Positions 1 through 64,000 of a stretch of DNA of 64,000 bases are shown one piece after another. The notes beneath the pieces were generated by a model that was not told the DNA's origin, did not search any database, and saw nothing but the letters and a program-made list of their open reading frames with translations. The stretch is taken from IMG/VR virus record IMGVR_UViG_3300047457_000974, positions 1 to 64,000 of that record, one strand, 5' to 3'. Both the position numbers and the translations under genes were made by a program. The stretch comes from a virus. Position 1 is the first letter of the stretch. The number at the start of each line of letters is the position of its first letter.

Positions 1-3
1 ACC

Positions 4-759
4 ATGCCGTGGTGCCCACACTGGTACACCCTCAAGAAAACGTGGAGCGACGGAAACATCTATCGCGATGTCATCGCCTGGATCCTTAAAAACGGCGAGC
101 TTCGCAAGTGGGGCAAACGTTCTGCCGTCCGTCGCTACTTCGATTACGGCGAATGGCGTTACTGGCCTATGACAACCAACCCCGACGAATCTATCCTTCT
201 TAACCGAGCCAAGATTCTAGGCGACACTTCTGTTCCCGTTCTTTCGTACAACGACGTAGCAGATCAATACGATCAGATTTGGAGCAGTTCCGATGCTCTC
301 AGGGAGAACGAGAAAATCATGCAGCGCATTGCTTACTCAGGTGGTGATGTGCTAGACATCGGCTGCGGTACAGGGCTCTTTCTTGATCACCACTCAGATT
401 GCAAAACCTATCTTGGCATTGATCCTTCGCAGGCGATGCTTGATCAGCTCAACCTCAAGCATCCGGGTCGCGAAACGCTCTGCCAGACCTTCGAGTCTTC
501 TCTTCCGCTTCTCCATGGCAGGCAGTTTGATCTCGTCATTTCTCTCTTCGGCTCTCCTTCCTACATCCCACCCGCTGAGCTTCGCGCCGCTCATCGCTTC
601 GTTCGCCCTAATGGCAAGCTCTTTCTCATGTTTATTGGCCCCGGATACACGCCTATCACTCATCAGTTTCTCAAAAATCCACCGCCCCTTCAGCCTCACT
701 ATTTTCCCGATTACGGACAGCCATCGCAGTTCGGTAACTACGTGGTGACTGAACGATGA
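4..759 (+). CDS. Class I SAM-dependent methyltransferase (cargo)
   Basis: A 251-residue protein with a Rossmann methyltransferase core from about residue 110. The SAM-binding motif I reads VLDIGCGTGLFL, followed by an acidic residue after strand 2 (YLGIDPSQAML) and the motif IV-like DLVISLFGSPSY. The N-terminal ~70 residues (WCPHWYTLKKTW, then YFDYGEWRYW) form a separate module that I associate with phage methyltransferases. The substrate cannot be read from sequence. The ATG is preceded by ACC, as at many starts here, but the window edge leaves a longer N-terminus possible. It overlaps the next gene by ATGA, so the first three genes are one operon, and codon use is more AT-rich than in the phage genes that follow. 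Confidence 0.8.
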   Translation: MPWCPHWYTLKKTWSDGNIYRDVIAWILKNGELRKWGKRSAVRRYFDYGEWRYWPMTTNPDESILLNRAKILGDTSVPVLSYNDVADQYDQIWSSSDALRENEKIMQRIAYSGGDVLDIGCGTGLFLDHHSDCKTYLGIDPSQAMLDQLNLKHPGRETLCQTFESSLPLLHGRQFDLVISLFGSPSYIPPAELRAAHRFVRPNGKLFLMFIGPGYTPITHQFLKNPPPLQPHYFPDYGQPSQFGNYVVTER

Positions 760-1940
760 AGTTCTACAGAAACGAAACAGTCTATGAAGCAGCTCTCGAT
801 CGTATCCGCTACCTCTTCAGCGAGTTCGATGATGTAATCGTCAGCTTCTCTGGTGGCAAAGACTCAACCGTCACCCTGAATCTCACACTTCAGGTTGCAA
901 GAGAGCTCAACAGGCTCCCCGTCAAGGTCGTCTTCCTCGACCAAGAAGCTGAGTGGCAGTGCGTTGTCGATTACGTTCGCACCGTCGGCCAGATAGACGA
1001 AGTGGATCTCTGGTGGTTCCAGATGCCTCTCAAGCTCTTTAACAGCGCTTCTTCCAACGTTGATTGGCTCAACTGCTGGGCTGAAGGCGAAGAATGGATC
1101 AGGCCACGTGAACCCAACGCCATTACTGTCAACCGTTACGGCACCGATCGCTTCAAAGAGCTTTTCACGAAAATCAGCCTTGTCGAGTGGGGCGATAAAC
1201 GTGTTGCCTGGGTCGCTGGCGTTCGCTGCGAAGAATCACCCGCTCGCATGGTAGGCCTCACCGAAGGTCGCACCTACAAGCACATCACGTATGGGCAGGT
1301 GATCAGCAAAGCTCGCGATCACTATACCTTCTACCCACTGTATGACTGGAGTTATACAGACATCTGGAAAGCAATACACACAAACCGCTGGAAATACTGT
1401 CGCGTCTATGACGAGCAATACCGTTATGGTATTCCCGTTATAGAAATGCGCGTCTCCAACCTTCACCATGAGACGAGCTTTAAGAGCCTGTTTTACCTTC
1501 AGGAAATCGAAAAGCACACGTGGGAAGCGCTCTGCCGTCGACTTCCTGGCATTAGCACCGTCGGTCAGCTCACAACCGATGCTTACGCTTGCCCCAAGTC
1601 TCTGCCAAAGATGTTTAAAGACTGGCGCGAGTACCGTGATTACCTCTTGAAATATATCTGCGTTCATCCTGAACACCAAGCAAAGTTTAAAAAGTATTTT
1701 GACAAGATGGATGTTAATTTTGCAGCATTTCCTGACATAAATGCGATTTATCGAGTCCAGATTAAAGCTGTTCTCAGCAATGATTACCACTTTACGCAGC
1801 TCGAAAACTTTCGCGTTAAACCTGATATTGCTGCTTGGCGGCGCTGGATGCGCGGTAAGCCTTATAAGCCTGGCACCCAAAATCGCTTTGTTCACCTTGC
1901 CATGCAACAGGGCATCACTCCTTCCGTAGTTGCATCATGA
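756..1940 (+). CDS. ibrA: IbrA-like PAPS-reductase/PP-loop family protein (DUF3440)
   Basis: A 394-residue protein with a PP-loop near residues 28-37 (VSFSGGKDSTVT), the nucleotide-binding signature of the PAPS reductase/ATP pyrophosphatase superfamily, and a downstream basic WVAGVRCEESPAR segment. Length and layout fit the DUF3440/IbrA group, known from regulators of immunoglobulin-binding proteins in E. coli and widespread in phages and islands. The biochemical substrate of this group is unsettled. It is translationally coupled on both sides (ATGA overlaps) to the methyltransferase and to an IbrB-like ParB protein, the partner it usually has. Function in sulfur chemistry or nucleic-acid modification is inference. 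Confidence 0.8.
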   Translation: MKFYRNETVYEAALDRIRYLFSEFDDVIVSFSGGKDSTVTLNLTLQVARELNRLPVKVVFLDQEAEWQCVVDYVRTVGQIDEVDLWWFQMPLKLFNSASSNVDWLNCWAEGEEWIRPREPNAITVNRYGTDRFKELFTKISLVEWGDKRVAWVAGVRCEESPARMVGLTEGRTYKHITYGQVISKARDHYTFYPLYDWSYTDIWKAIHTNRWKYCRVYDEQYRYGIPVIEMRVSNLHHETSFKSLFYLQEIEKHTWEALCRRLPGISTVGQLTTDAYACPKSLPKMFKDWREYRDYLLKYICVHPEHQAKFKKYFDKMDVNFAAFPDINAIYRVQIKAVLSNDYHFTQLENFRVKPDIAAWRRWMRGKPYKPGTQNRFVHLAMQQGITPSVVAS

Positions 1941-2593
1941 ACACTGACATTCAGCAGATCCTTCAGCAAGCCATTGAAGCTGCAGATGATAAACTTGCTT
2001 TTATCGAGTCCATTCGTGATCTTCTGCATCAAAACTCTCCTGTCGCCAGTCAGCCTGTCGATCGCATCCGCTGGGTTCCGGTTGAAATGGTTGAACCTAA
2101 CGATTACAACCCCAACAGCGTCGCCAGGATCGAGCTCGGCTTGCTCTATACATCCATCCTTCACGATGGCTATACGCAACCCGTTGTCACTATCTGGGAT
2201 CAAGAAAAGCAGAAATACGTTATCATCGACGGCTTTCACCGGTACTTCACCTGCCGCAACAACCAGGACATCCGTAATCGCAACCTCGGCATGCTTCCTA
2301 TCGTCGTTCTCGATAAACCCATCAATGATCGGATGGCTTCCACCGTCCGCCATAACCGCGCACGTGGCAAGCATTCCGTTGATGGCATGAGCAATATGGT
2401 CTTTCAGATGCTCGAAAATGGCTGGTCTGAAGCTGAAATCTGCGCTGAACTTGGCATGGAAGCCGAAGAAGTTCTCCGCCTTAAGCACATCACTGGCTTC
2501 AGTAAGCTCTTTGAAGATGTTGAATACAAGCGAGCATGGGAATCAAAATTTCAGCTTAAGCTCCGCAAGCAGGCTGAAAAAGAAGCAGGGTAA
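1937..2593 (+). CDS. ibrB: IbrB-like ParB/sulfiredoxin-fold protein
   Basis: A 218-residue protein with a ParB/Srx-type domain at about residues 35-120. It starts at VEMVEPNDYNPN and carries the diagnostic GxHR motif in VIIDGFHRYF. A helical C-terminal part includes an HTH-like stretch (WSEAEICAELGMEAEEVL). It follows the IbrA-like gene with an ATGA overlap, matching the known ibrA-ibrB pairing. ParB-fold proteins of this kind can bind nucleotides or DNA, and the actual role here is unknown. The gene closes the AT-richer cargo operon; the terminase genes begin 9 bases later. Confidence 0.8.
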   Translation: MNTDIQQILQQAIEAADDKLAFIESIRDLLHQNSPVASQPVDRIRWVPVEMVEPNDYNPNSVARIELGLLYTSILHDGYTQPVVTIWDQEKQKYVIIDGFHRYFTCRNNQDIRNRNLGMLPIVVLDKPINDRMASTVRHNRARGKHSVDGMSNMVFQMLENGWSEAEICAELGMEAEEVLRLKHITGFSKLFEDVEYKRAWESKFQLKLRKQAEKEAG

Positions 2594-2601
2594 TCTAAAA
2601 C

Positions 2602-2928
2602 ATGGCTACCCCCCGCAGCACCGTCGCCGAGTCCGAGCTGCGCACGCAGCGCTTAGCTCGCATCATCGCCAGTGGCGGGAAGCGCTCTGACTGCCTGCGC
2701 TTTGCTGCGGAGCAGTGGGGGATCGGTGAGCGGCAGACAGAGACTTACATTGCCCGCGCCCGCGAGCTGATCAAGGCCGACTGGAAGGAGATCCACCGCG
2801 ATCAGATGATCGCTGATCTGCTCAGCCAGTACAGCACCCTGCAGATGGAAGCCCGTCGCTCCGGGCACCTCGCCGTCGCTCTCGGCTGCATTCACGGCGC
2901 CGCCAAACTCGCTCAGCTCGTCTCGTGA
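2602..2928 (+). CDS. terS: Terminase small subunit
   Basis: A 108-residue protein immediately upstream of and overlapping the large terminase gene. It is called by position and by its helical, HTH-like layout (FAAEQWGIGERQTETYIARA at about residues 33-52), which suits DNA recognition by a small terminase. The conserved-looking core ends in a helix rich in Ala and Leu. The start ATG follows TCTAAAAC with no Shine-Dalgarno sequence. Sequence similarity among small terminases is low, so the call leans on synteny. Confidence 0.75.
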   Translation: MATPRSTVAESELRTQRLARIIASGGKRSDCLRFAAEQWGIGERQTETYIARARELIKADWKEIHRDQMIADLLSQYSTLQMEARRSGHLAVALGCIHGAAKLAQLVS

Positions 2929-4457
2929 GCATCCTTGCCGGTCGCCTTGGTGGCAGCGTCCTCAGCCAGCCGATCCCCTCAGCCCTTGCTGATCCCATCG
3001 ACCCCGGCACCTTCGCCGACTTCATCCGCACCGTCTCCCCCACCTTCGGCTTCTACCGCCACGTCGATGTCCTGGTGGATCGCCTACAAGCCGTCGCTGA
3101 TGGCAAGATCCGCCGCTTGATGATTTTTCTCCCGCCGCGGCACACGAAATCTCTTCTTGCTTCTCGGCTCTTCCCAGCCTACTATCTTCGTTGCTATCCC
3201 GAGAAATGGGTCGGCCTTGCTTCCTACGGCGGTGAATTAGCCGAAGGCTTCTCCCGCGAAGCTCGCGCCTATTTCATGGCACACGGCGGCTCCCTGGATC
3301 CAGGCAGTCGAGCCACGAACCGTTGGAACACCATCGCTGGTGGCGGCATGTGGGCTGTTGGTGTCGGCGGTAGCGCTACCGGTAAGGGCTACAGCCTGGG
3401 GATCGTCGATGATCCAGTTAAAGACGCTCAGGAAGCCGACAGCCCAACGCATCGGCAGCGTGCTCGCGACTGGTGGGATTCGGTGTTCTCCACCCGGGCC
3501 GAACCCGACGCTGCGCAGGTGGTGATCCAGACCCGCTGGCACCTCGACGACCTGTCGGGCTTCCTGCTTGAGACCGAGAGCACCACCGAGCGGCCCGAGG
3601 CCTGGCATGTCGTGGACCTGCCGGCCATCGCTGGTGAGCCGGCCCTTGCCCTGCCAGCCAGCTGCACTGTCGAACCGGACTGGCGACAGCCGGGTGAGCC
3701 GCTGTGCCCGGAGCGGTTCCCCCTCGACCGCCTGGAGACGATCCGAGCCAGCACCGCCTCCCGCTGGTGGCAAGCGCTCTATCAGCAGCGGCCGACCCTG
3801 GCCGGTGGCGCGATCTTCGTGCGCGAGTGGCTGCGGTACTACGACCCAGCGCAGCTGCCGCAGACCGGCTGGATGCGCCTGCTGGCCAGCATCGACTGCA
3901 CCTTCAAGGAGGCGGCCAGCTCCGACTTCGTGGCGCTCACGATCTGGGGCCAGCGGCCCGAGGGCCTGCTGCTGCTGGACGTGATCCACCGCCGGATGGG
4001 CTTCACAGGCACCGTTACCGCGATCAGTGGCGCCTGGGAGCGCTGGAAGTTCACCGAGCTGCTGGTGGAGGACGCCGCCAATGGCCCCGCCGTGATCGAC
4101 ACCCTCAAGCGCACCGCCGCCGGCTACAGCATCCGCGCGGTGCGGCCCCTGGGCGGCAAGGCGGCCCGCGCCAATGCCGCAGCGCCACAGTTCGAGCAGG
4201 GCCGCATCTGGCTGCCGCAGCAGGCGCCCTGGCTGCAGACCTACGTCGATCAGCTGCTGGCCTTCCCCAGCGCCGCGCACGATGACCTGGTGGACTCCAC
4301 CACCCAGGCCATCAACCACGTGGCCGGCACCGGCCCCATGCGCGTCTCCACCGTCCACTACGGCCACGCCAGCGCCGGCCATGCGCCGGTTGACCCGTTC
4401 GCTGATGCGGACATGCCCAGGCGCCGCCGGCTGACCGGGGTGCCGGGGTTCCGCTGA
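2925..4457 (+). CDS. terL: Terminase large subunit
   Basis: A 510-residue DNA-packaging motor. The ATPase part has a deviant Walker A, PPRHTKS, near residues 69-76, and a Walker B-like GIVDDPVKD near 158-166. A coupling segment QTRWHLDDLSG follows. The C-terminal RNase H-like nuclease domain shows acidic residues in LLASIDCTF (about 318), LLVEDAANG and AHDDLVDS (about 450). The start is GTG, overlapping the small terminase stop as GTGA. It cuts concatemers and pumps DNA into proheads together with the portal encoded at 5435. Headful versus cos packaging cannot be decided here. Confidence 0.95.
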   Translation: MSILAGRLGGSVLSQPIPSALADPIDPGTFADFIRTVSPTFGFYRHVDVLVDRLQAVADGKIRRLMIFLPPRHTKSLLASRLFPAYYLRCYPEKWVGLASYGGELAEGFSREARAYFMAHGGSLDPGSRATNRWNTIAGGGMWAVGVGGSATGKGYSLGIVDDPVKDAQEADSPTHRQRARDWWDSVFSTRAEPDAAQVVIQTRWHLDDLSGFLLETESTTERPEAWHVVDLPAIAGEPALALPASCTVEPDWRQPGEPLCPERFPLDRLETIRASTASRWWQALYQQRPTLAGGAIFVREWLRYYDPAQLPQTGWMRLLASIDCTFKEAASSDFVALTIWGQRPEGLLLLDVIHRRMGFTGTVTAISGAWERWKFTELLVEDAANGPAVIDTLKRTAAGYSIRAVRPLGGKAARANAAAPQFEQGRIWLPQQAPWLQTYVDQLLAFPSAAHDDLVDSTTQAINHVAGTGPMRVSTVHYGHASAGHAPVDPFADADMPRRRRLTGVPGFR

Positions 4458-4468
4458 TTCTCCCCACC

Positions 4469-5308
4469 ATGACTGCTGCACCAACCCGCCGCCGCCGCGC
4501 CGCCCAGCAGGCGGATCCCGACCCCTCCGCCCGACCCTTCCCGCCGCCGACCGAGCACAGCGAAGCGCTGGTCGAGGCCAACCTGGGCCTGGCCCGGCAA
4601 GCAGCCTGGCGCTGGTCCCGCAAGACCGGCCAGCCGTACGACGACCTGGAGGCGGTCGCGTTCGTCGGCCTGATCCGCGGCTGCCGCCGGTACGACCCCG
4701 AGCGGATCAACCCGGGCAGCGGCAAGCCCTATGCCCTGAGCACGATCGTCTGCCCCTTCGTCAATGGCGAGATCCTCCACTGGTTCCGCGATCGCGGCCA
4801 TGCCGTCCGCTACCCCTCGAAGTGGCGCGAGGCCTGGGGCAAAGTCCAGCGGCTGATCGCTGACCCCGACGTGCCGGCCCACGATGTCGCCGCGCAGGCG
4901 GGCCTTAGCCCGGCGGAGCTCGACGAGATGCTGGCCAGCATGACCGGCACCGTCAGCCTCGATGACACCTTCGGCGCTGATGGCAGCCCACCGCCAGAGC
5001 CCGAGGAGCCCGATCGCCTGGCGCCGCTGCAGCGGCTGATCCTGCAGGCATGGAGCAACATGCACCCTGGCGACCAGAGCACGCTGCTGGCGTGGTGGAG
5101 CAAGCCTCACCGGCTGGCACTACCACAGGGTCCGCTTCAGCAATTCCACGGCCGATTGAAAGCGCTGTTGTCCGGTCGCAGCTTGCGAGAGGTGCTGCAG
5201 CTGGAGCTTTGCCAGGTGGAGCGGGTCGAGGTGGAGAAGAAGCCCCGGGCGCAACGTCGCAGCCGGGATCTGGCGGTGGCCGCGGTGCAGTTGGGGTTAT
5301 TGGCTTAG
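4469..5308 (+). CDS. Phage-encoded sigma-70 family factor
   Basis: A 279-residue sigma factor. Region 2 spans about residues 30-110 (ALVEANLGLARQAAWRW, then DDLEAVAFVGLIRGCRRYDP and RDRGHAVRYPSKWRE). A region-3-like segment follows (LIADPDVPAHDVAAQAGL). The last ~100 residues do not show a canonical region 4, so promoter -35 recognition may be unusual. The gene lies between terminase and portal and follows a CCCCACC-ATG leader. A late-gene sigma factor is the natural reading: it could redirect host RNA polymerase to the rightward morphogenesis genes. A host-derived stress sigma acting on the host is an alternative. Confidence 0.85.
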   Translation: MTAAPTRRRRAAQQADPDPSARPFPPPTEHSEALVEANLGLARQAAWRWSRKTGQPYDDLEAVAFVGLIRGCRRYDPERINPGSGKPYALSTIVCPFVNGEILHWFRDRGHAVRYPSKWREAWGKVQRLIADPDVPAHDVAAQAGLSPAELDEMLASMTGTVSLDDTFGADGSPPPEPEEPDRLAPLQRLILQAWSNMHPGDQSTLLAWWSKPHRLALPQGPLQQFHGRLKALLSGRSLREVLQLELCQVERVEVEKKPRAQRRSRDLAVAAVQLGLLA

Positions 5309-5365
5309 ACCGCTGCTACGATCGGATCAGCACCTGCGCAGGGCGTTGCGTTGGTGTTATGCCAG

Positions 5366-5392
5366 GCCCGGTCACCCTCGCGGCGGCCGGGC
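5366..5392 (+). terminator. Weak hairpin between sigma and portal genes
   Basis: GCCCGG and CCGGGC pair around a 15-base loop, followed by TTTGTGCT rather than a full T-run. It sits in the 126-base gap between the sigma factor and the portal gene. It could be a weak terminator or a processing site. No small gene is seen in this gap. Confidence 0.35.
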
Positions 5393-5409
5393 TTTGTGCT
5401 GTCCGGGGC

Positions 5410-5424
5410 GGAAAGCTGAGCCAT
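5410..5424 (+). repeat. 15-mer leader repeat, copy 1
   Basis: GGAAAGCTGAGCCAT occurs here, 11 bases before the portal start, and again without mismatch at 6901-6915 before the first MARTYKRD gene. Related GGAAAGCTG sequences precede the starts at 32272 and 35132. It may be part of a ribosome-binding or promoter region. Confidence 0.5.
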
Positions 5425-5434
5425 AACCCGGCTC

Positions 5435-6910
5435 ATGCGCGTGGATACTCGGCTCAGTCACCCGATCGACGATCCGCAGCTGCCCAGCTACCGGCATCCG
5501 ACGCTGCGTGAGTACGACGAAGATCTGCGCAGGGCGTTTGATGTCTACAGCAACCTGCGCGATTGCAAGGATCGCTACCTCGTTCAGGAGCCCGCCGAGC
5601 CGCCGGAGGCGTATCAGGCCCGGCTGGGCCGCTCGGTGTTCTCGGACTTCTTTCGCAGCTCCATCAAGGCGTTTGCAGGTGTCCTGACCCGCTTCAACCT
5701 GGTCGATCCGCCCGTCAGCTTCGAGCGCGCCGCGGACAACGTGGACCTAGAAGGCAGCAACCTCAGCTCCTGGTGGATGCGTGCCGACACACTGGTCATG
5801 CGTGATGGCGGCGTGGCGCTGCAGGTGGAGATGCCGCCTGATCGGCCCGCCAATGCCGCCGAGGAAGCAGCCATGGGCCGTCGGCCTTACCTGGTAATCC
5901 GGCCGCGATCCAAGGTGCTCAACTGGCGGACCAGCATCATCAACGGCACCGAGCAGCTGGAGCGGGTGACGTTTCTGGAGATGGTCGAGGTAGAGGATGG
6001 CGAGTTTGGCGTCAAGCTGGAGCCCCGCTATCGGGTGATCACCCGCGGCGAGTGGTTTCTGTTCAAGATCGAAACCGACAGCAAGGGCAAGGCTGAGGCG
6101 GTCATCGTCGAGGAAGGCCCGTACCTCGGCCCTGGCGGCCAGCCGCTCAACGTGTGCCCGGTGATCTGGTACGCGGCCGACATCGGCACTGGCTTCGGAC
6201 AGGGGGATCTGCCGCTGCGGCAGGTGGCAGAGCACAACATCGAGCACTTTCAGCGCCGCTCGGATCTGCGCGAGAAGGATCACAAGTGCAACCTGCCGGT
6301 CCCGGTGGCGATCGGCCGCACGCCTCCCGCGCCAGGCGAGGCGCGCCGGCCGCTGGCGATCGGCCCGAACTCAGTGATCGATCTGGATCAGGGCGGATCG
6401 TTCAGCTTCGCCGAGCCCAGCGCCAGCAGCCTGGCCGAGAGCCGGGCGCAGATCCAGGAGGTCGAGAAGCTGATCGCCCGTCAGACCCTGGGCTTCCTCT
6501 ACGGCGACAGCAGCGGCACCAAGACCGCTACCCAGGCCGGATTGGAGTCTGCGCAAACGGAAGCGACCATCAAGCAGATCGGCGAGCAGAAGGCCTCCGC
6601 CATGCAGTCGCTGCTTGGCTTGTGGTGCCTGTTCACCGGCGAGGAGCTTCCCCAGGGCGCCGGCCTGCAGATGAGCAGCACGATCTACGACCGGCCGCTG
6701 GAGTCGCAGGACGTGGCGCAGATCCAGCAGCTGGCGGGTGGCATCGAGCTGATCAGTCAGGAGAGCGCGATCGAGATCCTGCAGCGGGCAGGGATCAACT
6801 CGGCGACCACCAGCGTGGAGGACGAGCTGGAGCGCATCCGGGGCGAACAGCCAGAGCCGGCGGAGCCGGTGGGGCTGAATGATCTGGGGATGCTGCCGTC
6901 GGAAAGCTGA
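5435..6910 (+). CDS. Portal protein (DUF4055-like)
   Basis: A 491-residue protein with the layout of DUF4055-type portals: an N-terminal wing (SVFSDFFRSSIKAFAGVLTR), a central beta-rich part (RPYLVIRPRSKVLNWR, RYRVITRGEWFLF), and a C-terminal helical stem and crown (FGQGDLPLRQVAEHNIEHFQ, LIARQTLGFLYGDSSGTKTA). The length fits the family. Twelve copies would form the ring at the DNA entry vertex, docking with the terminase encoded upstream. The ATG at 5435 is chosen because it follows the leader repeat and begins the natural sequence. Confidence 0.9.
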   Translation: MRVDTRLSHPIDDPQLPSYRHPTLREYDEDLRRAFDVYSNLRDCKDRYLVQEPAEPPEAYQARLGRSVFSDFFRSSIKAFAGVLTRFNLVDPPVSFERAADNVDLEGSNLSSWWMRADTLVMRDGGVALQVEMPPDRPANAAEEAAMGRRPYLVIRPRSKVLNWRTSIINGTEQLERVTFLEMVEVEDGEFGVKLEPRYRVITRGEWFLFKIETDSKGKAEAVIVEEGPYLGPGGQPLNVCPVIWYAADIGTGFGQGDLPLRQVAEHNIEHFQRRSDLREKDHKCNLPVPVAIGRTPPAPGEARRPLAIGPNSVIDLDQGGSFSFAEPSASSLAESRAQIQEVEKLIARQTLGFLYGDSSGTKTATQAGLESAQTEATIKQIGEQKASAMQSLLGLWCLFTGEELPQGAGLQMSSTIYDRPLESQDVAQIQQLAGGIELISQESAIEILQRAGINSATTSVEDELERIRGEQPEPAEPVGLNDLGMLPSES

Positions 6911-6915
6911 GCCAT
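6901..6915 (+). repeat. 15-mer leader repeat, copy 2
   Basis: Exact second copy of the leader sequence at 5410-5424. It overlaps the portal stop and lies 17 bases before the GTG start of the next gene. Confidence 0.5.
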
Positions 6916-6931
6916 TGGTTGTTGAAGGCTG

Positions 6932-7663
6932 GTGGCTCGGACGTACAAGCGTGATGCGAGTGGGCGGTTCGCCAGCGGTGGCGGCAGCTCCGGCGGCGGC
7001 CGATCGGGCGGCAAGGCCGTTGCAAAGTCCAAGCCTGCCAAGCGCTCCGCACCGAAGAGCACCAGCGCTCGCGGTCGTGCCTTGCAGAATCAACGCCGTG
7101 CCGCCGCATTGGTCAGTGCCAGCCGTGGTGGCAGGGGGCCCAGCGCTAAGGCGATCCGGTCCGTGCTGACCGCACAGCGTGCGAGGGCGTTCTATGCGGC
7201 GACCGGAGGCGGCAAGAAGCGTTCAGCGGTGAAGCCAGCAACGAAGAAGACCGCCAAGGCGACGGCGGCAGCGGTTCGGGCTAGGACAAAGGCTGGGAGT
7301 GGGGTGAAGGCGGCAGAGGCAAGGGCGAGGAGTTCGGGGCGGCCTAAGGCGAGGGTTGTGGCTAAGCCTGCAGCGCAGCGGCCGGCCCGCGAACCTAAGA
7401 CCAATTCTCAAATCCTTTCTCAGACTCGGCGGATCATCGAAAAGGCGTCAGCACGCAAGCAGGCTGCGCGGCTTTCTTATGTCGTAGCGAAAAACGAGCG
7501 TCGCATTGCGAGGGCAACTGCTGTTCGGCAGGCCATCCTGAATCCGCCTAAGCCGAAGAAGTCGCGGAAGCCTCGCGATCCGAACCACTTGACCCCAACA
7601 CAACTTGCAAACCGACGTTGGGCAGCGTCGATGAATGCGTGGAACCGTGGCATGGGCCGCTAA
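6932..7663 (+). CDS. MARTYKRD-family basic protein A
   Basis: A 243-residue, Arg/Lys/Ala-rich protein starting at GTG. Residues 1-18 (MARTYKRDASGRFASGGG) are shared with four other proteins of this window (12453, 13506, 18142, 19140). A Ser/Gly linker follows, then a module (STSARGRALQNQRRA, GPSAKAIRS, LTAQRARAFY) shared with the protein at 19140. The C-terminal ~80 residues are unique (LTPTQLANRRWAASMNAW). The strong positive charge suggests nucleic-acid binding. It lies between portal and MuF genes, so an internal virion protein is likely. I know no function for this family. Confidence 0.75.
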   Translation: MARTYKRDASGRFASGGGSSGGGRSGGKAVAKSKPAKRSAPKSTSARGRALQNQRRAAALVSASRGGRGPSAKAIRSVLTAQRARAFYAATGGGKKRSAVKPATKKTAKATAAAVRARTKAGSGVKAAEARARSSGRPKARVVAKPAAQRPAREPKTNSQILSQTRRIIEKASARKQAARLSYVVAKNERRIARATAVRQAILNPPKPKKSRKPRDPNHLTPTQLANRRWAASMNAWNRGMGR

Positions 7664-7664
7664 C

Positions 7665-7679
7665 CCGGCAACCTATCCC
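7665..7679 (+). promoter_or_regulatory. CCGGCAACCTA leader motif, copy 1
   Basis: CCGGCAACCTATCCC, about 22 bases before the ATG at 7701. Near-identical copies lie at 14052, 15535, 18109 (one mismatch in the core) and 20120, each before a rightward morphogenesis gene. It may be a late promoter element for the phage sigma factor, or an RNA element. Confidence 0.45.
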
Positions 7680-7700
7680 GTCCATCTCCACCCACCACCC

Positions 7701-7856
7701 ATGACCCTCTACGAGGCCATCCGCGCCGCCATCGACGAAGCCACCAGCGAAGACGAAGAGATGAGCCTTCCCGAGTTGATCGGCACCCTGGAGCTGATCA
7801 AGGCTGAGCTGATCGCCGCTGCCCTGGAGCCTGACGACGAGGACGACGAAGAATGA
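7701..7856 (+). CDS. Small acidic protein preceding MuF
   Basis: A 51-residue, strongly acidic protein (MTLYEAIRAAIDEATSEDEE at the start, EPDDEDDEE at the end). The ATG follows a CCACCCACCACCC leader, the typical start context here, and the stop overlaps the MuF start as ATGA. A small assembly or chaperone role for the large neighbour is possible but not shown. No family recognised. Confidence 0.7.
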   Translation: MTLYEAIRAAIDEATSEDEEMSLPELIGTLELIKAELIAAALEPDDEDDEE

Positions 7857-10800
7857 CAATCACGCCAGGGCCACGACGCCTGGTTGGCGTCGCTGACGAT
7901 TACAGCAAGGCCCTGGATCAGCTGGAGCGCCGCGCCGTTGGCAATACCCGCGAGCTGCTGCGGCGCTCTCTGACCAATACGCTCGCCAGCCTCCGTCGGT
8001 CCTATGCGCTCTATCTGGAGGCGCTGGGCCCCATGAGCCGCGACCCATCCGGGCAGTTCATCCGCCGGCCGGGCAGCTACACCACCGCGGAGGCGACAGC
8101 GAAGTTCAGGGCGATCCTGGCCGATGCGCAGCGGTTCCTGCCCGACTGGGAGCTGGAGCAGTGGCGCATGCAGTACCAGGCCGATCTGCGGGAAGCCACC
8201 ACACTTGGCGTTGAACTGGCCAGCGAGCTGACGCGCATGCAGCGGGTGCCGGCACCAGCCCCAGGCATGGGGCCCACTACTCCCGGGCAGGTGCAGCAGC
8301 TGGGGCAGGAGCTGGTCGCCATGGCGCAGCAGCCACCGCAGGCCTCGCCGTTCGCTGGCGTCAACCCCGAGGCGGTGCGGGCCGCTGCCCTGCAGGCCAG
8401 CGCCATGATCCAGGGCGAGACGGCACGATTCCGCGATCAGATCGTGCAGATCGTCGGCGAGGGTGCATCCCGCGGCTGGGGCCCGAAGCGGCTTGAGCGC
8501 GACATCCGCCAGGCACTGGTCGGCGCTCGCGACCCGAACGGCATCACGAAGCGGTTGGGGCTGGAGCAACGGGCAGAGCTGATCGCCCGCAGCGAGCTGG
8601 CAGCGGCCTACTCCGGAGGGACGCTGCGCACCGCGCAGCAGCGGGGCATCGCCTACGTCAGGGTGATGGCCAGCAATGACGAGCGAACCTGCCCTACGTG
8701 TGCGGCGAGGAATGGCAGGGTCTATCCAGTTGATCGCGTGGCACTGCCGTTTCATCCGAGATGCCGCTGCGTTGCAGTCGAGGTGGAGAACGAGGCCGTC
8801 ACCGAGAAGGATCCTGCACTGCGCGCCACCCTGCTCGACTCCCAGCGCTGGCAGGACGAGCACGACCGCGGCGTTGAGGCCTATGCAGAGGCTCGGCACC
8901 AGGAGCGCATCGACGTGCTGCAACGGCAGGTGGACCGGGCCAAGGACGGCGACCAGAAGGATGCACTGAGCGCCCAGCTGCAGCAGCTGGTAGATCGCGG
9001 CCCAGACATGGTGAAGGCCCGGGCTGAATTGGCCCAGGCCTTGCGGACGCCTACCGCGAGCGAGCGGCGGCTATTTGGGAAGGATGCGAAACCGCTGCGG
9101 GAAAGCGTGCCACTGTTCGGTGGTGACGAGCCGCCCGCCGCCGCAGCACCGCCGCCACCGCCGGCACCTCGCAAGCCATCGGCGCCCCCGATGGCCCAAC
9201 GGGTCTCGCGCATGCGGACCTCGGACATCAGCGCCGATCCAGCCCGCTTTCAGTACAAGCTCAACGCCAACAGCGAAACCGGTGAAGTCGGCAGCCTGCG
9301 CGGCGTGCAGAAGTGGAACGAGGACCTGGCCGGCGTGCTCTCGGTATGGAAGGATCCAGCCGACGGCAAGACCTACGTCATCAATGGTCACAACCGGCTG
9401 GCACTGGCGAACAAGCTCGGCGCCAGCGAAGTGCCGGTGCTCAACATCGAAGCCAAGACGGCAGCAGAGGCCCGCGCGATCGGCGCCAAGCAGAACATCG
9501 CCAACGGCGATGGCACCGCGATCGATGCCGCCAAGTTCATGCGCGACACCGGTCAGCGCGCCAAGGACATGCTGGCCCAGGGCCTGAACCTCAAAGGCTC
9601 GGTGGCACGCAACGGCGCCGCGCTCGCGGACCTGCCCGACTTCATGTTCTCCGCCGTGGTGGACGGCCGCCTCTCGGTGGACCACGGCGCCGCCATCGGC
9701 CGCAGCGGCCTGACCCACGGCCAGATGGCAGACGCCTACAAGGTGCTGCAGAGCAAGCCATCGATGAGCGCAGCCACCTTGGACGAGGTGCTGCAGGCGG
9801 CCCGGGCCAGCAAGGCCCGCACGCGCGAGGAAGCAACCCTCTTCGGAACCAGTCAGGTAGAGACCAGCACCATGATCGAGCGGGCGGAGCTGGCCGCCAA
9901 GCTGCGCGCCGGGCAGAACCAAGAGATCAGAGTGCTTGACAAAGCCGCCGGCAAGGCTGATGTGCTGGCCGCCAAGGGCAACAGGATCGACGTGCAGCAG
10001 GCGCAGATCAGGGCAGCTGAGGCCCGCTCGCGTGCGGACGTGTTTGATCTGCTCAAGAACCAACCCAGCAGCGCCATCGCCAAGGCCCTGAACGATGCGG
10101 CGGCTGCCGTTCAGGATGCCCCAAACCGCGCGGCCAAGGCGCAGGCCACCAAGGACGGCAGCGCCCTGGTGAATGCCGCCATCGATCGCGAGCTGCGGCG
10201 CATGGCCGGCAGCAGCAAGGGCCTGCTGCTCAGCGTCGCCGACCTCAAGGCCAAGCGTGCCGGACAGCTCGCGCAACCGCCGGAGCTGGAGCTTGCGGCC
10301 AGGCCCGCGGATCTGACGCTCAGCAGGCTGCCGACGCGCCTGCTGGATCCCGCCACCGCCAAGGCCGGGTCCATCGGCTCCCTGCGACCCGATCAGGTGC
10401 GCGCTGATGCCGAGCGCTTCCAGTACAAGGCGGCAACAGACGCCAGGACCGGTGAGGTCGGCAGCCTGGAGGGCGTCAGCAAGTACGACCCGGCTCTTGC
10501 CGGCGTGATCAGCGTCTGGAAGGATCCAGCCAACGGGGAGACGTATGTCATCAATGGCCACAACCGACTGGCCGCCGCGAAGCGACTCGGCGCTGATGCC
10601 GTGAGCGTTCGCTATATCAATGCCGCCACTGCCGCTGATGCCAGGGCGATCGGCGCCTTGGCCAACATCGCCGAGGGCCAGGGAACGGCGATCGATGCCG
10701 CCAAGTTCATGCGGGAGAAGGGGTACACCGCTGCGGACATGCTGGCGATGGGCATACCGCTCAAGAAGGCTGCTGCGCGCGATGGCGCTAATCTCGCCAG

Positions 10801-11431
10801 CCTGCCGGATGACATCTGGTCTGCTGTCGTCAATGAAACGATCGGGATCGAAAAGGCCTCACAGATCGGCGGTGCTGGCCTCGACGCGCAGGGTATGCGG
10901 AATGTCGCCAGCGTCCTGGCCAGGCGCCCGAGCGCCAGTGCTGATGTCGTCCGGGAGCTGGTGGCTGCTGAGAAGGCGTCCATGCAGCAGGGGTCGACGA
11001 TGGAACTGTTCAACGACCCCGATGCGGAGCGCTTCAAGCTGAGCCGCGCGGATGTGACCCGTTCGATGCGCGATGAGCTGATGAAGGACAAAACCCTGTT
11101 CAGCACACTGGCTACCAGCAGGGCCGCTCAGGCACTGGAGAAAGCTGGCAGCCAACTGGACACCGCAGCGAATCGCCAGGCGTCCGCCGAGGTTGAGCGT
11201 GTGCTGAGCGTCTTCGATCAGATGAAGAACCTATCCGGCCCCGTTGGGCAGGCTCTGGATCGTGGCGCCAGAGAGATCATGGGCGCCCGCAACGCACAGG
11301 AGCGACTGGAGATTCAGCGCCGACTCAGGGGTGAAATATCAGGCGCTGTTCAGGAGGTGCTGAGCGTGATACCTGGTGGTCAACCACCGCCACCACCGGA
11401 AGCGCCAGGGCAGTCATCACTGTTCGGTTGA
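7853..11431 (+). CDS. MuF head protein fused to two ParB-like units (polyvalent-type protein)
   Basis: A 1192-residue protein. Residues 1-310 are the MuF/SPP1 gp7-like head morphogenesis part. Its conserved end shows paired cysteines and a Cys/His/Arg motif (RTCPTCAARNGRVYP near 280, then PFHPRCRC). A Pro-rich linker follows. Two long related units then start near residues 457 and 843. Each opens with RFQYK and EVGSL, carries a ParB-type YVINGHNRLA motif (near 509 and 899), then AIDAAKFMR and a helical tail. MuF proteins sit inside capsids, and such fusions are known as polyvalent proteins thought to enter the cell with the DNA. The ParB units could act on host DNA or nucleotides. The C-terminus ends with a short polyproline run and SLFG. 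Confidence 0.88.
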   Translation: MTITPGPRRLVGVADDYSKALDQLERRAVGNTRELLRRSLTNTLASLRRSYALYLEALGPMSRDPSGQFIRRPGSYTTAEATAKFRAILADAQRFLPDWELEQWRMQYQADLREATTLGVELASELTRMQRVPAPAPGMGPTTPGQVQQLGQELVAMAQQPPQASPFAGVNPEAVRAAALQASAMIQGETARFRDQIVQIVGEGASRGWGPKRLERDIRQALVGARDPNGITKRLGLEQRAELIARSELAAAYSGGTLRTAQQRGIAYVRVMASNDERTCPTCAARNGRVYPVDRVALPFHPRCRCVAVEVENEAVTEKDPALRATLLDSQRWQDEHDRGVEAYAEARHQERIDVLQRQVDRAKDGDQKDALSAQLQQLVDRGPDMVKARAELAQALRTPTASERRLFGKDAKPLRESVPLFGGDEPPAAAAPPPPPAPRKPSAPPMAQRVSRMRTSDISADPARFQYKLNANSETGEVGSLRGVQKWNEDLAGVLSVWKDPADGKTYVINGHNRLALANKLGASEVPVLNIEAKTAAEARAIGAKQNIANGDGTAIDAAKFMRDTGQRAKDMLAQGLNLKGSVARNGAALADLPDFMFSAVVDGRLSVDHGAAIGRSGLTHGQMADAYKVLQSKPSMSAATLDEVLQAARASKARTREEATLFGTSQVETSTMIERAELAAKLRAGQNQEIRVLDKAAGKADVLAAKGNRIDVQQAQIRAAEARSRADVFDLLKNQPSSAIAKALNDAAAAVQDAPNRAAKAQATKDGSALVNAAIDRELRRMAGSSKGLLLSVADLKAKRAGQLAQPPELELAARPADLTLSRLPTRLLDPATAKAGSIGSLRPDQVRADAERFQYKAATDARTGEVGSLEGVSKYDPALAGVISVWKDPANGETYVINGHNRLAAAKRLGADAVSVRYINAATAADARAIGALANIAEGQGTAIDAAKFMREKGYTAADMLAMGIPLKKAAARDGANLASLPDDIWSAVVNETIGIEKASQIGGAGLDAQGMRNVASVLARRPSASADVVRELVAAEKASMQQGSTMELFNDPDAERFKLSRADVTRSMRDELMKDKTLFSTLATSRAAQALEKAGSQLDTAANRQASAEVERVLSVFDQMKNLSGPVGQALDRGAREIMGARNAQERLEIQRRLRGEISGAVQEVLSVIPGGQPPPPPEAPGQSSLFG

Positions 11432-11433
11432 CG

Positions 11434-11439
11434 TATAAT
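11434..11439 (+). promoter_or_regulatory. Possible -10 box (TATAAT)
   Basis: A perfect TATAAT lies just after the MuF stop, 30 bases before the ATG at 11470. No convincing -35 is seen at 17 bases upstream. It may mark an independent promoter for the small gene that follows. Confidence 0.35.
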
Positions 11440-11469
11440 GAGCGGGCGACCACCGCAACCCACCACACC

Positions 11470-11736
11470 ATGGCCATTGATTTGACCGATAAAGCAATCC
11501 GCGAGAGCTTCGATGCAATGCTCGAAGCAGCCAGCACCTATCTGCAGCCGCAGGATCTGGTTCGCTGGCATCACAGAATCGAGAACTGCGACAACCTCAG
11601 CCAGGCTGCCGAGGTGACAACGGAAATGATCGGCCGGCCCATGAGTGCCACGGACCGGCGGATCGCAGATGAGGTTCGTCAGTCGCTGATCCTGCTGGGC
11701 GACCGGGTCGGCGCCAGCGAGGGATCAGCGGCCTGA
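11470..11736 (+). CDS. Hypothetical protein after MuF
   Basis: An 88-residue helical protein with no family recognised. The ATG at 11470 is preferred over an upstream TTG because it follows CCCACCACACC, the common start context, and because the residues before it look unconstrained. Its stop lies one base from the stop of the convergent cyAbrB gene, so no terminator separates them. Confidence 0.65.
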   Translation: MAIDLTDKAIRESFDAMLEAASTYLQPQDLVRWHHRIENCDNLSQAAEVTTEMIGRPMSATDRRIADEVRQSLILLGDRVGASEGSAA

Positions 11737-11737
11737 C

Positions 11738-12199
11738 TCAGAACGGCGCCAGCTCCCGCTCGGCATCAGCCGGTGCGTTGTCGTAGGTGACAACAGCAGG
11801 CTCCGCCGCGGGAGCGGGGCACGCGGCAGGGGCGGCAGGAGCATCGGCGGCAGCCTTGCGCAGCACCAGGGCGCCATCGATGTGCTCGATGTCCACCCGG
11901 TCGCCGTCGGCCACGCCGATCAGGGCGCTGTAGCCGGCGGTGACGGGGATCACGCCGGTCTTGCTGGCCTTGACGTTGAAGCTCAGCGGCTTCCCGCGGC
12001 CAGCCTTGACCACCTTCGGCTCAGGCGTGCCGAGGTCCACGCCCTTGGCATCGATGATGGCCTCGTAGTAAGCGGAGAACAGAATCCGCTCGCTGCCATC
12101 CTTTTTTGTGGCGACATAGCCGCAGGCGCGGGCAATGTCCACCTTGGACAGGTGAGACAGCTCAGCGACCTTGGCCAGCAGTTCAGCGCCCTTCAGCAT
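11738..12199 (-). CDS. cyAbrB-type transcriptional regulator
   Basis: A 153-residue homologue of the cyanobacterial AbrB family. The N-terminal part has the hallmark KGAELLAKVAELSHLSKVDI, ARACGYVATKKDGSERI and YYEAIIDAKGVDLG segments. The swapped-hairpin AbrB-like domain follows at about 82-115 (GVIPVTAGYSALIGVADGDR, LVLRK). A ~38-residue Ala/Pro tail is extra. In cyanobacteria cyAbrB proteins regulate carbon and nitrogen metabolism genes. A phage copy could modulate host transcription or control lysogeny. It is leftward inside the rightward morphogenesis region, with a 22-bp palindrome in its upstream region. Confidence 0.88.
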   Translation of the reverse strand: MLKGAELLAKVAELSHLSKVDIARACGYVATKKDGSERILFSAYYEAIIDAKGVDLGTPEPKVVKAGRGKPLSFNVKASKTGVIPVTAGYSALIGVADGDRVDIEHIDGALVLRKAAADAPAAPAACPAPAAEPAVVTYDNAPADAERELAPF

Positions 12200-12231
12200 C
12201 GTGGATCGTGGTGGGGAACGCCTATTGTACC

Positions 12232-12253
12232 GCTACGGTTTCGATACCGCAGC
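12232..12253. promoter_or_regulatory. 22-bp palindromic operator-like site 1
   Basis: Two half-sites of the form GCTnCGGTA face each other around a central CG (here GCTACGGTT and ATACCGCAGC). It lies between the divergent cyAbrB gene and the gene at 12256, ending two bases before that ATG. Related sites are at 46418, 47722, 54795, 59799 and 62075. A dimeric repressor site is the likely meaning. Confidence 0.7.
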
Positions 12254-12255
12254 AA

Positions 12256-12456
12256 ATGGATTCACCACCTGACGATCTGGCGGCTTTCCTGCTGCTGCAT
12301 GCCGCCGTGAGCGCACGCGACGAGGAGATCACGCGCCAGGCGCTACGGCAAGTCGCGACCGAGATGCCCACCACAACCGGCCACAAGGTCGCATCGACGC
12401 TGCATCGCTCGATCAGCGGCGGCGGGCGGTTGTGGCTCAGCCGGCTGGTGGCTTAG
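12256..12456 (+). CDS. Hypothetical protein divergent from cyAbrB
   Basis: A 66-residue helical protein (MDSPPDDLAAFLLLHAAVSA at the start). It begins directly after the palindromic site and overlaps by 4 bases the end of the convergent gene at 12453. Reading further upstream in this frame gives a sequence that is only the shadow of cyAbrB, so the ATG at 12256 is chosen. No family recognised. Confidence 0.55.
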   Translation: MDSPPDDLAAFLLLHAAVSARDEEITRQALRQVATEMPTTTGHKVASTLHRSISGGGRLWLSRLVA

Positions 12457-13178
12457 GCCTTGGGCTTGCGGCGGCGGGGACGCTTGGGCTTGCCGCCGCC
12501 GCCACCGGTGTCACCAGCGGCCGGCAATGCCCTGCCGCCACTGGATCCACTGACGCGCCGACGGCCGCCGCTCCTGCTCCCGCTGATTGCACCGGCCGAG
12601 CTTGGCCCCGTGATTTCGGCAATCCCTCGCAGCCTGGCAGCATCGGCCTGGGCCAGTTGCCGCAGGGTGCCGCGCAATGTTCCAGCGACGCTGCCCGATC
12701 GTCCGCTGGAGCCACTGGAACCGCCGGAGCCATTGCCCCGTGGCGCCGACCTGGCGCTCGGCGCCTTGATCGGCTGACCGGTGATCTGTTCGATGCCTCG
12801 AATGAACCTGGCGTCTTGTTGTGCCAGCTCTCGCAGTGTTTCGCGCAACGTGTCGGCAATGCGAGGCTTCTTGCCGGCGGCTGGCGTTGTATTGACCCGC
12901 ACGGCGTTGCCAGTGGTCGTCATCGCTCCGCCGCGGCGTGCCGCTCGGGCGGCGCTCGCCGCGCTCTTGTAGGCAGCTTTGGCTGCCGTTGGCTGAGCCT
13001 TGCCCTGGAATTGCGCGGTCCTGGCGGCTTGCTCCCTGGCGTTGCGACGCTGCTCGGCGCGTGTTCCGACCTTGCCGCCACGCGGTCCCGATCGTCCGAC
13101 CTTGGCCGGGCCTCGGCCGCCACTAGAGCCTCCTCCAGTAAAGCGACCCTTGGCATCGCGGTTGTAGGTTCTGGCCAT
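12453..13178 (-). CDS. MARTYKRD-family basic protein B
   Basis: A 241-residue basic protein. Residues 1-17 (MARTYNRDAKGRFTGGG) are the family tag. The next module (GPRGGKVGTRAEQRRNAREQ, then PTAAKAAYK) is shared with the proteins at 13506 and 18142. The C-terminal half contains a repeated ~30-residue helix (TLRETLRELAQQDARFIRGI and TLRGTLRQLAQADAARLRGI, each followed by ITG) separated by Gly/Ser linkers, then a Lys/Arg end. It is leftward, in tandem with two other basic genes. Function unknown; nucleic-acid or capsid association is inference. Confidence 0.75.
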   Translation of the reverse strand: MARTYNRDAKGRFTGGGSSGGRGPAKVGRSGPRGGKVGTRAEQRRNAREQAARTAQFQGKAQPTAAKAAYKSAASAARAARRGGAMTTTGNAVRVNTTPAAGKKPRIADTLRETLRELAQQDARFIRGIEQITGQPIKAPSARSAPRGNGSGGSSGSSGRSGSVAGTLRGTLRQLAQADAARLRGIAEITGPSSAGAISGSRSGGRRRVSGSSGGRALPAAGDTGGGGGKPKRPRRRKPKA

Positions 13179-13207
13179 GGCAATAGCTCTCGCTCTTTAG
13201 GTTTTCG

Positions 13208-13502
13208 CTACTTCTTGCGCTGACGCTTGGGCTTCTTCTCAGGGTTGGCATTCCGCGGACCCGGCCGAATGTTGCTCTTGGCCTTGCGACGACTCCGCCT
13301 GCCTGGTGGCATCGCGGCCAGCTGCTGGTCGTAGAGCTGCGCCGCCCTGGCAGCCGGTTTGCTGCCAGCCGCAGCCAGCCGTGCGGCGCGTCTGGCGCGA
13401 CGCTTGATCTGCTGCACGCCGAGCTTTCAGCGTCCCGGCCTTGAACTCGTGGAACACCTTTGCGACCTTGCGGTCGCCGGCTGTGGGCTTCTTCTTGGCC
13501 AT
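13208..13502 (-). pseudogene. Small Lys/Arg-rich protein, apparently frameshifted
   Basis: The frame starting at 13502 reads MAKKKPTAGDRKVAKVFHEF, then KAGTLK. This resembles the start of small basic KVMHEFKxGTLKS-type proteins (DUF6496-like). After that point it turns into an unnatural Gln-rich sequence. The natural continuation (QQIKRRARRAARLAAAGSK, ending KKPKRQRKK) lies one base out of frame and stops at 13208. A single-base difference near the GCTGAAAGCTC stretch would join them. This may be a true frameshift, a sequence error or a recoding site. Confidence 0.5.
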
Positions 13503-13505
13503 GGA

Positions 13506-14021
13506 TCAGCCCTTCCCGCCACCCATCCGGGTAGCGCGACGTGCAAACCGTGCGGCACTTCTAGCCGCCTTATACGCAGCCTTGGCATTGGTCGGCGCAG
13601 CTTTCGACCGGAAACGCTGAGTGCGCTCAGCCTGAGCCTTTGCGTTACGGCGCTGCTGGGTCTTGGTGCCTGATTTGCCGCCACGTGGGCCGCGTCGCCT
13701 GTCCATGGCCGCTGCGGCAGAACGTGCTGCCGCCTTAGCCGTCACTGCGGCGGCACGACGAGCGGCCTTGCTGCCCTTGCCTGCCGCACCATCACGCTCT
13801 GCCTGCGCATTCCGATTCTGAGCCTTGATGTATCGCTCTCGCTGCGGGTTGCGCTTGCCCTTGCCGCTGAGCATTGAGCTGCTGACCTCACGATTCATCG
13901 CCTGCTTCCTGGCTGCCACCGTGCCGCCCGATTTCCTCCCGCCGCTCCTGCCGCCGCCGGATCCACCGCCACCGCCTCCGGCAAAACGGCCGTTGGAGTC
14001 TCGTTTGTAGGTGCGAGCCAT
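13506..14021 (-). CDS. MARTYKRD-family basic protein C
   Basis: A 171-residue basic protein starting at the ATG at 14021. The tag MARTYKRDSNGRFAGGGGGG begins it; sequence upstream in the same frame is not family-like and was excluded. A middle part rich in Arg/Ala/Lys is followed by the module GPRGGKSGTKTQQRRNAKAQ and PTNAKAAYK shared with the proteins at 12453 and 18142. Here that module is C-terminal, whereas in the other two it follows the tag directly, so modules have been shuffled. Function unknown. Confidence 0.75.
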   Translation of the reverse strand: MARTYKRDSNGRFAGGGGGGSGGGRSGGRKSGGTVAARKQAMNREVSSSMLSGKGKRNPQRERYIKAQNRNAQAERDGAAGKGSKAARRAAAVTAKAAARSAAAAMDRRRGPRGGKSGTKTQQRRNAKAQAERTQRFRSKAAPTNAKAAYKAARSAARFARRATRMGGGKG

Positions 14022-14051
14022 GATCAAGGCAGGGGAAGCTAGCCCAGCTTT

Positions 14052-14066
14052 CCGGCAACCTATGCC
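14052..14066 (+). promoter_or_regulatory. CCGGCAACCTA leader motif, copy 2
   Basis: CCGGCAACCTATGCC, 16 bases before the ATG at 14082. It restarts rightward transcription units after the leftward islet. Confidence 0.45.
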
Positions 14067-14081
14067 AGATTCCCTGCCACC

Positions 14082-14591
14082 ATGCCGGCGCCAATTCCGA
14101 CGCTCAACCCACTGTGGCGGCCCAATGGCAGCAGCGCCCGCGACGATCGCGAGCTGATCAGGGGCTATGCCATGTGGCCGGTCTCGGCCTACAACCTGAC
14201 GCAACTGACAACGGTGCTCAACCGCGTTGCCGATACCTCCGCAGCAACCGTCAAGCAGGTGCAGGCCTGGATTGATGAGATCGAGAACCTGGAGCAGGAC
14301 TGGTCGGACAAGGTGGCTGATGGCACCGCTCATCTCGGCAACGTGCAGCGCTACCGCGGCCCGGCGCCTAGTACCACGCTGACCCGTGATGATCTGCGCA
14401 AACGCGCAGACGTGCTGGAGTGGGATACAAGCCTGCTGCAGGTGGAGTACGAAAGCGGCGGCAGGCCTGATGCCACCGCTGGCGGCACGATCTCGAACCG
14501 GATTGCGCAGCTCAAAAGCCGGATCCTGGAGACGATTGGCATCAAGGCCAGCGATCGCTCCGGCGGGCAGGCAACACTGGTGCGCAGCTGA
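14082..14591 (+). CDS. Hypothetical neck/connector protein
   Basis: A 169-residue protein, helical in the middle (NLTQLTTVLNRVADTSAATV, WIDEIENLEQDW). It is the first gene of the neck and tail cluster; its stop overlaps the next start (TGATGG). Position suggests a head-tail connector or joining protein, but no conserved family signature is visible. The start follows CCCTGCCACC. Confidence 0.6.
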   Translation: MPAPIPTLNPLWRPNGSSARDDRELIRGYAMWPVSAYNLTQLTTVLNRVADTSAATVKQVQAWIDEIENLEQDWSDKVADGTAHLGNVQRYRGPAPSTTLTRDDLRKRADVLEWDTSLLQVEYESGGRPDATAGGTISNRIAQLKSRILETIGIKASDRSGGQATLVRS

Positions 14592-15061
14592 TGGCCACCG
14601 ACTTCGCCGCCTACGCCAACCTGCGGTTCCTGTGGCCGCAGCCGGCAGCGATCACCACCCTGCGCAACGGCATGCCATCACCTGCTGCCCTGGTGGCCAT
14701 CGAGGTGTTTGCCAAGGGTGAAACCGGTTCACCCGAGCAGATTCCATCGCTGCACATCGGCACTCGCACGATGGAGGGCTACATCACCCGATGGGCGCCG
14801 CTGCCATCCGGCGCCAGCTGGCTGGCAAGCGGTAACAGCTGGAGCTGGACCGATACTGGACTGATGCCTCCAGGCCTGGCGGCAGAAGCCCGCGGCAAGG
14901 CGTACCTGGGACCGCTGGAGTCGCTGCCCACCCTCGGCGGACTGGTGGGTGAGGTGACGATCATGCAGTTGGGTGGCACGTTCGGGATCGGTGGTATCGG
15001 CGCTGAGCTGCGCACCGCGCTGGGCGATGCGATCCGCCTGCAGTTCGCCACAGTGCAATGA
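14591..15061 (+). CDS. Hypothetical neck protein
   Basis: A 156-residue protein rich in Gly, Trp and Pro, with a beta-rich feel (HIGTRTMEGYITRWAPLPSG). It is coupled at both ends: the start shares bases with the previous stop, and ATGA overlaps the next gene. Position between a possible connector and the tail-completion protein suggests a stopper or neck role. No family recognised. Confidence 0.6.
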   Translation: MATDFAAYANLRFLWPQPAAITTLRNGMPSPAALVAIEVFAKGETGSPEQIPSLHIGTRTMEGYITRWAPLPSGASWLASGNSWSWTDTGLMPPGLAAEARGKAYLGPLESLPTLGGLVGEVTIMQLGGTFGIGGIGAELRTALGDAIRLQFATVQ

Positions 15062-15531
15062 GCATTCGCGTCAGGGTCGCCAGCGATGGGATCACCGCCA
15101 GGGCTGAAACGGCAGCGCAGCGTGCTACGCAGGCGGTGATGCGGGAATTGTTCGCGGCGTTCCAGCAGAGCTTCACTGCGCAAGCATGGGACTGGCCGCA
15201 GGCCACGGTCAGGCGCAAGGCCACCAAGCGACGCAAGGCGGTGATCGCTGAGTCACCGCGGAACCTGATCGATGTTGGCAATCTCCGCCAGTCCGGTTTC
15301 TGGCAGATGACCGGCTCATACTCAGCCCGGTTTACATGGTCAGCCGACTACGCCACTGCCGTGCATGAGGGTTACCGGCGATTTCGTGCGGATGGCAGCT
15401 TCTCCACCTGGCCGGCTCGCCCCTGGACGCATGCCGTACTGGGTCGGGTGACGGTGCCGGGGATTCAGCCGTTCCCGATGCAGCAGCGGCTGAAGGATGT
15501 ATGGCTGGCGACGTTTCGGGCGGGGCGTTGA
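15058..15531 (+). CDS. Tail completion protein, HK97 gp10-like
   Basis: A 157-residue protein. The N-terminal half is helical (AAQRATQAVMRELFAAFQQS). A central region is followed by the pattern YATAVHEGYRRF and ARPWTHAVLG, which resembles the VHEG...PARPF pattern of HK97-gp10-like head-tail joining proteins. ATGA overlap with the upstream gene. It would complete the tail end that meets the connector. Confidence 0.6.
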   Translation: MSIRVRVASDGITARAETAAQRATQAVMRELFAAFQQSFTAQAWDWPQATVRRKATKRRKAVIAESPRNLIDVGNLRQSGFWQMTGSYSARFTWSADYATAVHEGYRRFRADGSFSTWPARPWTHAVLGRVTVPGIQPFPMQQRLKDVWLATFRAGR

Positions 15532-15534
15532 CGG

Positions 15535-15549
15535 GCGGCAACCTATCCC
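15535..15549 (+). promoter_or_regulatory. CCGGCAACCTA leader motif, copy 3
   Basis: GCGGCAACCTATCCC lies between the tail completion gene and the chaperone gene at 15568. The 13 bases from GGCAACCTATCCC are the same as in copy 1 at 7665. Confidence 0.45.
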
Positions 15550-15567
15550 ACCCACCCACAGGCAGTC

Positions 15568-16290
15568 ATGCCAGAGCTTCCGTTTCAGGTTGCGCCGAAG
15601 CGACGCACCGAGATGATTTCGGTAACTATTGATGATGACACCTATAGTCTTGAGTTTCCTGTTTACCGCAGCCTTCGCGCTGGCGAAGAAATCCAGATTC
15701 GCGATGCAGATTATCAGGCCGCTGTCTATCGCGAATGCTCGCGATTTGCTGATGCGCTTGTCAATGAGGGCATTGAGGAGTTATACGCTCAGCGACTTGC
15801 TATCCGCTGCTTGAGCACCAGGCTGGGTATCCCCATCTCGCTGACTGCGGAGGAGCATCGCGCATTGTTGCGCCATGCCGCCATGGTGGCCGACATTCAG
15901 TCGGTTCTGGCTGCCGAATACGCACGGCAGGTGCGACGCACCGTTACCGCGCTGATTGCCCATCGCCTGCCCGGGTGCAAGGGCTGGACTGAGGATGACA
16001 CTGATCGCGCCGTACCTGGTCCGCTGCGGGACGCGATTGCTGCATTCGCTGATCGTGAGCGCAATGCCAATCAGCCGCAACGCACGCCGGAAGAAATGAT
16101 CGAATCCATGGCTGAAACGCTGGGAAAGCTCGGGCCGGAACCATGCCGAAACCCACCGACTGGACAGCTATCTACTGGCGCTGCCGAGAGCTCTGGCCAG
16201 CTGCTCCTGAGTTCGGACCCGATCGATTCGCATCCCTCCCCGTCAACTACATCCTCGCTGCCATTGAAGCCGGCACCCGCCGAGAGTTGA
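15568..16290 (+). CDS. Tail assembly chaperone G
   Basis: A 240-residue protein with a beta-rich N-terminus (MISVTIDDDTYSLEFPVYRS) and a helical rest. Residue ~187 coincides with an in-phase G GGA AAG slippery heptamer at 16122. The residues after that point are Ser/Pro-rich and look like read-through of another frame. This is the G part of a G/GT pair. The short form ends at 16290; the long form continues in the -1 frame to 16787. Such chaperones bind the tape measure protein and recruit tail tube subunits. Here the tail tube gene follows at 17030. Confidence 0.75.
   Translation: MPELPFQVAPKRRTEMISVTIDDDTYSLEFPVYRSLRAGEEIQIRDADYQAAVYRECSRFADALVNEGIEELYAQRLAIRCLSTRLGIPISLTAEEHRALLRHAAMVADIQSVLAAEYARQVRRTVTALIAHRLPGCKGWTEDDTDRAVPGPLRDAIAAFADRERNANQPQRTPEEMIESMAETLGKLGPEPCRNPPTGQLSTGAAESSGQLLLSSDPIDSHPSPSTTSSLPLKPAPAES
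16122..16128 (+). promoter_or_regulatory. -1 programmed frameshift site GGGAAAG
   Basis: The heptamer reads G GGA AAG in the frame of the gene at 15568, the same slippery sequence used in lambda G/GT. After a -1 slip the reading passes through GCT CGG GCC GGA ACC ATG into the 16143 frame without a stop. The fusion would be about 406 residues. No clear downstream pseudoknot was identified. Confidence 0.75.
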
Positions 16291-16787
16291 CACTGCTGCA
16301 GGATGCAGAGCGGCCGATCGCCTACCTCCATCAGCGGCTGATCGCGGTCAACTCCACCGCCGATGGCCCGCCGGTGCCGTCACTCGATGACCTGTGCCTC
16401 TACCGCATCCGTGAACCAGGCGACGCACCACCGGCTGAAGCTGGCGCGGCGATGCTGGCGCTGATCCGTGCGCAGCAGTTCCCCGGCTGGGCGCTGACGT
16501 TCTATGAGGCGCTGGAAGCCGTCGGCCGCGATCAACCGCCACCGCCAACCCTGGCCCTGGTGGCAGAGGATGCAATCCTGCTGGCGCCGCGGTTCACGCC
16601 GGGCGGCTGGCAGGGATTCCTGATCGCGGAGGGTCCGGCGGCAGGTCAGCCGCGGGCGTTCTATCCGCCGAATCAACCGGAGGCGATGACGTGGCTCGCA
16701 GTGCCAGCCGCTCCTGAGCCAGGCGCAGTGTGGGCGGCGGCATCTGCATCTCTGCCCACTCTGCCGCCTCCCGGTAGCAGCGATTGA
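16143..16787 (+). CDS. Tail assembly chaperone T extension (G-T fusion C-terminal part)
   Basis: This frame encodes MPKPTDWTAIYWRCRELWPA and a further ~195 residues. It is open upstream to the slippery site, so the likely product is the C-terminal part of G-T rather than a free protein, although the ATG at 16143 has the common ACC-ATG context. The WxxIYWRCREL pattern resembles T domains of tail chaperones. It would contact the tail tube protein during tail polymerisation. The last ~190 bases overlap a leftward AP2-like gene. Confidence 0.7.
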   Translation: MPKPTDWTAIYWRCRELWPAAPEFGPDRFASLPVNYILAAIEAGTRRELTLLQDAERPIAYLHQRLIAVNSTADGPPVPSLDDLCLYRIREPGDAPPAEAGAAMLALIRAQQFPGWALTFYEALEAVGRDQPPPPTLALVAEDAILLAPRFTPGGWQGFLIAEGPAAGQPRAFYPPNQPEAMTWLAVPAAPEPGAVWAAASASLPTLPPPGSSD

Positions 16788-16926
16788 CCGCCAGCTCGGC
16801 TGCCAGCACCGAACGGTAATAGCCCAGGCTCCAACGCCGGCCGCCCCACCACACACGGGCCTGGAACGGCCGGCTGGGGTTGGCCTGCGGCACGTAGGAC
16901 ACACCGCGGGGATAGGCGCCGCTCAC
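16594..16926 (-). CDS. AP2-like DNA-binding domain protein
   Basis: A 110-residue protein. Residues 8-55 (GVSYVPQANPSRPFQARVWW, GGRRWSLGYYRSVLAAELAV) match the AP2/ERF-type pattern of three beta strands followed by a helix, as found in phage homing-type proteins and cyanobacterial small proteins. The C-terminal part overlaps the T extension on the other strand and may be poorly constrained. It is leftward inside the rightward tail operon. Confidence 0.55.
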   Translation of the reverse strand: MSGAYPRGVSYVPQANPSRPFQARVWWGGRRWSLGYYRSVLAAELAVNRCYREAAEWAEMQMPPPTLRLAQERLALRATSSPPVDSADRTPAADLPPDPPRSGIPASRPA

Positions 16927-17005
16927 GGCTTGCGACAGGTAGCTGCCGTCAGTATTCCGGCCCTGTTGTCAAGCCATGGGGCCGGCTTGTGAGATCGGGA
17001 CTTCT

Positions 17006-17029
17006 GACGGGAGTCCACAGGATCCCGTC
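17006..17029 (+). promoter_or_regulatory. Hairpin abutting the tail tube start codon
   Basis: GACGGGA and TCCCGTC form a 7-bp stem with a 10-base loop; the stem ends directly before the ATG at 17030. It could modulate translation of the abundant tail tube protein or protect the mRNA 5' end. Confidence 0.35.
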
Positions 17030-17860
17030 ATGCCGCAGGTCTACTCTCAGGCGTATGGCTACAACTTCTACATTCAGCTGATCAAAAAAGAAGAGCTGGA
17101 TTTCGCTGATCTGAACCTTGGTGGAATTGGTGTCGGCAAGTTCCTGGACATCAGCACCCTGGCCAGCAACGCATCCTCTGTCGTGAAGGTCGGCACCGTT
17201 GCCACGCTTGGCATCGGTGTCGGCACCAACAAGGCCACCACCAAGGCGGCACTGTCAAGCAACGTCGTTACATTGACGTTTGCTGCTGCCCATAGCTTCA
17301 CCGTGGGGCAGACGATCGCCGTATCCGGCTTCACCGGTGCGCTTGCCGGCATCAATGGCAAGGCCACGGTCGCCAGCGTGACAACATCCAGTCCGTTCAC
17401 GCTGACCTATGCGCTCACTGCCGCCAACATCGCTGAGGCATCGGTGGTGGGTTCCGTCCTGCCGGCCCTGAAGCTGGACGGCACCGATGCACCGATCCGC
17501 CTGCTGGGGTTGACCAATGCCGCTCCGCAGGAGGGTGAGGGCGAGGAAACGGTGATCACCTACGACGACGAGGCCAAGTCGTTTGATACCAGCATCGCCA
17601 CCAGCAAGTCTTTCAGCTGGACGATCGAGGGTGTGACCGATCACAGTGACGCGGCCTACAAGCTGCTGCGCCTGGCCTCCAAGGAATCGGTGCGGGAAGG
17701 CCTGATGGTGAAGTACGCCAGGATCGGTCCGGTCGGCAAAACCGAGACCACGTTCGGCTTCGGTCGTATCACCGGCTTCAATGAGACGCCACCTGCTGGC
17801 GGCATCGTGAAGTGGTCGAGCGGCATCAAGGCCTATGGGCCGTATGAGCTGGAGTTCTGA
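17030..17860 (+). CDS. Major tail (tube) protein
   Basis: A 276-residue protein. The ATG at 17030 (MPQVYSQAYGYNFYIQLIKK) is chosen because residues upstream in this frame are not protein-like. Residues ~60-140 are a Thr/Val/Ala-rich Ig-like insertion (VVTLTFAAAHSFTVGQTIAV). The C-terminal part has tube-like beta segments (KSFSWTIEGVTDHSDAAYK, TTFGFGRITGFNETPP). Position after the G/GT chaperone and before a strong terminator fits an abundantly made tube protein. Confidence 0.75.
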   Translation: MPQVYSQAYGYNFYIQLIKKEELDFADLNLGGIGVGKFLDISTLASNASSVVKVGTVATLGIGVGTNKATTKAALSSNVVTLTFAAAHSFTVGQTIAVSGFTGALAGINGKATVASVTTSSPFTLTYALTAANIAEASVVGSVLPALKLDGTDAPIRLLGLTNAAPQEGEGEETVITYDDEAKSFDTSIATSKSFSWTIEGVTDHSDAAYKLLRLASKESVREGLMVKYARIGPVGKTETTFGFGRITGFNETPPAGGIVKWSSGIKAYGPYELEF

Positions 17861-17863
17861 TCC

Positions 17864-18082
17864 CTAGGGCTCTGCATTGGCCCCTGCCGGTTCGCCGGTG
17901 GGGGCCTTTTGCCGCGGCAGCGTGGCGCGTGCCTGCGCCATGGCGTAAGCGCGTTGGGCGATGCCCCAGTCCAGGATGGTATGCGCGATGCGACGCAGTG
18001 CCTCCACGTCACCGGGGCCTGCCTGTTCAATCAGCCGTCTCCATTTCTCATGGCTCAGTTGTTCATGCAATGGCAATGGCAT
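17864..18082 (-). CDS. Small hypothetical protein overlapping a terminator
   Basis: A 72-residue protein (MPLPLHEQLSHEKWRRLIEQ at the start; DVEALRRIAHTILDWGIAQR). It resembles short helical proteins of cyanobacteria and their phages, without a name I can give. Its last ~15 codons lie inside the terminator of the tail tube gene on the other strand, so both functions share the same DNA. The ATG at 18082 is preferred over one further upstream. Confidence 0.55.
   Translation of the reverse strand: MPLPLHEQLSHEKWRRLIEQAGPGDVEALRRIAHTILDWGIAQRAYAMAQARATLPRQKAPTGEPAGANAEP
17879..17910 (+). terminator. Strong rho-independent terminator with TTCG loop
   Basis: A 12-bp stem (GGCCCCTGCCGG pairing with CCGGTGGGGGCC, including two G-T wobbles) closes a TTCG tetraloop and is followed by TTTT. 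It lies 18 bases after the tail tube stop. Confidence 0.85.
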
Positions 18083-18108
18083 GGCGGTGCGGCGGTTGGG
18101 TGAGGTTG

Positions 18109-18123
18109 CCGGAAACCTAGAGG
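18109..18123 (+). promoter_or_regulatory. CCGGCAACCTA leader motif, variant copy 4
   Basis: CCGGAAACCTAGAGG, 19 bases before the ATG at 18142. It differs by one base from the other copies in the core and restarts transcription after the terminator at 17879. Confidence 0.4.
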
Positions 18124-18141
18124 CAATGAGCATCAGCGGCC

Positions 18142-19119
18142 ATGGCCCGGACCTACAAGCGAGACAGTCGTGGGCGGTTCACCTCTGGTGGCGGAGGTGG
18201 CGGAGGTGGCGGATCTGGTCGCAGCCGTAAGACACCAAAAACCAGTATCGATGGACGACGCGGGCCTCGTGGTGGCAAATCAGGTACCAGGGCGGAGCAA
18301 GCACGAGCGAAACGTGAGCAGCAGGCCAGAAGCCAGCAATTCAGAAGCAAGGCTACGCCAACAACAGCAAAGCTGGCTTACAAGAAAACACAAGGCGAAG
18401 CACGCAAAGCAGCCAAGGCTGCCACGAGCAGGGCAAGCCAGCGTCGCTCAAATCCAGCGGCAAAACGTGCTCGGGACATGGCAAACAGGACTGGTACGGC
18501 CAAAGGCAGGTTTTACGAGGATGGGCAGACTCGGACAACAATGAGTTTGGCTCAACTGCGATCTGCCGTTCGTGGTTACGCCAGATCACAAGGAGTTAAT
18601 AACAGGCAAGACTTCTTAGAGCAGGTATCGCTAGCCGCTAACTTGACGCGAACAGGCGCCAGGGGCATGGCTGAAGGACGAATGCCAAAAACTCGCGGTG
18701 AGTGGGAGCAAATCTATAAAACTTTGGTTCGCGTTCCTGATTACACCAGAGGGCAAAAGCAACGTCGTGGAATGGTCAACGGTATTGACATTCACAGAGA
18801 TTTCAGGCCATGGGCTGTATTCGGCCTGAATCCCAAAACAGCAACCGCACAGGATGTCAGAAACAGGTTCCGCAAGCTAGCGATCAAGGTTCATCCTGAC
18901 ACTGGCGGCAGCGCCAGGGATTTCGAGCGGCTGAAGCAGATGCGCGATTCGATGTTGGCATTCAGGCCAGCATCAAAGACAGCCGGCAGCAGCAGGCGCC
19001 GCAGCAAACAGGCTGCATCGGCATCACCTGCTGCAACCGGGCCGATCAATAGCCAGCGATTGTTGCCGCCATCACGCACCACTAAGCCGCCGCGCAGACG
19101 TCGCAAGCCGGCAAGCTGA
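18142..19119 (+). CDS. MARTYKRD-family protein D with C-terminal J domain
   Basis: A 325-residue protein. Residues 1-22 are the tag (MARTYKRDSRGRFTSGGGGG). The module GPRGGKSGTRAEQARAKREQ and PTTAKLAYK follows, as in the proteins at 12453 and 13506. A unique middle part (about 110-215) precedes a DnaJ-like segment at about 221-275: AVFGLNPKTATAQDVRNRF, then RKLAIKVHPDTGG with the HPD tripeptide after a basic helix. J domains stimulate Hsp70 ATPase, so recruitment of host DnaK to virion assembly or to injected DNA is possible. The 3' half is more AT-rich than the 5' half. A 23-base start region is shared with the next gene. Confidence 0.8.
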   Translation: MARTYKRDSRGRFTSGGGGGGGGGSGRSRKTPKTSIDGRRGPRGGKSGTRAEQARAKREQQARSQQFRSKATPTTAKLAYKKTQGEARKAAKAATSRASQRRSNPAAKRARDMANRTGTAKGRFYEDGQTRTTMSLAQLRSAVRGYARSQGVNNRQDFLEQVSLAANLTRTGARGMAEGRMPKTRGEWEQIYKTLVRVPDYTRGQKQRRGMVNGIDIHRDFRPWAVFGLNPKTATAQDVRNRFRKLAIKVHPDTGGSARDFERLKQMRDSMLAFRPASKTAGSSRRRSKQAASASPAATGPINSQRLLPPSRTTKPPRRRRKPAS

Positions 19120-19139
19120 GTTACTGAGCATCAGCAGCC

Positions 19140-20111
19140 GTGGCCCGAACCTACAAGCGAGACAGCCGCGGACGGTTCGCGGGCGGGGGAGGATCCAGCG
19201 GCGGCGGCAAGAAGGCATCAGGCGGGAAGCGGAGCGGTCCGAAGACCACCAGCGCCAGGGGAAGGGCACTGGCCAATCAGCGACGGGCAGCGGTGCAGGT
19301 TCGAGCGAACCGCGGCGGCACGGGGCCGAGTGCGAGAGCTGTTCGATCGATGCTCACGGCTCAGCGAGCACGGGCGTTCTATGAATCGACCGGGACCGGC
19401 ACGAAGCGATCGGCCATGCGGGCGGTAAGCAGCACGGCAAAGGCCAAGGCCGCACGGGCAGAGACGCGGGCGAAGCGGCAGGCAGTGAGGGAGAATGCGG
19501 CGAAGCGACCGAAGGCGCAGGCAGTGGCAAAAACGACATCACGGCGGTTGAGCGGTATGGGCCGAGCGCCTGCGACGAGGCTGCCAGCCGCAAACTCTGA
19601 CGCATACAAATACAACAAGTCCGGCTTCATTGCCACCCCACAGGAAAGAGCACGGATGCGCGGCAGGGATCGCGCTCGTGAAAAGAACGCTGCTCTCGCG
19701 CAGCAACAAGCAGCAGGAGAACTTAGGGCGGAACGTCGAGCTGCAAGAAAGATGACATCAGATCGCACAGAGATTATGAGCGTGCTTCGCCACTCGCCAA
19801 CGTTCAACGCGGCCGAAAGATTTATGCAGCGTTTTGCTAAGCGAGTTGACGAAAACTTTAGACAGGGCGTTCAGCTTGAACGCCAAAAGTCGGCATTGAC
19901 GGCCAAGGCGATCAAGATGCAGCAAAAAGCAGCAGAGCGAAAAGCTCAGGGCAAAAAGATTACTCAGACCATGGAATCAAACTTTCAGCAGCTCAGGCAG
20001 CAGATTGCCAAAATTGACAGAAGTTTGACAACGCGACGTAGGGCGATGGATGTTTTCCGCAGCCAGTCTCGGCGCGTGACGATCAACACCAGAGAGCGCA
20101 GCAGGTACTGA
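19140..20111 (+). CDS. MARTYKRD-family basic protein E
   Basis: A 323-residue protein starting at GTG with tag MARTYKRDSRGRFAGGGGSS. Residues ~35-85 repeat the module of the protein at 6932 (TTSARGRALANQRRA, GPSARAVRS, LTAQRARAFYESTG). The C-terminal ~140 residues are charged and probably coiled coil (QLERQKSALTAKAIKMQQKA, NFQQLRQQIAKIDRSLTTRR). The upstream 15 bases and the start are nearly the same as for the gene at 18142, which suggests gene duplication followed by exchange of the C-terminal part. Position before the tail terminator and tape measure genes supports a virion role. Confidence 0.75.
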   Translation: MARTYKRDSRGRFAGGGGSSGGGKKASGGKRSGPKTTSARGRALANQRRAAVQVRANRGGTGPSARAVRSMLTAQRARAFYESTGTGTKRSAMRAVSSTAKAKAARAETRAKRQAVRENAAKRPKAQAVAKTTSRRLSGMGRAPATRLPAANSDAYKYNKSGFIATPQERARMRGRDRAREKNAALAQQQAAGELRAERRAARKMTSDRTEIMSVLRHSPTFNAAERFMQRFAKRVDENFRQGVQLERQKSALTAKAIKMQQKAAERKAQGKKITQTMESNFQQLRQQIAKIDRSLTTRRRAMDVFRSQSRRVTINTRERSRY

Positions 20112-20119
20112 TGCCCTAA

Positions 20120-20134
20120 CCGGCAACCTACAGC
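20120..20134 (+). promoter_or_regulatory. CCGGCAACCTA leader motif, copy 5
   Basis: CCGGCAACCTACAGC directly precedes the ATG at 20135. The spacing to the start is shorter than for the other copies. Confidence 0.4.
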
Positions 20135-20563
20135 ATGCCCCTCCCCGCCACCGCTCAAGCTCTTCACGACCTGCTGGCGGCTGATCCGATCATCAGCGCT
20201 GGCCTCGGCACCTACACGTTCGCCAACGGCTCGCAGATCCCGGCGATCGCCGTGCTGTTCGGCAATGAGCACCTGCCGCCTGGTACCACGGTCAACGGCG
20301 TGGAGGTAACGATCACAGCCCTGCCCGGTTACGGCTCACAGCCGCTGCTGACGTTCGAGACGCTGCTGAATCCAACCTGGCGGATCTACATCGCCGGTTG
20401 GCAGTCGGCCGCCACCCTGCAGGCCATTGCGCAGCGGGTGATCGCCATCCTGCCTGGCGCTACCGCATCGGCGCCAACACCAGATCCACCCGGTGAAGGC
20501 ATGGGGGTAATCGATCAGATCGTGGTGGCGTGGACCAATCCTGTTGCATCTGTGGAGGCTTGA
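20135..20563 (+). CDS. Possible tail terminator protein
   Basis: A 142-residue protein with an N-terminal helix (ATAQALHDLLAADPIISAGL) and a beta-rich centre (LLNPTWRIYIAGWQSAATLQ) typical of tail terminator/gpU-like folds that cap the tail tube. It lies just before the tape measure gene. Family identity is not certain. Confidence 0.5.
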   Translation: MPLPATAQALHDLLAADPIISAGLGTYTFANGSQIPAIAVLFGNEHLPPGTTVNGVEVTITALPGYGSQPLLTFETLLNPTWRIYIAGWQSAATLQAIAQRVIAILPGATASAPTPDPPGEGMGVIDQIVVAWTNPVASVEA

Positions 20564-20566
20564 TCA

Positions 20567-23500
20567 ATGGCGGACTACACCATCACGCTTGATGCCGATC
20601 CTCAGCAGGTGCTGCAGGCATTCCGGCAGATTGAGCAAAATGCGCAACGTACTGGGCAGGTCATCGGCGAGCGCTTCGGCGAGGGCGTCAAGAGGTTTTC
20701 CACGGAATCGCTGGCTGGCATGCAGGCCGAGCTGAACCGCCTCCAGCAACGGCAGCTCACCGTCGGTGTCAACACCGCAGCGTTTGACAAGCTCGGGCAG
20801 CGGATCAATGAGGTTCGAGCGCAGCTTGATGCTGCTAGCCGCAAGCAGCTGTCGATCGGTGTAGACGATCGATCTGTGACGGCATTGCAAGCTCGCCTTT
20901 CAACACTGCAGGGCGAGCTGAACCGCGTTGCCATCGGCAGCAAGCGATTCCGAGAGCTGCAGGATGCAGTTGAAGCCACCAATCGCGAGCTGGCCAAGGC
21001 CGGCGAAAGCGCCGATGGGTTTCGCCTCCTGGATGGCGTCGTAGAGGGCATCGGCATTGGCATCACCAACTCCGTATTGGGTGCCGCCAGTGCTGCGGCC
21101 AATGCGCTGCAGGGCCTGGTGATGGACTACGCCCGGCTCGATACCGAGTTACGGCAGGCTGCAGCCGCAGACGGCACTGCCGGCGCCTATGACAAAATCG
21201 CCAGCGCGGTCGATCGTGTTGGCATCGAGGCCGCCGGCAGCACTCAGGACGTTGCCGCATTGGCTACTGAGCTGATTCGTGGTGGCATGACCGCCGATCA
21301 GGTTGGCGCATCACTGGGCGATATTGTCCGAGGCGCGGAAGCCACTGGCACGGCCTACGCCGCAATGGGCTCCAATGTATCGGCAGCGCTCAAGGGTTTC
21401 GGCCTGGCTGCCAGTGATGCCCGCCGCGTGGTGGACGCAATGGTGACCGGTGCCAATGCTTCCGCTACCAGCGTGGAAGGCATGGGCATGGCGTTCAAGT
21501 ACGCCGCGCCAGTAGCAAAGATCCTGGGTGTTTCAATCGAGGACCTGGGTATTGCCGTGGGGTTGCTCACTAATGCTGGTATCGATGCGTCAGAAGCTGG
21601 CGTGACCCTCCGTAATGGCCTATCGAAGCTGGCCAGCGCTGCACCGCAGGCAGCAGGTAGCACTCAGCAGCTGTCCGGACAAGCCGCGGATGCTGCGCGA
21701 GCAATGCGCAGCCTTGGTGTCAATATCTATAACTCAAACGGCACCCTAAAGCCCATGCGCGAGACACTGCTTTCGCTCAAGGGTGCATTTGACAAGCTAG
21801 GGCCATCAGCCAAAATCCGCCTTGCTGCAAGCCTTTTCGGCGGCGAGGATGACGGCACAAAATGGCTTGCATTGCTCAATCAAAGCAATGAAGAGATCAT
21901 CAAGATGTCTGACACTATGAGCAATACAGGCGGTGCAACCGATAAAGCTCGCGATGCAATGCAGGGCTTTGAGATGTTGACGAAACAAATCAGCGGAACA
22001 ATCGGTAGCCTGGGCAATGTACTGGGAAAGGTTACCGTTGCTGCGCTAACGCCTTTTGTGCAGGTGGCCAATATCTTGCTCGGCGTGATGTCATCACTAC
22101 CGGGTCCGGTTAAAGACCTGATCGCTGGAATGGTGCTGCTTACTGGTGGTGTCATCGCAGCTACGGCTGCTACGGTGATCTATCAGCGTGTGATGGCATC
22201 AGCTATAGCGCAAAAGTCTATCGCTGAAGTCACAGCACTTGCAAGTGCTTTTCGCACACAGCTCAGCGGTGGCATTACGGCAGCGGCGTCAAGGCTGCCG
22301 ATGTTGATTGGTGGCCTGACAAACCTGCTGCTGCGCATGGGATATGTGATCCTCGCGTACAACCTGTTCAAGGCAGTTACCGGCGCCAATGAAAGAGTTG
22401 GCAAAGGATTTGCCGAGCGACTTGCCGAAACAAAGAAAGCCCTAGAAAGTATCACACCAGCAGCGGAAAAGGCCGGCAAAGCACTTGATGGCAGCGTAAA
22501 GGTTGACGGAGTAGAGCAGTTTCGTAGTGATATGCGGAGCTTCTTCGATATTGTCGGCAACTTTTCTCGCGCCGCTGATCTCAACACCATACGGGATCAA
22601 ACAGCGCAGCTTCAATCTGCATTTGACGGGGTACAGGACTCTGCAATGCAGACTTTCGAGGCGCTGAAAAATGCAACCACTCTCACAGGAGAGCAACGCA
22701 AAGATCTAGGCGATCGCATCAAGGCGCTTGAGGCCATCAGCATTCAAGCCGATGCACAGGCAAAGGCGTATCGCACGCTTGCCCAGGAATATCGTGCAGC
22801 AGGTAGAGCTGCAGAAGCCAAAATTGCAACAAATAATGCCAACGCCATGCAAGCAGAGGCTGAAGTAGCAAATCGCCTGATTATCGGATTGAGAGAAATC
22901 GCAGTTCGCACCGAGGGCGCAGCTGCAGCGTCCGAGCAGTTCATGACTGTAACCGAACGTCTCACGGAGGCTACGCGTGCGCGCATCGCTGCCGAATCGC
23001 AGATCAGCAGAATCGATCAACAACTCTCTATTGGTAAAGCCATGCTGGAGATCAGCAAGGCAATGACCGAATCCGATCAATCGCGATTCAATATCAATAA
23101 AGCCAGCTTGGATCTTGAAATTAAACAGGCTCAGTCACGTGGCGCTAGTGAAGGCGCCATCGAAGCCATTAGATTGCGCATGGCCAGCAACGATCGCCAA
23201 TCGCTTTCTGCTCGCTATCGAGCGCTTGTCGATGAGCAACGGATGCAAGCAAGTCTGCTTGAGCTAGAGCAAGCAAGAGAGACTATCTCTAAGCGCATGG
23301 AGCTCGGCGATCTTAGAAAAGAAAGACTTAAAGCGGAACAAGAGCTGCAGAAAGCCGCCTCCAATAATGAGAAGAAAGATATTGAGCTGAACATTGAACG
23401 GCTAGAAGCGCAGATTCAGCTCAGGGAAAGCGATATTCGGCTGCTGGAGCAAACACAGCCCATTCAGCGGCGCATCGCCGCCATTCAGGCTGAAACCGCA

Positions 23501-24820
23501 CGATCTGCATTGCAGGCCCAGGCGGCCCAGGACGGCTATCGCATTGCCGCTGGTGGATCCCTCGTAGCAGTCAACGCTCTGGCGCAACAGACGCAGCAAA
23601 TAGCAGAGCGCGAGCTAGCCGCCAACCAGCAACGGATCAGGAACTCCGAGGCCGTTGCCGGCGCAGTGCAATCCATTGGTGCGGCGGAACAAAGCCGGTT
23701 TGGCGTTGCCCGTTCTGCACTGGAATATGAACTGCAACAAGCTGAAGCCAGAAAAGCCAACGAACGGGAAATAGCATCGCTTAGGCAGGCGATTGCAACT
23801 CAAGATCGACTGGCACTAGAAGCCAAGTATCAGCAGCTGCTGCGTGAACATGAGCTAGAAATGCTCATCCTGGCTATTAAGCAACGGCAGCAAGAAACCA
23901 CCTTGCAAATGGGCGTGCGCGCAATAGAGCTTGACCTCAGCACCGCACAGATAAACCAGCTTCGCGCCAGGGAAAGCGGTGACCAAGCAGCTATCGCCGC
24001 CGCTGATAATCTGGTTCAGAAACAGCAGATCCTGCTTGCGGGCGAACGCGAAAAGCTCCGGCTGACTCGTGAGGCGAATGCGCTCGAACGAGCAACAATA
24101 GTGATGCGGCAAAGTGCTGCGATCAATTCCGTCCGCGCCGAACAGGCATCGCGTGGCATGCCTATCGCGCCTGAAAACACTGCGGCGCAGATGCAAGCAC
24201 AGCTAACGATCAATCGAGCGCTAGGTAGCGTATTGCGAGAAAATGCACAACTTGCCAATGCTCAGTCCACGGCGGTTTCTCAAAATCAGCTTTATGTAAG
24301 CAGGGCTGCTGACGGTTCTATCGTTATCACAAATAGCCTCCTGGAATCGGCTCGTGCGGCACAGGAAATCAACAATGCGAACCTGGCTGGCGGCATGCGT
24401 GCTGCTGCCGATCAGGCCGAACGGTTCTTGGTCTCGCTGCGTTCTGCTGCTGCACTGCCCGCCGCCAGATTTGCCGGCGGCCCTGTCGAAGCAGGTGAGT
24501 CTTACCGAATCAATGAGCTGGGGCAGGAGGCGTTCCTGTCTGCTGGTCGGCTGTCGATGATCGACGCGCCGCCCAATAGCATCTGGCGTGCCCCGTCAGA
24601 GGGTGTCGTCATCCCAGCTGGCATCACCGCCCGGCTGCAGGGCCGCACGCAGGCCACCATCTCGCATGGTGGCATCAGCGGCGGCACTGCCGAGCTAGCG
24701 ATCGAAGTCGGCAAACTGAGGCAGGAGGTCGGCAACCTGGCCCGCCGCGACTGGTCTGTTCAAGTCACCCAGCGCACAGGGCCCACTGGCTCCCAGGTGA
24801 TGCGAACACTGCTGCGCTGA
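20567..24820 (+). CDS. Tape measure protein
   Basis: A 1417-residue tape measure protein. The N-terminal ~150 residues are helical. The TP901-type core lies at about 160-390 (GSTQDVAALATELIRGGMTA, FKYAAPVAKILGVSIEDLGI, AGVTLRNGLSKL). Hydrophobic, possibly membrane-active segments follow at about 490-540 (VANILLGVMSSLPGPVKDL, GMVLLTGGVIAATAATV). Long coiled coils occupy about 600-1280, and a short C-terminal part follows. A tape of this length predicts a long tail, since tail length scales with this protein. The coiled-coil part is more AT-rich than the flanks. Confidence 0.92.
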   Translation: MADYTITLDADPQQVLQAFRQIEQNAQRTGQVIGERFGEGVKRFSTESLAGMQAELNRLQQRQLTVGVNTAAFDKLGQRINEVRAQLDAASRKQLSIGVDDRSVTALQARLSTLQGELNRVAIGSKRFRELQDAVEATNRELAKAGESADGFRLLDGVVEGIGIGITNSVLGAASAAANALQGLVMDYARLDTELRQAAAADGTAGAYDKIASAVDRVGIEAAGSTQDVAALATELIRGGMTADQVGASLGDIVRGAEATGTAYAAMGSNVSAALKGFGLAASDARRVVDAMVTGANASATSVEGMGMAFKYAAPVAKILGVSIEDLGIAVGLLTNAGIDASEAGVTLRNGLSKLASAAPQAAGSTQQLSGQAADAARAMRSLGVNIYNSNGTLKPMRETLLSLKGAFDKLGPSAKIRLAASLFGGEDDGTKWLALLNQSNEEIIKMSDTMSNTGGATDKARDAMQGFEMLTKQISGTIGSLGNVLGKVTVAALTPFVQVANILLGVMSSLPGPVKDLIAGMVLLTGGVIAATAATVIYQRVMASAIAQKSIAEVTALASAFRTQLSGGITAAASRLPMLIGGLTNLLLRMGYVILAYNLFKAVTGANERVGKGFAERLAETKKALESITPAAEKAGKALDGSVKVDGVEQFRSDMRSFFDIVGNFSRAADLNTIRDQTAQLQSAFDGVQDSAMQTFEALKNATTLTGEQRKDLGDRIKALEAISIQADAQAKAYRTLAQEYRAAGRAAEAKIATNNANAMQAEAEVANRLIIGLREIAVRTEGAAAASEQFMTVTERLTEATRARIAAESQISRIDQQLSIGKAMLEISKAMTESDQSRFNINKASLDLEIKQAQSRGASEGAIEAIRLRMASNDRQSLSARYRALVDEQRMQASLLELEQARETISKRMELGDLRKERLKAEQELQKAASNNEKKDIELNIERLEAQIQLRESDIRLLEQTQPIQRRIAAIQAETARSALQAQAAQDGYRIAAGGSLVAVNALAQQTQQIAERELAANQQRIRNSEAVAGAVQSIGAAEQSRFGVARSALEYELQQAEARKANEREIASLRQAIATQDRLALEAKYQQLLREHELEMLILAIKQRQQETTLQMGVRAIELDLSTAQINQLRARESGDQAAIAAADNLVQKQQILLAGEREKLRLTREANALERATIVMRQSAAINSVRAEQASRGMPIAPENTAAQMQAQLTINRALGSVLRENAQLANAQSTAVSQNQLYVSRAADGSIVITNSLLESARAAQEINNANLAGGMRAAADQAERFLVSLRSAAALPAARFAGGPVEAGESYRINELGQEAFLSAGRLSMIDAPPNSIWRAPSEGVVIPAGITARLQGRTQATISHGGISGGTAELAIEVGKLRQEVGNLARRDWSVQVTQRTGPTGSQVMRTLLR

Positions 24821-24824
24821 GACC

Positions 24825-25571
24825 ATGAGCATCACCGTCGGCAGCCTCGCCATCCGCAACCTGCAGCAGCTGCCGTTTGAGCACAACGGCGACAGCATCA
24901 CAGGCCAGACAGCTCGTCGCTGGCCGATCAAGGCGCTGCTCACGCCGGCTGAGTGGCTCACGCTGGATGGCATCTACACCACCTGGCGCAGCGCTCGCCT
25001 CGCTGACCCAGACACCATGGTTAGCCTCACGATCGGCAGCACCGTGGCCACCAGCGGCAGCATCTGGGGCATGAGCTGGAGCAATGTTGCCGCCTGGTTC
25101 TCTGCTCCGCCGACACCATCCGGCGCCGGCTCCTACGTGTCGGTGTCGTTCGAGCTGATCGATGCTGCACAGCAGCTGGCGGTCATGCTCCGCGGCGAAA
25201 CTCGCACCGTTGAGACGCAGGACAATGAATCGACCTACGGCACCTACACGCTCGCAGGCGTTGTCCTGAACCTTACCGGTGCCTTGTATGACTACCAGGA
25301 CGGACCAACGGCTGACCTTAGCGCTGCGGGTGTGCATGTCATTAAGGGCGCCTTGGTGGCGAGCAGGGTGCTGCGCATCCAAGGCTGGACACATACGGCA
25401 AACGCTGGTAGCGCCATCCGCAGCTGGTACGAAACCCAAGTGGCAACACTGCCGACTGTCGGTGCGTTTTGGCCCATTAGCCCACCACAGATCGAGCAGG
25501 CGCCTGTCATCGTCAATGGCGCCAGAGTGACGCGCTACCTGGTGACGGTTGATCTGTTGGAGGTTCGCTGA
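24825..25571 (+). CDS. Tail tip protein, probably distal tail
   Basis: A 248-residue beta-rich protein (SITVGSLAIRNLQQLPFEHN at the start; VSVSFELIDAAQQLAVMLRG). It lies directly after the tape measure, where distal tail or tail tip genes are expected, and its stop shares bases with the next start. No specific family motif was recognised. Confidence 0.55.
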   Translation: MSITVGSLAIRNLQQLPFEHNGDSITGQTARRWPIKALLTPAEWLTLDGIYTTWRSARLADPDTMVSLTIGSTVATSGSIWGMSWSNVAAWFSAPPTPSGAGSYVSVSFELIDAAQQLAVMLRGETRTVETQDNESTYGTYTLAGVVLNLTGALYDYQDGPTADLSAAGVHVIKGALVASRVLRIQGWTHTANAGSAIRSWYETQVATLPTVGAFWPISPPQIEQAPVIVNGARVTRYLVTVDLLEVR

Positions 25572-27826
25572 TGGCCGTTGATCTGCGCGCTGTGGTTGCA
25601 TCGGACCTAGGACTTGTCATCAGCGGTGACATCGGCGCTAATCACATTTCCGATCGTTCTGGACTGGTGATGACTGCCGGTCGCCTGGTGATCGATGGCC
25701 TGTTGGCACCAGCACGCGGCACGGTAGTCAATCTGCTAGTTGCATGCCCGCAGCGCAATGCTGTAACACGGTTTCCGAAGGTGTTGCGGGTGATTCGCAG
25801 CAATGCTTACCCTGCCGATCGCAGGACAGAAGTTTCCGTTGGCTGTGCTCTGACGCTATCAAAAGATCGGCGAGATACAGAGAACTATTTTGCGGTTGGC
25901 ACGAATCCGATCAATGCACAGGACCTGCTGACGTTTTGCCTACAGCGGATTGGCATTGTTCAGGCGCCTGGCACAAGACAGCTGAGTCGCCAGTACCTGC
26001 TGCCACAGGTTGATCTATCCCGCGGCTATGTCGAGATCATTGGTGACCTGATCCGATCTGAAGGCTGCTTTGGCAGGCTACGGCCGGACGACAAGCTGGA
26101 AATCCTGCCGGCCACCATGCAATCGACCGGCAAAGGTCCAGTGTTGACCACTGCCGATTGGGTGACATTTGAGCCGATTGCATCCGGCAATGAACCGCCG
26201 GATCGATTCACCGTCCGGTACAAGGCGGCAGAGCGCAATGCGTCATCAGGGACAGGAGGCAATACAAATGAAACGGTTTCTCCACTGCTTGGGTATTGGA
26301 CATCAAGCACTACCGAATCGTCGCCAGATTATGTCTACGTGCGATACACAAACAATCAAGGCGTCGAAAAATCATTCAGCTATCTGAATCGAGTCAGGAG
26401 CACCAGTAGCACGGAATACCGGATGATTGAATACAGAGATAAAGACGGCAAAACACAGCGCCAAGACGTTACCAGCTACAAAATTGACATCAAAGAAGCA
26501 GCGGCAGGTTCGGTCAACTCCAGCCTGCTATCCAGCGTTCAGCGCTGGGACCTAGCGGTGGCCGGATTAAATCCAGGGCTTTTTTCTGTCCCCGTCGAAT
26601 CTGTTAATCAAACCTGGTACGAATACATATCAACAACCGATGGTCCGATGCTGGTACGCGAGGTCACTGAACAGAGAGTGAGCGAACTTGAGCTCGCAGC
26701 TAGCCTCAGTATTCCTGACTATGTAACGTTGGTGCCGTCTATCGGTGGCACCTTTGTGCCCACGCTGTACTACATGCCAGGGCTAGGAGCTGAGTACACG
26801 TCAACTCGCACGGTTGTCGAGTACGAAACAGTCACCATCAATGTCGGTGGTGGCCTTACAAGAACCGTCACCAGGACCAAGACCAGCCGCTGGATGTCAC
26901 GGGGGCTGACGCAAGAAGGACAGCAAGAGTTTCAGTGGCTCATCAAAGAAAGAAAGACCGATGCAATTATCCCTACGATTGTCCAAGAATACAGTGCATT
27001 GAAGTTTGAGGGCACCGAGGTGCAGACCAGCGAAGGCAAGCCCGCAATCGCAACCAGGCCTCAACCGCAAGATGTTGCAGCGGCAGGCATTGCGCAGAAT
27101 GGCACCGCAGACAATACGGTTACCGGAGTTGTGCTTTACACCGCTGGCATGCCGTCCAATAACGTCACCACCACAGCAACGTATGACATGCCATTTTGCC
27201 CAGACGATGTAACCACAGCAGGCGTTGCGCAGGCAGCAGCCCTGGCATTTGGGCAATCGGAAGCGGCGCTCGATGTTGGCCACGCTTACGGATTCAATGT
27301 CGTCACGAGCTTTGATCGGCTCCCAACACCTGAACTCTCACCGGTTTACATCCGCCTAGCAGGCATTGAGGTTGCATTCCTGACCGATAGCCTCAGCTAT
27401 GCGTTCGACGCCTCTGGCATGGTGGTTAGCAGTGACTTGATGCTGCTAGGCGTCACCGGGTACTACGGCAGCACTGCGCCTGCTAGCAGCTGGATACAAC
27501 TGTCAGTGCCGACGTCTGCATTGCGGCAGACAGGGAACACTGCCGCTGATGCTGTAGCGGCCAAGGCCAACACGATTGCGTATCCATCCGCCTTTAATCC
27601 TCGCAATCCTGCAGCTGTATTTGCATTGCTTGGCAATACCGGTGTTGACACGTTCGCTGCGTACAAAGCCGATCAAACGGTAATTGGCCCGACCCTGGTA
27701 TTTGACGTGCTTACTGCCATGGCTGGTCCACTGGTCGCCATGGTGGAGCTGGATTATCCGTTTGATACCGGCACCGAATCTCTCAGCGCCCTGACTGGTG
27801 TGCTGATCGCCTACGACGAGTGGTAA
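25571..27826 (+). CDS. Baseplate/tail hub protein
   Basis: A 751-residue protein with a beta-rich N-terminal part (VVASDLGLVISGDIGANHIS, NLLVACPQRNAVTRFPKVL) and a middle part (LLTFCLQRIGIVQAPGTRQL, FGRLRPDDKLEILPATMQS) of the kind found in tail hub proteins that switch the tube to the tip. A long central stretch (~250-480) is more AT-rich and Thr/Ser-rich. It is coupled to the upstream tail tip gene. Precise subfamily not determined. Confidence 0.6.
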   Translation: MAVDLRAVVASDLGLVISGDIGANHISDRSGLVMTAGRLVIDGLLAPARGTVVNLLVACPQRNAVTRFPKVLRVIRSNAYPADRRTEVSVGCALTLSKDRRDTENYFAVGTNPINAQDLLTFCLQRIGIVQAPGTRQLSRQYLLPQVDLSRGYVEIIGDLIRSEGCFGRLRPDDKLEILPATMQSTGKGPVLTTADWVTFEPIASGNEPPDRFTVRYKAAERNASSGTGGNTNETVSPLLGYWTSSTTESSPDYVYVRYTNNQGVEKSFSYLNRVRSTSSTEYRMIEYRDKDGKTQRQDVTSYKIDIKEAAAGSVNSSLLSSVQRWDLAVAGLNPGLFSVPVESVNQTWYEYISTTDGPMLVREVTEQRVSELELAASLSIPDYVTLVPSIGGTFVPTLYYMPGLGAEYTSTRTVVEYETVTINVGGGLTRTVTRTKTSRWMSRGLTQEGQQEFQWLIKERKTDAIIPTIVQEYSALKFEGTEVQTSEGKPAIATRPQPQDVAAAGIAQNGTADNTVTGVVLYTAGMPSNNVTTTATYDMPFCPDDVTTAGVAQAAALAFGQSEAALDVGHAYGFNVVTSFDRLPTPELSPVYIRLAGIEVAFLTDSLSYAFDASGMVVSSDLMLLGVTGYYGSTAPASSWIQLSVPTSALRQTGNTAADAVAAKANTIAYPSAFNPRNPAAVFALLGNTGVDTFAAYKADQTVIGPTLVFDVLTAMAGPLVAMVELDYPFDTGTESLSALTGVLIAYDEW

Positions 27827-27859
27827 CGGCAAGCTGCAAGACCTACCGCCGCTACTGCC

Positions 27860-28261
27860 GTGACGTTTGCTATTACGCCAGGAGAGCTTGAGTTTCAGTA
27901 TGGACTGGCGCTCAATGGACAGACCTACAAAATCTTTGCCGCCACGACCGGATCGCTGACGCTCGCCAGCACGTTGACGGCATGGGAGGCTGCAGAGATT
28001 GCCACAATCAACGGCTACGCAGCTCTGACGGGCACCCTGCCAGCTGGCACCTATGACGCGACTGCAGGCCGATACACTCCGCCCATAATCAGCGGCCAGT
28101 TTGGCCCGGCAACTGGTGCCGGCTTTCAGTTCGATGCCATGGTGATCAAAATCGGGACCAGCCGCACACGACCGTATGCGGTGCGACTGCTGCCAGCTCC
28201 GGTGCTGCTGATTGCAGGTCAAACTCGATCGTTTGAGATCACGATTGGCACCAAGGTCTGA
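27860..28261 (+). CDS. Hypothetical tail protein
   Basis: A 133-residue protein starting at GTG (MTFAITPGELEFQYGLALNG). It is beta-rich and Thr/Ala/Gly-rich. The stop shares bases with the start at 28261. A tail tip accessory role is inferred from position only. Confidence 0.6.
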   Translation: MTFAITPGELEFQYGLALNGQTYKIFAATTGSLTLASTLTAWEAAEIATINGYAALTGTLPAGTYDATAGRYTPPIISGQFGPATGAGFQFDAMVIKIGTSRTRPYAVRLLPAPVLLIAGQTRSFEITIGTKV

Positions 28262-29619
28262 TGTTAAATCTCACCCTAGAGGATGTACCATTTGCAATTC
28301 TTGATGCAGTCCAGGCTCGAATCCTGCGTAGCCGTGCGAGGCGTGATCCGCCGGCACGTCCACGGCCATCGTTGCGGCCACGACCCCAGCAGCGACGGTT
28401 TGGCGCCAGCAGCAGCCGATGGGTACGGCCACAGGCCGCTGTAGCTCCAGTTCAGAGGAGCCCAATTGGGCATCTCTGGTGGTTCGGCAAAGATGAAGGC
28501 ATCACCAATTTTGGCGTACGATACGATTCACTGTTTGGCCGTGTGACATATAGAGAGTGGTTTGTCGGATACAGATATACAACGCGGCTGTACTGCGGCA
28601 ACGGCACACAGTATATAGAAATTAGCCATGGCCTGCAGCAAGGCCAGATGTTGGCTGGTTATTCTGGTTTTTCGGTAGGATCCACTGTTGGAGCTACCAT
28701 CGCTGAAGCGGGTGAGCAGGGATCTGATCTGTTCGTTATGCCAGCAGGCAGGGACAACATGATTGTATTGTTTTTTGCATGGAACTATAGGTCTTACATC
28801 AATACACTGGTTGAAATTGAGGAGTATTTTGGCGAATCATACGGTTCTATTGTGGCCAGCGCCAAGCGACCGGCGACAGGCACGTCGTCGGTCGTAGGAG
28901 GCCTGGAGTACGTACCGTTGTCTAGCTTCAGCAAGGCAGAGCAGGTCTCATCGGTTGTTAGAGCTTTTGTATGCAGCAATACTGGCATCAGGGAGATCAC
29001 GGTGCCATCTGGTTTTGCAGGCATCCGCAATGCAATTTTTTCTCAGTCTGTGCAGGACCATCGCTTCACCCATCGAGACGGGCTCAGTAACAGATTTTTT
29101 TATGCTGATTCCACGATTCCAGTTTTTACCAGGCGATGGACCTACGCCTCGCTTGAATCCACCGCAGGCATGTCAATCTTCAGGGGTTACCCACGGACTC
29201 CAGCGGTTTACCACGTAGCGTGCAGCGCCTTGCCGCCAGCGTCTTTTGCTTGGAGCAATGTTATCGGCAATATCGTGCAACCAATCAATCCGCGCCTTGG
29301 CTGGATTGTGGATGAAGGGATTAGAGGCCACAATGGATACGACTACATGGATAGCAGGCCGCTGTACTACCGTCAGCTGCTGCGACCGATCGCCCAGATT
29401 CCTGATACATGGAGAGACGATCCATCAACTTATAGCGAAGAACAACCAGATCGATCGCATCGACTGCATCCAAATCGCATTGAGCCAGAAGGTTTCAGCC
29501 TCTTTTCATCATTTGACCTACCGTCTGGACTGCGTGCTGTGTGGGACTGGGATAATCCGGGATACTGCCGTGACGTATGCCTAGCACTGGGGTTCCGTGC
29601 CGCTGATCTTCAGCCATGA
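28261..29619 (+). CDS. Large tail-associated protein, possible receptor-binding
   Basis: A 452-residue protein with a basic, Pro/Arg-rich N-terminus (residues 20-50) and an aromatic-rich remainder (YREWFVGYRYTTRLYCGNGT, RDNMIVLFFAWNYRSYI, YDYMDSRPLYYRQLLRP). It closes the tail cluster. The aromatic content and position make a tail tip or host-contact protein possible. No family recognised. Confidence 0.6.
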   Translation: MLNLTLEDVPFAILDAVQARILRSRARRDPPARPRPSLRPRPQQRRFGASSSRWVRPQAAVAPVQRSPIGHLWWFGKDEGITNFGVRYDSLFGRVTYREWFVGYRYTTRLYCGNGTQYIEISHGLQQGQMLAGYSGFSVGSTVGATIAEAGEQGSDLFVMPAGRDNMIVLFFAWNYRSYINTLVEIEEYFGESYGSIVASAKRPATGTSSVVGGLEYVPLSSFSKAEQVSSVVRAFVCSNTGIREITVPSGFAGIRNAIFSQSVQDHRFTHRDGLSNRFFYADSTIPVFTRRWTYASLESTAGMSIFRGYPRTPAVYHVACSALPPASFAWSNVIGNIVQPINPRLGWIVDEGIRGHNGYDYMDSRPLYYRQLLRPIAQIPDTWRDDPSTYSEEQPDRSHRLHPNRIEPEGFSLFSSFDLPSGLRAVWDWDNPGYCRDVCLALGFRAADLQP

Positions 29620-29744
29620 CCGAGCAGCAGCAACCCATCACCGACGAACAGGCTGCCCTGGTGGATGCCGCGCAGATGCGCATCGCAACGCAGCGCCTGA
29701 AGCTACAGCAGAAGCAAGAGGCCCGGAAAGCTGGAAGGCCATAG
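29616..29744 (+). CDS. Very small protein before the scaffold gene
   Basis: A 42-residue helical, Gln-rich protein (MTEQQQPITDEQAALVDAAQ at the start, ending ARKAGRP). It begins with an ATGA overlap on the preceding stop, which supports translation. It lies 12 bases before the scaffold gene. Confidence 0.55.
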   Translation: MTEQQQPITDEQAALVDAAQMRIATQRLKLQQKQEARKAGRP

Positions 29745-29756
29745 GCGTGATGCCCA
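29742..29756 (+). repeat. GGCGTGATGCC repeat, copy 1
   Basis: TAGGCGTGATGCCCA immediately precedes the scaffold GTG start and recurs before the capsid gene. The core GGCGTGATGCC is a near-palindrome. Confidence 0.5.
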
Positions 29757-30512
29757 GTGCCCGACCCCACCACCGTTGATACTCAGTCCCTGGAGGATGC
29801 CGCCAGCCAGACCACAGACGCCGGCAACGGCGACGACAGCCTCTCCGATATTGAGCGACTGAAGCATGCGTTAGAGCGCGAACGCAAGGAGCGCAAGCAG
29901 GCCGCTGCCCGTGCCGCGCAACTGGAGGCGCAGATCAAGCAGGCGGATCAGATCAACCCGCAGGTGATCCAGGAAGCCATCGCTCGTGCTCAGCAGGAGG
30001 AAGAGAAGCGCCGGTTGATCGAGGAGCAAACCGGCATCCGCCTGCGGGAGCTGGAGGGCAAGTACCAGGAGCAGCTGACCAAGGTGACCCGCGACCTGCA
30101 GGCCGCCAAGGAAGCCGCCGAACGTGAAGCCGTGCGCGTGCTGGCCGAGAAAGCCTTCCTTGCCGCCAAGGGCAGTGTCGAGGCCAGCAGCGTTGATGGC
30201 AAGACACCTTTCGACTACATCTGGCTGGCGTTCAACGATCGATTCCGCGCCGACAGGCAGGGCTTGTACCTGGTGGATGGCGATGGCGATCCGGTGATCG
30301 ACGAGGAGACCGGCAAGCGGTTGCCGCCCAACAAGTGGTTTCAGAAGCTGCGGCAGGACCCCGTGCATGGGCTGCATTTCCAACCCGAGTACGGCTCTGG
30401 CAGCGGCGCCCGCGGTGGCCGTGATGGCCGCGTGACCAGCACGAAGGATCTCTCGAAGCTCAGCACTAGCCAGCTGTTTCGTGAGGCATTCCAGCGCAAA
30501 GGCACGGCTTGA
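29757..30512 (+). CDS. Scaffold protein for capsid assembly
   Basis: A 251-residue protein starting at GTG. It has an acidic N-terminus, a long charged coiled coil at about 28-140 (DIERLKHALERERKERKQAA, RLRELEGKYQEQLTKVTRDL) and a C-terminal part with a short basic Gly/Arg-rich stretch (SGSGARGGRDGRVTSTKD). This is the usual design of phage scaffolds, which line the prohead and contact the shell via the C-terminus. It lies directly before the major capsid gene. Confidence 0.8.
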   Translation: MPDPTTVDTQSLEDAASQTTDAGNGDDSLSDIERLKHALERERKERKQAAARAAQLEAQIKQADQINPQVIQEAIARAQQEEEKRRLIEEQTGIRLRELEGKYQEQLTKVTRDLQAAKEAAEREAVRVLAEKAFLAAKGSVEASSVDGKTPFDYIWLAFNDRFRADRQGLYLVDGDGDPVIDEETGKRLPPNKWFQKLRQDPVHGLHFQPEYGSGSGARGGRDGRVTSTKDLSKLSTSQLFREAFQRKGTA

Positions 30513-30540
30513 AGCCGCAGGCAACTTTGCGCAGACCCGG

Positions 30541-30576
30541 TAGGCGTGATGCCCACCAGCGACCAGGCGTGACGCC
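30541..30576 (+). repeat. GGCGTGATGCC repeat, copies 2 and 3
   Basis: TAGGCGTGATGCCCA at 30541 repeats the sequence at 29742, and GGCGTGACGCC at 30566 is a perfect short palindrome. Both lie in the 91-base gap before the major capsid gene and may be an operator or RNA element. Confidence 0.5.
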
Positions 30577-30603
30577 ATCCAACCAAACAACCCCTAACCA
30601 GAG

Positions 30604-31527
30604 ATGGGACTGACTCTTCTGGAGGCGGCTAAGTCGGAGCAGGATCCGGCACGCCTCGCTGTAATTCGTGAACTCTCCGAGGGAGAGCTGATGGGCGTGA
30701 TTCCGTTCCAGGACGTGGAGGGCGAAGGCGTCTTCTACGACCAGGAGGGCGAGCTGCCTGCTGTCGGCTTCCGCGGCATCAACGAAACCCTGGACGCCAC
30801 CTATGGCGTGCTCAACCCCCAGGCCGAGAAGCTCAAGATTCTGGGCTCCGAGATTGACGTGGATACCGCCATCATCGATATGCGCGGTCCGCAGGCAATC
30901 GCCGATCAGGTGCAGATGAAGGTCCGCTCCATGCGGCTCACCTTCGAGGATCAGTTCATCAACGGTGACGAAAGCGCCAACCCTCGCGCCTTCGATGGCC
31001 TGAAGCGCCGCATCAACGTCGGCAGCTCCCAGGCGATCAACATGGGCACCGCTGCCCTGTCGTTGTCGGCACTGGACGAACTGATCGATGCCGTTGACGC
31101 CATGGGCGGCAACAAGGTGCTGATCATGAACCAGAAGCTGCGCCGTCGGCTCTCGGCCGCGTCGCGTGCGACTGGCGTTGGTGGCTTCATCAACTACACG
31201 CAGGACGAGTTCGGCCGTCAGGTGCAGATGTATGGGGACATTCCCATCATCACCACCAAAGTGAACGCTCAGAACCAGCAGATCCAGCCCTTCAATGAGG
31301 CCAGCTCGACCACCAGTATCTACTGCGTGGCCTTCGGTGATCTGCTCACTACCGCCTTGCAGGGCCGTGCCCGCGGTCAGTTTGGCGTCAGCGTGCGCCC
31401 GCTGGGCGAGGTGCCGGATGCGCCGGTCGATCGCACCCGGATTGAGTGGTATTGCGGCACAGCCATCTACAACGGTCGGTCTGCCGCCCGTCTGTATGGT
31501 ATCACCGATGCGGCCGTAGGGGCCTGA
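30604..31527 (+). CDS. Major capsid protein (HK97-like)
   Basis: A 307-residue protein with N-terminal segment LLEAAKSEQDPARLAVIREL, an E-loop-like region (FYDQEGELPAVGFRGINETL), a spine helix and P domain (ALDELIDAVDAMGGNKVLIM), and the A-domain end (GDIPIITTKVNAQNQQ, IEWYCGTAIYNGRSAARLYG). This matches small HK97-fold capsid proteins. Position after the scaffold supports the call. No maturation protease gene is recognised nearby. Confidence 0.88.
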   Translation: MGLTLLEAAKSEQDPARLAVIRELSEGELMGVIPFQDVEGEGVFYDQEGELPAVGFRGINETLDATYGVLNPQAEKLKILGSEIDVDTAIIDMRGPQAIADQVQMKVRSMRLTFEDQFINGDESANPRAFDGLKRRINVGSSQAINMGTAALSLSALDELIDAVDAMGGNKVLIMNQKLRRRLSAASRATGVGGFINYTQDEFGRQVQMYGDIPIITTKVNAQNQQIQPFNEASSTTSIYCVAFGDLLTTALQGRARGQFGVSVRPLGEVPDAPVDRTRIEWYCGTAIYNGRSAARLYGITDAAVGA

Positions 31528-31555
31528 TCAATTCATCTAATCCTGGAGACTCATC

Positions 31556-32044
31556 ATGGGAGCACGCTCTACTGGCCTTCTGCCCCGGAGGGGCTATACG
31601 ATCGACGCGCTGACCGTTCTGGTTGGTGCCGTCGCTGCTGGCGCCCGAGGCCGCGACGCCGAAACCCGCACCGGTGCCGCCCGGCTCCTGAATACCCGCC
31701 TGGAGGCCCAGGACGTGTTCAAGGTCGTGGTGCATGGCCAGACCAGCAACTCGGCTGGCGGCTACATCATCGAGGCCGCTCACGTGCCCGAGGGTGGCGC
31801 CCTGTCTGACGCCTCGACCTACGCGCCGATCGCCACGGTGACCTGCGCGCCTGGCATCAATGAGATCGCGCTGAGCGGTGCTCAGATCCGCGAGCTGGTT
31901 CGTGCCGCTGGCAGCGTTACCGGTGACGTTCGAGTGGTGGCCATCCGCGCTACTGCCGGCACGAAGACCGCTCAGGTGGCCGGCAATGGTGTCTTTGTGC
32001 CCGTCGGGACCAACACGATCAGCCTGCAGACCGAGTGCTGCTGA
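31556..32044 (+). CDS. Probable head decoration protein
   Basis: A 162-residue beta-rich protein (MGARSTGLLPRRGYTIDALT, AGTKTAQVAGNGVFVPVGTN). It lies between the major capsid gene and a strong terminator, so it is probably made in large amounts as a capsid surface protein. The leader has a recognisable GGAG ten bases before ATG, unlike most genes here. Confidence 0.55.
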   Translation: MGARSTGLLPRRGYTIDALTVLVGAVAAGARGRDAETRTGAARLLNTRLEAQDVFKVVVHGQTSNSAGGYIIEAAHVPEGGALSDASTYAPIATVTCAPGINEIALSGAQIRELVRAAGSVTGDVRVVAIRATAGTKTAQVAGNGVFVPVGTNTISLQTECC

Positions 32045-32065
32045 TCGCCTGATCACACCATCACG

Positions 32066-32086
32066 GGGCCCCAATCGGGGCCCTTT
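32066..32086 (+). terminator. Rho-independent terminator after capsid operon
   Basis: GGGCCCC and GGGGCCC form a perfect 7-bp stem with loop AATC, followed by TTT. It ends the scaffold-capsid-decoration unit. Confidence 0.8.
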
Positions 32087-32091
32087 ACATC

Positions 32092-32268
32092 ATGGGATTT
32101 TCGATACCGCAGGGGATGACCCTGGAGCAGGTGCTGTTGGCAATGGGGCAGGCATCTGAGCCGGAACCGGAGGAGAAGCCAGCCCGTAAGCGTGCGCGGG
32201 ATGCCGCGGGAAGGATGATGGGAGACGATCCGGCGACGGCTGAGAACGAGGCCTGGCAGGAAAGCTGA
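32092..32268 (+). CDS. Small charged protein
   Basis: A 58-residue protein (MGFSIPQGMTLEQVLLAMGQ at the start, then an acidic and a basic stretch). The DNA encoding its first residues (TTTCGATACCGCAG) matches half of the palindromic site at 12232. It starts 6 bases after the terminator T-run, so it must have its own promoter or depend on read-through. No family recognised. Confidence 0.55.
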   Translation: MGFSIPQGMTLEQVLLAMGQASEPEPEEKPARKRARDAAGRMMGDDPATAENEAWQES

Positions 32269-32271
32269 TCC

Positions 32272-32646
32272 ATGCCACGCATCACCCCCGCGACCTACAC
32301 GCTCCGAGTTCCCCAGCGGGCGACGCTGGAGGAATCCATGGTGCTCAAGGCCAGTGGGCAGCCGCTGAACTTGACCGGCTACACAGTCCTGGCTTCGATC
32401 TACAAGCTGGTTCAACCCGATGGCATCGCTCAGGTTGCGCAACGCGGCGCCAAGATCGCTGATCTCACGGTTGTCTACGTGAACCGTGCAGCCGGCAGCA
32501 TCAAACTGCGACTTGATCGCAGCGTGACGCGAACCATCACGGAAAGCGGCTACTGGGATCTACTGGTGATTGAGCCAGGAGGAGATGCGGATTACTGGCT
32601 GGAAGGACCGGCAACACTTGACATCGGATTGACGGACAACGTATGA
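32272..32646 (+). CDS. BppU-like tail fibre adaptor 1
   Basis: A 124-residue protein with the pattern of baseplate upper protein N-terminal domains: TYTLRVPQRATLEESMVLKA, LTGYTVLASIYK, a central beta segment and SGYWDLLVIEPGGDADYWLE. Such domains attach fibres or adhesins to the baseplate. ATGA overlap with the next gene. A paralogue with the same layout is at 35132. Confidence 0.6.
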   Translation: MPRITPATYTLRVPQRATLEESMVLKASGQPLNLTGYTVLASIYKLVQPDGIAQVAQRGAKIADLTVVYVNRAAGSIKLRLDRSVTRTITESGYWDLLVIEPGGDADYWLEGPATLDIGLTDNV

Positions 32647-32861
32647 GCAACCAAGTTGAGATCATTCAGAGTCAAGCCACTCCGAATGTCATTGAGCTTT
32701 CGGCGCCAGGCGGATCTCAGGGACTGCCGGGGCCTGGCGTTGCCGCTGGTGGCAATATCGGCCAGGGGCTGCGGAAGAGCGGCGCTGGCGACTACGAAAC
32801 TGACTGGGCTGATTTTGCCTCCGTCTCGCTTGCTACTGGCCTTGCTATCGCTCTGGGCTGA
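32643..32861 (+). CDS. Small fibre-linked protein
   Basis: A 72-residue protein with a beta start (QVEIIQSQATPNVIELSAPG) and a short Gly/Pro run, as found at the joint between fibre adaptors and collagen-like shafts. It is coupled to both neighbours. Probably an accessory of the adhesin. Confidence 0.5.
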   Translation: MSNQVEIIQSQATPNVIELSAPGGSQGLPGPGVAAGGNIGQGLRKSGAGDYETDWADFASVSLATGLAIALG

Positions 32862-33787
32862 TGAAGTACACGCTTCCCGCTGCTAACTACAGCTTCAACG
32901 CATCCGCTAAGACGATCACGTTTAGCGGAACGATTCCAGCGCGGATTAGCAATGTCATGCACGTTGCTAACATCACCAGAGGCGTAATCTACTTTCAGCC
33001 TCAGGCGGGAGTTGCATTTTCTGGTAGCTATACCTCGCCCGTGCTGACGCTTGCGGCAAGCACGAGCGGCCACTCCAGCTCCGATGATCTATTGATCGTC
33101 CTGGATGATTCCACCACTGCGCTGACGGACGCTCAGCTGCGAGCTTCGGCGGTTCCGGTAAGCGTGTCTGGTGTTGCAACAGCAGCCAACCAGGCCACGA
33201 CCAACACCATCCTCGGCAACATTGATGGCGACATCGGGGCGCCTGCTGATGCTGCCGCGAGCAGCGATACGGGGACGTTCTCGGTGATCGCACTGGTGAA
33301 GCGTGGCCTGCAGAACTGGACGACGCTGCAGGCGAAGATCCCGGCGCTGGTATCGGGTGCCGTGCCCACATCGCCCAATCTGACCCGCAGCTCCGGCAAC
33401 GTCGACGCCAACACGCTGCGAACGGTACTGGCCGCCGATGGACCCGCGGTAACGACGCTCAGCAGCATTGACGGCAAGACCGCTGCGCTGATCAACGGCC
33501 GCAGCGGCGTGGAGCCCCTGGGGCAGCCCGGCGTGGCCCGGCAGTTGGCGGCATCCAGCACCAGCACCAACACAGCACTGACGACCACCTGCCGGCGGAT
33601 CAGTGCGTTTGCCCGCGGCGCGGACATCCGGTTCGCGATCGGCTCCAGCAGCCAGACCGCCAGCAGCACGAGCCACTACATCGCCAATGGCGAGAGGCTT
33701 GATCTGGTGGTGCCGGCGACGCCGAACATTGCCGTGATCAGAGCCGGCAGCATCGACGGCACGCTGGAAGTTTCGGAGCTGGTCTGA
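32861..33787 (+). CDS. Fibre-like structural protein
   Basis: A 308-residue, Ser/Thr/Ala-rich protein. The N-terminal 90 residues are beta-rich (MKYTLPAANYSFNASAKTIT). The middle (AATAANQATTNTILGNIDGD) has heptad-like character. It resembles fibre-shaft proteins of phages. The stop shares bases with the next start. Confidence 0.5.
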   Translation: MKYTLPAANYSFNASAKTITFSGTIPARISNVMHVANITRGVIYFQPQAGVAFSGSYTSPVLTLAASTSGHSSSDDLLIVLDDSTTALTDAQLRASAVPVSVSGVATAANQATTNTILGNIDGDIGAPADAAASSDTGTFSVIALVKRGLQNWTTLQAKIPALVSGAVPTSPNLTRSSGNVDANTLRTVLAADGPAVTTLSSIDGKTAALINGRSGVEPLGQPGVARQLAASSTSTNTALTTTCRRISAFARGADIRFAIGSSSQTASSTSHYIANGERLDLVVPATPNIAVIRAGSIDGTLEVSELV

Positions 33788-34821
33788 TGCGCGGCACTCG
33801 CGGTGCTACGCGGTCCAGGGGCCAGCGGCTGCTGTATCCGCCGCCGAGCCTAGATCTGCGCTTCGCCGAGACCAAGAGCCTGACTGACTGGATCAGCGGC
33901 CAGAACCTGATCACGTTCAGCCGCGCCAGCAGCGGCACCGTGGTCAACGCTGCGGGCGCCCTGGAGACCGTGGCGAGCAACCTGCCGCGGTTGACGCACA
34001 ACCCGCTGACAGGCGAGAGCCTGGGGCTGCTGCTGGAGGAGCAGCGGACGAATCTGCTGCTCAATAGCGCAACTCTGAGCACGCAGAATGTCACAGTCAC
34101 AGCCGTGGCTCACACGCTGAGCTTTACCGGGACTGGCACCGTCACATTGTCTGGTGTCAGCACAGCCGGGCCGCTGGTTGGCACAGGCGCAGGCGAGGTC
34201 AATCGAGTCAGCCTCACATTCACCCCAACAGCTGGAACGTTGACGCTGACGGTGAGCGGCACCGTCACAGATGCGCAGCTGGAGGCAGGATCGCTTCGTA
34301 GCAGCTACATCCCCACCACCACCGCCGCTGCCACCCGCAGCGCTGACTTGGGGAGCATCACGGGGGCCAGCTTCAGCTCTTGGTATCGGCAGGACGAGGG
34401 AACGGTGTTTGCGGAAGGATCGGTAGTACAACCAGTCACCGCGGGAAATCAGTTCTTTTTTCGTACGAGCGATAATGGCTACAGCAATAGTATTGCGTTA
34501 AACATTCAATCCACCGGCTTCCCCTCGCTTGCCACATCTGCCGCCGGAGTGTTCGACGGCAATGCCTCAAGCATTGTTTCTTTGCCTGCCAACACTGCGG
34601 CCAAATTCATTGGCGCCTATGCAGCAAACAATCTAGGCGTATCTCTTAATGGTGCGACAGTGGCTACTGATTTGTCAGCGACAATACCAACCACGCTAAA
34701 CCGTTTAGACATTGGTTCTGACCACCTTGGCTTTAATCGGATCAGATCTGGCATCATTCGCCGCCTGACCTACTGGCCGCAGCGCCTGCCGAACAGCAGC
34801 CTTGTGGCAATCACCCGATGA
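33787..34821 (+). CDS. Adhesin with lectin-like layout
   Basis: A 344-residue protein. Residues 15-95 carry a pattern common in phage head or tail adhesins: LDLRFAETKSLTDWISGQNL, ITFSRASSGTVVNAAG, then LGLLLEEQRTNLLLNS. Beta-rich repeats follow. A carbohydrate-binding, concanavalin-like fold is likely for such proteins. ATGA overlap with the next gene. Confidence 0.6.
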   Translation: MRGTRGATRSRGQRLLYPPPSLDLRFAETKSLTDWISGQNLITFSRASSGTVVNAAGALETVASNLPRLTHNPLTGESLGLLLEEQRTNLLLNSATLSTQNVTVTAVAHTLSFTGTGTVTLSGVSTAGPLVGTGAGEVNRVSLTFTPTAGTLTLTVSGTVTDAQLEAGSLRSSYIPTTTAAATRSADLGSITGASFSSWYRQDEGTVFAEGSVVQPVTAGNQFFFRTSDNGYSNSIALNIQSTGFPSLATSAAGVFDGNASSIVSLPANTAAKFIGAYAANNLGVSLNGATVATDLSATIPTTLNRLDIGSDHLGFNRIRSGIIRRLTYWPQRLPNSSLVAITR

Positions 34822-35114
34822 CCCACTACCTGCGGTTCCCCGATGAAGCCACCGGCATGGCAGCCCTGGGCGCCGCAGGGCTGCTGGTGGTCGATCCCGA
34901 CACTGGCGAGCAGCGGCCGATTCTGGCCAGCCACAGCCATGCGCTGGATGTGATCGGCCCGATCTACACAGGTGGCAGCTGGGACGCTGAGGGCATCGTG
35001 ATCGAGCCGCCTGCGTTGCTGCCGGGCTGGCACGTGAACTTCATCGGCAAGCTGCCGGACGGCTGGGATGCCCATCTGGTGGATCCCAGGCGCCCTCGCA
35101 GGGTGTTCGCCTAA
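34818..35114 (+). CDS. Small tail-associated protein
   Basis: A 98-residue protein (MTHYLRFPDEATGMAALGAA, PPALLPGWHVNFIGKLPDGW). The pattern is typical of small proteins that accompany phage adhesin genes. Coupled to the upstream adhesin. Function unknown. Confidence 0.55.
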   Translation: MTHYLRFPDEATGMAALGAAGLLVVDPDTGEQRPILASHSHALDVIGPIYTGGSWDAEGIVIEPPALLPGWHVNFIGKLPDGWDAHLVDPRRPRRVFA

Positions 35115-35131
35115 TCACGGAAAGCTGCGCC

Positions 35132-35481
35132 ATGGCATGGATCGAAAACGAAACCTGGGCGATGGAGCAGGGCATTGACGCCCTGAAGGTGTTTGAGCTG
35201 TTCAGTGACACTGCGCAGACCGTTCCGTATGTGTTCACCGGCAGCGACGTGAATGCCACGGTTTCAGATGCTAATGGACGTAACGTCTATCCAGTCACGG
35301 TAGAAACTGTGCCGGCAAGTGGCATCATTCGGTTGATACTGCCTGAGGCGATCGTCAATAGCCTCAAGGTTGGCGGCACCTATCGCTACGACTGCCTGAT
35401 GGTGCCGCCCGGTCCTGTCAACGACTATTTCGTCGCGACCGGTCCCGTCACCGTGGCATTGCGCAGCAGCAGGAGGGATCC

Positions 35482-35485
<4 letters not shown>
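35132..35485 (+). CDS. BppU-like tail fibre adaptor 2
   Basis: A 117-residue protein with the layout of the gene at 32272: an N-terminal beta part, [33 protein letters not shown], then [13 protein letters not shown]. It is coupled by ATGA to the collagen-like fibre gene. It probably anchors that fibre to the baseplate. Confidence 0.6.
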
Positions 35486-37004
<1,519 letters not shown>

Positions 37005-37005
<1 letters not shown>

Positions 37006-37241
37006 TGACCGATCCAATCCCCTACGCCATCCTCAACAGCGATGGCCAATGCATCAATCGCATCCTCTGGGATGGCGATGAGTCCATCTGGCAGCCGCCG
37101 GATGGATGCTCGGCGGTCGCTGATCCTGACAACCTCCACCCGATCTACCAGGAGCCGCAGCCACCGGCGGACGTCGATCCGTTGCAGACATTGACTCTGG
37201 AGCAGAAGCGGGCGTTAATTGCGCTGCTTACGGCAAGCTAG
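37005..37241 (+). CDS. Small fibre-linked protein
   Basis: A 78-residue protein (MTDPIPYAILNSDGQCINRI, ending LEQKRALIALLTAS). The start ATG overlaps the fibre stop. The pattern YAILNSDGxCxNxIxWDG is common in small genes after phage fibre genes; a fibre assembly or accessory role is possible. Confidence 0.55.
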
Positions 37242-37259
37242 TGCAATCGTTCGTTACGC

Positions 37260-37490
37260 ATGACTCCCAGCCCGTTCTGGAGCGAGGTCAAAGCGCAGGC
37301 TGCTGCTGGTACCGTCGTGATCATTATCGGCAGCATCCTTGCCGGTATTGTCTACCTCATTCATACAGTCCCACGGCAACTGGATGAAGTGTTAGACAAC
37401 CAGGCGCAATCCAAGGGTCGCATAGATGTGCTGGAACGGAAGGTGGACAACCAAGGCGAACGATTGATACGCCTGGAGGCCCAGAAATGA
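37260..37490 (+). CDS. Membrane protein with coiled coil, probable holin component
   Basis: A 76-residue protein with one transmembrane segment (VVIIIGSILAGIVYLI at about 19-34) and a C-terminal charged coiled coil. The design resembles XhlA-like lysis proteins. It is coupled by ATGA to the next small membrane gene and lies upstream of the lysin. Confidence 0.6.
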   Translation: MTPSPFWSEVKAQAAAGTVVIIIGSILAGIVYLIHTVPRQLDEVLDNQAQSKGRIDVLERKVDNQGERLIRLEAQK

Positions 37491-37690
37491 TCAAACTTGT
37501 TACCACCACGCTGATCAGCTGCGTTGTGTTGTCCGCTATTGGTGGATTCGGAGCACCGTTGCTCTGCCGGCAGTCCGCAGATCAGGAGAAGTGCGGCGAT
37601 CAATGGCGCGTTGCCGCCGCAGGTGCTCTCACCGCAGCCGGCAGTCTCGGCACCCTGCTGGCCAGGATGGCAGATACGGATCAGCCCTGA
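37487..37690 (+). CDS. Small membrane protein, probable holin
   Basis: A 67-residue protein with an N-terminal hydrophobic segment (LISCVVLSAIGGFGAPLLC) and a second weaker one (AAAGALTAAGSLGTLLA). The paired cysteines could form a bridge in the periplasm. Position between the coiled-coil membrane protein and the lysin suggests a holin or pinholin. Confidence 0.55.
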   Translation: MIKLVTTTLISCVVLSAIGGFGAPLLCRQSADQEKCGDQWRVAAAGALTAAGSLGTLLARMADTDQP

Positions 37691-37986
37691 GCCTGCTGCA
37701 CCCGACGCAGCTGGTAGCCCTCAGCGATGTCATCGACATAGCCTTCCAGCTCGCGGGTGCTGGTGGTCCTGGTGCCGACGATCAGCAGCTCGGCATCCTC
37801 ATCGATCTGGTGGCTCCCGTTCCGCGTCGGCTTCGCACGGGCGCCAATCACGCCATGCAGCAACGCACCAGCGGCCCGCATCGTGCCGGCTGGCAACAGC
37901 TCGAACTCTCGGCCGAAGATGCACTGGCGGCTTCCTGGCAGTCGATACAGCAGCTCCTCACCCCATGCCAACGTCGGTGCTGTCAT
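37681..37986 (-). CDS. Hypothetical protein on the opposite strand of the lysis cluster
   Basis: A 101-residue protein starting at ATG 37986 (MTAPTLAWGEELLYRLPGSR, ELLIVGTRTTSTRELEGYVD). The much longer open frame upstream is only the shadow of the lysin. It overlaps the end of the holin-like gene by 10 bases. No family recognised. Confidence 0.55.
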   Translation of the reverse strand: MTAPTLAWGEELLYRLPGSRQCIFGREFELLPAGTMRAAGALLHGVIGARAKPTRNGSHQIDEDAELLIVGTRTTSTRELEGYVDDIAEGYQLRRVQQAQG

Positions 37987-38043
37987 CGCCCTGCAGGGAC
38001 TGCCGCAGGTTGCCGGGAAAGCTCGATCAGCAACCCCGCCACC

Positions 38044-39219
38044 ATGGGCAACATCCCGCTCTGGGACTACGCACGGTTCACGCGAGATAGCAGCCATCAC
38101 CGGGCGTTCTGGAACGCCCTGGACGATGCGCTGACGCCAGAGCAGAAGGCCCGCATCGCATCCGGTGGCGATCTGCGCGGCATCTGGGAGGCACAGCCCG
38201 CTGAAGCCGCACCGGTCGCGCCGACGGGCACGGACTGGCTTACGCCATGCCGTCGCATCGTGCGGGAGTTCGAGGGCTGTCGACTCCAGGCCTACCCGGA
38301 CCCCGGTACTGGCGGTGACCCGTGGACGATCGGCTGGGGGCACACCGGCCCTGAGGTGAAGCCTGGCCTGACCTGGACCCAGCAACAGGCCGACGCAGCT
38401 CTCGATGCCGAGCTGTCCCGCGTTCGCTCTGCTGCTGTTGCCCTGCTGCCGATGATGCCGCGGTGGAACGGTGCCCAGCAGGCTGCGATCATCTCGTTGA
38501 CCTACAACATCGGTACCGGCGCCCTGGAGGCCAGCACGCTGCGTCGACGCCTGCTGGCGGGCGAGGATCCAGGCACCGTCGTGCGGCAAGAACTGCCGCG
38601 CTGGAACAAGGGCGGCAACGGCGTGATGCCAGGCCTGACGCGACGCCGGGCGGCAGAGGTAGCGCTGTTCATCGGTGCAGCTGATGCGCCAATCTGGCCG
38701 GCCGGTATGGTCGGCCCTCGCAAGCGGCCTCCGCTCAAGCCTGGTGATCACCATCTCATCGCTGATGACCGCTCGCAGACCCTGACGGCATTCACCCACG
38801 ACGGTCGCCAGCTGTGGAAGATCCCCTGCCTCTGCCGCGGGCAGGGCGGCGAGGCCGAATGGAACACCACCGGCAGCGACACACCACCAGGCCTCTATCG
38901 CATCGGCAGGGCTTATCGCGACTACGAACAGGATCCATCGGAGCGGTTCACCCCTGATCGCCGCGCCTATGGCTGGTACTCGCTGGACCTAGAGGGGCAG
39001 GAAGGCCAGGAAGGCCCCGGCAGCAGCAATGGCCGCGACGGGATCATGATGCACGGCGGCGGCTCCGCCTGCGGCTGGCCTGGCGCCTGGGCGCCGCGGC
39101 AGGATCTGCATCCCACCCTCGGCTGCATCCGCTGCCATAACCAGGATCTCAGAGAGCGGATCCTGCCGCTGCTGAGCCTCGGGACCGTCTGGGTATCGGT
39201 GCTGCAGGAACGTGCCTGA
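38044..39219 (+). CDS. Two-domain lysin: GH24 muramidase plus YkuD-type L,D-transpeptidase-like domain
   Basis: A 391-residue protein. After ~65 residues, a T4-lysozyme-type GH24 domain carries the catalytic pattern FEGCRLQAYPDPG and TIGWGHTG, then SLTYNIGTGALEASTLRR and LTRRRAAEVALF. The C-terminal third is YkuD-like: MMHGGGSACGWPGAW near 335-349 and LHPTLGCIRCHN near 355-366, giving the His and Cys of that fold. GH24 cuts the glycan; the second domain may cut or exchange peptide cross-links. The ATG at 38044 follows CCCGCCACC; sequence upstream in frame is the shadow of the leftward gene. No signal peptide is seen, so it should need a holin. Confidence 0.85.
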   Translation: MGNIPLWDYARFTRDSSHHRAFWNALDDALTPEQKARIASGGDLRGIWEAQPAEAAPVAPTGTDWLTPCRRIVREFEGCRLQAYPDPGTGGDPWTIGWGHTGPEVKPGLTWTQQQADAALDAELSRVRSAAVALLPMMPRWNGAQQAAIISLTYNIGTGALEASTLRRRLLAGEDPGTVVRQELPRWNKGGNGVMPGLTRRRAAEVALFIGAADAPIWPAGMVGPRKRPPLKPGDHHLIADDRSQTLTAFTHDGRQLWKIPCLCRGQGGEAEWNTTGSDTPPGLYRIGRAYRDYEQDPSERFTPDRRAYGWYSLDLEGQEGQEGPGSSNGRDGIMMHGGGSACGWPGAWAPRQDLHPTLGCIRCHNQDLRERILPLLSLGTVWVSVLQERA

Positions 39220-39514
39220 TCGCCACCGCATCGACGGGGTGGAGCTGGTAACCAAGCGTGACGGCAAGGCTAGGCTCAGGCGCGGTATCTTCGAGGCATG
39301 GGGCAATGGTTGCGCCTACTGCGGTTGTCCGGCGGACACACTTGATCATGTCCGCCCGCTGGCGCGTGGTGGCCTCACGGTGCGGGAGAACCTGATCCCC
39401 GCCTGCTCGGGCTGCAATCTGCGCAAGGGTCACGCCGACGCCTTGACGTGGTTTCGCGCCCACCACGGCTGGACGGCCGATCGAGAAGCGCGGCTGCTGG
39501 CCTGGATCGCCTAG
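39212..39514 (+). CDS. HNH endonuclease
   Basis: A 100-residue HNH nuclease starting at GTG inside the lysin end. It shows CAYCGCPADTLDHVRPLARG, then ENLIPACSGCNLRKG: two CxxC zinc pairs around the DHxxP core and an Asn. It may assist packaging, as HNH proteins near terminases do, or be a homing nuclease. On a circularised genome it is not next to the terminase. Confidence 0.85.
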   Translation: MPDRHRIDGVELVTKRDGKARLRRGIFEAWGNGCAYCGCPADTLDHVRPLARGGLTVRENLIPACSGCNLRKGHADALTWFRAHHGWTADREARLLAWIA

Positions 39515-39729
39515 ACGCCAGGCTCATCTACCTCCGACGGGCCGCGCTCCGGGATTGCCGGGCCGATCACCGGTGGCTCAATGCCGCGGGCGCGACACAG
39601 GGCCTCGAACTCCGCTGTCGCGCCGGTGCCGCTGGGGCCCTCCACGCACATTCCCAGCCCGCAGATCCGCCAGATCGCCTGGCCATCGCGGATGACCATC
39701 TCCCTGGTGGGCAGGCTGCGCTGATCCAT
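39511..39729 (-). CDS. Hypothetical protein
   Basis: A 72-residue protein (MDQRSLPTREMVIRDGQAIW, then RICGLGMCVEGPSGTG). It converges on the HNH gene with a 4-base overlap. Residues upstream of ATG 39729 are not protein-like. No family recognised. Confidence 0.5.
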   Translation of the reverse strand: MDQRSLPTREMVIRDGQAIWRICGLGMCVEGPSGTGATAEFEALCRARGIEPPVIGPAIPERGPSEVDEPGV

Positions 39730-39830
39730 CGCCGCTGCGTCGCTGTCACAGGTTGCCGTGCGCTTTGTTGACCACATCAAAGGAGAACTTGTCCATAGCG
39801 CACAATGGGGGGGGGTAGTGGTTGAGTCGT
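39730..39830. other. Intergenic gap with a run of nine G
   Basis: About 100 bases between two leftward genes, containing a nine-G tract near 39807-39815. No gene or clear terminator is seen. The tract could vary in length by slippage. Confidence 0.5.
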
Positions 39831-42218
39831 TCAGCCGGCGCTGCTGTCCGGTGCGGCCAGCGGCAGCAGGCACTTGTCGGAATCGCAGCCGGCCGGACCG
39901 GCATCGATCAGTTCGCCGCTGTCATAGCGACGCAGGGCCTCGAAGAAGTCCTGGCTGCGGCGACGGGCCTTCACCTCAGCCTGTCGCTGCTGGTAGGTGG
40001 CTTGATCGATCGGCTCGAACGGCAGCCGCGGGAAGGTGGCGTTGGCATCAAACCGCGCCAGCAGGGCGGCGGAGATGTAGCCATCGTCGTTGTGGATGGC
40101 GTGATGGATCGCACCTGCCAGCGGCTCGATCTCATGCTCACGCAGCTCCACCGTGGCCGAGGTGTTGTGGGTTGTGTAGTGCCTCTGTACCTGCATGTAG
40201 AAGTCGAACTGGGCCAGGGCCGAGAAGCGGTTGATCTCCACAACATCGGCACCGGGCAGGTTGGCCCAGCTCACCTCGGTGGGAATCTCCACCAGCCATT
40301 CGCTGCAGCGCGGATCAAACGGATCATCAAGCAGGCGGCCCTGTTCATCCTTGTCGGACTGGGAGGGCACAATCGTGTAGCCGTAATCCAGGCAGGCCAG
40401 GGCCACCGGATCATTCTTGCGGAAGGTGATGCGGCGGATAAACCGTTGGGCCTTGGGGGGATGCCAGCCCGGCGACGCCCCCGTCAGCAGGCTCTTGGTG
40501 CCGGCGGGTTGCACGGTGGTGCAGCGATTGGGACGGCGCAGGCCGTGGCGATCGCAGTAGTCCCACACCACATCGTTCACAATCTGCCGCCAGCGGTTCA
40601 GGTACTGGGCCTCGCTGGCGCGGAATGCACGGCCCTCCTCGCTGTCGGGGCGGCCGGCCTCCCACCACTGCAACCAGGGCGTGCCGAAGGCATGCACACA
40701 GAAATCAAACAGGCCGGTGAAGCTCACACCTACGATCGGATCCAGGATTCGGCTCTGGTGATAGCGCTCTACCTCGAAGCGATGATTCAGCAAGCTGGCT
40801 ACCGACAGCGCCGCCGCCCGGAAAGCATCCTCCTGATCCTGCCGATCGTGGGGATCGATGCGATTGAGATGCACTTCTGACAGGTTGCAGTGATAATCGG
40901 TGCCAATTATTTCGCCGCAGGGGTTGAGACCATAACGACTTAAGCGATGCTCCAGTTCCGCCGGGCTCATCTGCGGCTGTCGCTGCAGCAGCCACTGGCC
41001 GGCCTGGTGGCGACCCTGCTCGCAATAGAGGCTGATGAAGGCCTGACGCAGCTCCGGCGTGGGGAGCAGATCGGCATTGGAGCGGGCGATCGCTTCAGGT
41101 GCGAACTGGATCGCCCCTTCGCCCGACTGAAACTGGCGCTGCACCGCCTCACGCACCACCTCCAGGCTGGGGCGATCGTGAAACACCCGCGTGTGGTTCG
41201 CCATGCGCAGCGCATCCCGCTCCGGATCGATGCGCCAGTTGCCCTCGGCATCCTGCTGCCAGAGGTTGGCCTTGGCGGTGGCCGCCTCCTGGTCCTCAGC
41301 CGCGAACTGACGCATGCCCGCCGATCGGCGGATGTTGCCGGCCACGATCGTGACGGCCGCTTCATCGATCAACAGGCAGCACTCCACCGAGGTGAGCTGG
41401 CGGCCTTGGGCCCTGTTGAGGATCTGCGCCACTCTCCCGTACAGATCGCGCAGCTTGACGGGATTGGCCACCCCGCCGAAGCCCGCCAGCTTCTCGCCCA
41501 CGGGTCGCACATCGCCCAGATCGACCGCCACCTGCACGGTGCCGGCAAAGCGCTCGTCGCTGCAGAGCTCCAGCAGCAACCGGTAGCTCTGCACCCAGCC
41601 GCGGCGGGTGTCGCCCACCTGCAGGAACACCTGCTGACCCTCGATCTGATGGGTGCTGTCCTGGCGGCGCTGCGCCGCGGGGGTGACACCGATGTCGCGC
41701 ACGACCTCGACGCTGAGGCGGTTGCGTACCACCGGCAGGCGGGAGATCAGCCGGGGCTCAAGGATGGCGCCGGTGCCGCAGCCCATCATCGCCAGATCCA
41801 TCATCAGGGCGAAGGCATCCCAGTCCACCAGGTTGGTGGAGGTGCAGTTGTAGGCGCCGGAGAAGTTGTCGGGATCCTCGACCCAGGCCGTGCCACCGAC
41901 CCACAGCCAGCGCCCCGAGGGCAGGGCCTTCTGCTGCCGCTGCATGCGGCGGATCAGATCCACCTCGCTGTCGCGCAGCCGGCCGAGCCGCTCCAGGCCG
42001 GTCAGGCTGCGCTCGGACGCCTCCTGCCAGCTTTCGCGACCGCTGGCGGTCTTGCGGCTGTAGGTGCGGTAAAAGACTGGGTTGGCCGCTGGCGCGGTGC
42101 TCGGGAAATCGGCTGGCCCTGCCGGCTGCGGATCCTGCGGATCGGTCGCGACAGCCCCCGGGACGGAACGACAGGGGGACAGGGTCACAGGATGCAGCGG
42201 CGGGGATGCAGGCACCAT
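39831..42218 (-). CDS. nrdJ: Class II (B12-dependent) ribonucleotide reductase, monomeric type
   Basis: About 795 residues. It has the cysteines of class II enzymes: YNCTSTNLVD near the N-terminal third, LNPCGEIIGTDYHCNLSEVH for the thiyl-radical cysteine and its redox partner, and a C-terminal CDSDKC redox pair. PAGTKSLLTGASPG is the conserved phosphate loop. Length fits the monomeric adenosylcobalamin enzyme used by many cyanobacteria and cyanophages. It makes dNTPs for replication without oxygen or iron. The start is uncertain: ATG 42218 is preferred, with another at 42278 that would overlap the divergent recombinase gene. Confidence 0.9.
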   Translation of the reverse strand: MVPASPPLHPVTLSPCRSVPGAVATDPQDPQPAGPADFPSTAPAANPVFYRTYSRKTASGRESWQEASERSLTGLERLGRLRDSEVDLIRRMQRQQKALPSGRWLWVGGTAWVEDPDNFSGAYNCTSTNLVDWDAFALMMDLAMMGCGTGAILEPRLISRLPVVRNRLSVEVVRDIGVTPAAQRRQDSTHQIEGQQVFLQVGDTRRGWVQSYRLLLELCSDERFAGTVQVAVDLGDVRPVGEKLAGFGGVANPVKLRDLYGRVAQILNRAQGRQLTSVECCLLIDEAAVTIVAGNIRRSAGMRQFAAEDQEAATAKANLWQQDAEGNWRIDPERDALRMANHTRVFHDRPSLEVVREAVQRQFQSGEGAIQFAPEAIARSNADLLPTPELRQAFISLYCEQGRHQAGQWLLQRQPQMSPAELEHRLSRYGLNPCGEIIGTDYHCNLSEVHLNRIDPHDRQDQEDAFRAAALSVASLLNHRFEVERYHQSRILDPIVGVSFTGLFDFCVHAFGTPWLQWWEAGRPDSEEGRAFRASEAQYLNRWRQIVNDVVWDYCDRHGLRRPNRCTTVQPAGTKSLLTGASPGWHPPKAQRFIRRITFRKNDPVALACLDYGYTIVPSQSDKDEQGRLLDDPFDPRCSEWLVEIPTEVSWANLPGADVVEINRFSALAQFDFYMQVQRHYTTHNTSATVELREHEIEPLAGAIHHAIHNDDGYISAALLARFDANATFPRLPFEPIDQATYQQRQAEVKARRRSQDFFEALRRYDSGELIDAGPAGCDSDKCLLPLAAPDSSAG

Positions 42219-42228
42219 AATCAGCGGT

Positions 42229-42241
42229 TGATCGTGGATCA
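42229..42241. promoter_or_regulatory. Short inverted repeat between RNR and recombinase
   Basis: TGATC and GATCA are separated by three bases in the 40-base divergent gap. It could be a regulator site or part of a recombination site. This is the only space available for both promoters. Confidence 0.35.
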
Positions 42242-42258
42242 CAGCTTTCCTGGACGCG

Positions 42259-43593
42259 ATGGAGCCTGCGGTAATCATCGGCTACGCGAGGGTGAGCAGC
42301 GACGAGCAGGCCGATGCGCTGCCTGCCCAGATCAGCCGCCTGGCCAGCGCCGGCTGCACACGGCTGATCAGCGACATTGAATCTGGCCGCAGCAATGACC
42401 GCGATGGCCTGCTGGCGCTGATGGCCATGGTTCGAGCTGGCGAGGTTCGAGAGGTGGTGGTCGATCGGATGGATCGGCTAGGCCGCGATGCCGCCTATAC
42501 CGATGCGCTGCTGGCTGAGTGTGGCGCGCATGGCGTGACCGTGAGGGCACTGGTGGGCGGCGTGATCGAGACGACTACGCCTCAGGGGTTTTTGATGGCT
42601 CGGCTGCAGACCAGCTTGGCCGAGATGGAGTCCCGTATGTTGAGTTTGCGCATCCGCCGGCAATTCACGATCTATCGAGCAGAAGGTCGCCATCTGCGTC
42701 GTCGCAAGCCGTTTGGCTATTGCAATGGTCCAAATCATCGCTTAGCACCGGATCCGGACCAGTGGTCAGAAGCGCTGCAAATCTTGCAGGAACTGCGGAT
42801 GATCGGGTCATTTTCTGGGGTGGCGAGCCGTCTGCCGAACTGGTGCAGCTGGACTCCAGCACCGGGCAGCTTGCAGAACTGGTTCTGCAACCCCGTCATC
42901 CGCGGGCACATCGGCCATCACCTCGACAGGCGGTCTGGCCGTGGTTGGCAGCAGCGCTGGGGTGAGATCCGCCGCGATCAGCATCCGCCGTTGATCACAG
43001 ATGCGGACTGGCACGATCTGGCGGCAATGCTGCGCCGGCCGCGCAACCGGTTTCTGGGCGGCGGCAACACCGAAACCCGCCATGGGCTGACCGGACTGTT
43101 GCGTTGCTGTTGTTGCGGCCACCTGCTGCGGCGCAATAGCTCTGCGGGAGTGGTCTGGTGGCGGTGCCGCCATCGGTTGTGCCAGGACCGCGGGGCGATT
43201 CGGGAAACGATTGTGCTGCCGGTTGCTGTGAGTGCGTGTGCGCAGGAGGCACGGCGACTAGCCCAGTTGGCTGCAGCACCGCAATCGACCGATCCGGAAG
43301 TAGCGGCAATGGTCGCAGAGCTAGAGTTAATGCAACAGATGTCGGCGCGCAATCCCGGCAATCGCGCCATGGCTGCAGCAGTGGCGGAACAGCAGCAACG
43401 AATTGACGCCATACAACAAAGCGACCACCAGCCGGCAAGCCCGGAGGTAGTCGCGATGTTGCAGGATCCTGCGTTTTTTACCGGGGCGACACCGGAGCAG
43501 CAACGGGTGTTGTTTGCGGCGGTTTTGTCGTCGTTGTCGATCGGTCGCGGTGTTGTTGCCTCCATTCAGGCTCGAAATCTCGCAACCGGCTGA
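42259..43593 (+). CDS. Serine site-specific recombinase (integrase/resolvase family)
   Basis: A 444-residue large serine recombinase. The catalytic N-terminal domain (1-140) has IIGYARVSSDEQADALPAQ with the nucleophile Ser, DIESGRSNDRDGL, and VVDRMDRLGRD. The Recombinase domain follows (RRKPFGYCNGPN), then a zinc ribbon (LLRCCCCGHLLRR ... RCRHRLC) and a helical C-terminus. It resembles cyanobacterial XisF-type enzymes. It would integrate and, with a directionality factor, excise the phage. It is rightward while its neighbours are leftward. Confidence 0.9.
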   Translation: MEPAVIIGYARVSSDEQADALPAQISRLASAGCTRLISDIESGRSNDRDGLLALMAMVRAGEVREVVVDRMDRLGRDAAYTDALLAECGAHGVTVRALVGGVIETTTPQGFLMARLQTSLAEMESRMLSLRIRRQFTIYRAEGRHLRRRKPFGYCNGPNHRLAPDPDQWSEALQILQELRMIGSFSGVASRLPNWCSWTPAPGSLQNWFCNPVIRGHIGHHLDRRSGRGWQQRWGEIRRDQHPPLITDADWHDLAAMLRRPRNRFLGGGNTETRHGLTGLLRCCCCGHLLRRNSSAGVVWWRCRHRLCQDRGAIRETIVLPVAVSACAQEARRLAQLAAAPQSTDPEVAAMVAELELMQQMSARNPGNRAMAAAVAEQQQRIDAIQQSDHQPASPEVVAMLQDPAFFTGATPEQQRVLFAAVLSSLSIGRGVVASIQARNLATG

Positions 43594-43614
43594 GCAGTGC
43601 TTCTCGTAGTGTCA

Positions 43615-43872
43615 TCATTTGTCTAGCTGAAACACTGAACAGTTTTTGGCGAAGGCAAGACCTTCTCTTTCTGGTTCTGGCAGCCCGATGGTGCAGCGAC
43701 CGTCGATCCATTGAATGCAGTCAAGGCAGCTGATAGCGACAGGGTCAACGTTCATCCACTCCAGCCAGCTGTAGTTGCAGGATCTACAGGTAATCTGGCG
43801 ACGAATGTTGCCATTTACATTGCGCCTAGTTTCCAGGATCCTGGCCGATCCTGTGCAGTTGGGGCACTTCAT
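43615..43872 (-). CDS. Zinc-ribbon protein, NrdR-like N-terminus
   Basis: An 85-residue protein starting at ATG 43872. MKCPNCTGSARILETRR and ITCRSCNYSW form a zinc ribbon very like the N-terminal part of the RNR repressor NrdR, but no ATP-cone follows. A second cysteine group (SCLDCIQWIDGRC) is present. It overlaps the dCTP deaminase stop. A regulatory role in the nucleotide operon is possible but unproven. Confidence 0.65.
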   Translation of the reverse strand: MKCPNCTGSARILETRRNVNGNIRRQITCRSCNYSWLEWMNVDPVAISCLDCIQWIDGRCTIGLPEPEREGLAFAKNCSVFQLDK

Positions 43873-44381
43873 CCGCGGCTCCCCTGTACTGTTGCATCGC
43901 CGTTGTACCGGCCGGTGATGGCATAACTGCGGCGCGGTGCAGAGCAGGAATGAAAAACAATCTGACCGACTCGCATGCCGGGCCACAGCGGCAACCAGTG
44001 GAGTTGTCGGTTGTTGCGCAGCTCTAGTGTCAGCACAGACTGATGCCAGCCTGGATCAAGCCATACTGCCAGGGCCTGATCGGCGCCCTCTCGTGCTCGG
44101 CTGGATTTGAGGCGAAACTCACCGGCCACGGTGTTCGGCATGCTGAATGTCTCCATGGTTGGCGCCAGCACAAATTGCCCTGGTCGCCACTGGTAGGGAC
44201 ATGCTTCGGTATGGCGGTGCAGCGGATACGGAACCAGAGCCAGTGATTCTGCGGATTCAATCAACAGGGTATCGCCGAGCCTTACATCCAGGCTGGCTGG
44301 ATTGAGCAGACTAGGCTCGAATGGTGTCACCATGCCGGCGCGACACAGTGTCTCGATCTGGTAATCGACGAGAATAGACAT
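43869..44381 (-). CDS. dcd: dCTP deaminase family protein
   Basis: A 170-residue member of the Dcd/dUTPase fold. Motifs are FEPSLLNPASLDVRLGD, FRLKSSRAREGADQ (the SSxxR substrate loop), LPLWPGMRVGQIVF and YNGDATVQGSRG. It turns dCTP into dUTP, and possibly on to dUMP if bifunctional, feeding ThyX encoded three genes upstream. Start at ATG 44381 overlaps the stop of the small membrane gene. Confidence 0.85.
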   Translation of the reverse strand: MSILVDYQIETLCRAGMVTPFEPSLLNPASLDVRLGDTLLIESAESLALVPYPLHRHTEACPYQWRPGQFVLAPTMETFSMPNTVAGEFRLKSSRAREGADQALAVWLDPGWHQSVLTLELRNNRQLHWLPLWPGMRVGQIVFHSCSAPRRSYAITGRYNGDATVQGSRG

Positions 44382-44626
44382 CAGCGTCGATCCTGTTGTT
44401 GCTGACTGGCCTGCAGCAGGAACCTGGCCCAGCCGATGTGAGTCATCAGCGCATGGGTGCCGGGCGGCGTGGGATAAGACTGCTGCCACCAGGTGCGGAA
44501 TAGAACTTCTAGTTGAGAGTCGGTTGGGTTAAACATGCGCAATACAGTGGTGAGCGAAACTGCAACGAATAGACCTAGTAGGGTGCCGCACGTCAGGCCA
44601 TGCAGCCAGGCGATCGTCGGCGTCAT
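44381..44626 (-). CDS. Small membrane protein in the thyX-dcd operon
   Basis: An 81-residue protein with one transmembrane segment (LTCGTLLGLFVAVSLTTVL) near the N-terminus. ATGA overlaps couple it to thyX upstream and to dcd downstream. Function unknown. Confidence 0.6.
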   Translation of the reverse strand: MTPTIAWLHGLTCGTLLGLFVAVSLTTVLRMFNPTDSQLEVLFRTWWQQSYPTPPGTHALMTHIGWARFLLQASQQQQDRR

Positions 44627-45348
44627 GGCGCTAATCGAGCCCTGCCGTACCTGGTGGTCAGATACCAGCCGGCAATCTCCGGCGCCCATGCCTGCAGATG
44701 CGGCAGCATCAGCTGGCACAGATCGCGGATCTCCTGCTGCGCATCGGCCTTCGCCCGTAGGTCGAGGAAGTGGAGCAGCGCCCGCAGGGTGAAGCTGACG
44801 ACGAAGTGCTGGCGCACGTCGAACGGCAGGATGCCGCGGGCGTGCTCTTCGGCCGCGCCATTGGCGAGCCGCTGCGCATAGCGCTCGGCGGCCATGCGAC
44901 ACAGCTCCAGGTCCGCGTAGCGATCCTCTGCCGTGTACTCATACCGCTTTCCCTGTCGGTCGCTGTAGCTGCCCACCGGGCGGAGGTAGATCACCTGCTC
45001 CAAGGGGAGCTCACCCCGGGCAGCAGCGCAGATCCGCTGGCCGGTGTAGCGCATTGACTGCACATCGAAGCTCACCCCCACCCGATGGGTGCGGGCCTGC
45101 TGCATCACCGAATGGGGAAACCATCCGACGTTGAGCACGATCTGGGCATGCTCCAACGGGCCGTAATGGCCCCTCTCCCCCGCCAGGAGCCGCTTTACGC
45201 AGGTCTCACCCGCCTGATGCTCATCGGGCCAGCTGTCCCGGTCGGCGGCGACAAAGCCCTCGCTGTAGTCCTGGTGCATCGCCGCATAGACGCATTGCTG
45301 CGGATTGGGCGTGGCGGTGATCAGATCAACCCGGAAGCGCGGATCCAT
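44623..45348 (-). CDS. thyX: Flavin-dependent thymidylate synthase
   Basis: A 241-residue ThyX. The signature is ARTHRVGVSFDVQSMRY, the cyanobacterial form of the ThyX motif, followed by ILPFDVRQHFVVSFTLRALL. It makes dTMP from dUMP using methylene-THF, FAD and NADPH. The ATG at 45348 is chosen (MDPRFRVDLITATPNPQQCV). It is coupled by ATGA to the gene before it and to the one after it. Confidence 0.92.
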   Translation of the reverse strand: MDPRFRVDLITATPNPQQCVYAAMHQDYSEGFVAADRDSWPDEHQAGETCVKRLLAGERGHYGPLEHAQIVLNVGWFPHSVMQQARTHRVGVSFDVQSMRYTGQRICAAARGELPLEQVIYLRPVGSYSDRQGKRYEYTAEDRYADLELCRMAAERYAQRLANGAAEEHARGILPFDVRQHFVVSFTLRALLHFLDLRAKADAQQEIRDLCQLMLPHLQAWAPEIAGWYLTTRYGRARLAP

Positions 45349-45578
45349 CACGAGGCCTCCATGAGCCGAACCAGTGCAGCATTGGGATGCCGAGCACGGC
45401 AAAACTGCAGCGCCTGGTCACCGTTCATGGCTCGAACGTAGCTGTACAGCGGTGATTGGTTTCTGGTCAGCACTTCAACCCAGTACATGGATGAGCCGGG
45501 TTCACTGCATCTGGTGATGCCCTCGCCCAGTACGTCAGGCTGATTCGGGTCTTTGATGAGAAACTTCTTGAATGCCAT
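45348..45578 (-). CDS. Hypothetical protein upstream of thyX
   Basis: A 76-residue protein (MAFKKFLIKDPNQPDVLGEG, YVRAMNGDQALQFCRARHPN). The stop overlaps the thyX start. It is probably the first gene of the nucleotide operon. No family recognised. Confidence 0.6.
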   Translation of the reverse strand: MAFKKFLIKDPNQPDVLGEGITRCSEPGSSMYWVEVLTRNQSPLYSYVRAMNGDQALQFCRARHPNAALVRLMEAS

Positions 45579-45646
45579 TTGTCGAATTGGTAGTGGTCCA
45601 GTTTGCACACCAGTTGTTTGGCTGCACGGCACGGAACGGGGAGGAG

Positions 45647-45796
45647 ATGAGCGAGCATTCCAACCCCAATTCCGTTGCGATAACGTGTCTGCAGGTTGCG
45701 CAGACGGTAATCACTTTTGACGGTGCTGAGTGGATTGCCTATCGTGATGCAGTACGGCAATGCCAGTCACTGCAACAACGACAAGAAAAGCAGTGA
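45647..45796 (+). CDS. Possible small protein with a real Shine-Dalgarno
   Basis: A 49-residue reading frame (MSEHSNPNSVAITCLQVAQT) preceded by GGGGAGGAG, one of the few good ribosome-binding sites of the window. It is rightward among leftward genes and overlaps another candidate at 45711. Low confidence. Confidence 0.35.
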   Translation: MSEHSNPNSVAITCLQVAQTVITFDGAEWIAYRDAVRQCQSLQQRQEKQ

Positions 45797-45854
45797 TAAT
45801 TGCATTGCCAATTCGCTGCTGAGCTGCAGCGGCTTTACGACCACGTTGAATCAC
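45711..45854 (-). CDS. Possible small membrane protein
   Basis: A 47-residue reading frame from GTG 45854 with a transmembrane segment (NAIITAFLVVVAVTGIAVL) after a basic start. It follows the gene at 45874 in the leftward series, but overlaps the rightward candidate at 45647. Only one of the two is likely real. Confidence 0.35.
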   Translation of the reverse strand: MIQRGRKAAAAQQRIGNAIITAFLVVVAVTGIAVLHHDRQSTQHRQK

Positions 45855-45873
45855 CGTATCTGTAGGCAGGTGG

Positions 45874-46029
45874 CTATAGGGTGAGCTGGGTGATGCCGAG
45901 CAGGGTTGCGGTCGGGAAGCGATGTCGAAACGTTTGGATGACATCTTCAATCGTGAAACCTGTTGGACACGTCCATTCGAGCTGTTCATTGGTTTTGAGT
46001 TGAGAGATGTATTGAATAAGAACGATCAT
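45874..46029 (-). CDS. Small hypothetical protein
   Basis: A 51-residue protein (MIVLIQYISQLKTNEQLEWT, TIEDVIQTFRHRFPTATLL). The start overlaps the previous stop. No family recognised. Confidence 0.5.
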   Translation of the reverse strand: MIVLIQYISQLKTNEQLEWTCPTGFTIEDVIQTFRHRFPTATLLGITQLTL

Positions 46030-46382
46030 CAGACCAGCTCCTTGCCTGTCATCGACGGAAGGCTCCAGGCGCTGGCGTCCGGGCACTGGGTGGCATTGAC
46101 CAGGTCGTCCGCGATGGCGCGGCACTGCCGGGCCAGCTCGTCGGCCAGCTCCTTGGGCAGTGGCAGGGAGTCATCCCAGGCGTTGTCGCCCACGGCTCGC
46201 GCAGTGACGTGCGCGGCATCGATCAGGGCCATCAGCAGCGGGATCAACGGCTGCTGCTTGGTGGCCAGTCGGACGGCATCAGGCAGCTGGAAGCGGGCGG
46301 CGGCATCGGCAGGCATGGCGGCGCGAGCGGCCTGCAGCACCGCGTCGCTCATGGCGGCTTCGCATTCGAGGGCTGTGGACAT
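46029..46382 (-). CDS. Hypothetical helical protein
   Basis: A 117-residue, Ala-rich helical protein (MSTALECEAAMSDAVLQAAR, LADELARQCRAIADDLVNAT). Its leader carries a GTGG-rich stretch and, further upstream, palindromic site 2. It is the first gene after that site. No family recognised. Confidence 0.6.
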   Translation of the reverse strand: MSTALECEAAMSDAVLQAARAAMPADAAARFQLPDAVRLATKQQPLIPLLMALIDAAHVTARAVGDNAWDDSLPLPKELADELARQCRAIADDLVNATQCPDASAWSLPSMTGKELV

Positions 46383-46417
46383 GGGGTGGCGTGGTGGGTG
46401 AACGGTGGAATCATGGC

Positions 46418-46439
46418 GCTCCGGTTACGTTACCGAAGC
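46418..46439. promoter_or_regulatory. 22-bp palindromic operator-like site 2
   Basis: GCTCCGGTT and TTACCGAAGC face each other around CG. It lies 36 bases upstream of the leftward start at 46382 and just after the stop of the Gp157-like gene. Confidence 0.7.
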
Positions 46440-46455
46440 AGTTGGTGGTAATCGG

Positions 46456-47004
46456 TTACCGGATCGTCCAGCTGCGGCGCTCCACCAGGGATGCGCCTGG
46501 CACGTCGGCACCGGCCGCTAGGGCAGCCTTGATGGCAGTCTTGTCAGCGCTGTAGGTGGTCTTGACCCGGTAGAGACCATCGGGCAGGTCCACCGGCGCC
46601 ACGTCGGGATCGAGCTCCACGCTGACGGTGCGGCGGCTGGTGAGCTTGTGCTCTGGCAGTGGCCAGGTGGTGCGGTCCGGGTCGATCCGCTGCAGGGCAT
46701 CCGTCAGCCGGTCCTGCAGCACGTCAGCGCGATGCTCGGCATCGGTGGCCAGCTCCGCCAGGCGGCGGGCGTGATCGCGTTGCGTAGCGGCCGTGGCCCG
46801 CAGTTGATCGATCACCCAGCACCACGCGTCGGCCTTCGCCTCCAGTGCCTTGCGGTTGTCAGCCTCGCTGCTGATCAACGCCTCCAGTTCAGTAGTGGCG
46901 GCTGCCACCTCTGCGGGATCGTCGCTGAACAGATGCTCGGCGGCGGTGTTGATGCGGGCCTGGATCAGCAGGGCGTCACCAGTGAGGGCATAAAGGGAGG
47001 TCAT
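46456..47004 (-). CDS. Siphovirus Gp157-like protein
   Basis: A 182-residue protein with the Gp157 layout: an N-terminal helical part (YALTGDALLIQARINTAAEH), a long coiled coil (ALEAKADAWCWVIDQLRATA, HARRLAELATDAEHRADVLQ), then the beta region KLTSRRTVSVELDPDVAPVD and YRVKTTYSADKTAIKAALAA. The family is widespread in phage replication regions, and in Streptococcus has been linked to phage resistance. Its role is unknown here; it often accompanies recombination genes. Confidence 0.8.
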   Translation of the reverse strand: MTSLYALTGDALLIQARINTAAEHLFSDDPAEVAAATTELEALISSEADNRKALEAKADAWCWVIDQLRATAATQRDHARRLAELATDAEHRADVLQDRLTDALQRIDPDRTTWPLPEHKLTSRRTVSVELDPDVAPVDLPDGLYRVKTTYSADKTAIKAALAAGADVPGASLVERRSWTIR

Positions 47005-47006
47005 GA

Positions 47007-47399
47007 CTAGAAGGGTTTGGAATAAGCGATGACGTAGTAGCAGCGATGCCTGGGCTGGAATAAATCAGGCATCCGGCTTACGGCATTTCCGAGTGTCGTT
47101 TGCCACCTAGGACGCTTGTCGACAATCTCCAAATCCCGTGGCAGTAGCTGGATGTTGCTTTGCACGAAGTCTTGCAAAACCTTGATGTGGATAGGGTTGC
47201 GACCGAATCGCTCCAGCAATTCGTCCCTGCGCTCCCAGAGAAAGTCACGCAACGCCGGGGCGCTGTGCTGAAGCCTTGGCGCTAACGGTTGAGTCGCCGC
47301 AGGGTTGTTGCTGCTCGTATCAGACAGAACCTGGAAAAGCGCTTCTTTAGCGAGCGGCTCAAAACGGGTCCACAAGGCCTGGAACTCAAGCGGTGTCAT
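47007..47399 (-). CDS. Hypothetical protein
   Basis: A 130-residue protein (MTPLEFQALWTRFEPLAKEA, FLWERRDELLERFGRNPIHI). The start at 47399 overlaps the next stop by one base. More AT-rich than its neighbours. No family recognised. Confidence 0.55.
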   Translation of the reverse strand: MTPLEFQALWTRFEPLAKEALFQVLSDTSSNNPAATQPLAPRLQHSAPALRDFLWERRDELLERFGRNPIHIKVLQDFVQSNIQLLPRDLEIVDKRPRWQTTLGNAVSRMPDLFQPRHRCYYVIAYSKPF

Positions 47400-47692
47400 C
47401 AGCGGCACAGCGATGGGTTGCGTTCGGCGGCGGTCAGGGCCTCGATGCCGTCCGGTGGATCGATCGGCTCGTGGTCATCCTGCAGCTCCCAAGCCGGCGC
47501 CTGGGGCAGGGCATCGGCTGGCAGCCAGTGGGTATCGCAGCCCCAGGGCTCGGCGGCCAGGCTCCACGTGGGGTGGTAGGGCTCACGGGTCTGTGGATCA
47601 CTGATCAGCCCGTGGCCCCACCAGCAGCGACCGCAATGGTCGCGATCACCGGGGGCGGGCATGGTCTCGTCAATCAGGGTCGGTTTGGGCAT
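47399..47692 (-). CDS. Hypothetical protein with a possible zinc site
   Basis: A 97-residue protein with a Cys/His/Trp-rich segment (GDRDHCGRCWWGHG, then WGCDTHWLP). A metal site is possible. Its leader contains the tandem palindromic sites at 47722. No family recognised. Confidence 0.55.
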   Translation of the reverse strand: MPKPTLIDETMPAPGDRDHCGRCWWGHGLISDPQTREPYHPTWSLAAEPWGCDTHWLPADALPQAPAWELQDDHEPIDPPDGIEALTAAERNPSLCR

Positions 47693-47721
47693 GGTGGCGT
47701 GGTGGATGGTGCAGCAGCATT

Positions 47722-47759
47722 GCTGCTGTATCGAAACAGTAGCGCAACGGTGCCGTAGC
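47722..47759. promoter_or_regulatory. Tandem palindromic operator-like sites 3
   Basis: One copy at 47722-47743 (GCTGCTGTA and AAACAGTAGC around CG) overlaps a second, more degenerate copy at 47738-47759 (GTAGCGCAA and TGCCGTAGC), offset by 16 bases. It lies 29 bases upstream of the leftward start at 47692. The second copy resembles the site at 54795. Confidence 0.6.
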
Positions 47760-47768
47760 AGGCAATTG

Positions 47769-47839
47769 CAGGGCTTGGCCGCAGCGGCAGCTTGCTGAGG
47801 TGGGAATCAAGCCCTGGTTGCAGCACCAGGGCTTTTTTT
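47769..47839 (+). ncRNA. Candidate small RNA or attenuator
   Basis: CAGGGCTTG at 47769-47777 can pair with CAAGCCCTG at 47808-47816, and the same segment can instead form the terminator stem with ACCAGGGCT. These are mutually exclusive structures as in attenuators. No rightward gene follows, so a short rightward transcript starting near the operator at 47722 is a possible product. Confidence 0.4.
47810..47839 (+). terminator. Strong rho-independent terminator
   Basis: AGCCCTGGT and ACCAGGGCT form a perfect 9-bp stem with a six-base loop, followed by a run of T. It is oriented rightward although both flanking genes are leftward. Confidence 0.85.
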
Positions 47840-47858
47840 GGCTCAGCGGCCTGGAGGA

Positions 47859-48281
47859 TCAGCCGGCGAGCACCAGCGGATACAGCCGAGCGATCAGCCG
47901 TTCCAGCGCCTCGCGCAGGGCAGCAAGGCCGGCGGTGATCGGGGCAACGGCCGGCAGGGGCTGTGCTGCCACCAGCACGGCCGAGCGATCAGCCACGACC
48001 ATCAGTTGGCGGCGGCTCCACTGCCCGGCGCGGTAGCAGCGCTCCGCCTGGTAGCGAGTCCACCGGCCGGCGGTGAAGGTGGCGGCGATGGTGGCGACGA
48101 CGGCAGCGCGGATCTGCTCGCGGTGCTCGTAGGCGATGGCGGCCAGCAGGGCCAGGCCTGCGGTGATCAGCTGAGCGGCGATCCGGCAGGCGCGGAAGCC
48201 GGCAGCGGTGTGGTTGGCATAGGTGGCCCAGGGGAGAGCCTGCAGGCGGGCCAGGGCGGCCCGGAGGGTCGTGGTGGTCAT
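47859..48281 (-). CDS. Membrane-associated hypothetical protein
   Basis: A 140-residue, Ala-rich protein with hydrophobic helices (IAAQLITAGLALLAAIAY, AAVVATIAATFTAGR, SAVLVAAQPLPAVAPITAGL). ATG 48281 is preferred for the start. No family recognised. Confidence 0.55.
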   Translation of the reverse strand: MTTTTLRAALARLQALPWATYANHTAAGFRACRIAAQLITAGLALLAAIAYEHREQIRAAVVATIAATFTAGRWTRYQAERCYRAGQWSRRQLMVVADRSAVLVAAQPLPAVAPITAGLAALREALERLIARLYPLVLAG

Positions 48282-48410
48282 GGTGGGAAATGCTTGTGGG
48301 GTGATCGCCGGGGCCAACTCAGGGCCTCACCGGTGATGGGGAGAGTGTAGCCTGCCAGGGTCGCTGGGGTGGTTCCTGGCGATGGCATCGGGTTCGCCCG
48401 GTGTGGTGGT

Positions 48411-48432
48411 GGGGAGCCTCTCGGGGCTCCCC
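48411..48432. terminator. GC-rich hairpin without T-run
   Basis: GGGGAGCC and GGCTCCCC pair around a six-base loop in the 161-base gap between the genes ending at 48443 and starting at 48281. It could be a processing or pausing element. No gene is seen in this gap. Confidence 0.45.
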
Positions 48433-48442
48433 TGCACCACAA

Positions 48443-48628
48443 TCAGGCTGCGAGCCAGGCGCGGGCCTCGGTTTCGGTCATTGCGTCGGTGACCGGCCAG
48501 CTGTCCACCTGCAGGCAGGTGACGCGCTCCCATGAGTAGCCGAACCAGGCGCCGGCGATCTGATCGCGGCGAATGGTGCGGCCAGAGGGCTTGAGTGGAT
48601 TGGTGGAGATGACGCGGGCGGCGGTCAT
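48443..48628 (-). CDS. Small hypothetical protein, cassette 1
   Basis: A 61-residue protein (MTAARVISTNPLKPSGRTIR, AWFGYSWERVTCLQVDSWPV). It is the most downstream of six consecutive small leftward genes whose gaps share one repeated element. No family recognised. Confidence 0.65.
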   Translation of the reverse strand: MTAARVISTNPLKPSGRTIRRDQIAGAWFGYSWERVTCLQVDSWPVTDAMTETEARAWLAA

Positions 48629-48694
48629 GGCGGTAGCGGTGTGGTGGTGTGGTGGTTGGCCGGGATTGGTTGCGGCTCCCGGCGGGCCGCGCCA
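48629..48694 (-). repeat. Repeated intergenic element, copy 1
   Basis: Forward strand: a GTGGTGTGGTGGTTGGCC stretch, then CCGGGATTGG and GGCTCCCGGCGGGCCG. The CCGGGA/TCCCGG arms can pair. It fills the whole gap between two small genes. Related copies: 48947, 49498, 49770, 50079. Confidence 0.8.
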
Positions 48695-48946
48695 TCAGGC
48701 GTCCCGCTCCAGCTCGTCCAGCTGGGCGGCGATGGCGGCCTGTTCCGCCTCGATCGCGTCGAGTGCCGCGGTGTTCTCGGCGGAGAGCGCCTGCAACGCT
48801 GCCAGTTGGCCGCTGATGGAGTGGACCGGCACCGGCCGCGCCAGCAGCGCATCGAGCCGGGCGCTCGTCTCGGTCCAGGCCGCCTCCATGGCGTCGATCT
48901 CCGCCATCAGCGCGTCGATGTCGGTGGTGGGGGTGGCGGTGTCCAT
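48695..48946 (-). CDS. Small coiled-coil protein, cassette 2
   Basis: An 83-residue acidic, all-helical protein (MDTATPTTDIDALMAEIDAM, LAALQALSAENTAALDAIEA). It probably forms a coiled-coil oligomer. Flanked by copies 1 and 2 of the intergenic element. No family recognised. Confidence 0.7.
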   Translation of the reverse strand: MDTATPTTDIDALMAEIDAMEAAWTETSARLDALLARPVPVHSISGQLAALQALSAENTAALDAIEAEQAAIAAQLDELERDA

Positions 48947-49017
48947 GGCGGATGGCGGTGGTGGTGGTGTGGTGGTTGACCGGGATTGGAGACGGCTCCC
49001 GGCGGGCCGTGGGCGGG
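48947..49017 (-). repeat. Repeated intergenic element, copy 2
   Basis: Contains GTGGTGTGGTGGTTGACC, CCGGGATTGGAGACGG and CTCCCGGCGGGCCGTG. It fills the gap between the genes at 48695 and 49018. Confidence 0.8.
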
Positions 49018-49176
49018 TCAGCGTTGCTGCACCCGGTACACGCGGAAACTACCGCGCTGCAACTGTTGCCAGGCCTCGATGGCCTCGGCCTCGGTGTCGT
49101 GCTCGCTAACCAGCACCTCGGTTCCAGCATCGACGACACGCCAGGGCAGCGAGTAGGTGAGGGGGGTGTGAGCCAT
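49018..49176 (-). CDS. Small hypothetical protein, cassette 3
   Basis: A 52-residue protein (MAHTPLTYSLPWRVVDAGTE, HDTEAEAIEAWQQLQRGSFR) with a compact alpha/beta pattern. Its leader holds a hairpin and a promoter-like repeat. No family recognised. Confidence 0.65.
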   Translation of the reverse strand: MAHTPLTYSLPWRVVDAGTEVLVSEHDTEAEAIEAWQQLQRGSFRVYRVQQR

Positions 49177-49200
49177 GGATTTTCCAGGGTGGTGTGGTGG

Positions 49201-49216
49201 TCGGGATCGCTCCCGA
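49201..49216. repeat. Short palindrome in leader (degenerate intergenic element)
   Basis: TCGGGA and TCCCGA around TCGC, preceded by GGTGGTGTGGTGG. It looks like a shortened relative of the five intergenic elements. Confidence 0.5.
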
Positions 49217-49223
49217 TGCACAT

Positions 49224-49244
49224 ACATTAGCCCGTAGCGTGACA
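49224..49244 (-). promoter_or_regulatory. 21-bp promoter-like direct repeat, copy 1
   Basis: On the leftward strand the repeat contains ACGCTACGGGCTAATGT, ending in a -10-like TAATGT. A copy without mismatch lies at 50373, and the core ACGCTACGGG recurs upstream of the gene at 55023. It precedes the leftward start at 49176. Confidence 0.5.
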
Positions 49245-49269
49245 ACCGGCAGCCACTGCCAGGGCCAGT

Positions 49270-49497
49270 TCACACATCGTCACGCTTCCGGCGCTTCTGG
49301 GCATTGACGACGCGGCGCAGTCGATCGGCGCGGCCCTCGGGGGTCAGGGCCAACCAGCAGGCGCGGCACAGCGGCGTGTGGCGCCCACGGTGGGGCTTGC
49401 CGCATGTGACGCATAGGAGCGGTTCAGCTGGCGGCAGCTCCCCCCGCTCGCGGGCTCGCTGGCGCCGCTTGCGCTCGGCGGGTGTGTCGGGACTCAC
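49270..49497 (-). CDS. Small zinc-finger-like protein, cassette 4
   Basis: A 75-residue basic protein with CVTCGKPHRGRHTPLCRACW, four cysteines arranged as a treble-clef or zinc-finger-like site, between Lys/Arg-rich ends. The GTG at 49497 is the likely start. A DNA- or RNA-binding role is inferred. Confidence 0.6.
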   Translation of the reverse strand: MSPDTPAERKRRQRARERGELPPAEPLLCVTCGKPHRGRHTPLCRACWLALTPEGRADRLRRVVNAQKRRKRDDV

Positions 49498-49556
49498 GAA
49501 GATGGCGTGGTGGGAATGGGTGCCGGGATGGGCTCCCGGCGGGCCGTGGGGATGGG
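49498..49556 (-). repeat. Repeated intergenic element, copy 3
   Basis: Shorter copy: GTGGTGGGAATGGG, CCGGGATGGG and CTCCCGGCGGGCCGTG, filling the gap between genes at 49270 and 49557. Confidence 0.75.
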
Positions 49557-49769
49557 TCAGGCAGCGGCGTCGCGGACGACTGCAACGCGCAGCGTGCCGC
49601 CGCACAAGCGGTTCGCCAGCGCCCGGAGAGCGTTCGCGTCGGTGCGGGTGCGGAATGTATCGGCGCTCGTGATGCGGCAGAGCTCAGGCAGGCGGTTGGG
49701 GTTCAGGCGGACGCCGAACGTCCAGCGGCTGCCGTCGTGACACTCGACTCGGTAGGTGGTGTTGGCCAT
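49557..49769 (-). CDS. Small hypothetical protein, cassette 5
   Basis: A 70-residue protein (MANTTYRVECHDGSRWTFGV, LCRITSADTFRTRTDANALR). Compact alpha/beta pattern. No family recognised. Confidence 0.65.
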   Translation of the reverse strand: MANTTYRVECHDGSRWTFGVRLNPNRLPELCRITSADTFRTRTDANALRALANRLCGGTLRVAVVRDAAA

Positions 49770-49829
49770 GGGTCCTGTGTGGTGTGGGTGGTGGTGTGCC
49801 GGGATGGGCTCCCGGCGGGCCGTGATGAG
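49770..49829 (-). repeat. Repeated intergenic element, copy 4
   Basis: GTGTGGTGTGGGTGGTGGTG, CCGGGATGGG and CTCCCGGCGGGCCGTG between genes at 49557 and 49830. Most like copy 3. Confidence 0.75.
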
Positions 49830-50078
49830 TCAGAACGAGTGGTGGTCGTGGATGGTGTTGTCTGCAGGGCGCAAGCCTTTGCCGCGCAGATCGCTGTAGC
49901 GCTGGCGCATGATGCCGATCCAGTTGCAGCCAGAAGACAGGAGCTGCCAGTTGCCGGCGTCGTCTTTGACGTAACGGCGGCAGTAGGCCTGATGGCCGCC
50001 GCAAGGCTGAAACTCGTAGCGCGCTTGGCCATTGACGGTTTCAAGCGCGAAGTAGGCGGGGAAGGTGGCGGTGGTCAT
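49830..50078 (-). CDS. Small hypothetical protein, cassette 6
   Basis: An 82-residue protein (MTTATFPAYFALETVNGQAR, CNWIGIMRQRYSDLRGKGLR). More AT-rich than its neighbours. No family recognised. Confidence 0.65.
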   Translation of the reverse strand: MTTATFPAYFALETVNGQARYEFQPCGGHQAYCRRYVKDDAGNWQLLSSGCNWIGIMRQRYSDLRGKGLRPADNTIHDHHSF

Positions 50079-50149
50079 GGCCGGTGGTGTGGTGGTGGTG
50101 TGGTGGTTGGCCGGGATTGGAGACGGCTCCCGGCGGGCCGTGGAAGCGA
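50079..50149 (-). repeat. Repeated intergenic element, copy 5
   Basis: GTGGTGTGGTGGTTGGCC, CCGGGATTGGAGACGG and CTCCCGGCGGGCCGTG between genes at 49830 and 50150. Most like copy 2. Confidence 0.8.
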
Positions 50150-50347
50150 TCAGGGCCCGTTGCCCTCCAGGCAATCCTCCAGAGAGGCGCAGGCGCTGAC
50201 CAGTTCGGCGATCAGCGGGTGTGCGTCCTCGATGACGGCCCATTGCGCATCGCTGTAGGCGTCGCGGATCGCCTGCATCGCATTCGCGACATCGGCGCTG
50301 GCTTCAACAACGTGAGCCAGATGGATCAGGGAATTGGCGAGGCTCAT
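50150..50347 (-). CDS. Small hypothetical helical protein
   Basis: A 65-residue helical protein (MSLANSLIHLAHVVEASADV, AIRDAYSDAQWAVIEDAHPL). ATG 50347 is chosen because of its CCACCACCC leader. It is the first gene of the cassette series. No family recognised. Confidence 0.6.
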   Translation of the reverse strand: MSLANSLIHLAHVVEASADVANAMQAIRDAYSDAQWAVIEDAHPLIAELVSACASLEDCLEGNGP

Positions 50348-50372
50348 GGGGTGGTGGTGCGGTGGCTTCACC

Positions 50373-50393
50373 ACATTAGCCCGTAGCGTGACA
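50373..50393 (-). promoter_or_regulatory. 21-bp promoter-like direct repeat, copy 2
   Basis: Same 21 bases as at 49224, with leftward -10-like TAATGT. It lies 26 bases upstream of the start at 50347. Confidence 0.5.
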
Positions 50394-50420
50394 GGGTGGC
50401 AACCCTGCCGGCCGGTCAGC

Positions 50421-50714
50421 TCACCATTTCGCTCGATCCGCCCAGTACGCAGCGCTCATCTTCCCCTTCGCGATGTTCTTCGCGTGCCTGGCCTTGAAAC
50501 TCGCCCGCCGGGCCTTGGCCGCCGCGCTCTCCCCCTTGCGGGCCGGGCTGCCGGTCACTCCCTGCTGGCCGAACCGGATCAGCTGGTAGCGGCCACCATC
50601 GGCCGCCATCACCATGTGGCTCTTGGTGGGGTGCTTCGGCGTGCGCTTCGGCTTGTTGACGCCCTCCAGGCCCAGGCGGGCCATGGTGGCGCGGACGCGT
50701 TCGGGGACTGTCAT
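50421..50714 (-). CDS. Small basic phage protein (RFG ... SFKARH type)
   Basis: A 97-residue protein. GRYQLIRFGQQGVTGSP, then ARRASFKARHAKNIAKGKMS and YWADRAKW form a pattern that recurs in small basic proteins of many phages. Function is not known to me. ATGA overlap with the gene at 50711. Confidence 0.65.
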   Translation of the reverse strand: MTVPERVRATMARLGLEGVNKPKRTPKHPTKSHMVMAADGGRYQLIRFGQQGVTGSPARKGESAAAKARRASFKARHAKNIAKGKMSAAYWADRAKW

Positions 50715-50976
50715 GTAGGCAGGTTGCCGGCCTCCATCAACTCCTCAGACACCATCTCAAGCCAGGCTTTGCTCAGGTGCTGCCCCTGCGCCATGCCCTG
50801 CTCAAACTCGTCTGGCGGCTCTCTGGTCAGCTCCTGAATAGGCAGGTGCTGCGCCAGGGCCCAGAGCATGTCCGCCGCCATGCACAAACGGGTCGGCTCG
50901 TGGTCGTAGCTGCGACGCATCGCAGACAGGACGGCCGCAGCGGCGGAGCTCAGCGGCGGGCGGTTGGGGTGGTCAT
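50711..50976 (-). pseudogene. Small protein with a probable 1-base frameshift near the start
   Basis: The natural-looking sequence (PLSSAAAAVLSAMRRSYDHE, LCMAADMLWALAQ) has no good start in frame until ATG 50920. An ATG at 50976 overlaps the previous stop as ATGA, as is usual here, but meets a stop after eight codons. One extra C in the run just after it would join MTTP to NRPPLSSAAAA in frame. If no error exists, the gene runs 50711-50920 with 69 residues. Confidence 0.5.
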
Positions 50977-51200
50977 GGTTGGGGTTCCGGGGTGGCGCTT
51001 GCAGGGTGAAACAGAGTGACAGAGGCCGGCAGGGAATAGCACCTACCTGTGTTCACATCGCCTGAAACAACAACAGAATCACTGCCCAGGTGAACGTCGA
51101 TCACCTTGACGGGTCCGTAGACATCATCACTGGCCATGTGTTGGTGCATAACCGACCGGCCAATCAGGGCCGCAAGCTGCGATGGGGTGCGGTTAATCAT
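50973..51200 (-). CDS. Hypothetical protein
   Basis: A 75-residue protein (MINRTPSQLAALIGRSVMHQ, VYGPVKVIDVHLGSDSVVVS). ATG 51200 overlaps the previous stop. It has a small beta-barrel-like pattern. No family recognised. Confidence 0.55.
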   Translation of the reverse strand: MINRTPSQLAALIGRSVMHQHMASDDVYGPVKVIDVHLGSDSVVVSGDVNTGRCYSLPASVTLFHPASATPEPQP

Positions 51201-51871
51201 CACTTCACCTCCCCCGCAGGCAGCGGCATGGGCGTGGGGCTTAAGTCAGCCTTGTTTTCCAGTTCCTGCAAGCGCTTCAGTGCGGCGCGGATGGTGTCAA
51301 ACCGTTTGATTTTCTTATGGCCTGTTACCGGCATGAGTAGAACCACAGTTCGCTCCAGCTCCTTCAACGCCAACTCCGCCACATCCCTCGCAGCCATCGG
51401 CGCGGGCGCAGCTTCATCGACCCGCTCGCCAATGACCTGCGCTGCCCAGGTCAACATCCCGGCGTCGGTTGGTTGGCCCGCATCTGCAGCCTGGCAGGCC
51501 TGTTCGGACAGCCAGGCGATCAGCGAGCCAACCGCCTCGATGGATGGGCCAGGGCCGACCATTTTCGTGGCGTCAGGAGAATGGTGGCCCCAGCGGGCCA
51601 GGACGGCACGGGCGAACTTAAAGGCGTCCAACGATTCGCCGGGCTCCCAGCCATCTTCGCGGAACCACATCGCCAGCAGGTCTTCATCGCTAGGCTCCCC
51701 AACGACGGAGGCCGGTTCCCTGCCCTCGGGCACAGCCGGTCCATCTGCCTCAGCGGCCAGGGCAGCGCGGGCGCGGTCAAGCAGAGCTTTGTAGGTGCCA
51801 GAGGCAGCCTCTCCTGTTGATGCCAGCCCATCGGCCATCTCCTCACACAGCGCTCTCCAATCAGTACTCAT
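51200..51871 (-). CDS. Hypothetical protein with repeated helical segments
   Basis: A 223-residue protein (MSTDWRALCEEMADGLASTG, LLAMWFREDGWEPGESLDAF). The start DWRALCEEMADGL and the following helical pattern are common in early proteins of cyanobacterial phages and prophages, function unknown. It overlaps the end of the gene at 51861. Confidence 0.6.
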   Translation of the reverse strand: MSTDWRALCEEMADGLASTGEAASGTYKALLDRARAALAAEADGPAVPEGREPASVVGEPSDEDLLAMWFREDGWEPGESLDAFKFARAVLARWGHHSPDATKMVGPGPSIEAVGSLIAWLSEQACQAADAGQPTDAGMLTWAAQVIGERVDEAAPAPMAARDVAELALKELERTVVLLMPVTGHKKIKRFDTIRAALKRLQELENKADLSPTPMPLPAGEVK

Positions 51872-52040
51872 CGTGGTATCTCGGTGTGGTGGGTCTGATG
51901 TGAATGATCTCCGCCGTGGGGTGCAGCTTCCGCCACAGCCAGCCGGCGGACCACTGGCCGTGGGCTTTGATCCGATAGTCGCGGGTGCGGGAGGCATCGA
52001 GCCTGACCGTCACCCACCAGTCGCACAGATCAGGACGCAT
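51861..52040 (-). CDS. Small hypothetical protein
   Basis: A 59-residue basic, Trp-rich protein (MRPDLCDWWVTVRLDASRTR, WSAGWLWRKLHPTAEIIHIR). It overlaps the upstream gene by 11 bases and the downstream start by 11 bases. The protein-like composition supports it. No family recognised. Confidence 0.6.
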   Translation of the reverse strand: MRPDLCDWWVTVRLDASRTRDYRIKAHGQWSAGWLWRKLHPTAEIIHIRPTTPRYHDEY

Positions 52041-52254
52041 CTCGCATCTGCTGTAGCAGCCGCTCAGCGGCCTCCAGCACCCACGGCAGCTCCTCGGGAT
52101 CCAGCTCGATCTCCTGATCTTCCTGCTGCAGGCGGATGAAGAAACCGCCGGCTCGATCGCCGGCCAGTTGCACCTTGACGGCCTTGTAGCTCAGGGGATC
52201 GTCCGTGGCCGAATGCACGGCGATGTCCGTGATGGTGGTGCGATGCTCAGCCAT
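52030..52254 (-). CDS. Small hypothetical protein after the beta clamp gene
   Basis: A 74-residue acidic protein (YKAVKVQLAGDRAGGFFIRL, LDPEELPWVLEAAERLLQQM). The start overlaps the dnaN stop by 8 bases. No family recognised. Confidence 0.6.
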   Translation of the reverse strand: MAEHRTTITDIAVHSATDDPLSYKAVKVQLAGDRAGGFFIRLQQEDQEIELDPEELPWVLEAAERLLQQMRDAS

Positions 52255-53362
52255 TGCGCACCTGCACCGGCATCACCAGGTACTGGAAGCCCGAATCGTC
52301 CTCCACCGGCTCCAGCACGACCGGTGCGGTGGCTGCGTTGGCCTGCAGGACAACCTGATCGGCGCCGATCGCCTTCAGCCCCTCCAGCAGGTAGCGCACG
52401 TTGAACGCAATCGTTTCGGCCTCGCCAGTGATCACCGCAGCCAGCGACTCGGACCCGCGGCCCAGTTCCTGTGCATCGGCGCGGACGGTCACCTGGTTCC
52501 GGTCGGGGTCAATGGTCAGCTTCACCACGTTGTTGTGCGGATCAGCCAGTACCGCGACCCGATCCAATGCCGCCAGCAGCGTCCGGCGGTTGATCACGAT
52601 GCTGCGGCTGAAGCCACCGGGGATCAACTGCCGGTAGTTGGGATAGGTGCCCTCCAGGATCCTGGTGGTGAGCAGCCTGTCGCCGCTGATCAGCACCGCC
52701 TGGCCCTTGTCGGCGAACAGCTGCAGGCTGCCGCCGTTGCCGCCCAGCAGACGCTCCAGCTCTCGCAGCGACCGGGCGGGGATCGTCAGCTTCAGATCAC
52801 CGCCGCTGCTGGAGACGGTCAGCACCGCCAGGCGGTGGCCATCGGTGGCGGCACACTCCAGACCATCGGCACTGAGCTGCAGATGCACACCAGTGAGCAG
52901 CTGCTTCGACTCGTCGCTGCTGCTGGCGAACAGGGTGGAGCGCAGCCCCGCCAGCAGGGCAGCCGCATCGATGGTGATCGGCGCGCCGGTCTGCTGCAGC
53001 GGCAGGTCGGGATAGTCGCTGGCCGGCATGCCCCGCAGCTCGTAGCTGCCGGACAGGCTGGTGAGCGTCGCCGTATCGTCACTGGCCGTCAGTGTCACCG
53101 GCGCAGCATCCGGCAGGCGCGACACGATGTCCCCCAGCAGACGGGCCGGCAGGGTGATGCTGCCGCTGGTTTGCACCGCGGCGGCGATGCTGGTCTGGAT
53201 GCCGAGTGACAGATCGAAGCCCGTCAGGCTCAGCCGGCCGGTGGCGGCATCGGCGGTGAGCAGCACGTTGGCCAGCACCGGATGGGTGGGGCGGCTGGAG
53301 ACGGCACGGCTGACGATCTGAAGGCTGGCGCTGAGTTCGGCCTGGGAGGTGGTGAGTTGCAT
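52247..53362 (-). CDS. dnaN: DNA polymerase III beta sliding clamp
   Basis: A 371-residue protein of full bacterial clamp length with three repeats. Signatures are VSRAVSSRPTHPVLANVLLT, DYPDLPLQQTG, AATDGHRLAVL, EGTYPNYRQLIP and the C-terminal YLVMPVQVRNG. It encircles DNA and tethers polymerases. Most phages borrow the host clamp, so an own copy is notable. ATG 53362 (MQLTTSQAELSASLQIVSRA) overlaps the ssb stop. Confidence 0.93.
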   Translation of the reverse strand: MQLTTSQAELSASLQIVSRAVSSRPTHPVLANVLLTADAATGRLSLTGFDLSLGIQTSIAAAVQTSGSITLPARLLGDIVSRLPDAAPVTLTASDDTATLTSLSGSYELRGMPASDYPDLPLQQTGAPITIDAAALLAGLRSTLFASSSDESKQLLTGVHLQLSADGLECAATDGHRLAVLTVSSSGGDLKLTIPARSLRELERLLGGNGGSLQLFADKGQAVLISGDRLLTTRILEGTYPNYRQLIPGGFSRSIVINRRTLLAALDRVAVLADPHNNVVKLTIDPDRNQVTVRADAQELGRGSESLAAVITGEAETIAFNVRYLLEGLKAIGADQVVLQANAATAPVVLEPVEDDSGFQYLVMPVQVRNG

Positions 53363-53847
53363 CAGAACGGCACCTCGCTGGCATCGAAACCATTGGCTGC
53401 AGGCGCCGGGCTGGCCTGCCATACCGGCGCTGCTGCGGTTGCGTTACCGGAGCCGGCTGGAGCGGCAGGAGCCGGGGCCTGGCCTGCAGGCTGGCCGGCC
53501 TGGCGCAGCACGCGCCACGTCTCGGCTTTGATCACGAGCGCCACCTTTGGCTCACCATCACGGGTGGTGTACTGCTCGCTTTTGACGCGGCCGATCACCT
53601 CCACCAGGTCGCCGCGGTGGGCGTTGTCGCCGAAGGCTTGAGCCTCTTCGTTCCAGAGCTCAACCTTGAACCAGTCGGTTTTGTCCTTCTCGTCACGCTT
53701 GGCATCAGGCCAGCTGATCGCCATGCGGGCATTGCAGACGGAGCTGCCGGACTCAAAAAATCGCAGCTCGGGCTCGGCGCCGAGCCGCCCGACAAACCGG
53801 TGCGACTCGGACCGCGCCACTGTGGCGAGGATTTCAATGGCTTTCAT
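53362..53847 (-). CDS. ssb: Single-stranded DNA-binding protein
   Basis: A 161-residue SSB. The OB fold spans residues 1-110 (FVGRLGAEPELRFFESGSSV, WFKVELWNEEAQAFGDN, LVEVIGRVKSEQYT). A flexible Gly/Ala/Pro linker ends in DASEVPF, an acidic tip like that of bacterial SSBs which binds partner proteins. ATGA overlap with the RecT-like gene. Confidence 0.9.
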   Translation of the reverse strand: MKAIEILATVARSESHRFVGRLGAEPELRFFESGSSVCNARMAISWPDAKRDEKDKTDWFKVELWNEEAQAFGDNAHRGDLVEVIGRVKSEQYTTRDGEPKVALVIKAETWRVLRQAGQPAGQAPAPAAPAGSGNATAAAPVWQASPAPAANGFDASEVPF

Positions 53848-54767
53848 CAGGATTCAGCGGTGGGGTCGGAATCGGTCCAAGTTGCCGGCATGTCGTCGTC
53901 GGCAGCGATGGTCAGCGCTGCACCTGCAGCGTTAAACCGGTCGGCGGTTTCCTGCGTCACGCCGGATTTCGCCAGTCGGGCCAGGATGTTGGGCGGCAAC
54001 GCATCCAGGCTGGTGGCCTCGCCGCTGCTCAGCTCCTGGCACAGGGCCAGGATGCCGTCGGGAGTCATCCCACGGGCCTCGCAGGCGCGGCGGGCACCGG
54101 CGGCCAGCTCCTCAGGGGTGCTCAGCGTGCGCTGCTGGGTGCGGTGGGGCGGCAGCTCTTCGGCGATGGTGGCGACGACCACGCCGTTCTCATCGATCTG
54201 CCCTTGGGCGCCCAGCTCCTCCGGGGTGAAGGCGCCCATGCCGCCGAGAGCATCGGGGCAGTGAGTGCGCATCCCGGCGGTGAGGCAGCGGGCGAACAGC
54301 ATCGCTTCTGGATACTGCGCCCACGGGCCGGATCCCTTCACCAGGCCGGCGCGCTTGGCCATCTCCATGGTGAACGTCTCGATGCCCAGCTCCTCACGGC
54401 CGGCGAGGAACCGGATGCGGCAGACCTGCTCGGTCTTCTCCAGCACCCGGTAGTCGTACAGCGGGTGGCGCTTGATCGCCTGCGCGAGCAGGTTGGCGCC
54501 AAACCCGGGGCGGCCGTTGATCACGGTGACGCCCGCGATCGAGGCGAACGGCGCGAAACCGGCCTCAGCCCCGGCGAGGATCTTGGTGGCGCACTCGGCC
54601 ATGTGTGCGTCGGGGTTGTTGCTGCGACCGAACAGGCCGGAGGCGCTAAAGATCCGCGCCAGGCGCTGCAGCTCGTCGATGCCAGACAGCCGCAGGCTGA
54701 AGCTGGCGCCCTGCTGCAGTGCCAGGGCGTTGCCGTTGGTGGTAGCCAGTGCCGATGGGGGGGACAT
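53847..54767 (-). CDS. RecT-like single-strand annealing protein
   Basis: A 306-residue protein. The pattern NGRPGFGANLLAQAIKRHPL, ETFTMEMAKRAGLVKGSGPW, YPEAMLFARCLTAGMRTHCP and GGMGAFTPEEL matches the RecT-type annealing proteins encoded by many phages. It lies next to ssb and a VRR-NUC nuclease, a usual recombination set. ATG 54767 is preceded by CCACACCACC. The operator-like site 4 lies upstream. Confidence 0.75.
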   Translation of the reverse strand: MSPPSALATTNGNALALQQGASFSLRLSGIDELQRLARIFSASGLFGRSNNPDAHMAECATKILAGAEAGFAPFASIAGVTVINGRPGFGANLLAQAIKRHPLYDYRVLEKTEQVCRIRFLAGREELGIETFTMEMAKRAGLVKGSGPWAQYPEAMLFARCLTAGMRTHCPDALGGMGAFTPEELGAQGQIDENGVVVATIAEELPPHRTQQRTLSTPEELAAGARRACEARGMTPDGILALCQELSSGEATSLDALPPNILARLAKSGVTQETADRFNAAGAALTIAADDDMPATWTDSDPTAES

Positions 54768-54794
54768 GGCGCGGTGGTGTGGTGGCCACGCAAT

Positions 54795-54816
54795 CGTAGC
54801 GCAACGGAACCGGAGC
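54795..54816. promoter_or_regulatory. Operator-like site 4 (degenerate)
   Basis: GTAGCGCAACGGAACCGGAGC, with a conserved right half and a changed left half. It shares the form of the second copy at 47738. It lies between the leftward RecT-like gene and the rightward gene at 54893. Confidence 0.5.
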
Positions 54817-54892
54817 GGTACAGTAGGGGGCAACGTGCGTCAGTGGTACGACCATACCGCTATCCTGCAGCACGACCACCACGCCATAGCCC

Positions 54893-55111
54893 ATGATTCG
54901 CATTCACGCCTCAAACGCTATCGAAGCCGACGCCGCATGGAACATGGCAATCGGCGCCAGCTTGCCATGCGAGATTTATCTCGATGGTGCTGGATTGTTG
55001 GCTGTAGTAGAGCGTGATTCTGTCAGTCGTCAGTTGCGCCTCCGCCGGACTGCCGACGATCACGCGACAGCTCCTCGTACAGCTCTATCGGTCCGTAGTC
55101 ACTCGCGGTGA
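54893..55111 (+). CDS. Hypothetical small rightward protein
   Basis: A 72-residue protein (MIRIHASNAIEADAAWNMAI, SLPCEIYLDGAGLLAVVERD). The last 29 codons overlap a leftward gene. It is divergent from the recombination operon. No family recognised. Confidence 0.4.
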   Translation: MIRIHASNAIEADAAWNMAIGASLPCEIYLDGAGLLAVVERDSVSRQLRLRRTADDHATAPRTALSVRSHSR

Positions 55112-55835
55112 GGCCTCGCAAGCCGGCGACGACGCCGGCTAATCCACACAACTCTGCCTCGATTTCGGCGCTGTCATAGCTGGTGGCGCCAATCAGTACC
55201 GACGCGAACCGATCGCGTCGCTCTCGATCCGCTATCGGATACAGGCGCACTAAGTGCCGCACCTGATCTCGCGGTGACTCAGTGGAGACCAGTCCCAGCA
55301 GCAGCCAGCACAGCTCATCGGAGAGTTGTGGCCCTTCGTTGGGCGCCAGGATCGGGCTGGTCACGCACGGCAGATTCAGATAGCCGGTCGCTATGTCGAA
55401 CCAGTCCGCTGGTCGCAGCGGTTCAGTCGGGTAGTCGGGATGCGCCAGCCAAATGGCGCGATCTAACCACTCAGCCCGTACCCTGTTTTTCGTGAGCGGG
55501 CCGAGCTTGCTGATTGCGGCGTGTTCACCTTGGGTCTGCCACAACCAGATGGCCTCATTCGCGCAGCCGCAAGCGTCGAGGTAGCGGGTTGGAATCTCGC
55601 GGCCGAATGCGTTGCGACGCAAATGGCTGATTTTCCCATCGCTGAGCCAGCCGGAATGATCCAGCCCCCAGTCGGCAATGCGGCTCAACTGCCTGGTGGT
55701 CAGGTCTGACCGCATGATCCAGTGGTTCAAAACGCTGGCCAAATGGGCCTTGCCACGCTGGTGGCGATCGACGGCGGGCAGGCTCGGCCGGATCCGGCGT
55801 GTGCGCTCAGCAGACGGCTCGGGAGGGTTGGACAT
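55023..55835 (-). CDS. HTH-containing protein, candidate repressor
   Basis: A 270-residue protein from ATG 55835 (or 284 residues from ATG 55877). The N-terminal region has an HTH-like stretch (LTTRQLSRIADWGLDHSGWL, SDGKISHLRRN). The rest is helical and Trp-rich. Together with an inverted repeat just upstream at 55882, this suggests an autoregulated DNA-binding protein. Lysogeny control is possible but not shown. Confidence 0.55.
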   Translation of the reverse strand: MSNPPEPSAERTRRIRPSLPAVDRHQRGKAHLASVLNHWIMRSDLTTRQLSRIADWGLDHSGWLSDGKISHLRRNAFGREIPTRYLDACGCANEAIWLWQTQGEHAAISKLGPLTKNRVRAEWLDRAIWLAHPDYPTEPLRPADWFDIATGYLNLPCVTSPILAPNEGPQLSDELCWLLLGLVSTESPRDQVRHLVRLYPIADRERRDRFASVLIGATSYDSAEIEAELCGLAGVVAGLRGLTASDYGPIELYEELSRDRRQSGGGATDD

Positions 55836-55881
55836 CGGGCACGACCACGCCTCGTGAGAGGCGATCGAGATTTTCATTCCC

Positions 55882-55907
55882 GTAGCGTACCGGCAGCAGA
55901 GCGCTAC
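55882..55907. promoter_or_regulatory. Inverted repeat upstream of the HTH gene
   Basis: GTAGCG and CGCTAC are perfect arms 14 bases apart. The left arm is part of the leftward ACGCTACGGG core shared with the promoter-like repeats at 49224 and 50373. Confidence 0.5.
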
Positions 55908-56248
55908 AGCCCGGCGGTGATCCGCATTGCGTCATCGATGCTCCGAGCGATTCCCGCGCGGCCGCCAGCTTGACGGACGTGATCCAGGAACGCAGCCTGC
56001 TCCGGTGTCGGCCGGCCCGTGGGGGTCTTGACCTCCACGGCGGTGAAGACGGCGATGCGCTGGCCCACCATGTCGGGCGTCACCTCGACGGTGGTGTAGC
56101 CGATCAGGTCGGCGGAGCCCTTGCACAGGCCGAAGCGCACCATGCGGCCATTGGCGTCAGGCAGGCAGCCGGTGTTGTTCCTCCACAGGCGGGCGGCACC
56201 GCGGCCGAGGGCCAGGAGGATGCGTTGCTGGAGGGCTTGCTCGGTCAC
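55904..56248 (-). CDS. VRR-NUC domain nuclease
   Basis: A 114-residue stand-alone VRR-NUC protein from GTG 56248. Motifs are LWRNNTG, GLCKGSADLIGY and the catalytic FTAVEVKTPTGRPTPEQ, then FLDHVRQAGGRAGIA. It probably resolves branched DNA. GTGA overlap with the helicase stop ties it to replication and recombination. Confidence 0.85.
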   Translation of the reverse strand: MTEQALQQRILLALGRGAARLWRNNTGCLPDANGRMVRFGLCKGSADLIGYTTVEVTPDMVGQRIAVFTAVEVKTPTGRPTPEQAAFLDHVRQAGGRAGIARSIDDAMRITAGL

Positions 56249-57630
56249 GCCACTCGGCTCCAATGCCCCTTGGCTTGCCGCGCCGCCATCACATGCTGCG
56301 CCCACCCTCGGGGGTTCTTCATGCCGCGGCGCTTGCCGACTTCCACCAGCTGCTCCAGGGTTTGCGCAGTGCCCTGCTCCGCCCGGCGCTCCCGCTGCTC
56401 GGCCTGGCGCTGCAGCTCCCGCAGCTCCCCCTCTACGTGCTGCAGCTCCCGGCGCTCGGGCGCAAACCGGTGCTGGCACTCGGGGCACACCTGCGCCTGG
56501 CTGCTGATGGCGCTGAAGCACGCCGGGCAGACCTTGACGCTGGGAGCCGCCTCGCGCTGACGCTTGCTAATCCCCTCCAGGGTCCACTCCCGATCGTCCA
56601 GGTGGTGGCCATTCCGCAGGCAGTTGCCGACGTGATCGAGCACCACGGCCACCTTGCCGGGCTGTGGCCTGAGGCAACGGCCGATCATCTGCAGGTGCAG
56701 GCTCACGCTCTGAGTAGGCCGCAGGAGGATGCAGCCGGCGACGCTCGGCACGTCTACGCCCTCGCCGATCAGGGCGCAGCTGGTGAGCACCTTCAGGCGG
56801 CCGGCGCCCAGGTCCGCCAACCGCTGCTCCCTGGTGGCGGCGTCCATCGTGCCGTCGATGCTCGCCGCGGTGATCCCGTGGCTCTGGAACAGCTCCGCCA
56901 CCGCTTCGGCGTGCGCGACTGAGCAGCAGAACGCAATCGCCGTCTGACCATTCAGGTGCTGCCGGTAGTGGCTCACCGCATCGCCCATCGCCTGGCCGCT
57001 GCGCAGCGCATCCTCTGCATCGCGCATGTCGAAGTCGCCCATCCGCTTCCGCAACCCCTGCACCTGGAAGCCCGGCGGGGCCAGGACGCGGGCCGGGGCC
57101 AGATAGCCGCGATCGGTCAGCCATGCCGGCGTGGGGCCCAGCACCATCGCTGAGTACCACTCGCCCAGGCCCCGGCCATCGGTGCGGCAGGGCGTGGCCG
57201 TGACGCCGAGCACCTTCGCGCTGGCGCAGTGGATCAGCACCGTGGCCCAGGTGCCGGCATTGCTGTGGTGGCACTCGTCAACCACCAGCAGGCGGAACCA
57301 GTCGGGCGGGATGTGGCGCAGGCGGCGGGCGATCGTCTGGACTGAGGCGACCTGCACGGGCTGGGACAGGTCCATCGATCGGCCGGCGGCGATCAGGCCA
57401 TGCCGGATGCCCATGGCCGTGAGGCTGGCGCTGGCCTGGCGCAGCAGTTCGGCGCGGTGGACCAGGATGCACACCCTGCCCTTGGTGGCTGCCTGCTGCG
57501 TGATGTAGCTGAATACGACTGTCTTGCCGCCGCCGGTCGGCAGGACAAACAGCACGGCGCGGTGTCCGGTTCCGTAAGCGTGGCGGATGGCGGCAACGGC
57601 GTCCTGTTGGTAGGGGCGGAGCTCAACCAT
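56245..57630 (-). CDS. DEAD/DEAH-type SF2 helicase
   Basis: A 461-residue SF2 helicase: Q-motif region MVELRPYQQDAV, Walker A LPTGGGKT, motif Ia, DECH box (LLVVDECHHSN), motif III GVTATPCRTDG, motif V LTSCALIGEGVDVP and motif VI QMIGRCLRPQPGK. A C-terminal four-cysteine zinc ribbon (CPACFS ... CPECQHRF) and a charged helix follow. It would unwind DNA in phage replication or recombination. Confidence 0.9.
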   Translation of the reverse strand: MVELRPYQQDAVAAIRHAYGTGHRAVLFVLPTGGGKTVVFSYITQQAATKGRVCILVHRAELLRQASASLTAMGIRHGLIAAGRSMDLSQPVQVASVQTIARRLRHIPPDWFRLLVVDECHHSNAGTWATVLIHCASAKVLGVTATPCRTDGRGLGEWYSAMVLGPTPAWLTDRGYLAPARVLAPPGFQVQGLRKRMGDFDMRDAEDALRSGQAMGDAVSHYRQHLNGQTAIAFCCSVAHAEAVAELFQSHGITAASIDGTMDAATREQRLADLGAGRLKVLTSCALIGEGVDVPSVAGCILLRPTQSVSLHLQMIGRCLRPQPGKVAVVLDHVGNCLRNGHHLDDREWTLEGISKRQREAAPSVKVCPACFSAISSQAQVCPECQHRFAPERRELQHVEGELRELQRQAEQRERRAEQGTAQTLEQLVEVGKRRGMKNPRGWAQHVMAARQAKGHWSRVA

Positions 57631-57823
57631 CGATCAAGCCCTCAATCTCCCACGTATCCCCTCGCACCGGAGACCCGCAGCTGGGGCAGAAGTTGACGCG
57701 AGGCGCGCCGGGCACCGGTTGGCCGATGACAGGGCACACAAGCTCCCCGTCGGGCGGATCAACCTGAAACCAGCCGAGTAGCGGCCGGATCTTGGGCCAG
57801 TAGTCGCAGCAGTGGTCCGCCAT
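57623..57823 (-). CDS. Small zinc-ribbon protein
   Basis: A 66-residue protein (MADHCCDYWPKIRPLLGWFQ) ending in VNFCPSCGSPVRG, with further cysteines upstream, as in small zinc ribbons. It overlaps the helicase start by 8 bases. No known function. Confidence 0.6.
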   Translation of the reverse strand: MADHCCDYWPKIRPLLGWFQVDPPDGELVCPVIGQPVPGAPRVNFCPSCGSPVRGDTWEIEGLIDG

Positions 57824-58173
57824 CACAGCCCACCCCACCGCGCCGGCACTGGCCGCAGGCCGCAGTAGCAGGCCCAGAACTCCGTCGGACCCCATCGGGT
57901 CGTCTCGCCGTCCCAGTCGCCCAGCGGCACGATGCCCGGCTGCTGGTTCAGCTCGCCCAGGGCCATGAAGGTGACGCTCTGCAACTCACCGGCTTTGCCC
58001 TGCTCCAGCTGCTGCCAGAGGCCGTAGGGCACGGGCCGGAAGCCGCGAAGCTCAGCCAGCTGCGCCGGGCCATGGATGGGCCAGTCGTTGGCCGCACGCC
58101 AGCGGACCAGCATCCAGCCGAACGCGGCGCGGTGCTTGGACTGCTCGGCCAGGAGGGTTTCGTAGGTGATCAT
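57823..58173 (-). CDS. Hypothetical protein between helicases
   Basis: A 116-residue protein (MITYETLLAEQSKHRAAFGW, PVPYGLWQQLEQGKAGELQS). The middle has an HTH-like arrangement (YGLWQQLEQGKAG). ATGA overlaps on both sides. No family recognised. Confidence 0.55.
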   Translation of the reverse strand: MITYETLLAEQSKHRAAFGWMLVRWRAANDWPIHGPAQLAELRGFRPVPYGLWQQLEQGKAGELQSVTFMALGELNQQPGIVPLGDWDGETTRWGPTEFWACYCGLRPVPARWGGL

Positions 58174-59774
58174 CGGTCGGCCACCACATGCAGGCTCTCG
58201 GCGGCCCTGGTGATGCCGACGTAGGCCAGTTGGTTCTGCTGAGCGGTTGGCGCCGATCCCCAGCCGTCAATACTCCAATGCAGCCAGACGTTCTTGAAGG
58301 TGCTGCCCTGGCTCTTGTGGATCGTCAACGCGGACGCAGGTTGCAGCTTGCCTACTGAGTCCTTGTATTTGAAGTACAAATCCCACAGATCTCGACGGTA
58401 TTCGCCCGTGGCTTCCTTTGCCATGCCTGCGATGGCTCGCTGTGCATTGTTCCACTGCTTCTCAAAATCTTTATGAATGACCTTGAAGCTGACCGGGTGG
58501 ACGTACTCACCCGGAAATGCAACCGTTAAATCCCATACCTTCCAATCGACGGGAATGTCGTCGATGCCAAGCGCTTTCGCTTGGTCGTCAAGGTAGAAGC
58601 CCGGGCAACATGGAAGATCCTCAACTCGAAACCTATGCGTAATAACGCTTGCTTCTTTTATGATCACGTCCATGGTGCTGTTGATCAACGGTTGTCCGCC
58701 ATCCGGGCCAGGAATCGCATCCACCGTCACGCATGTCATGCCAGACAGGAACTGCGGCGCCCCTGGTCCGTAGCGTCGAACGTGAATGCGATCGTTGAGA
58801 TCCTCCACGGCCTTGTTTGTCCATGCCAGCGCTCGGCAGAAGTCGGGATCACCGAGAGCCTCTGTTGATGCCGCAAGCTCCAGTAGCTCATTCAGCCACT
58901 GTTCGCGACTGCGGTGGGCCACCACGCGAGAGCCGCCGCCTTGTGCAGCTGCAAACGGTGCGCGACCCACTGCCATCTGCCTGGTGGCCGTGGCGATGTT
59001 CAGGATCGCGCCGTCGTGACGCAGCACCTCTGTCAGCCGATACAGCGACTTCGCTTCGGTGAATGCCCGGCAGACCTGATCCTCGCCAACCGGCAGCAGC
59101 TGGCGATCGTCACCGACAAACACCACCGGCCGGCCATTCAGCTCGCGCAGCAGCAGGTCGTAAAGCTCACTGCTGAGCATTGATGTTTCGTCAACGATGA
59201 CAACATCAACCGGGGCGATTGGAACGCGCTCGCAAAGCTCTTCGTCCCACTTGTCCTTTTTGCTGAGCATGTTCTTGCCGTTCTTGTCCGGCTCAAACGT
59301 CTCCTTGCCGCTGCTTTTGTCGCGCACTTGTTTTAGGCCCAGCATCCGGTGAACCGTCACCGCCTCAAAGCCATCAGCGCCGCAGGCCAGTAGCGCTCGC
59401 TCAACCTGTGCCCGGGCCTTGTGCGTCGGCGTGGCGACCACCACACGCTTGTCGCGGTCGATCAGCGCCGAGACGAGCGCAGCGGTGGTGACGGTCTTGC
59501 CGGTGCCGGCGTAGCCGCAGAGCACCGCCCTGGCGCCGGGCTGGCCGATGTCCTGCAGGATGCCGTCGATCGCTTTCTGCTGATCGGATGTCAGCTGCAA
59601 CGTTTCGGGTCGCTCGGCTGGCTCGGCCTCTTCGGCCAGCATCGCCTGGTGGGTCAGCGCGTTGTAGGCAGCGGCCGGCAATTCGCACAGCTCCTCCAAC
59701 CAGTCGCGGATCGCCAGGATCTCGTTGGCGCCGACCAGGCGCCATAGCGGATTCGTATCAGGAGTGATCGTCAT
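58170..59774 (-). CDS. RecD2/Dda-like SF1 helicase
   Basis: A 534-residue SF1B helicase: Walker A GYAGTGKT near residue 87, motif II VVIVDETSMLS, FVGDDRQLLPVGE (motif III), and the C-terminal LTIHKSQGSTF and YVGITRAAE motifs. A middle insert (about 140-170, Lys-rich) is present. Such enzymes move 5' to 3' and act in replication or recombination. ATG 59774; palindromic site 5 lies 25 bases upstream. Confidence 0.9.
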   Translation of the reverse strand: MTITPDTNPLWRLVGANEILAIRDWLEELCELPAAAYNALTHQAMLAEEAEPAERPETLQLTSDQQKAIDGILQDIGQPGARAVLCGYAGTGKTVTTAALVSALIDRDKRVVVATPTHKARAQVERALLACGADGFEAVTVHRMLGLKQVRDKSSGKETFEPDKNGKNMLSKKDKWDEELCERVPIAPVDVVIVDETSMLSSELYDLLLRELNGRPVVFVGDDRQLLPVGEDQVCRAFTEAKSLYRLTEVLRHDGAILNIATATRQMAVGRAPFAAAQGGGSRVVAHRSREQWLNELLELAASTEALGDPDFCRALAWTNKAVEDLNDRIHVRRYGPGAPQFLSGMTCVTVDAIPGPDGGQPLINSTMDVIIKEASVITHRFRVEDLPCCPGFYLDDQAKALGIDDIPVDWKVWDLTVAFPGEYVHPVSFKVIHKDFEKQWNNAQRAIAGMAKEATGEYRRDLWDLYFKYKDSVGKLQPASALTIHKSQGSTFKNVWLHWSIDGWGSAPTAQQNQLAYVGITRAAESLHVVADR

Positions 59775-59955
59775 CGGTGTGGTGGGTTGAGTGGTTGCGC
59801 TCTGGTTGCGACACCGGAGCATTTGCAGGCGTGGAGTGATGCGACCAGCACTGCTGCCACGCCTCCCCCTGCACCCCGCAGGGATCGCGCAGCTGCCAGC
59901 CCCACCAATCGATGGGCAACAGGGCCAGGGCCAGGCCGGTCAGGCGGAGGGTCAC
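59758..59955 (-). CDS. Small protein with hydrophobic N-terminus
   Basis: A 65-residue protein from GTG 59955, which overlaps the previous stop as GTGA. The N-terminus (MTLRLTGLALALLPIDWWGW) may be membrane-inserted. Its 3' half contains palindromic site 5, so coding and regulatory use overlap. Confidence 0.5.
   Translation of the reverse strand: MTLRLTGLALALLPIDWWGWQLRDPCGVQGEAWQQCWSHHSTPANAPVSQPERNHSTHHTDDDHS
59799..59820. promoter_or_regulatory. 22-bp palindromic operator-like site 5
   Basis: GCTCTGGTT and ACACCGGAGC around CG. It lies 25 bases upstream of the helicase start at 59774. Confidence 0.6.
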
Positions 59956-60128
59956 AGCCGGGCCTCCATGCTCACCGTGTAGGTGCAGCCATCACGGCCG
60001 CGGGACAGCAGGCACTCCACATCCAGCTGATCGACCCGCAGGCCGGTGGCGTCGGTGAACTCCTGCAGTGCCTTGGCGATGGCAGCCTCAGCAGTGGCCT
60101 TCGCGGCACGGGCGGTTTTGAGGTTCAT
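59952..60128 (-). CDS. Small hypothetical protein
   Basis: A 58-residue protein (MNLKTARAAKATAEAAIAKA, VDQLDVECLLSRGRDGCTYT) with an N-terminal helix and beta C-terminus. ATGA/GTGA overlaps with both neighbours support it. No family recognised. Confidence 0.65.
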   Translation of the reverse strand: MNLKTARAAKATAEAAIAKALQEFTDATGLRVDQLDVECLLSRGRDGCTYTVSMEARL

Positions 60129-60460
60129 CCCACCACCTCCCGCAGCTGCTTGCGCACCGCTTCCCAGCGCTCTGCCCTGGTGCGTTGATCCAGCCGTCGC
60201 GCCTCACGATGTCGCGTCAGCTCTACCAGCAGGTAGCGGCCATAATTGCTCTCGACCCGGTAGTAGCCCAGGTTCGCCACGGCGGCCATACGCCGTGACA
60301 CCTGCGCCTGGGACAGCCCCCACAGCTTCTGCAGCAGTCGCACAGGCGCTGCACCTGGCGCCATCCCCAGCTGTTGCAGATGCAGCAGATCCAGGATCGC
60401 TAGATCCCTGCCACGGGTGCCGTTGCGGTGGTCGTGGATGTTGATGGCGGGAATGGTCAT
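60125..60460 (-). CDS. Winged-helix DNA-binding protein
   Basis: A 111-residue protein. LAILDLLHLQQLG, LLQKLWGLSQAQVSRRMAAV and LGYYRVESNYGRYLLVEL form a helix-turn-helix plus wing, as in MarR/DprA-type folds. Coupled to the DUF3310 gene and the 58-residue gene. It may regulate early transcription. Confidence 0.65.
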   Translation of the reverse strand: MTIPAINIHDHRNGTRGRDLAILDLLHLQQLGMAPGAAPVRLLQKLWGLSQAQVSRRMAAVANLGYYRVESNYGRYLLVELTRHREARRLDQRTRAERWEAVRKQLREVVG

Positions 60461-60753
60461 GGCTCAGCACGCAGACGATCAACCAATCGCTGCAGATACC
60501 AGGCTGCCTTCCCCGCATCCTGCGCTGCATGGCCCTTGTGGTGGAGCCGCAGCAGATACTTCAGCGCCGTGGCATGCAGGTGAGCAGCTACAGGGTCGGT
60601 GCAGTTGCCGATGGCTGCCTCGATCACGTCAATAGCTTCTACCGGCCCGTACGTGTAGTGGGGTGGATGATTGACCGGATCCGGCATGGCAAAGGGTGGG
60701 TTGATCAGGAAGCCGCCGGTGCCGGCGGCGGGGGGATACCAGGTGATGGTCAT
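60457..60753 (-). CDS. DUF3310 (SaV-like) protein
   Basis: A 98-residue protein. DPVNHPPHYTYGPVEAIDVI, then LHATALKYLLRLHHKG and KAAWYLQRLVDRL are diagnostic of DUF3310, a small family of phage early proteins sometimes annotated as nucleotide kinases. Its true activity is unsettled. Confidence 0.85.
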   Translation of the reverse strand: MTITWYPPAAGTGGFLINPPFAMPDPVNHPPHYTYGPVEAIDVIEAAIGNCTDPVAAHLHATALKYLLRLHHKGHAAQDAGKAAWYLQRLVDRLRAEP

Positions 60754-60983
60754 GTGACCTCCGGCCAGTGCTGCAGCAGTTCCCGTCCAATCACACCCAT
60801 GGCGGCTGACTGGCTGGGGCAGCTGGTGATCTTCACGCCGGGATAGAGCCGATCAGGTCGTGGCCGAATCGCGCCCTCCCAGTGCTCGGTGCCAGCCTGC
60901 GGCCGGATCACTGCAATGCACTGCCCCCACGCGGCGAACACCTGCCAGGTGTCCGGCTCGGTGGGGTGAAGCTGCCAGGCCAT
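60750..60983 (-). CDS. Small hypothetical protein
   Basis: A 77-residue protein (MAWQLHPTEPDTWQVFAAWG, SQSAAMGVIGRELLQHWPEV). The ATG at 60983 overlaps the previous stop as ATGA. No family recognised. Confidence 0.6.
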   Translation of the reverse strand: MAWQLHPTEPDTWQVFAAWGQCIAVIRPQAGTEHWEGAIRPRPDRLYPGVKITSCPSQSAAMGVIGRELLQHWPEVT

Positions 60984-61357
60984 CACTTCACCTCCCCTGC
61001 GGCGCGAGCGGCACGTGGTGGCTCGGCCTTCATCTCCTCCACCACCTTGCGCCAGGCCTCCCGGCGATCGGGGGCCATGGTCTGGCCAGGCTGCAGCGCG
61101 GCAAACTCCGCATCCCAGGCCCTGGCGAAGCCCTTGGCCCTCTCCAGGCTGCCCATGCAGCTGCCGAGCGCCAGCGCCGTCGGGATATGCGTCAGCCGCC
61201 AGTAGCCCCGGACCGGATCGAAGGTCGCCTCGCCATTCTCTGCAACATGCAGCGGCTTGTGGATGGCGATGCCTTGGCCGGCCCAGTGCGGCCTGATCCG
61301 GACGACCCGCTCGCCAAAGTCGCGAGTCATCAGGCGGATCGAAACGGTGCGAGCCAT
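60983..61357 (-). CDS. Hypothetical protein
   Basis: A 124-residue protein (MARTVSIRLMTRDFGERVVR, WRLTHIPTALALGSCMGSLE). Despite its first residues it does not belong to the MARTYKRD family. The pattern ending GSLERAKGFARAWDAEF is typical of small early phage proteins. ATGA overlap with the RTX-like gene stop. Confidence 0.6.
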   Translation of the reverse strand: MARTVSIRLMTRDFGERVVRIRPHWAGQGIAIHKPLHVAENGEATFDPVRGYWRLTHIPTALALGSCMGSLERAKGFARAWDAEFAALQPGQTMAPDRREAWRKVVEEMKAEPPRAARAAGEVK

Positions 61358-61785
61358 CAGATGAACCCCACCCACGAGGTCCGGCTGTCGACGGTGCCGC
61401 TGCCCAGGAACGCGCCGCGGAGCTGCGCGATCAAGTCGCCGCCGGCCAGCACCTCCGTGCCGCTCTGGGTCTGCCGGAAGGTGTACCGCAGGCCCCGGGC
61501 CAGGATCAGCTGGTCGCGCTGCGCCAGGCTGAAGTCGGTGATGAGCGCATACCCGCTGGCGCCATCGCCCAGGTATCCCCCGGCCACCACGAACCGATCG
61601 GCCCCGCGGCCGCCAGTCAGGGTGTCGATCTCGTTCCTGGCGCTGGCCCCCAGCTGGTGGCCGACGAGGATGTCGTCGCCATCGCCACCGTTGATCGTGT
61701 CGTTGCCGCCCAGGCCGATCAGCAGGTCAGCGCCAGAGCTGCCCGTGATGCGGTCGCGGGAAGTGGATCCGAGTTGGATGTTCAT
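61357..61785 (-). CDS. RTX-type calcium-binding repeat protein
   Basis: A 142-residue protein with nonapeptide repeats (GADLLIGLGGNDTINGGDGD, DILVGHQLG, TLTGGRGADRFVV), then the C-terminal hemolysin-type segment ALITDFSLAQRDQLILARGL. Such repeats bind calcium and normally occur in secreted proteins. It is an unexpected find in an early replication region. It is short, without a catalytic domain; an S-layer- or host-derived fragment is possible. Confidence 0.8.
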   Translation of the reverse strand: MNIQLGSTSRDRITGSSGADLLIGLGGNDTINGGDGDDILVGHQLGASARNEIDTLTGGRGADRFVVAGGYLGDGASGYALITDFSLAQRDQLILARGLRYTFRQTQSGTEVLAGGDLIAQLRGAFLGSGTVDSRTSWVGFI

Positions 61786-61834
61786 GGTTTCAGGTAGTGA
61801 TTTGCAGTGATTTCACCGGCCGGCATAGTGACGA

Positions 61835-62041
61835 TCACGGCTCAATTTCGATCTCGGTAATCTCACGCTGCGGAACCATTGGCAGCAGATACCAGCCACT
61901 GGGAAACCATCCCCAGACGCTGCCATCGCTGCACAGTGCGTACATCTCGCCGCCGGCAGCAGCGATCTGCACAACACGCCGCCGCTTCTTCGTCGCGGGC
62001 GTCGGCTCACCTGGAAGCCAGGGGGCAGTAGCAATCGGCAT
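61835..62041 (-). CDS. Small hypothetical protein, first gene of the leftward early region
   Basis: A 68-residue protein (MPIATAPWLPGEPTPATKKR, MYALCSDGSVWGWFPSGWYL). The middle resembles one repeat of proteins that read a beta-propeller-like pattern. It is divergent from the gene at 62120, with the strongest palindromic site between. No firm family. Confidence 0.55.
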   Translation of the reverse strand: MPIATAPWLPGEPTPATKKRRRVVQIAAAGGEMYALCSDGSVWGWFPSGWYLLPMVPQREITEIEIEP

Positions 62042-62074
62042 CGGTGTGGTGCGGTGGAACACGGGCGCCGTAGC

Positions 62075-62096
62075 GCTCCGGTATCGTTACCGTAGC
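62075..62096. promoter_or_regulatory. 22-bp palindromic operator-like site 6 (best copy)
   Basis: GCTCCGGTA and TTACCGTAGC around CG; all 18 symmetric positions of the shared half-site are present. It lies in the 78-base divergent gap between leftward and rightward early genes. Confidence 0.75.
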
Positions 62097-62119
62097 ATCA
62101 CCATGCACCGAACGCCACC

Positions 62120-62308
62120 ATGGCCACCTACCCGCTGCCCCCCGGGCGCCGACAGATCAACCTGGAGATGCCAGAAGAGATGGTCCGCCATCTAGACCGA
62201 CGTGCTCGCGAGCTTTCCAGCACCGCGGTTCGCTGCAGCCGAGCCAGTTACGTACGACGCCTGATCGAGGCCGACATGACGGCCAGTCAGTCCGGCACGG
62301 CGGCCTGA
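62120..62308 (+). CDS. Ribbon-helix-helix protein
   Basis: A 62-residue protein. RRQINLEMPEEMVRHLDRRA, then CSRASYVRRLIEA fits the CopG/Arc ribbon-helix-helix fold, which binds palindromic or tandem operators as dimers. The best palindromic site lies 23 bases upstream, so autoregulation and control of the other sites are plausible. Start context GCCACC-ATG. Confidence 0.7.
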   Translation: MATYPLPPGRRQINLEMPEEMVRHLDRRARELSSTAVRCSRASYVRRLIEADMTASQSGTAA

Positions 62309-62311
62309 CCC

Positions 62312-64000
62312 ATGCCCGACATCCTCGCTGCAGCATCCGGTCGGTGGCCGGAGCTGCTGATGGAGCTTGGCGGCCTGACGCCAGACCAGCTCACGGACGA
62401 CCACCAGCCCTGCCCCGCCTGCGGCGGCACCGATCGCTACCGCTGGGATCGCGACGACGGCCCCGGCGGCTGGTTCTGCAACCAGTGCGGCGGGAAGGAC
62501 CACCAGGGCGGCGCCGGCTCCGGCCTTGACCTGCTGATGCGCGTCCGCGGCTGGGACCTCAAGCAGGCCCTGGCCGCGGTTGAGCGGCATCTCGGGCTGG
62601 AGCCCGACGCACCCGCCCGCAGCCGCAAGCCCGGCCGACCGCACCGGGCCCCGGACAAGCCACCGCCGTTCGCCGCGCCGCCGCGCCTGGGCAACGCCGT
62701 TGCGCAGTGGTGTTACCGCGATGCCAACGGCGAGCAGCTGTTCTGGATCCAGCGGTTCGACCCCGCACCCGGCCGCAAATCGTTCATCCACCGCGTCTGG
62801 CTTGATGGTCAGTGGCACTACCCACGCTCCCGCGGCGTTGATGCTGACCCGTTCACCTGTGAATGGCCCTCACCCCGGCCGCTCTACCGCCTGCCGGACC
62901 TGATCGATCGGCCCGACGAGCCGGTGCTGGTGGTCGAAGGCGAGAAGGCTGCCGATGCCGCCGCGGCGCTGTTCCCCGATCACGTCGTCGTCAGCTGGTC
63001 CAATGGCTCCAAGGCCATTCGGCATGTGGACTGGCAGCCGCTGGCCGGCCGCACCTGCCGCCTTTGGCCCGACAACGACACCCAGGGCCGCGAGGCGATG
63101 ACCGCCCTGGCCGCCCGGCTGGTGGTCATCGGCTGCAGTGTTGCCATCGCCGACTACCCGGCTGACTCCGTGCCCGAAGGCTGGGACCTGGCCGATGCGA
63201 ACTGGACGCCGCAGACGGCCGCCGGGGCACTTGAGCGGGTGCTGCGGGAGGTGAAGGCGCCGGCTAAGCCCGAGCCCGCACCGGCTGAGCCTGCCCCCGC
63301 GGCGCCCGCCGCTGCCGATGCTCCCCAGCCGTTCACATGCCTCGGCTTCGATGACGGCGGCTACTACTACCAGCCGGGTGATACCGGCCAGGTCATCCGC
63401 ATCGGTGGCAGCAGCCACAACGCGACCAACCTGCTGCGCCTCGCTGACATCGCCTACTGGGAGACGCTGTTCCCCGGCCCCCGCGGCACCAACTGGAACT
63501 CTGCCATCTCGCACCTGTTCCGTCAGCAGGCCCGCGTCGGTGTCTACAGCCCCGATCGGATCCGCGGCCGTGGTGCCTGGTGGGACAAGGGTCGCAGCGT
63601 CCTGCACCTGGGTGATCGCCTCATCGTTGACGGCACCACCTACCCGGTCACGGCACCACCACCCAGCACCTACAGCTACCAGCGGCTGGCCAGCATCGAG
63701 ATCCCCGATGGCCTGGAGCCCCTCAGCGACATCGAAGGGATGGAGCTGCTCGACATCGCCAACCGCTTCCTCTGGGAGGTGCCCGCCTCCGGCCTGCTGA
63801 TGGCTGGATGGGTCGCCCTGGCGCCGATCTGTGGGTCGCTCAGCTGGCGCCCCCATCTCTGGCTCACCGCCGCCGCTGGCAGCGGCAAAACCGCCCTGCT
63901 CGATCGCTACATCGGCCCGCTGCTCGACAGCCTGGCGCTATGGCCTGAAGGCAACACCACCGAGGCCTTCATCCGGCAGGAGCTGCGCAGCGATGCCCGG
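62312..64000 (+). CDS. Phage primase/helicase, truncated by window end
   Basis: 563 codons are visible; the gene continues past the right edge. The N-terminus has a zinc-binding site (CPACGGTDRYRW, FCNQCGG) as in phage and plasmid primases. A TOPRIM-like part follows (VLVVEGEKAADAAAALFPDH, then LWPDNDTQG). An Ala/Pro linker near 310-335 leads to a second domain with Walker A AAAGSGKT near residue 523. This is the expected replicative primase-helicase of the phage. ATG 62312 is 4 bases after the upstream stop. Confidence 0.85.
   Translation, partial: MPDILAAASGRWPELLMELGGLTPDQLTDDHQPCPACGGTDRYRWDRDDGPGGWFCNQCGGKDHQGGAGSGLDLLMRVRGWDLKQALAAVERHLGLEPDAPARSRKPGRPHRAPDKPPPFAAPPRLGNAVAQWCYRDANGEQLFWIQRFDPAPGRKSFIHRVWLDGQWHYPRSRGVDADPFTCEWPSPRPLYRLPDLIDRPDEPVLVVEGEKAADAAAALFPDHVVVSWSNGSKAIRHVDWQPLAGRTCRLWPDNDTQGREAMTALAARLVVIGCSVAIADYPADSVPEGWDLADANWTPQTAAGALERVLREVKAPAKPEPAPAEPAPAAPAAADAPQPFTCLGFDDGGYYYQPGDTGQVIRIGGSSHNATNLLRLADIAYWETLFPGPRGTNWNSAISHLFRQQARVGVYSPDRIRGRGAWWDKGRSVLHLGDRLIVDGTTYPVTAPPPSTYSYQRLASIEIPDGLEPLSDIEGMELLDIANRFLWEVPASGLLMAGWVALAPICGSLSWRPHLWLTAAAGSGKTALLDRYIGPLLDSLALWPEGNTTEAFIRQELRSDAR

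Follow-up and report, generated by a model that had tools for sequence, protein, structure and literature searches.

Labelled genes in the structural region

The window, by which we mean the whole stretch of DNA analysed here, comprises 64 kb out of a 66,208-base virus record. As the preliminary description had claimed, it holds five genes whose products share a near-identical N-terminus, here called the label. All five are present where they had been placed, with starts at 6932 (gene A, + strand), 13178 (gene B, −), 14021 (gene C, −), 18142 (gene D, +) and 19140 (gene E, +). The longer open reading frame listed for 13506 is an upstream-start artefact. A computed pI of about 12 is found for each of A, B, C, D and E. 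The features of the cluster are as follows.

5435..6910, + strand: portal gene, landmark of the cluster (PHROG 145, 1.9e-79)
6932..7663, + strand: gene A, GTG start; label, front module M1, payload M4
6932..6982, + strand: label of gene A, VARTYKRDASGRFASGG
7058..7228, + strand: M1 front module of gene A, also in gene E (module profile)
7388..7660, + strand: M4 payload of gene A (module profile; same C-terminus behind another front in L131:1692-2321)
7853..11431, + strand: MuF minor head protein with two ParB-like regions, landmark (Pfam PF04233 3e-10; PHROG ParB-like matches)
11738..12199, − strand: AbrB-like gene (PF14250), neighbour of labelled genes (Pfam 1.8e-7; synteny)
12453..13178, − strand: gene B; label, M2 front module, two M5 repeats
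12597..12866, − strand: stretch of gene B holding the two M5 repeats (module profile)
12927..13094, − strand: M2 front module of gene B (module profile)
13208..13417, − strand: small open reading frame, an M14 payload without label (module profile)
13506..14021, − strand: gene C; label, then M6 and M2 (L121 holds a relative with 94% identity)
18142..19119, + strand: gene D; label, M2, M8, J-domain, basic tail
18256..18423, + strand: M2 front module of gene D (module profile)
18511..18738, + strand: M8 of gene D, helical region (module profile)
18805..18966, + strand: J-domain payload of gene D, HPD motif at 18892-18900 (Pfam DnaJ 3e-5)
19140..20111, + strand: gene E, GTG start; label, M1 front module, M7 helical payload
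19245..19415, + strand: M1 front module of gene E (module profile)
19602..20054, + strand: M7 payload of gene E (module profile; behind front M9 in L096)

Across uncultured contigs a common backbone is observed, which runs from TerL through sigma factor, portal, MuF, an AbrB-like gene in reverse orientation, a 66-residue gene and a connector-like gene to small structural-region genes, the major tail protein and the tape measure. Labelled genes occupy varying gaps of the portal-to-tape-measure part, on either strand, and a single one lies outside the backbone (L142:10374). The cultured phages KBS-S-2A, whose portal shares 79% identity with the L149 portal, and S-H1 (portal 75%) have the same neighbourhood without a labelled gene, and labelled genes are absent from the examined regions of PSS2, S-CBS2 and S-CRES3. 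The genes are therefore accessory and dispensable for assembly.

Several other genes of the window are worth recording. The AbrB-like PF14250 gene is found in the late cluster of the window and of L135, L136, L139, L148, L149, L151 and L132, usually opposite to the structural strand; it recurs beside labelled genes as a neighbour, and its membership of the system is that of a candidate. The MuF protein, a polyvalent-type head protein, has 1,192 aa, and the MuF gene of relatives encodes only about 360-420 aa. Its sequence RDPSGQF was considered as an extra copy of the label and rejected, as it is not conserved in MuF relatives. Between terminase and portal, 4469-5308 encodes a sigma-70 region 2 protein (PF04542 1.2e-5) in a position conserved with PSS2, S-CBS2 and S-CRES3. 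A strongly conserved small basic protein with the pattern NKPKRTP.HP.KSH.V.A...RFGQQGV.GSP lies at 50421-50714, and its gene often adjoins labelled genes; it is also present at L135:10562, L144:12427, L149:9099, L151:18195 and L156:11403 and in the cultured phages KBS-S-2A and S-H1. Downstream of the structural genes there is a collagen-like gene with GPQGPAGAT repeats (35482-37005), and a short leftward gene at 61357-61785 contains GGNDTINGGDGDDIL calcium-binding-type repeats. The unlabelled M14 frame at 13208-13417 overlaps a further reverse-strand frame at 13239-13502, which begins MAKKKPT..KV..V.HEFKAGTL and thereby resembles the start of a separate L139 gene (9465-9650); the overlap possibly reflects a fusion, a frameshift or a decayed gene.

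Peptide-level conservation of the label and swapping of modules

The N-termini of A to E follow the pattern [M/V]ARTY[K/N]RDxxGRF[A/T] and continue into a Gly/Ser linker. For the family the label is [M/V]ARTY[K/N]RDxxGRF[A/S]xxG, again followed by a Gly/Ser linker. With a 39-base degenerate DNA pattern it is found at at least 118 loci in IMG/VR viral contigs, and 72 non-redundant proteins with unlike bodies made up the set for label analysis. In other members only YxRDxxGRF[A/S] remains of the core, preceded by basic residues, as in MARRYARDNRGRFSS and GRRTYARDNRGRFAS, and the variants of L164 and L166, such as GRRTYARDNRGRF, keep the core residues with changed flanks. The labels of C, D and L137 give weak matches to PHROG 38358, to which no function is assigned, with a best E of 0.0072.

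The preliminary description had allowed for the label being a general low-complexity coincidence. Such a chance origin is rejected by several observations. The reversed DNA pattern gave 0 matches (36 records), and a tag-like N-terminus occurs in 46 of 678 called genes in 21 stretches against 0 in a reversed-protein control, a count that measures specificity and not frequency, as these stretches were picked for carrying the label. The glycine at position 17, which the search pattern does not demand, is invariant in the 72 proteins. Finally, synonymous codon choice inside the label varies almost as much as in the remaining parts of these genes, and at most positions it is close to expectation. 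With varied synonymous codons and fixed residues, the constraint therefore acts on the peptide: the label is conserved as protein rather than DNA, and conservation at the DNA level is rejected by the codon diversity.

Outside the uncultured viral contigs, a scan of 84,980 GTDB species genomes returned the label pattern in one contig, which belongs to a cyanobacterial MAG. Identical 39 bases are found near both ends of this contig, so it probably represents a circular 44-kb phage assembly. The MAG match, the similarity of the portal to cyanophages and the PF14250 AbrB-like gene together suggest a cyanobacterial host. Cultured relatives with the label were not found by tblastn against 50,697 phage records, a search weakened by low-complexity masking, and direct reading of the examined parts of PSS2, S-CRES3, S-CBS2, KBS-S-2A, S-H1 and MED4-184 gave no label either. 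A literature search for the motif strings returned no match among the papers covered.

Behind the label, 15 modules were defined and local profiles were run across the labelled proteins. One module had been described as common to A and E and another to B, C and D, and the profiles agree (M1 and M2, respectively). The further claim of uniqueness for the remaining parts is valid for the window but not beyond it, since the J-domain with M8, the M4 payload, the M5 repeats, M7 and M6 recur in other viruses. The front modules M1, M2, M9, M12/M15 (referred to as VTR), M10, M11 and M6 are joined to C-terminal payloads in many combinations. M8 accompanies the J-domain in every relative found, and the pair stands behind three fronts, which are M2 in the window, M1 in L022/L041 and VTR in L135/L141. 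Likewise, the M5-M5 payload of gene B is found behind M2, M9, M1 or VTR, the M4 payload of gene A behind M1 in the window and VTR in L131, and the M7 payload of gene E behind M1 in the window and M9 in L096. M14, the lone small frame of the window, is mostly labelled in other viruses. The front module M9 (NRLTRDNAGRITSVGG.GATARGGRLRT) looks like a further copy of the label.

Within one genome the same payload type is found in 0 of 20 pairs against about 3.1 expected (p ~0.02, with related genomes treated as independent). Front modules behave in the opposite manner, and their sharing within a genome exceeds expectation with weak significance (24 of 74 pairs against 16.4 expected, p ~0.03, the genomes not being independent), and we draw no conclusion from it.

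J-domain and zincin-like payloads

Gene D carries a J-domain with an HPD motif, as seen by profiles and by fold. The Pfam DnaJ match of 3e-5 lies below the family cut-off, and the J-domain of the relative in L135 reaches 7.8e-7, above the Pfam cut-off (29.6 vs 27.8 bits). Profile matches of gene D in the PDB are J-domain proteins, with a best value of 1.2e-6. The AF2 model has a pLDDT of about 80-91 in the J-domain and low confidence in the remainder of the protein, and Foldseek returned J-domain matches with a probability of up to 1.00, but with E above 0.08. The HPD motif and the J-domain helices are shared with DnaJ/Hsp40 proteins. Unlike these, the protein has no recognised G/F, zinc-finger or client-binding domain, and its J-domain is placed behind a phage label and a front module. 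For A, B, C and E there is no family in Pfam, PHROG or NCBIfam; weak matches to BLOC1_2, TRIM_CC and DUF2065 are below cut-off, look like coiled-coil or composition matches and were discarded.

In the labelled relatives L147, L137 and L099 the protein ends in a domain with an HExxH...E signature. We describe this domain as a zincin-like metallopeptidase, given the signature and a weak profile and fold match. Its profile matches in the PDB are lethal-factor-type zincins only (best E 0.001), the group with which phage zincins were compared by Iyer et al. (PMC5512222). The AF2 model, of modest confidence, contains the elements expected for such a fold (a helix, three strands and the two helices of the active site), and the top Foldseek matches are zincins, with weak values (E 0.28). 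A search with the zincin domain only recovered L164, L165 and L166, and in all three the label lies upstream; the record of L164 holds four labels and that of L166 five. The same search returned a fusion between the zincin and a MuF minor head protein (PF04233 1.9e-15) in L167, and in L168 a long protein with an ADP-ribosyltransferase and zincin-like domains. This 1,689-aa open frame (L168:3408-8477) carries KGDxxGHxFHGNQ seven times between predicted effector domains, possibly a second class of short marker.

The motif is also present in L150, an unrelated phage. There the forms (V)ARTYKRDKNGRFGGGGG, NRTYKRDRDGQFSSGGG and RQYKRDADGRFGSGGG precede zincin-like domains and an ADP-ribosyltransferase (PF03496 1.2e-9), in genes that alternate with those for TerL, the portal and a ClpP-like prohead protease. 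The L150 label is often internal, between domains, and occurs twice in one protein. Distant relatives of the ADP-ribosyltransferase are found in GMA6 and Marky, and the label motif is absent from the examined regions of these phages. Within L150, a papain-fold toxin-like domain (L150:10002-10862; PF15644 2.4e-4, just under cut-off) follows the short motif NHPGHPDQKSHGRKGG.

A candidate loading label on putatively virion-borne proteins

The family is built from a short N-terminal label, an exchangeable basic front module and an exchangeable C-terminal payload, and we propose that the label serves to load accessory, host-acting proteins into the virion. Build and function taken together, we give this proposal slightly better than an even chance. 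The label, perhaps with the basic front module, would bring the protein into the head during assembly through a procapsid, portal or MuF component or through packaged DNA as candidate partners. The labelled proteins would be ejected with the DNA, and the payload would then act in the host cell. The J-domain of gene D would recruit host DnaK-type chaperones, and in relatives the zincin payloads would have host or virion proteins as cleavage targets.

A tag with exchangeable C-termini, as envisaged in the preliminary description, is strongly supported by the swapping of fronts and payloads across viruses, by the peptide-level conservation and by the predicted host-acting payloads (J-domain, zincin). 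Capsid loading and action after injection are only indirectly supported, by the gene position among head, neck and tail genes, the L167 fusion, the L150 cluster and the precedent of T4. We count for loading the zincin payloads behind the label, which were also found through the zincin and not the label (L164, L165, L166), the ADP-ribosyltransferase and zincin-like domains behind the motif beside the head genes of L150, and the MuF-zincin fusion. Against it stand the lack of a recognised domain in most payloads, which are just basic, the internal label of L150, which may point to a linker, the close cultured relatives that lack these genes, and the weak profile and fold match of the zincin assignment.

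The closest precedent is bacteriophage T4, whose diverse injected internal proteins have only a capsid targeting sequence in common (PMC3012670). Here, as in T4 internal proteins such as IPI, a short conserved N-terminal peptide is found on otherwise highly diverse small proteins, and in both cases the genes are accessory, in T4 with a relation to host range (PMC3012670). The differences are a label sequence that appears unrelated, an extra exchangeable front module, and a virion location that is here a prediction. The examined genes of the window include no recognised prohead protease, so any processing of the label would differ from T4. The T4 targeting peptide is not known to contain an RDxxGRF core.

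Phage-type zincin and ADP-ribosyltransferase domains have been predicted to be virion-delivered effectors, and polyvalent proteins carry them among head genes for predicted delivery with the DNA (Iyer et al. 2017, PMC5512222). L168 and L150 belong to this type. Polyvalent proteins are one long polypeptide with several disparate domains, as in L168, whereas payloads here lie on separate small labelled proteins, one payload for each window protein, and most bodies are basic and have no known domain. Their enzymatic effector domains were not found in A, B, C and E, and D has only the J-domain. MuF polymorphic toxins (PMC5576092) combine a conserved N-terminal virion-associated region with exchangeable C-terminal domains. 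Our family likewise joins a conserved N-terminal part to exchangeable C-termini, and L167 has a MuF-zincin fusion. In contrast to these toxins, the conserved part of our family is a peptide of about 17 residues and not a MuF domain, for which A to E gave no match in Pfam or PHROG, and no immunity genes were identified. In kind, the family varies the theme of T4-type labelled internal proteins and of polyvalent effectors, and its label and three-part build are new.

The strongest rival to a loading label is that these very basic proteins serve mainly in packaging DNA. As histone-like, largely disordered, Lys/Arg-rich virion nucleoproteins they would condense and neutralise the packaged DNA, the label would aid DNA or capsid binding, and most C-termini would be further DNA-binding bodies. 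The high pI of all five products, a Lys+Arg content of mostly 20-30% across the family and the low AF2 confidence outside the J-domain of D agree with this. Condensation of DNA has no use, however, for J-domain and zincin payloads, and the genes are accessory, vary in number and do not repeat a payload type within a genome. These features argue against DNA packaging as the whole story, and we regard it as unlikely. Somewhat less likely still is action inside the cell late in infection, outside the virion, with the label binding a host or phage partner in the transcription, translation or chaperone machinery. A J-domain would be sensible during assembly too, and the location of some members on the opposite strand beside the AbrB-like regulator gene suggests separate control; the same motif is nevertheless found beside ADP-ribosyltransferase and zincin domains in the L150 head cluster, and the zincin of L167 is fused to a MuF head protein.

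A role of the label as a processing or spacer motif, that is, a flexible linker or protease site between domains of larger proteins with no address function, stays a rival given the often internal motif of L150, which occurs twice in one protein. The different short motif repeated between domains in L168 and the likeness of M9 to a second, internal label copy fit as well. In the cyanophage-like family, however, the label stands almost always at the extreme N-terminus, where there is nothing to link or cut, and nine of its residues are near-invariant, unlike those of ordinary linkers, which makes this role improbable. Maintenance of the label by DNA-level recombination or gene conversion between copies, and not by function, would fit the excess of shared front modules within genomes and is largely refuted by fixed residues at near-expected codon diversity and by the L164 and L166 variants, which preserve the core and not the flanks, so that we give it hardly any weight.

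Beyond the proposed loading label of this family, we tentatively raise a wider reading, which we think rather doubtful: unrelated phages may have a portable short loading code in common, YxRDxxGRFx(G/S)GG and probably others such as KGDxxGHxFHGNQ, and may exchange effectors by recombining payloads behind the label. If the label loads proteins into virions, it would provide a simple sequence rule by which uncultured, probably cyanobacterial viruses could be screened for injected proteins. The T4 strategy, with one label for many host-acting proteins that can replace each other, would then have a second, independently built case, and cargo loading into siphovirus heads would gain a candidate tag. 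The J-domain payload would mark the host chaperone system as an early target.

Follow-up and report, generated by a model that had tools for sequence, protein, structure and literature searches.

Genomic setting of the J-domain gene

The window, the stretch of 64,000 nucleotides analysed here out of the 66,208 of its virus record, carries a phage structural region in which a tagged, very basic J-domain protein is encoded between the genes for the major tail protein and the tape measure, with the MuF gene 6.7 kb upstream. The first part of this region runs from TerL through a sigma factor and the portal to a tagged protein (6932), the MuF protein (7853) and two minus-strand tagged genes (12456 and 13506). 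There follow ORFs at 14082 ('neck', a label taken from gene position), 14591, 15058, 15568 and 16143, the tail protein at 16976, a minus-strand ORF at 17864 and the J protein at 18142. Beyond it lie a tagged gene at 19140, an ORF at 20135, the tape measure at 20567 and, later, the scaffold (29757) and the major head protein (30604). The features at issue are as follows.

6932..7663, plus strand: tagged protein, between portal and MuF
7853..11431, plus strand: MuF minor head protein, 1192 aa
12456..13178, minus strand: tagged protein (MARTYNRD)
13506..14021, minus strand: tagged protein, 171 aa
18142..19119, plus strand: tagged J-domain protein, 325 aa, with the N-terminal start MARTYKRDSRGRFTSGGGG
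18142..18195, plus strand: N-terminal tag MARTYKRDSRGRFTSGGG of the J protein, common to four other window products
18247..18426, plus strand: basic linker of the J protein, containing a stretch RRGPRGGKSGT...QFRSKATPTTAKLAYKK that recurs in the tagged protein 13506-14021
18457..18681, plus strand: conserved pre-J region, residues ~106-180, from alignment A3 and the model, with no fold assigned
18682..18990, plus strand: J module, residues 181-283, comprising the pre-J motif 'W..Y...V.VP...R....NGIDIH..FRPWAVFGLNP', helix II, HPD and helix III
18892..18900, plus strand: HPD codons, inside the J module
19140..20111, plus strand: tagged protein adjoining the J gene, 323 aa

For TerL, the portal and the major head protein, the closest isolated relative is Cyanophage PSS2, a phage of Prochlorococcus, and the nearest isolates for TerL and the portal also include the Synechococcus phages S-CBS2 and S-CRES1-3. 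A cyanobacterial host, which the earlier note had assumed, is likely because these nearest isolated phages infect Prochlorococcus or Synechococcus.

Elsewhere the window holds a PAPS reductase-like gene (756-1940), a serine recombinase (42259-43593; Resolvase, E 3.8e-28), which is a possible sign of a temperate life, and a phage-borne DNA polymerase III sliding clamp with all three Pfam domains (52247-53422, minus strand). Directly before the tail protein gene, ORFs 15568-16290 and 16143-16787 overlap by 148 bases and are possibly a tail-chaperone pair; in one relative (L003) the first of the two encodes fewer residues (192 aa) and shares 4 bases with the second. The MuF protein (7853-11431) includes at residues 458-736 a fused module with ParB-like PHROG matches.

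A J domain at the C-terminal end of a basic protein

The J domain is the part of a co-chaperone that recruits the Hsp70 chaperone; in DnaJ proper it is N-terminal, and class A proteins add a CXXCXGXG zinc centre. The product of 18142-19119 lacks these class A and class B features. Its J domain is C-terminal, at residues ~219-275 of 325, with HPD at 251-253 and the stretch RFRKLAIKVHPDTGG at residues 242-256 inside the domain. The translation has no cysteine, a computed pI of 12.0 and 24% lysine plus arginine.

The Pfam DnaJ model (PF00226) matches residues 227-265 with E=3e-5 and 24.5 bits, which for the window protein alone lies under the gathering score of 27.8, and the match spans only part of the model. 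All ten members of the relatives' alignment match PF00226 individually (best 2e-7), and among 14 records of relatives 12 match, nine of them over the cut-off. Searched against the Protein Data Bank, a family profile of ten relatives found J domains as its strongest matches (best 2.2e-6). The full-length AF2 model, built on five sequences and with a mean pLDDT of 61.8, reaches block means of 77-91 across residues 231-270, where a helix at 236-250, the HPD loop and a helix at 258-273 form the helix II-loop-helix III hairpin on which the earlier note had made its reading depend. VIA-align placed this model on xRbj with Z 8.8 (rmsd 2.6, 71 aligned) and on the J domain of E. coli DnaJ in its complex with DnaK (5nro) with Z 7.5 (rmsd 2.0, 56 aligned); a further model, restricted to residues 106-283 and built on 10 sequences (mean pLDDT 69.7), gave Z 9.0 and 7.3, respectively. 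A BFVD search returned mostly J domains, with a best E of 5e-3 and no match below 0.001. The DnaJ-like segment with HPD and a basic helix that had been read from the letters is thus borne out by the family profile and the predicted structure alike, and it is nearly certain that the protein carries a real J fold. The structure searches barely probed the pre-J part, for which a helix-turn-helix was considered and rejected, Pfam HTH_31 appearing in only two of ten members (E 0.12).

Residues Y25, K26 and R27 of DnaJ lie in the basic helix II, which contacts Hsp70. The positions aligned to Y25 and K26 are aromatic and basic in all 11 sequences compared, and that aligned to R27 is basic in nine of the 11, the exceptions being Ser in L019 and Glu in L073.

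Relatives and conservation of the module

Beyond the window, scans with successive alignments found the ~100-residue J module in 17 viral contigs, several of them near-duplicates, and HPD is intact in all 18 module-carrying records, the window included. The J-region dN/dS is 0.11-0.17 in the four of six pairs that yielded a dS, indicating purifying selection; dS was saturated and gave no value in the other two, as in two of six pre-J pairs. These patterns bear on whether the domain could be a passive structural or DNA-condensing J fold that has lost its Hsp70 function. The pI of 12, the richness in lysine and arginine and the partial coverage of the Pfam model would suit such a fold, but the presence of HPD in 18 of 18 records and the retained character of the helix II positions (11 of 11 for Y25/K26, nine of 11 for R27) argue against it, and we consider it very unlikely.

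No Hsp70 gene was found in any of the 12 phage records searched for one, so that a working J domain would use the host DnaK. As far as sequence can indicate, recruitment of host DnaK fits the conserved HPD, the basic helix II and the missing phage Hsp70.

A DNA pattern for FRPWAVF picked out 29 stretches. Nine of the 27 scanned with the A3 profile hold the module, one of them in a new record, and the two outside that scan are already known carriers (L018, L022). Two contig scans of bacterial and archaeal genomes gave no relatives, a result of little weight for lytic phages, and 50,697 phage records held only remote J proteins and no close relative of the module. The records of L010 and L012, which may be fragments, contain tagged genes with no J match. 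PADLOC returned no match for the J proteins. The record of L024 encodes a second small J protein (L066 4826-5308; 160 aa) with HPDLGG, which lies outside the window family.

Shared tags and exchangeable cores

MARTYKRD starts occur five times in the window against 0.07 expected, which bears out the tag after which the earlier note had named the protein. One tag is found on five otherwise different basic proteins (6932, 13178(-), 14021(-), 18142 and 19140), and the corresponding protein set in other phages bears a different one. All 37 tagged ORFs tallied across records have computed pI values of 11.0-12.0; the tag pattern caught 40 rows, from which three were dropped as MuF proteins (L009, L012 and window 7853) that have RDPSGQF close to their N-terminus. 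The tag may be a capsid-targeting element, a protease signal or a duplicated sequence.

Three tag groups can be told apart among the relatives: MARTYKRD...GRF (window, L003, L026, L028), M.RG..RTQYVRD..G[RQ]F with close variants (L019-L024) and ...AAAKKGWETRRRGG (L018). In each of the seven records compared, the tag that opens the J protein is the one borne by the other tagged proteins of that phage. The first 40 residues of the J protein score a median of 118.5 (range 94-190; 14 pairs) against tagged proteins of the same record, and a median of 47 (maximum 67; 59 pairs) against those of other tag groups, in a comparison of 21 proteins from seven records chosen from the loci, with L003, L017, L028 and near-duplicates left out. 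Behind these tags, and near-duplicates aside, the J cores of the tagged relatives are 46-61% identical to that of the window. The J core of L003 and L017 is preceded by the 136-aa tag and linker of the 19140 homologue, whereas in the window the two belong to separate genes. The occurrence of the same core behind differing tags, together with the swap in L003 and L017, implies that core and N-terminus are exchangeable and that each phage uses its own tag.

Linker residues 36-75 of the J protein are 60% identical over 40 aa to L009's copy of the 13506-14021 protein, and the C-terminal part of the 6932..7663 product recurs in L023 behind another tag (61% over 97 aa). That the J module is kept while tags and accompanying domains change suggests that it may accompany the proteins that the virus delivers.

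Gene position and a second phage group

Mapping of 13 relative loci placed the J gene by the major tail protein or tape measure in two (L003, L017), before a homologue of 14082 in two (L026, L028), before a homologue of 14591 in six (L019, L021, L022, L023, L034, L025), beside the portal in one (L018) and downstream of portal and MuF in two (L072, L073). The gene is confined to the structural region, without a fixed tie to tail genes.

Host chaperones aid the assembly or replication of other phages, and an assembly co-chaperone, made late, bringing host DnaK to new tail, neck or head proteins and staying in the cell, would suit the window, L003 and L017, where the gene stands between those for the major tail protein and the tape measure. 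Most other relatives have the gene immediately ahead of genes for the neck or for head completion, which is also consistent with such a role. The gene's place nevertheless shifts among the 13 loci, and the fusion to a zeta toxin in one relative (L073, below) is ill-suited to a pure assembly factor. Moreover, neither tag nor J module was found in the searched part of PSS2 (first 50 kb) or in the whole of S-CBS2, so that such phages can do without the J protein. Assembly in this broad sense is a possible reading that we hold to be rather doubtful. The narrower proposal of the earlier note, a dedicated part in tail assembly, is less likely because the tail-gene position is not conserved. A tail assembly chaperone of the lambda G/GT type was rejected, its fixed slot being kept in only two of the 13 loci.

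The two loci with the J gene after portal and MuF belong to phages whose portal family differs from that of the window. In L072 the MuF protein was confirmed and the nearest isolate by portal is Synechococcus phage S-CBS4; for L073, Phage_portal_3 and MuF were matched on genes of the same contig in L048. The J proteins that follow MuF have 351 aa in L072 and 705 aa in L073, and the latter carries a Zeta_toxin fusion, for which the 673-aa part present in L048 gave E 5e-24. Large proteins come next (L072 9383-19806, L073 9401-15294), with a common CTTGYxCGxTCI...C motif and, in one, LPD1. Residues 458-736 of the window MuF protein match the large protein beside the J module, at 49% in L072 and 47% in L073. 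By these matches, two cyanophage-like groups with different portals have two modules in common, and the window carries one of the two fused to MuF.

The difference in portals, set beside these identities, suggests exchange between the groups, for which the J-module tree gives no basis. That tree, built without Rctr41k, is weakly resolved: L072 and L073 group with the window at a support of 72/71, and a tree constrained to join the window with L026 and L028 was not rejected (p-AU 0.096). The MuF-adjacent second group and the zeta-toxin fusion favour the other proposal of the earlier note, that the protein acts on injected proteins.

A proposed role in protein delivery

The reading that we tentatively prefer, at somewhat less than an even chance, is that the window protein is a class III-like J co-chaperone of tagged, probably injected basic proteins, recruiting host DnaK for the delivered proteins. 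The tagged, very basic proteins would be made late, be built into the particle by way of the tag and reach the host together with the DNA, passing unfolded through portal and tail. The J domain would then recruit host DnaK, which would pull in, refold or protect the J protein and its co-delivered partners. It counts against packaging by the tag that the tags may have arisen by duplication and homogenisation and play no part in targeting.

To our knowledge, the refolding of phage-injected proteins after passage through a narrow tail is an open question. The presence of a J domain in a tagged set here, and its fusion to a zeta toxin elsewhere, points to the host Hsp70 as a refolding helper.

Comparison with known systems

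Phage J-domain proteins are already known, among them Rki of RB43, the DnaJ encoded by a moraphage (PMC12619734) and gp60 of AXL3. Rki (gp057w) is described as an HPD J-domain protein that works with host DnaK and stabilises sigma-32 (PMC3486835), and DnaJ is reported to lose its coupling to DnaK when the histidine or aspartate of HPD is altered (PMC12169576; PMC3486835). Its J domain is N-terminal, with the HPD histidine at residue 38, whereas that of the window protein is C-terminal, and the alignment of the two, over 81 of 103 residues, has 26% identity (E~1). Unlike the window protein, Rki is, as far as its description goes, without a shared tag or a structural neighbourhood (PMC3486835).

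Rki nonetheless provides a working precedent for host takeover or counter-defence, in which the J domain would divert DnaK/DnaJ, as in the case of sigma-32, or blind a chaperone-dependent defence such as bNACHT25, which is described as requiring DnaJ with working DnaK coupling (PMC12169576). The lack of a phage-own Hsp70 in all 12 records is compatible with this, but nothing found links the tag to such a role, and the free-standing J proteins in three isolated cyanobacterial phage records lie outside the structural region. Takeover or counter-defence is accordingly regarded as unlikely. The free-standing phage DnaJ-like proteins (Ssp-JY39, AXL3 gp60) have a J domain, like the window protein, and are short; they are encoded in recombination or replication modules, unlike the window gene. 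Among those of cyanobacterial phages, two adjoin a Bet/RecT recombinase gene and one has genes for an endonuclease and a recombinase-family protein nearby. The 'molecular chaperone' of Synechococcus phage Ssp-JY39 is 39.6% identical to the window protein over ~50 residues, about half of the module. A J module of the structural region that is tagged, changes its tag and is fused to a zeta toxin was not met in the literature searched, which left out most subscription journals.

With the polyvalent and MuF-associated proteins described by Iyer et al. (2017; PMC5512222) the relatives share a setting by portal and MuF (L072, L073), a zeta-toxin fusion and LPD1 and ParB-like neighbours; domains of this kind are described there as belonging to proteins that are injected along with the DNA. 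Polyvalent proteins combine at least two disparate effector domains, whereas the window protein has one recognised domain and the L073/L048 protein two (J and zeta toxin). According to the authors, polyvalent proteins are few in cyanobacteria, and their main text nowhere uses the words DnaJ, J-domain or J domain (PMC5512222). A J-domain part, unmentioned there, would be an addition to the injected-protein repertoire.

Delivery with the help of host DnaK also invites comparison with Tim14/Pam18, the J-protein component of the import motor in mitochondria, with which the window protein has the J fold in common (Z 7.2-7.4, the fold alone being compared). Tim14/Pam18 is membrane-anchored and eukaryotic. 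A more specific version of the preferred delivery role, speculative and in our judgement improbable, is that a particle-borne tagged J module, handed on between phages and taking on the tag of each, would dock host DnaK at the point of protein entry and drive import and refolding, as a bacterial counterpart of the mitochondrial motor. If DnaK does pull proteins in, Tim14/Pam18 would serve as its functional model.

Follow-up and report, generated by a model that had tools for sequence, protein, structure and literature searches.

A short element recurs between the small genes of many unrelated phages. Sequence comparison makes it almost certain that the element is an H-type pseudoknot of 22-30 nt, with stem 1 pairing nucleotides 1-3 with 13-15 and stem 2 pairing GCCGGGA with TCCCGGC. 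We propose, with a probability of about 0.5, that it is an mRNA module, i.e. a compact pseudoknot between two genes of one transcript that would act in cis on the downstream cistron. That its main role is translation initiation or insulation is the best-placed single reading, at a little under even odds.

The element in the window

The window analysed here is a stretch of 64,000 bases from the 66,208-base IMG/VR virus record IMGVR_UViG_3300047457_000974. Across approximately 44-60 kb the genes lie on the minus strand, with ThyX-like and beta-clamp-like ORFs among them (names by sequence reading). The beta-clamp-like protein is encoded at 52247-53422 (-), and the cultured carrier S-H1 is likewise annotated with DNA polymerase III beta subunit, SSB and ThyX. 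In the phage collection, the stretch 40-60 kb has a single DNA-level relative, a helicase gene (76%) from Synechococcus phage S-LBS1; the covariance model found no element in this phage.

Nearly the same element occupies five gaps, as the earlier note had recognised. An exact core, GGCCCGCCGGGAGCC N1-10 ATCCCGG, is present in all five on the minus strand, whereas 0.00 copies were expected (100 shuffles). The covariance model matched the same five copies and revealed no sixth in the rest of the 66,208-base record. Read along the minus strand, which is the coding one, a stop codon is followed by the element, then by a CA-rich leader and the next start codon. What was described before as a GTGG-rich part is the antisense view of this leader. 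The small genes at the elements may be early genes. The features are, in the direction of the coding strand:

50373..50393 (-), promoter-like repeat TGTCACGCTACGGGCTAATGT, copy 2, 21 bp, exact
50150..50347 (-), ORF, small gene upstream of E1; a homologue lies beside a different neighbour in locus L029
50110..50139 (-), pseudoknot element E1, GGC.CC.GCCGGGA.GCC.GTCTCCAA.TCCCGGC; gap 50079-50149 (71 bases), exact core 50111-50139
49830..50078 (-), ORF, small gene between E1 and E2
49798..49821 (-), pseudoknot element E2, GGC.CC.GCCGGGA.GCC.CA.TCCCGGC; gap 49770-49829 (60 bases), exact core 49799-49821
49557..49769 (-), ORF, small gene between E2 and E3
49522..49545 (-), pseudoknot element E3, same as E2; gap 49498-49556 (59 bases), exact core 49523-49545
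49270..49497 (-), ORF, small gene after E3 with CxxC motifs and a GTG start; homologues in L188 and L189 have other neighbours
49224..49244 (-), promoter-like repeat TGTCACGCTACGGGCTAATGT, copy 1, 21 bp, exact
49201..49216 (-), simple hairpin TCGGGA-GCGA-TCCCGA just downstream of copy 1
49018..49176 (-), ORF, small gene between the promoter-like repeat and E4
48979..49008 (-), pseudoknot element E4, last pair G-T (TCCCGGT); gap 48947-49017 (71 bases), exact core 48980-49008
48695..48946 (-), ORF, small gene between E4 and E5; with E5 one block homologous to L188 16561-16858
48659..48688 (-), pseudoknot element E5, L3 = GCAACCAA; gap 48629-48694 (66 bases), exact core 48660-48688
48443..48628 (-), ORF, small gene after E5; in L189 directly behind the promoter-like repeat

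The 21-mer TGTCACGCTACGGGCTAATGT occurs in two exact copies (0 expected), each of which precedes a small gene. We infer its promoter-like function from the motif TAATGT only, and it does not appear in the output of the signal scan that reported terminator-like stems. Those stems lie in opposite orientation at 47809-47834 (+) and 51288-51308 (+), and their count is no different from that in shuffles. The hairpin at 49201-49216 falls within 49185-49216, formerly taken for a degenerate copy of the element; a weaker hairpin does exist there, but it is a simple one, possibly located at a 5' end. The stretch comprising promoter-like repeat and hairpin (49252-49188) shares 85% identity with L189 11911-11977.

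Among the structural genes, five ORFs have an N-terminal MARTYxRDxxGRFxxGGG stretch in common and basic, glycine/serine-rich bodies: 6932-7663 (+), 12453-13178 (-), 13506-14333 (-), 18142-19119 (+) and 19140-20111 (+). In 13506-14333 (-) the stretch is internal to the listed ORF. Another ORF, 35482-37005 (+), contains a long collagen-like repeat and probably encodes a tail or fibre protein.

Pseudoknot structure and covariation

The element is built as follows: stem 1 has three pairs, L1 is usually CC, stem 2 has six to seven pairs, and L3 comprises at least 2 nt and ends in A. Stem 2 corresponds to the foldable arms noticed earlier, and its hairpin is present in the predicted folds of all five gaps; the element is no simple hairpin, however, but contains a second, crossing helix that had been overlooked. 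The folding tool draws no crossing helices.

A search of IMG/VR with the exact pattern GGCCCGCCGGGAGCC N0-12 TCCCGG gave at least 118 stretches, whereas a control pattern with the same stem/loop plan but a swapped stem 2 gave one. The matches listed represent 112 distinct contexts from source contigs of 32-70% GC. Among them, two positions left free in the pattern are nearly invariant: L3 ends in A in 107 of 112, and the first base of stem 2 is opposed by C or T in 110 of 112. None of the matches listed has an L3 shorter than 2 nt, although the pattern permitted 0-1.

For covariation, viral contigs were scanned with one stem fixed and the other left free. When stem 1 was free (nt 1 not G), 23 of 32 distinct hits formed three Watson-Crick pairs, compared with an expectation of 1/64, and the compensated variants CGC/GCG, AGC/GCT and CCG/CGG were seen. 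The other nine do not form three such pairs; one of them has a wobble pair. Since many of these hits are related, identical 25-mers were collapsed, and the 14 rows kept provide the fairer count. They show two-sided changes at all three stem 1 pairs and a covariation score of 0.148 versus 0.061 after shuffling, a value reached by only one of 500 shuffles. Stem 2 behaves alike: with its three middle pairs free, 11 of 12 hits are fully paired by way of two compensated variants, and with its two basal pairs free, 13 of 16 are fully paired in four variants. A further scan demanded G at nt 1 and excluded it at nt 2. None of its four hits is paired in the register set by the pattern; three can pair one base further upstream when loop 1 is one nucleotide longer (3 nt), an observation made by eye and post hoc. 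A first loop-1 base other than C is rare (6 stretches). Counts from descriptors that require pairing, as well as the alignment A2 and the model R1 built from such instances, were excluded as evidence for pairing.

In pseudoknot geometry, an L1 this short can span 6-7 pairs of A-form RNA. The element very probably acts as RNA, since compensatory changes maintain both helices and its 2-nt loop over 6-7 pairs agrees with that form. Most compensated variants retain an SD-like GGAG at the junction of stem 2 and stem 1, although pairing alone would not require it; the exceptions are L139 (GGAC), L054 (CCGCG), L079 (AGAG) and L117 (GCAG).

Distribution among phages and cellular genomes

The carriers are many unrelated phages, with 32-70% GC among the matches listed, and include cultured ones. 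Synechococcus phage S-H1 has three model hits, two of which are fully paired by descriptor (CGC.CA.GCCGGGA.GCG; GGC.CC.GCCGGA.GCC). In Microbacterium phage Zooman the element starts directly behind the annotated stop of gene 124, and in Rhodococcus phage NiceHouse it lies 7 nt past gene 208 with the compensated basal stem GGTGGGA/TCCCACC, a copy that model R1 misses. These three cultured carriers came from a phage-wide blast with 31-36 nt queries, which otherwise returned mostly chance matches. Of 46 records, 41 match, with 1 to 7 copies each, most of these records having been chosen as carriers.

In 84,980 bacterial and archaeal genomes the exact pattern was detected in 18 contigs, including Cyanobium, Microcystis, Thermosipho, Paludifilum, Thioalkalivibrio and clostridial or desulfo- MAGs. 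In a set of 60 genomes centred on a Cyanobium genome, which is itself counted, model R1 has matches in 4. One copy is located between nusG and rplK (L11) in a single gammaproteobacterial MAG (L180 1197-1223); among 60 genomes of the family (itself included), one other match was found, which is weak and covers the first 45 bases only. A chromosomal regulatory element was rejected in view of the mere 18 contigs in 84,980 genomes and of the nusG-rplK copy not being kept in relatives.

Position between stop and start codons

In the IMG/VR matches listed, the typical site is behind a stop codon and ahead of a start. Distances were measured for 164 of 197 instances, namely those flanked upstream by an ORF of 50 aa or more and on the other side by an ORF as well. 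The distance from stop codon to element has a mode of 7 nt; that from element to start codon has a mode of 25 nt, 22-25 nt being commonest (about 24). In GC-rich loci the interquartile range is 6-9 nt to the stop versus 23-29 nt to the start. Loci above 60% GC have a CA-rich leader as in the window, with an SD-like sequence between element and start in 7 of 81 cases; in loci below 52% GC such a sequence occurs in 27 of 34.

Neighbouring genes and possible cassette exchange

The genes that follow the element are diverse. Their 179 proteins (median about 84 aa) fall into 164 clusters, which bears out the idea of a constant spacer between unrelated genes. Family scans covered 106 of these clusters. 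The commonest family is that of helicases (4/106), and matches were also obtained to the anti-CRISPR AcrF31 (2/106), to a restriction-alleviation protein (1/106) and to Pfam SSB (2/106), so the element is not SSB-specific. With 164 clusters among 179 proteins and helicases accounting for at most 4 of 106, a tie to one gene type or a riboswitch-like regulon was rejected.

Gene order is less well kept at elements than elsewhere. Synteny per junction averages 0.078 where an element is present (CI 0.033-0.138, 92 junctions) compared with 0.237 (CI 0.200-0.275, 372 junctions) at other same-strand junctions of the same loci. Pairs with more than 93% identity and contig-end pairs were dropped; before the flank-length cut the test comprised 244 elements and 1,075 control junctions. 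Two of the 18 listings in which both flanks are syntenic, L147/L131 and L206/L218, have an extra gene at the element. Moreover, the array of the window differs from those of L188 and L189, both of which share its backbone (beta clamp 83% and 70% identical), and window 48950-48646 (gene 48695-48946 plus E5) forms one block with L188 16561-16858, where the neighbours differ.

At homologous gene edges the element is kept in 66 of 138 upstream-gene pairs and 64 of 127 downstream-gene pairs; control gene edges have it in 19 of 656 (upstream) and 41 of 651 (downstream). Since it is absent from about half of the homologous-gene pairs compared, the element is not essential for any gene. Among related phages, the same genes in the same order without the spacer are not the rule: the partner has the element in 17 of 18 syntenic listings, the exception being L084/L165.

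These comparisons support gene exchange at element junctions, short of proof that the element drives recombination, because the controls depend on mechanical ORFs and the pairs are not independent. The earlier proposal that genes are gained by recombination between spacers is supported in part: for the gain by the synteny values and the two added genes, but not for recombination at the spacer itself.

Proposed function and alternatives

In the mechanism that we favour, the pseudoknot would fold in the slot on the mRNA that separates a ribosome at termination from one at initiation, and would act in cis on the downstream cistron. Footprint sizes of terminating and initiating ribosomes fit this slot. 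Most likely it would be a translation-initiation module, either as a landing site for the 30S subunit or S1 protein or by insulation from the upstream cistron, and the unstructured leader behind it would work together with the pseudoknot. Being indifferent to the following gene, the element could travel with exchangeable small genes and mark their edges. There is a precedent in a study on tisB mRNA, where ribosome standby requires a pseudoknot and an H-type pseudoknot is bound by the host S1 protein at nanomolar affinity (PMC7708055). On the other hand, S1 protein tolerates diverse pseudoknots, which leaves the strict element sequence unexplained. Likewise, the element is placed no less tightly relative to the stop codon than to the start, although an element that did nothing but enhance initiation would have no need of the former.

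The tight stop-codon distance and the intercistronic site would also suit a boundary for mRNA decay or processing, in which the polycistronic phage RNA would be cleaved within the C/A-rich spacer, leaving the downstream 5' end or the upstream 3' end shielded from exonucleases by the pseudoknot. Conservation of the element sequence independently of the genes agrees with such a boundary, as does the simple hairpin at the presumed 5' end behind the TGTCACGCTACGGGCTAATGT repeat. A plain GC hairpin would suffice for this purpose, however, and the strict crossing helix, the CC loop and the terminal A demand more. We regard a decay boundary as unlikely, even if it ranks second to translation initiation or insulation.

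Third comes an operator of a regulon, in which a host or phage RNA-binding protein on the pseudoknot would switch many small genes together. The sequence is indeed conserved strongly beyond pairing, and copies within one phage are often the same variant (three listed copies in L157, two in L128). For T4, gp32 regulates at one gene and RegA at many. The gene 32 pseudoknot provides a precedent (PMC3014915). Yet the carriers are unrelated and have many hosts, so that a common phage protein is improbable, and variants are mixed within one locus in L011, L012 and L166. Overall, we consider regulator binding improbable.

Last in our ranking is a cassette or recombination site at the DNA level, i.e. 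a hot spot or integrase target for the gain and loss of small genes. The lower synteny at elements (0.078 vs 0.237), the gene gains in L147/L131 and L206/L218 and the gene-plus-element block common to window 48950-48646 and L188 16561-16858 are in accord with such a site. Nevertheless, covariation of paired stems and the A-form fit favour RNA, the element is kept about equally on both sides (66/138 and 64/127) rather than as a fixed gene-plus-site unit, and junctions of accessory genes shuffle anyway, the controls being drawn from mechanical ORFs. A DNA-level site is thus very improbable.

An intrinsic terminator or a stop-codon recoding signal was rejected despite the GC-rich stem and the resemblance of a pseudoknot about 7 nt past a stop to readthrough and frameshift signals, as no T run follows the stem, the terminator scan lists none at the elements, and the frame of the next start relative to the upstream stop is at chance level (57, 54 and 53 of 164).

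Comparison with known systems

The element is a structured leader RNA, but one that is portable, repeated and gene-independent, and it has no Rfam entry. Rfam 15, with STAXI among its families, gave no element match in window 46-53 kb at E<=5, in 10 loci at the gathering score, or in 6 loci at E<=10. No description of the element was found in a literature search, which covered a 2017 survey, reportedly of 224 candidate RNAs, only via Rfam.

Integron attC cassettes have GTTRRRY-type core sites and an integrase; the element consensus, read by eye, lacks GTT. Several known systems share single traits with the element. The STAXI motif (Rfam RF01728), a tandem pseudoknot in a 2010 survey of candidate RNAs, is likewise a repeated one near DNA-handling and antirestriction genes (PMC2864571); its pseudoknots, however, stand in tandem two to three times and have UUCG loops, whereas our element occurs in single copies separated by genes. 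The gene 32 leader of T4, T2 and RB69 also contains an H-type pseudoknot in phage mRNA upstream of the ribosome binding site (PMC3014915), but it belongs to one gene of T4-type phages and serves autogenous control by gp32, while the element comes in multiple copies, is tied to no particular gene and occurs in phages that are unrelated. The tisB standby site of E. coli likewise combines an H-type pseudoknot with a single-stranded region and binds S1 protein and 30S. It serves one chromosomal toxin gene, lies far upstream of a sequestered RBS and has other stems and loops than the element (PMC7708055).

The earlier note had compared the spacers to the start-associated sequences (SAS) of cluster K mycobacteriophages. 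SAS and ESAS are indeed conserved repeats of short length that precede some of the non-structural genes; the SAS is the 13 bp GGGATAGGAGCCC a few nucleotides from the start, the inverted repeats of the ESAS have little hairpin support according to the authors, and both are known in one cluster (PMC3203893). Our element, in contrast, is a covarying pseudoknot of 22-30 nt at about 24 nt from the start. Its sense core reads GGGAGCC..ATCCC, and GGGATAGGAGCCC does not occur in sense orientation near the start; in our own reading, the SAS itself contains an SD-like AGGAG. The proposed likeness does not hold up, since length, place and structure differ and the 13-mer is resembled on the antisense strand only.

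Implications

Tentatively, the element could be a universal, gene-independent RNA adaptor, the same pseudoknot standing between interchangeable small genes in phages of many bacterial phyla, by which a new gene would be translated or protected at once. If so, its target would be a factor common to all hosts, for example the 30S ribosome, with GGAG held in the fold of most variants, and gene cassettes would also become exchangeable. A covariation-backed RNA of only 22-30 nt recurs across phages of 32-70% GC. Through it, the expression and exchange of the many small accessory genes of phages become simple to test, and it offers a marker for such genes. Should it recruit ribosomes in a wide range of hosts, it could also serve as a portable part for gene expression.
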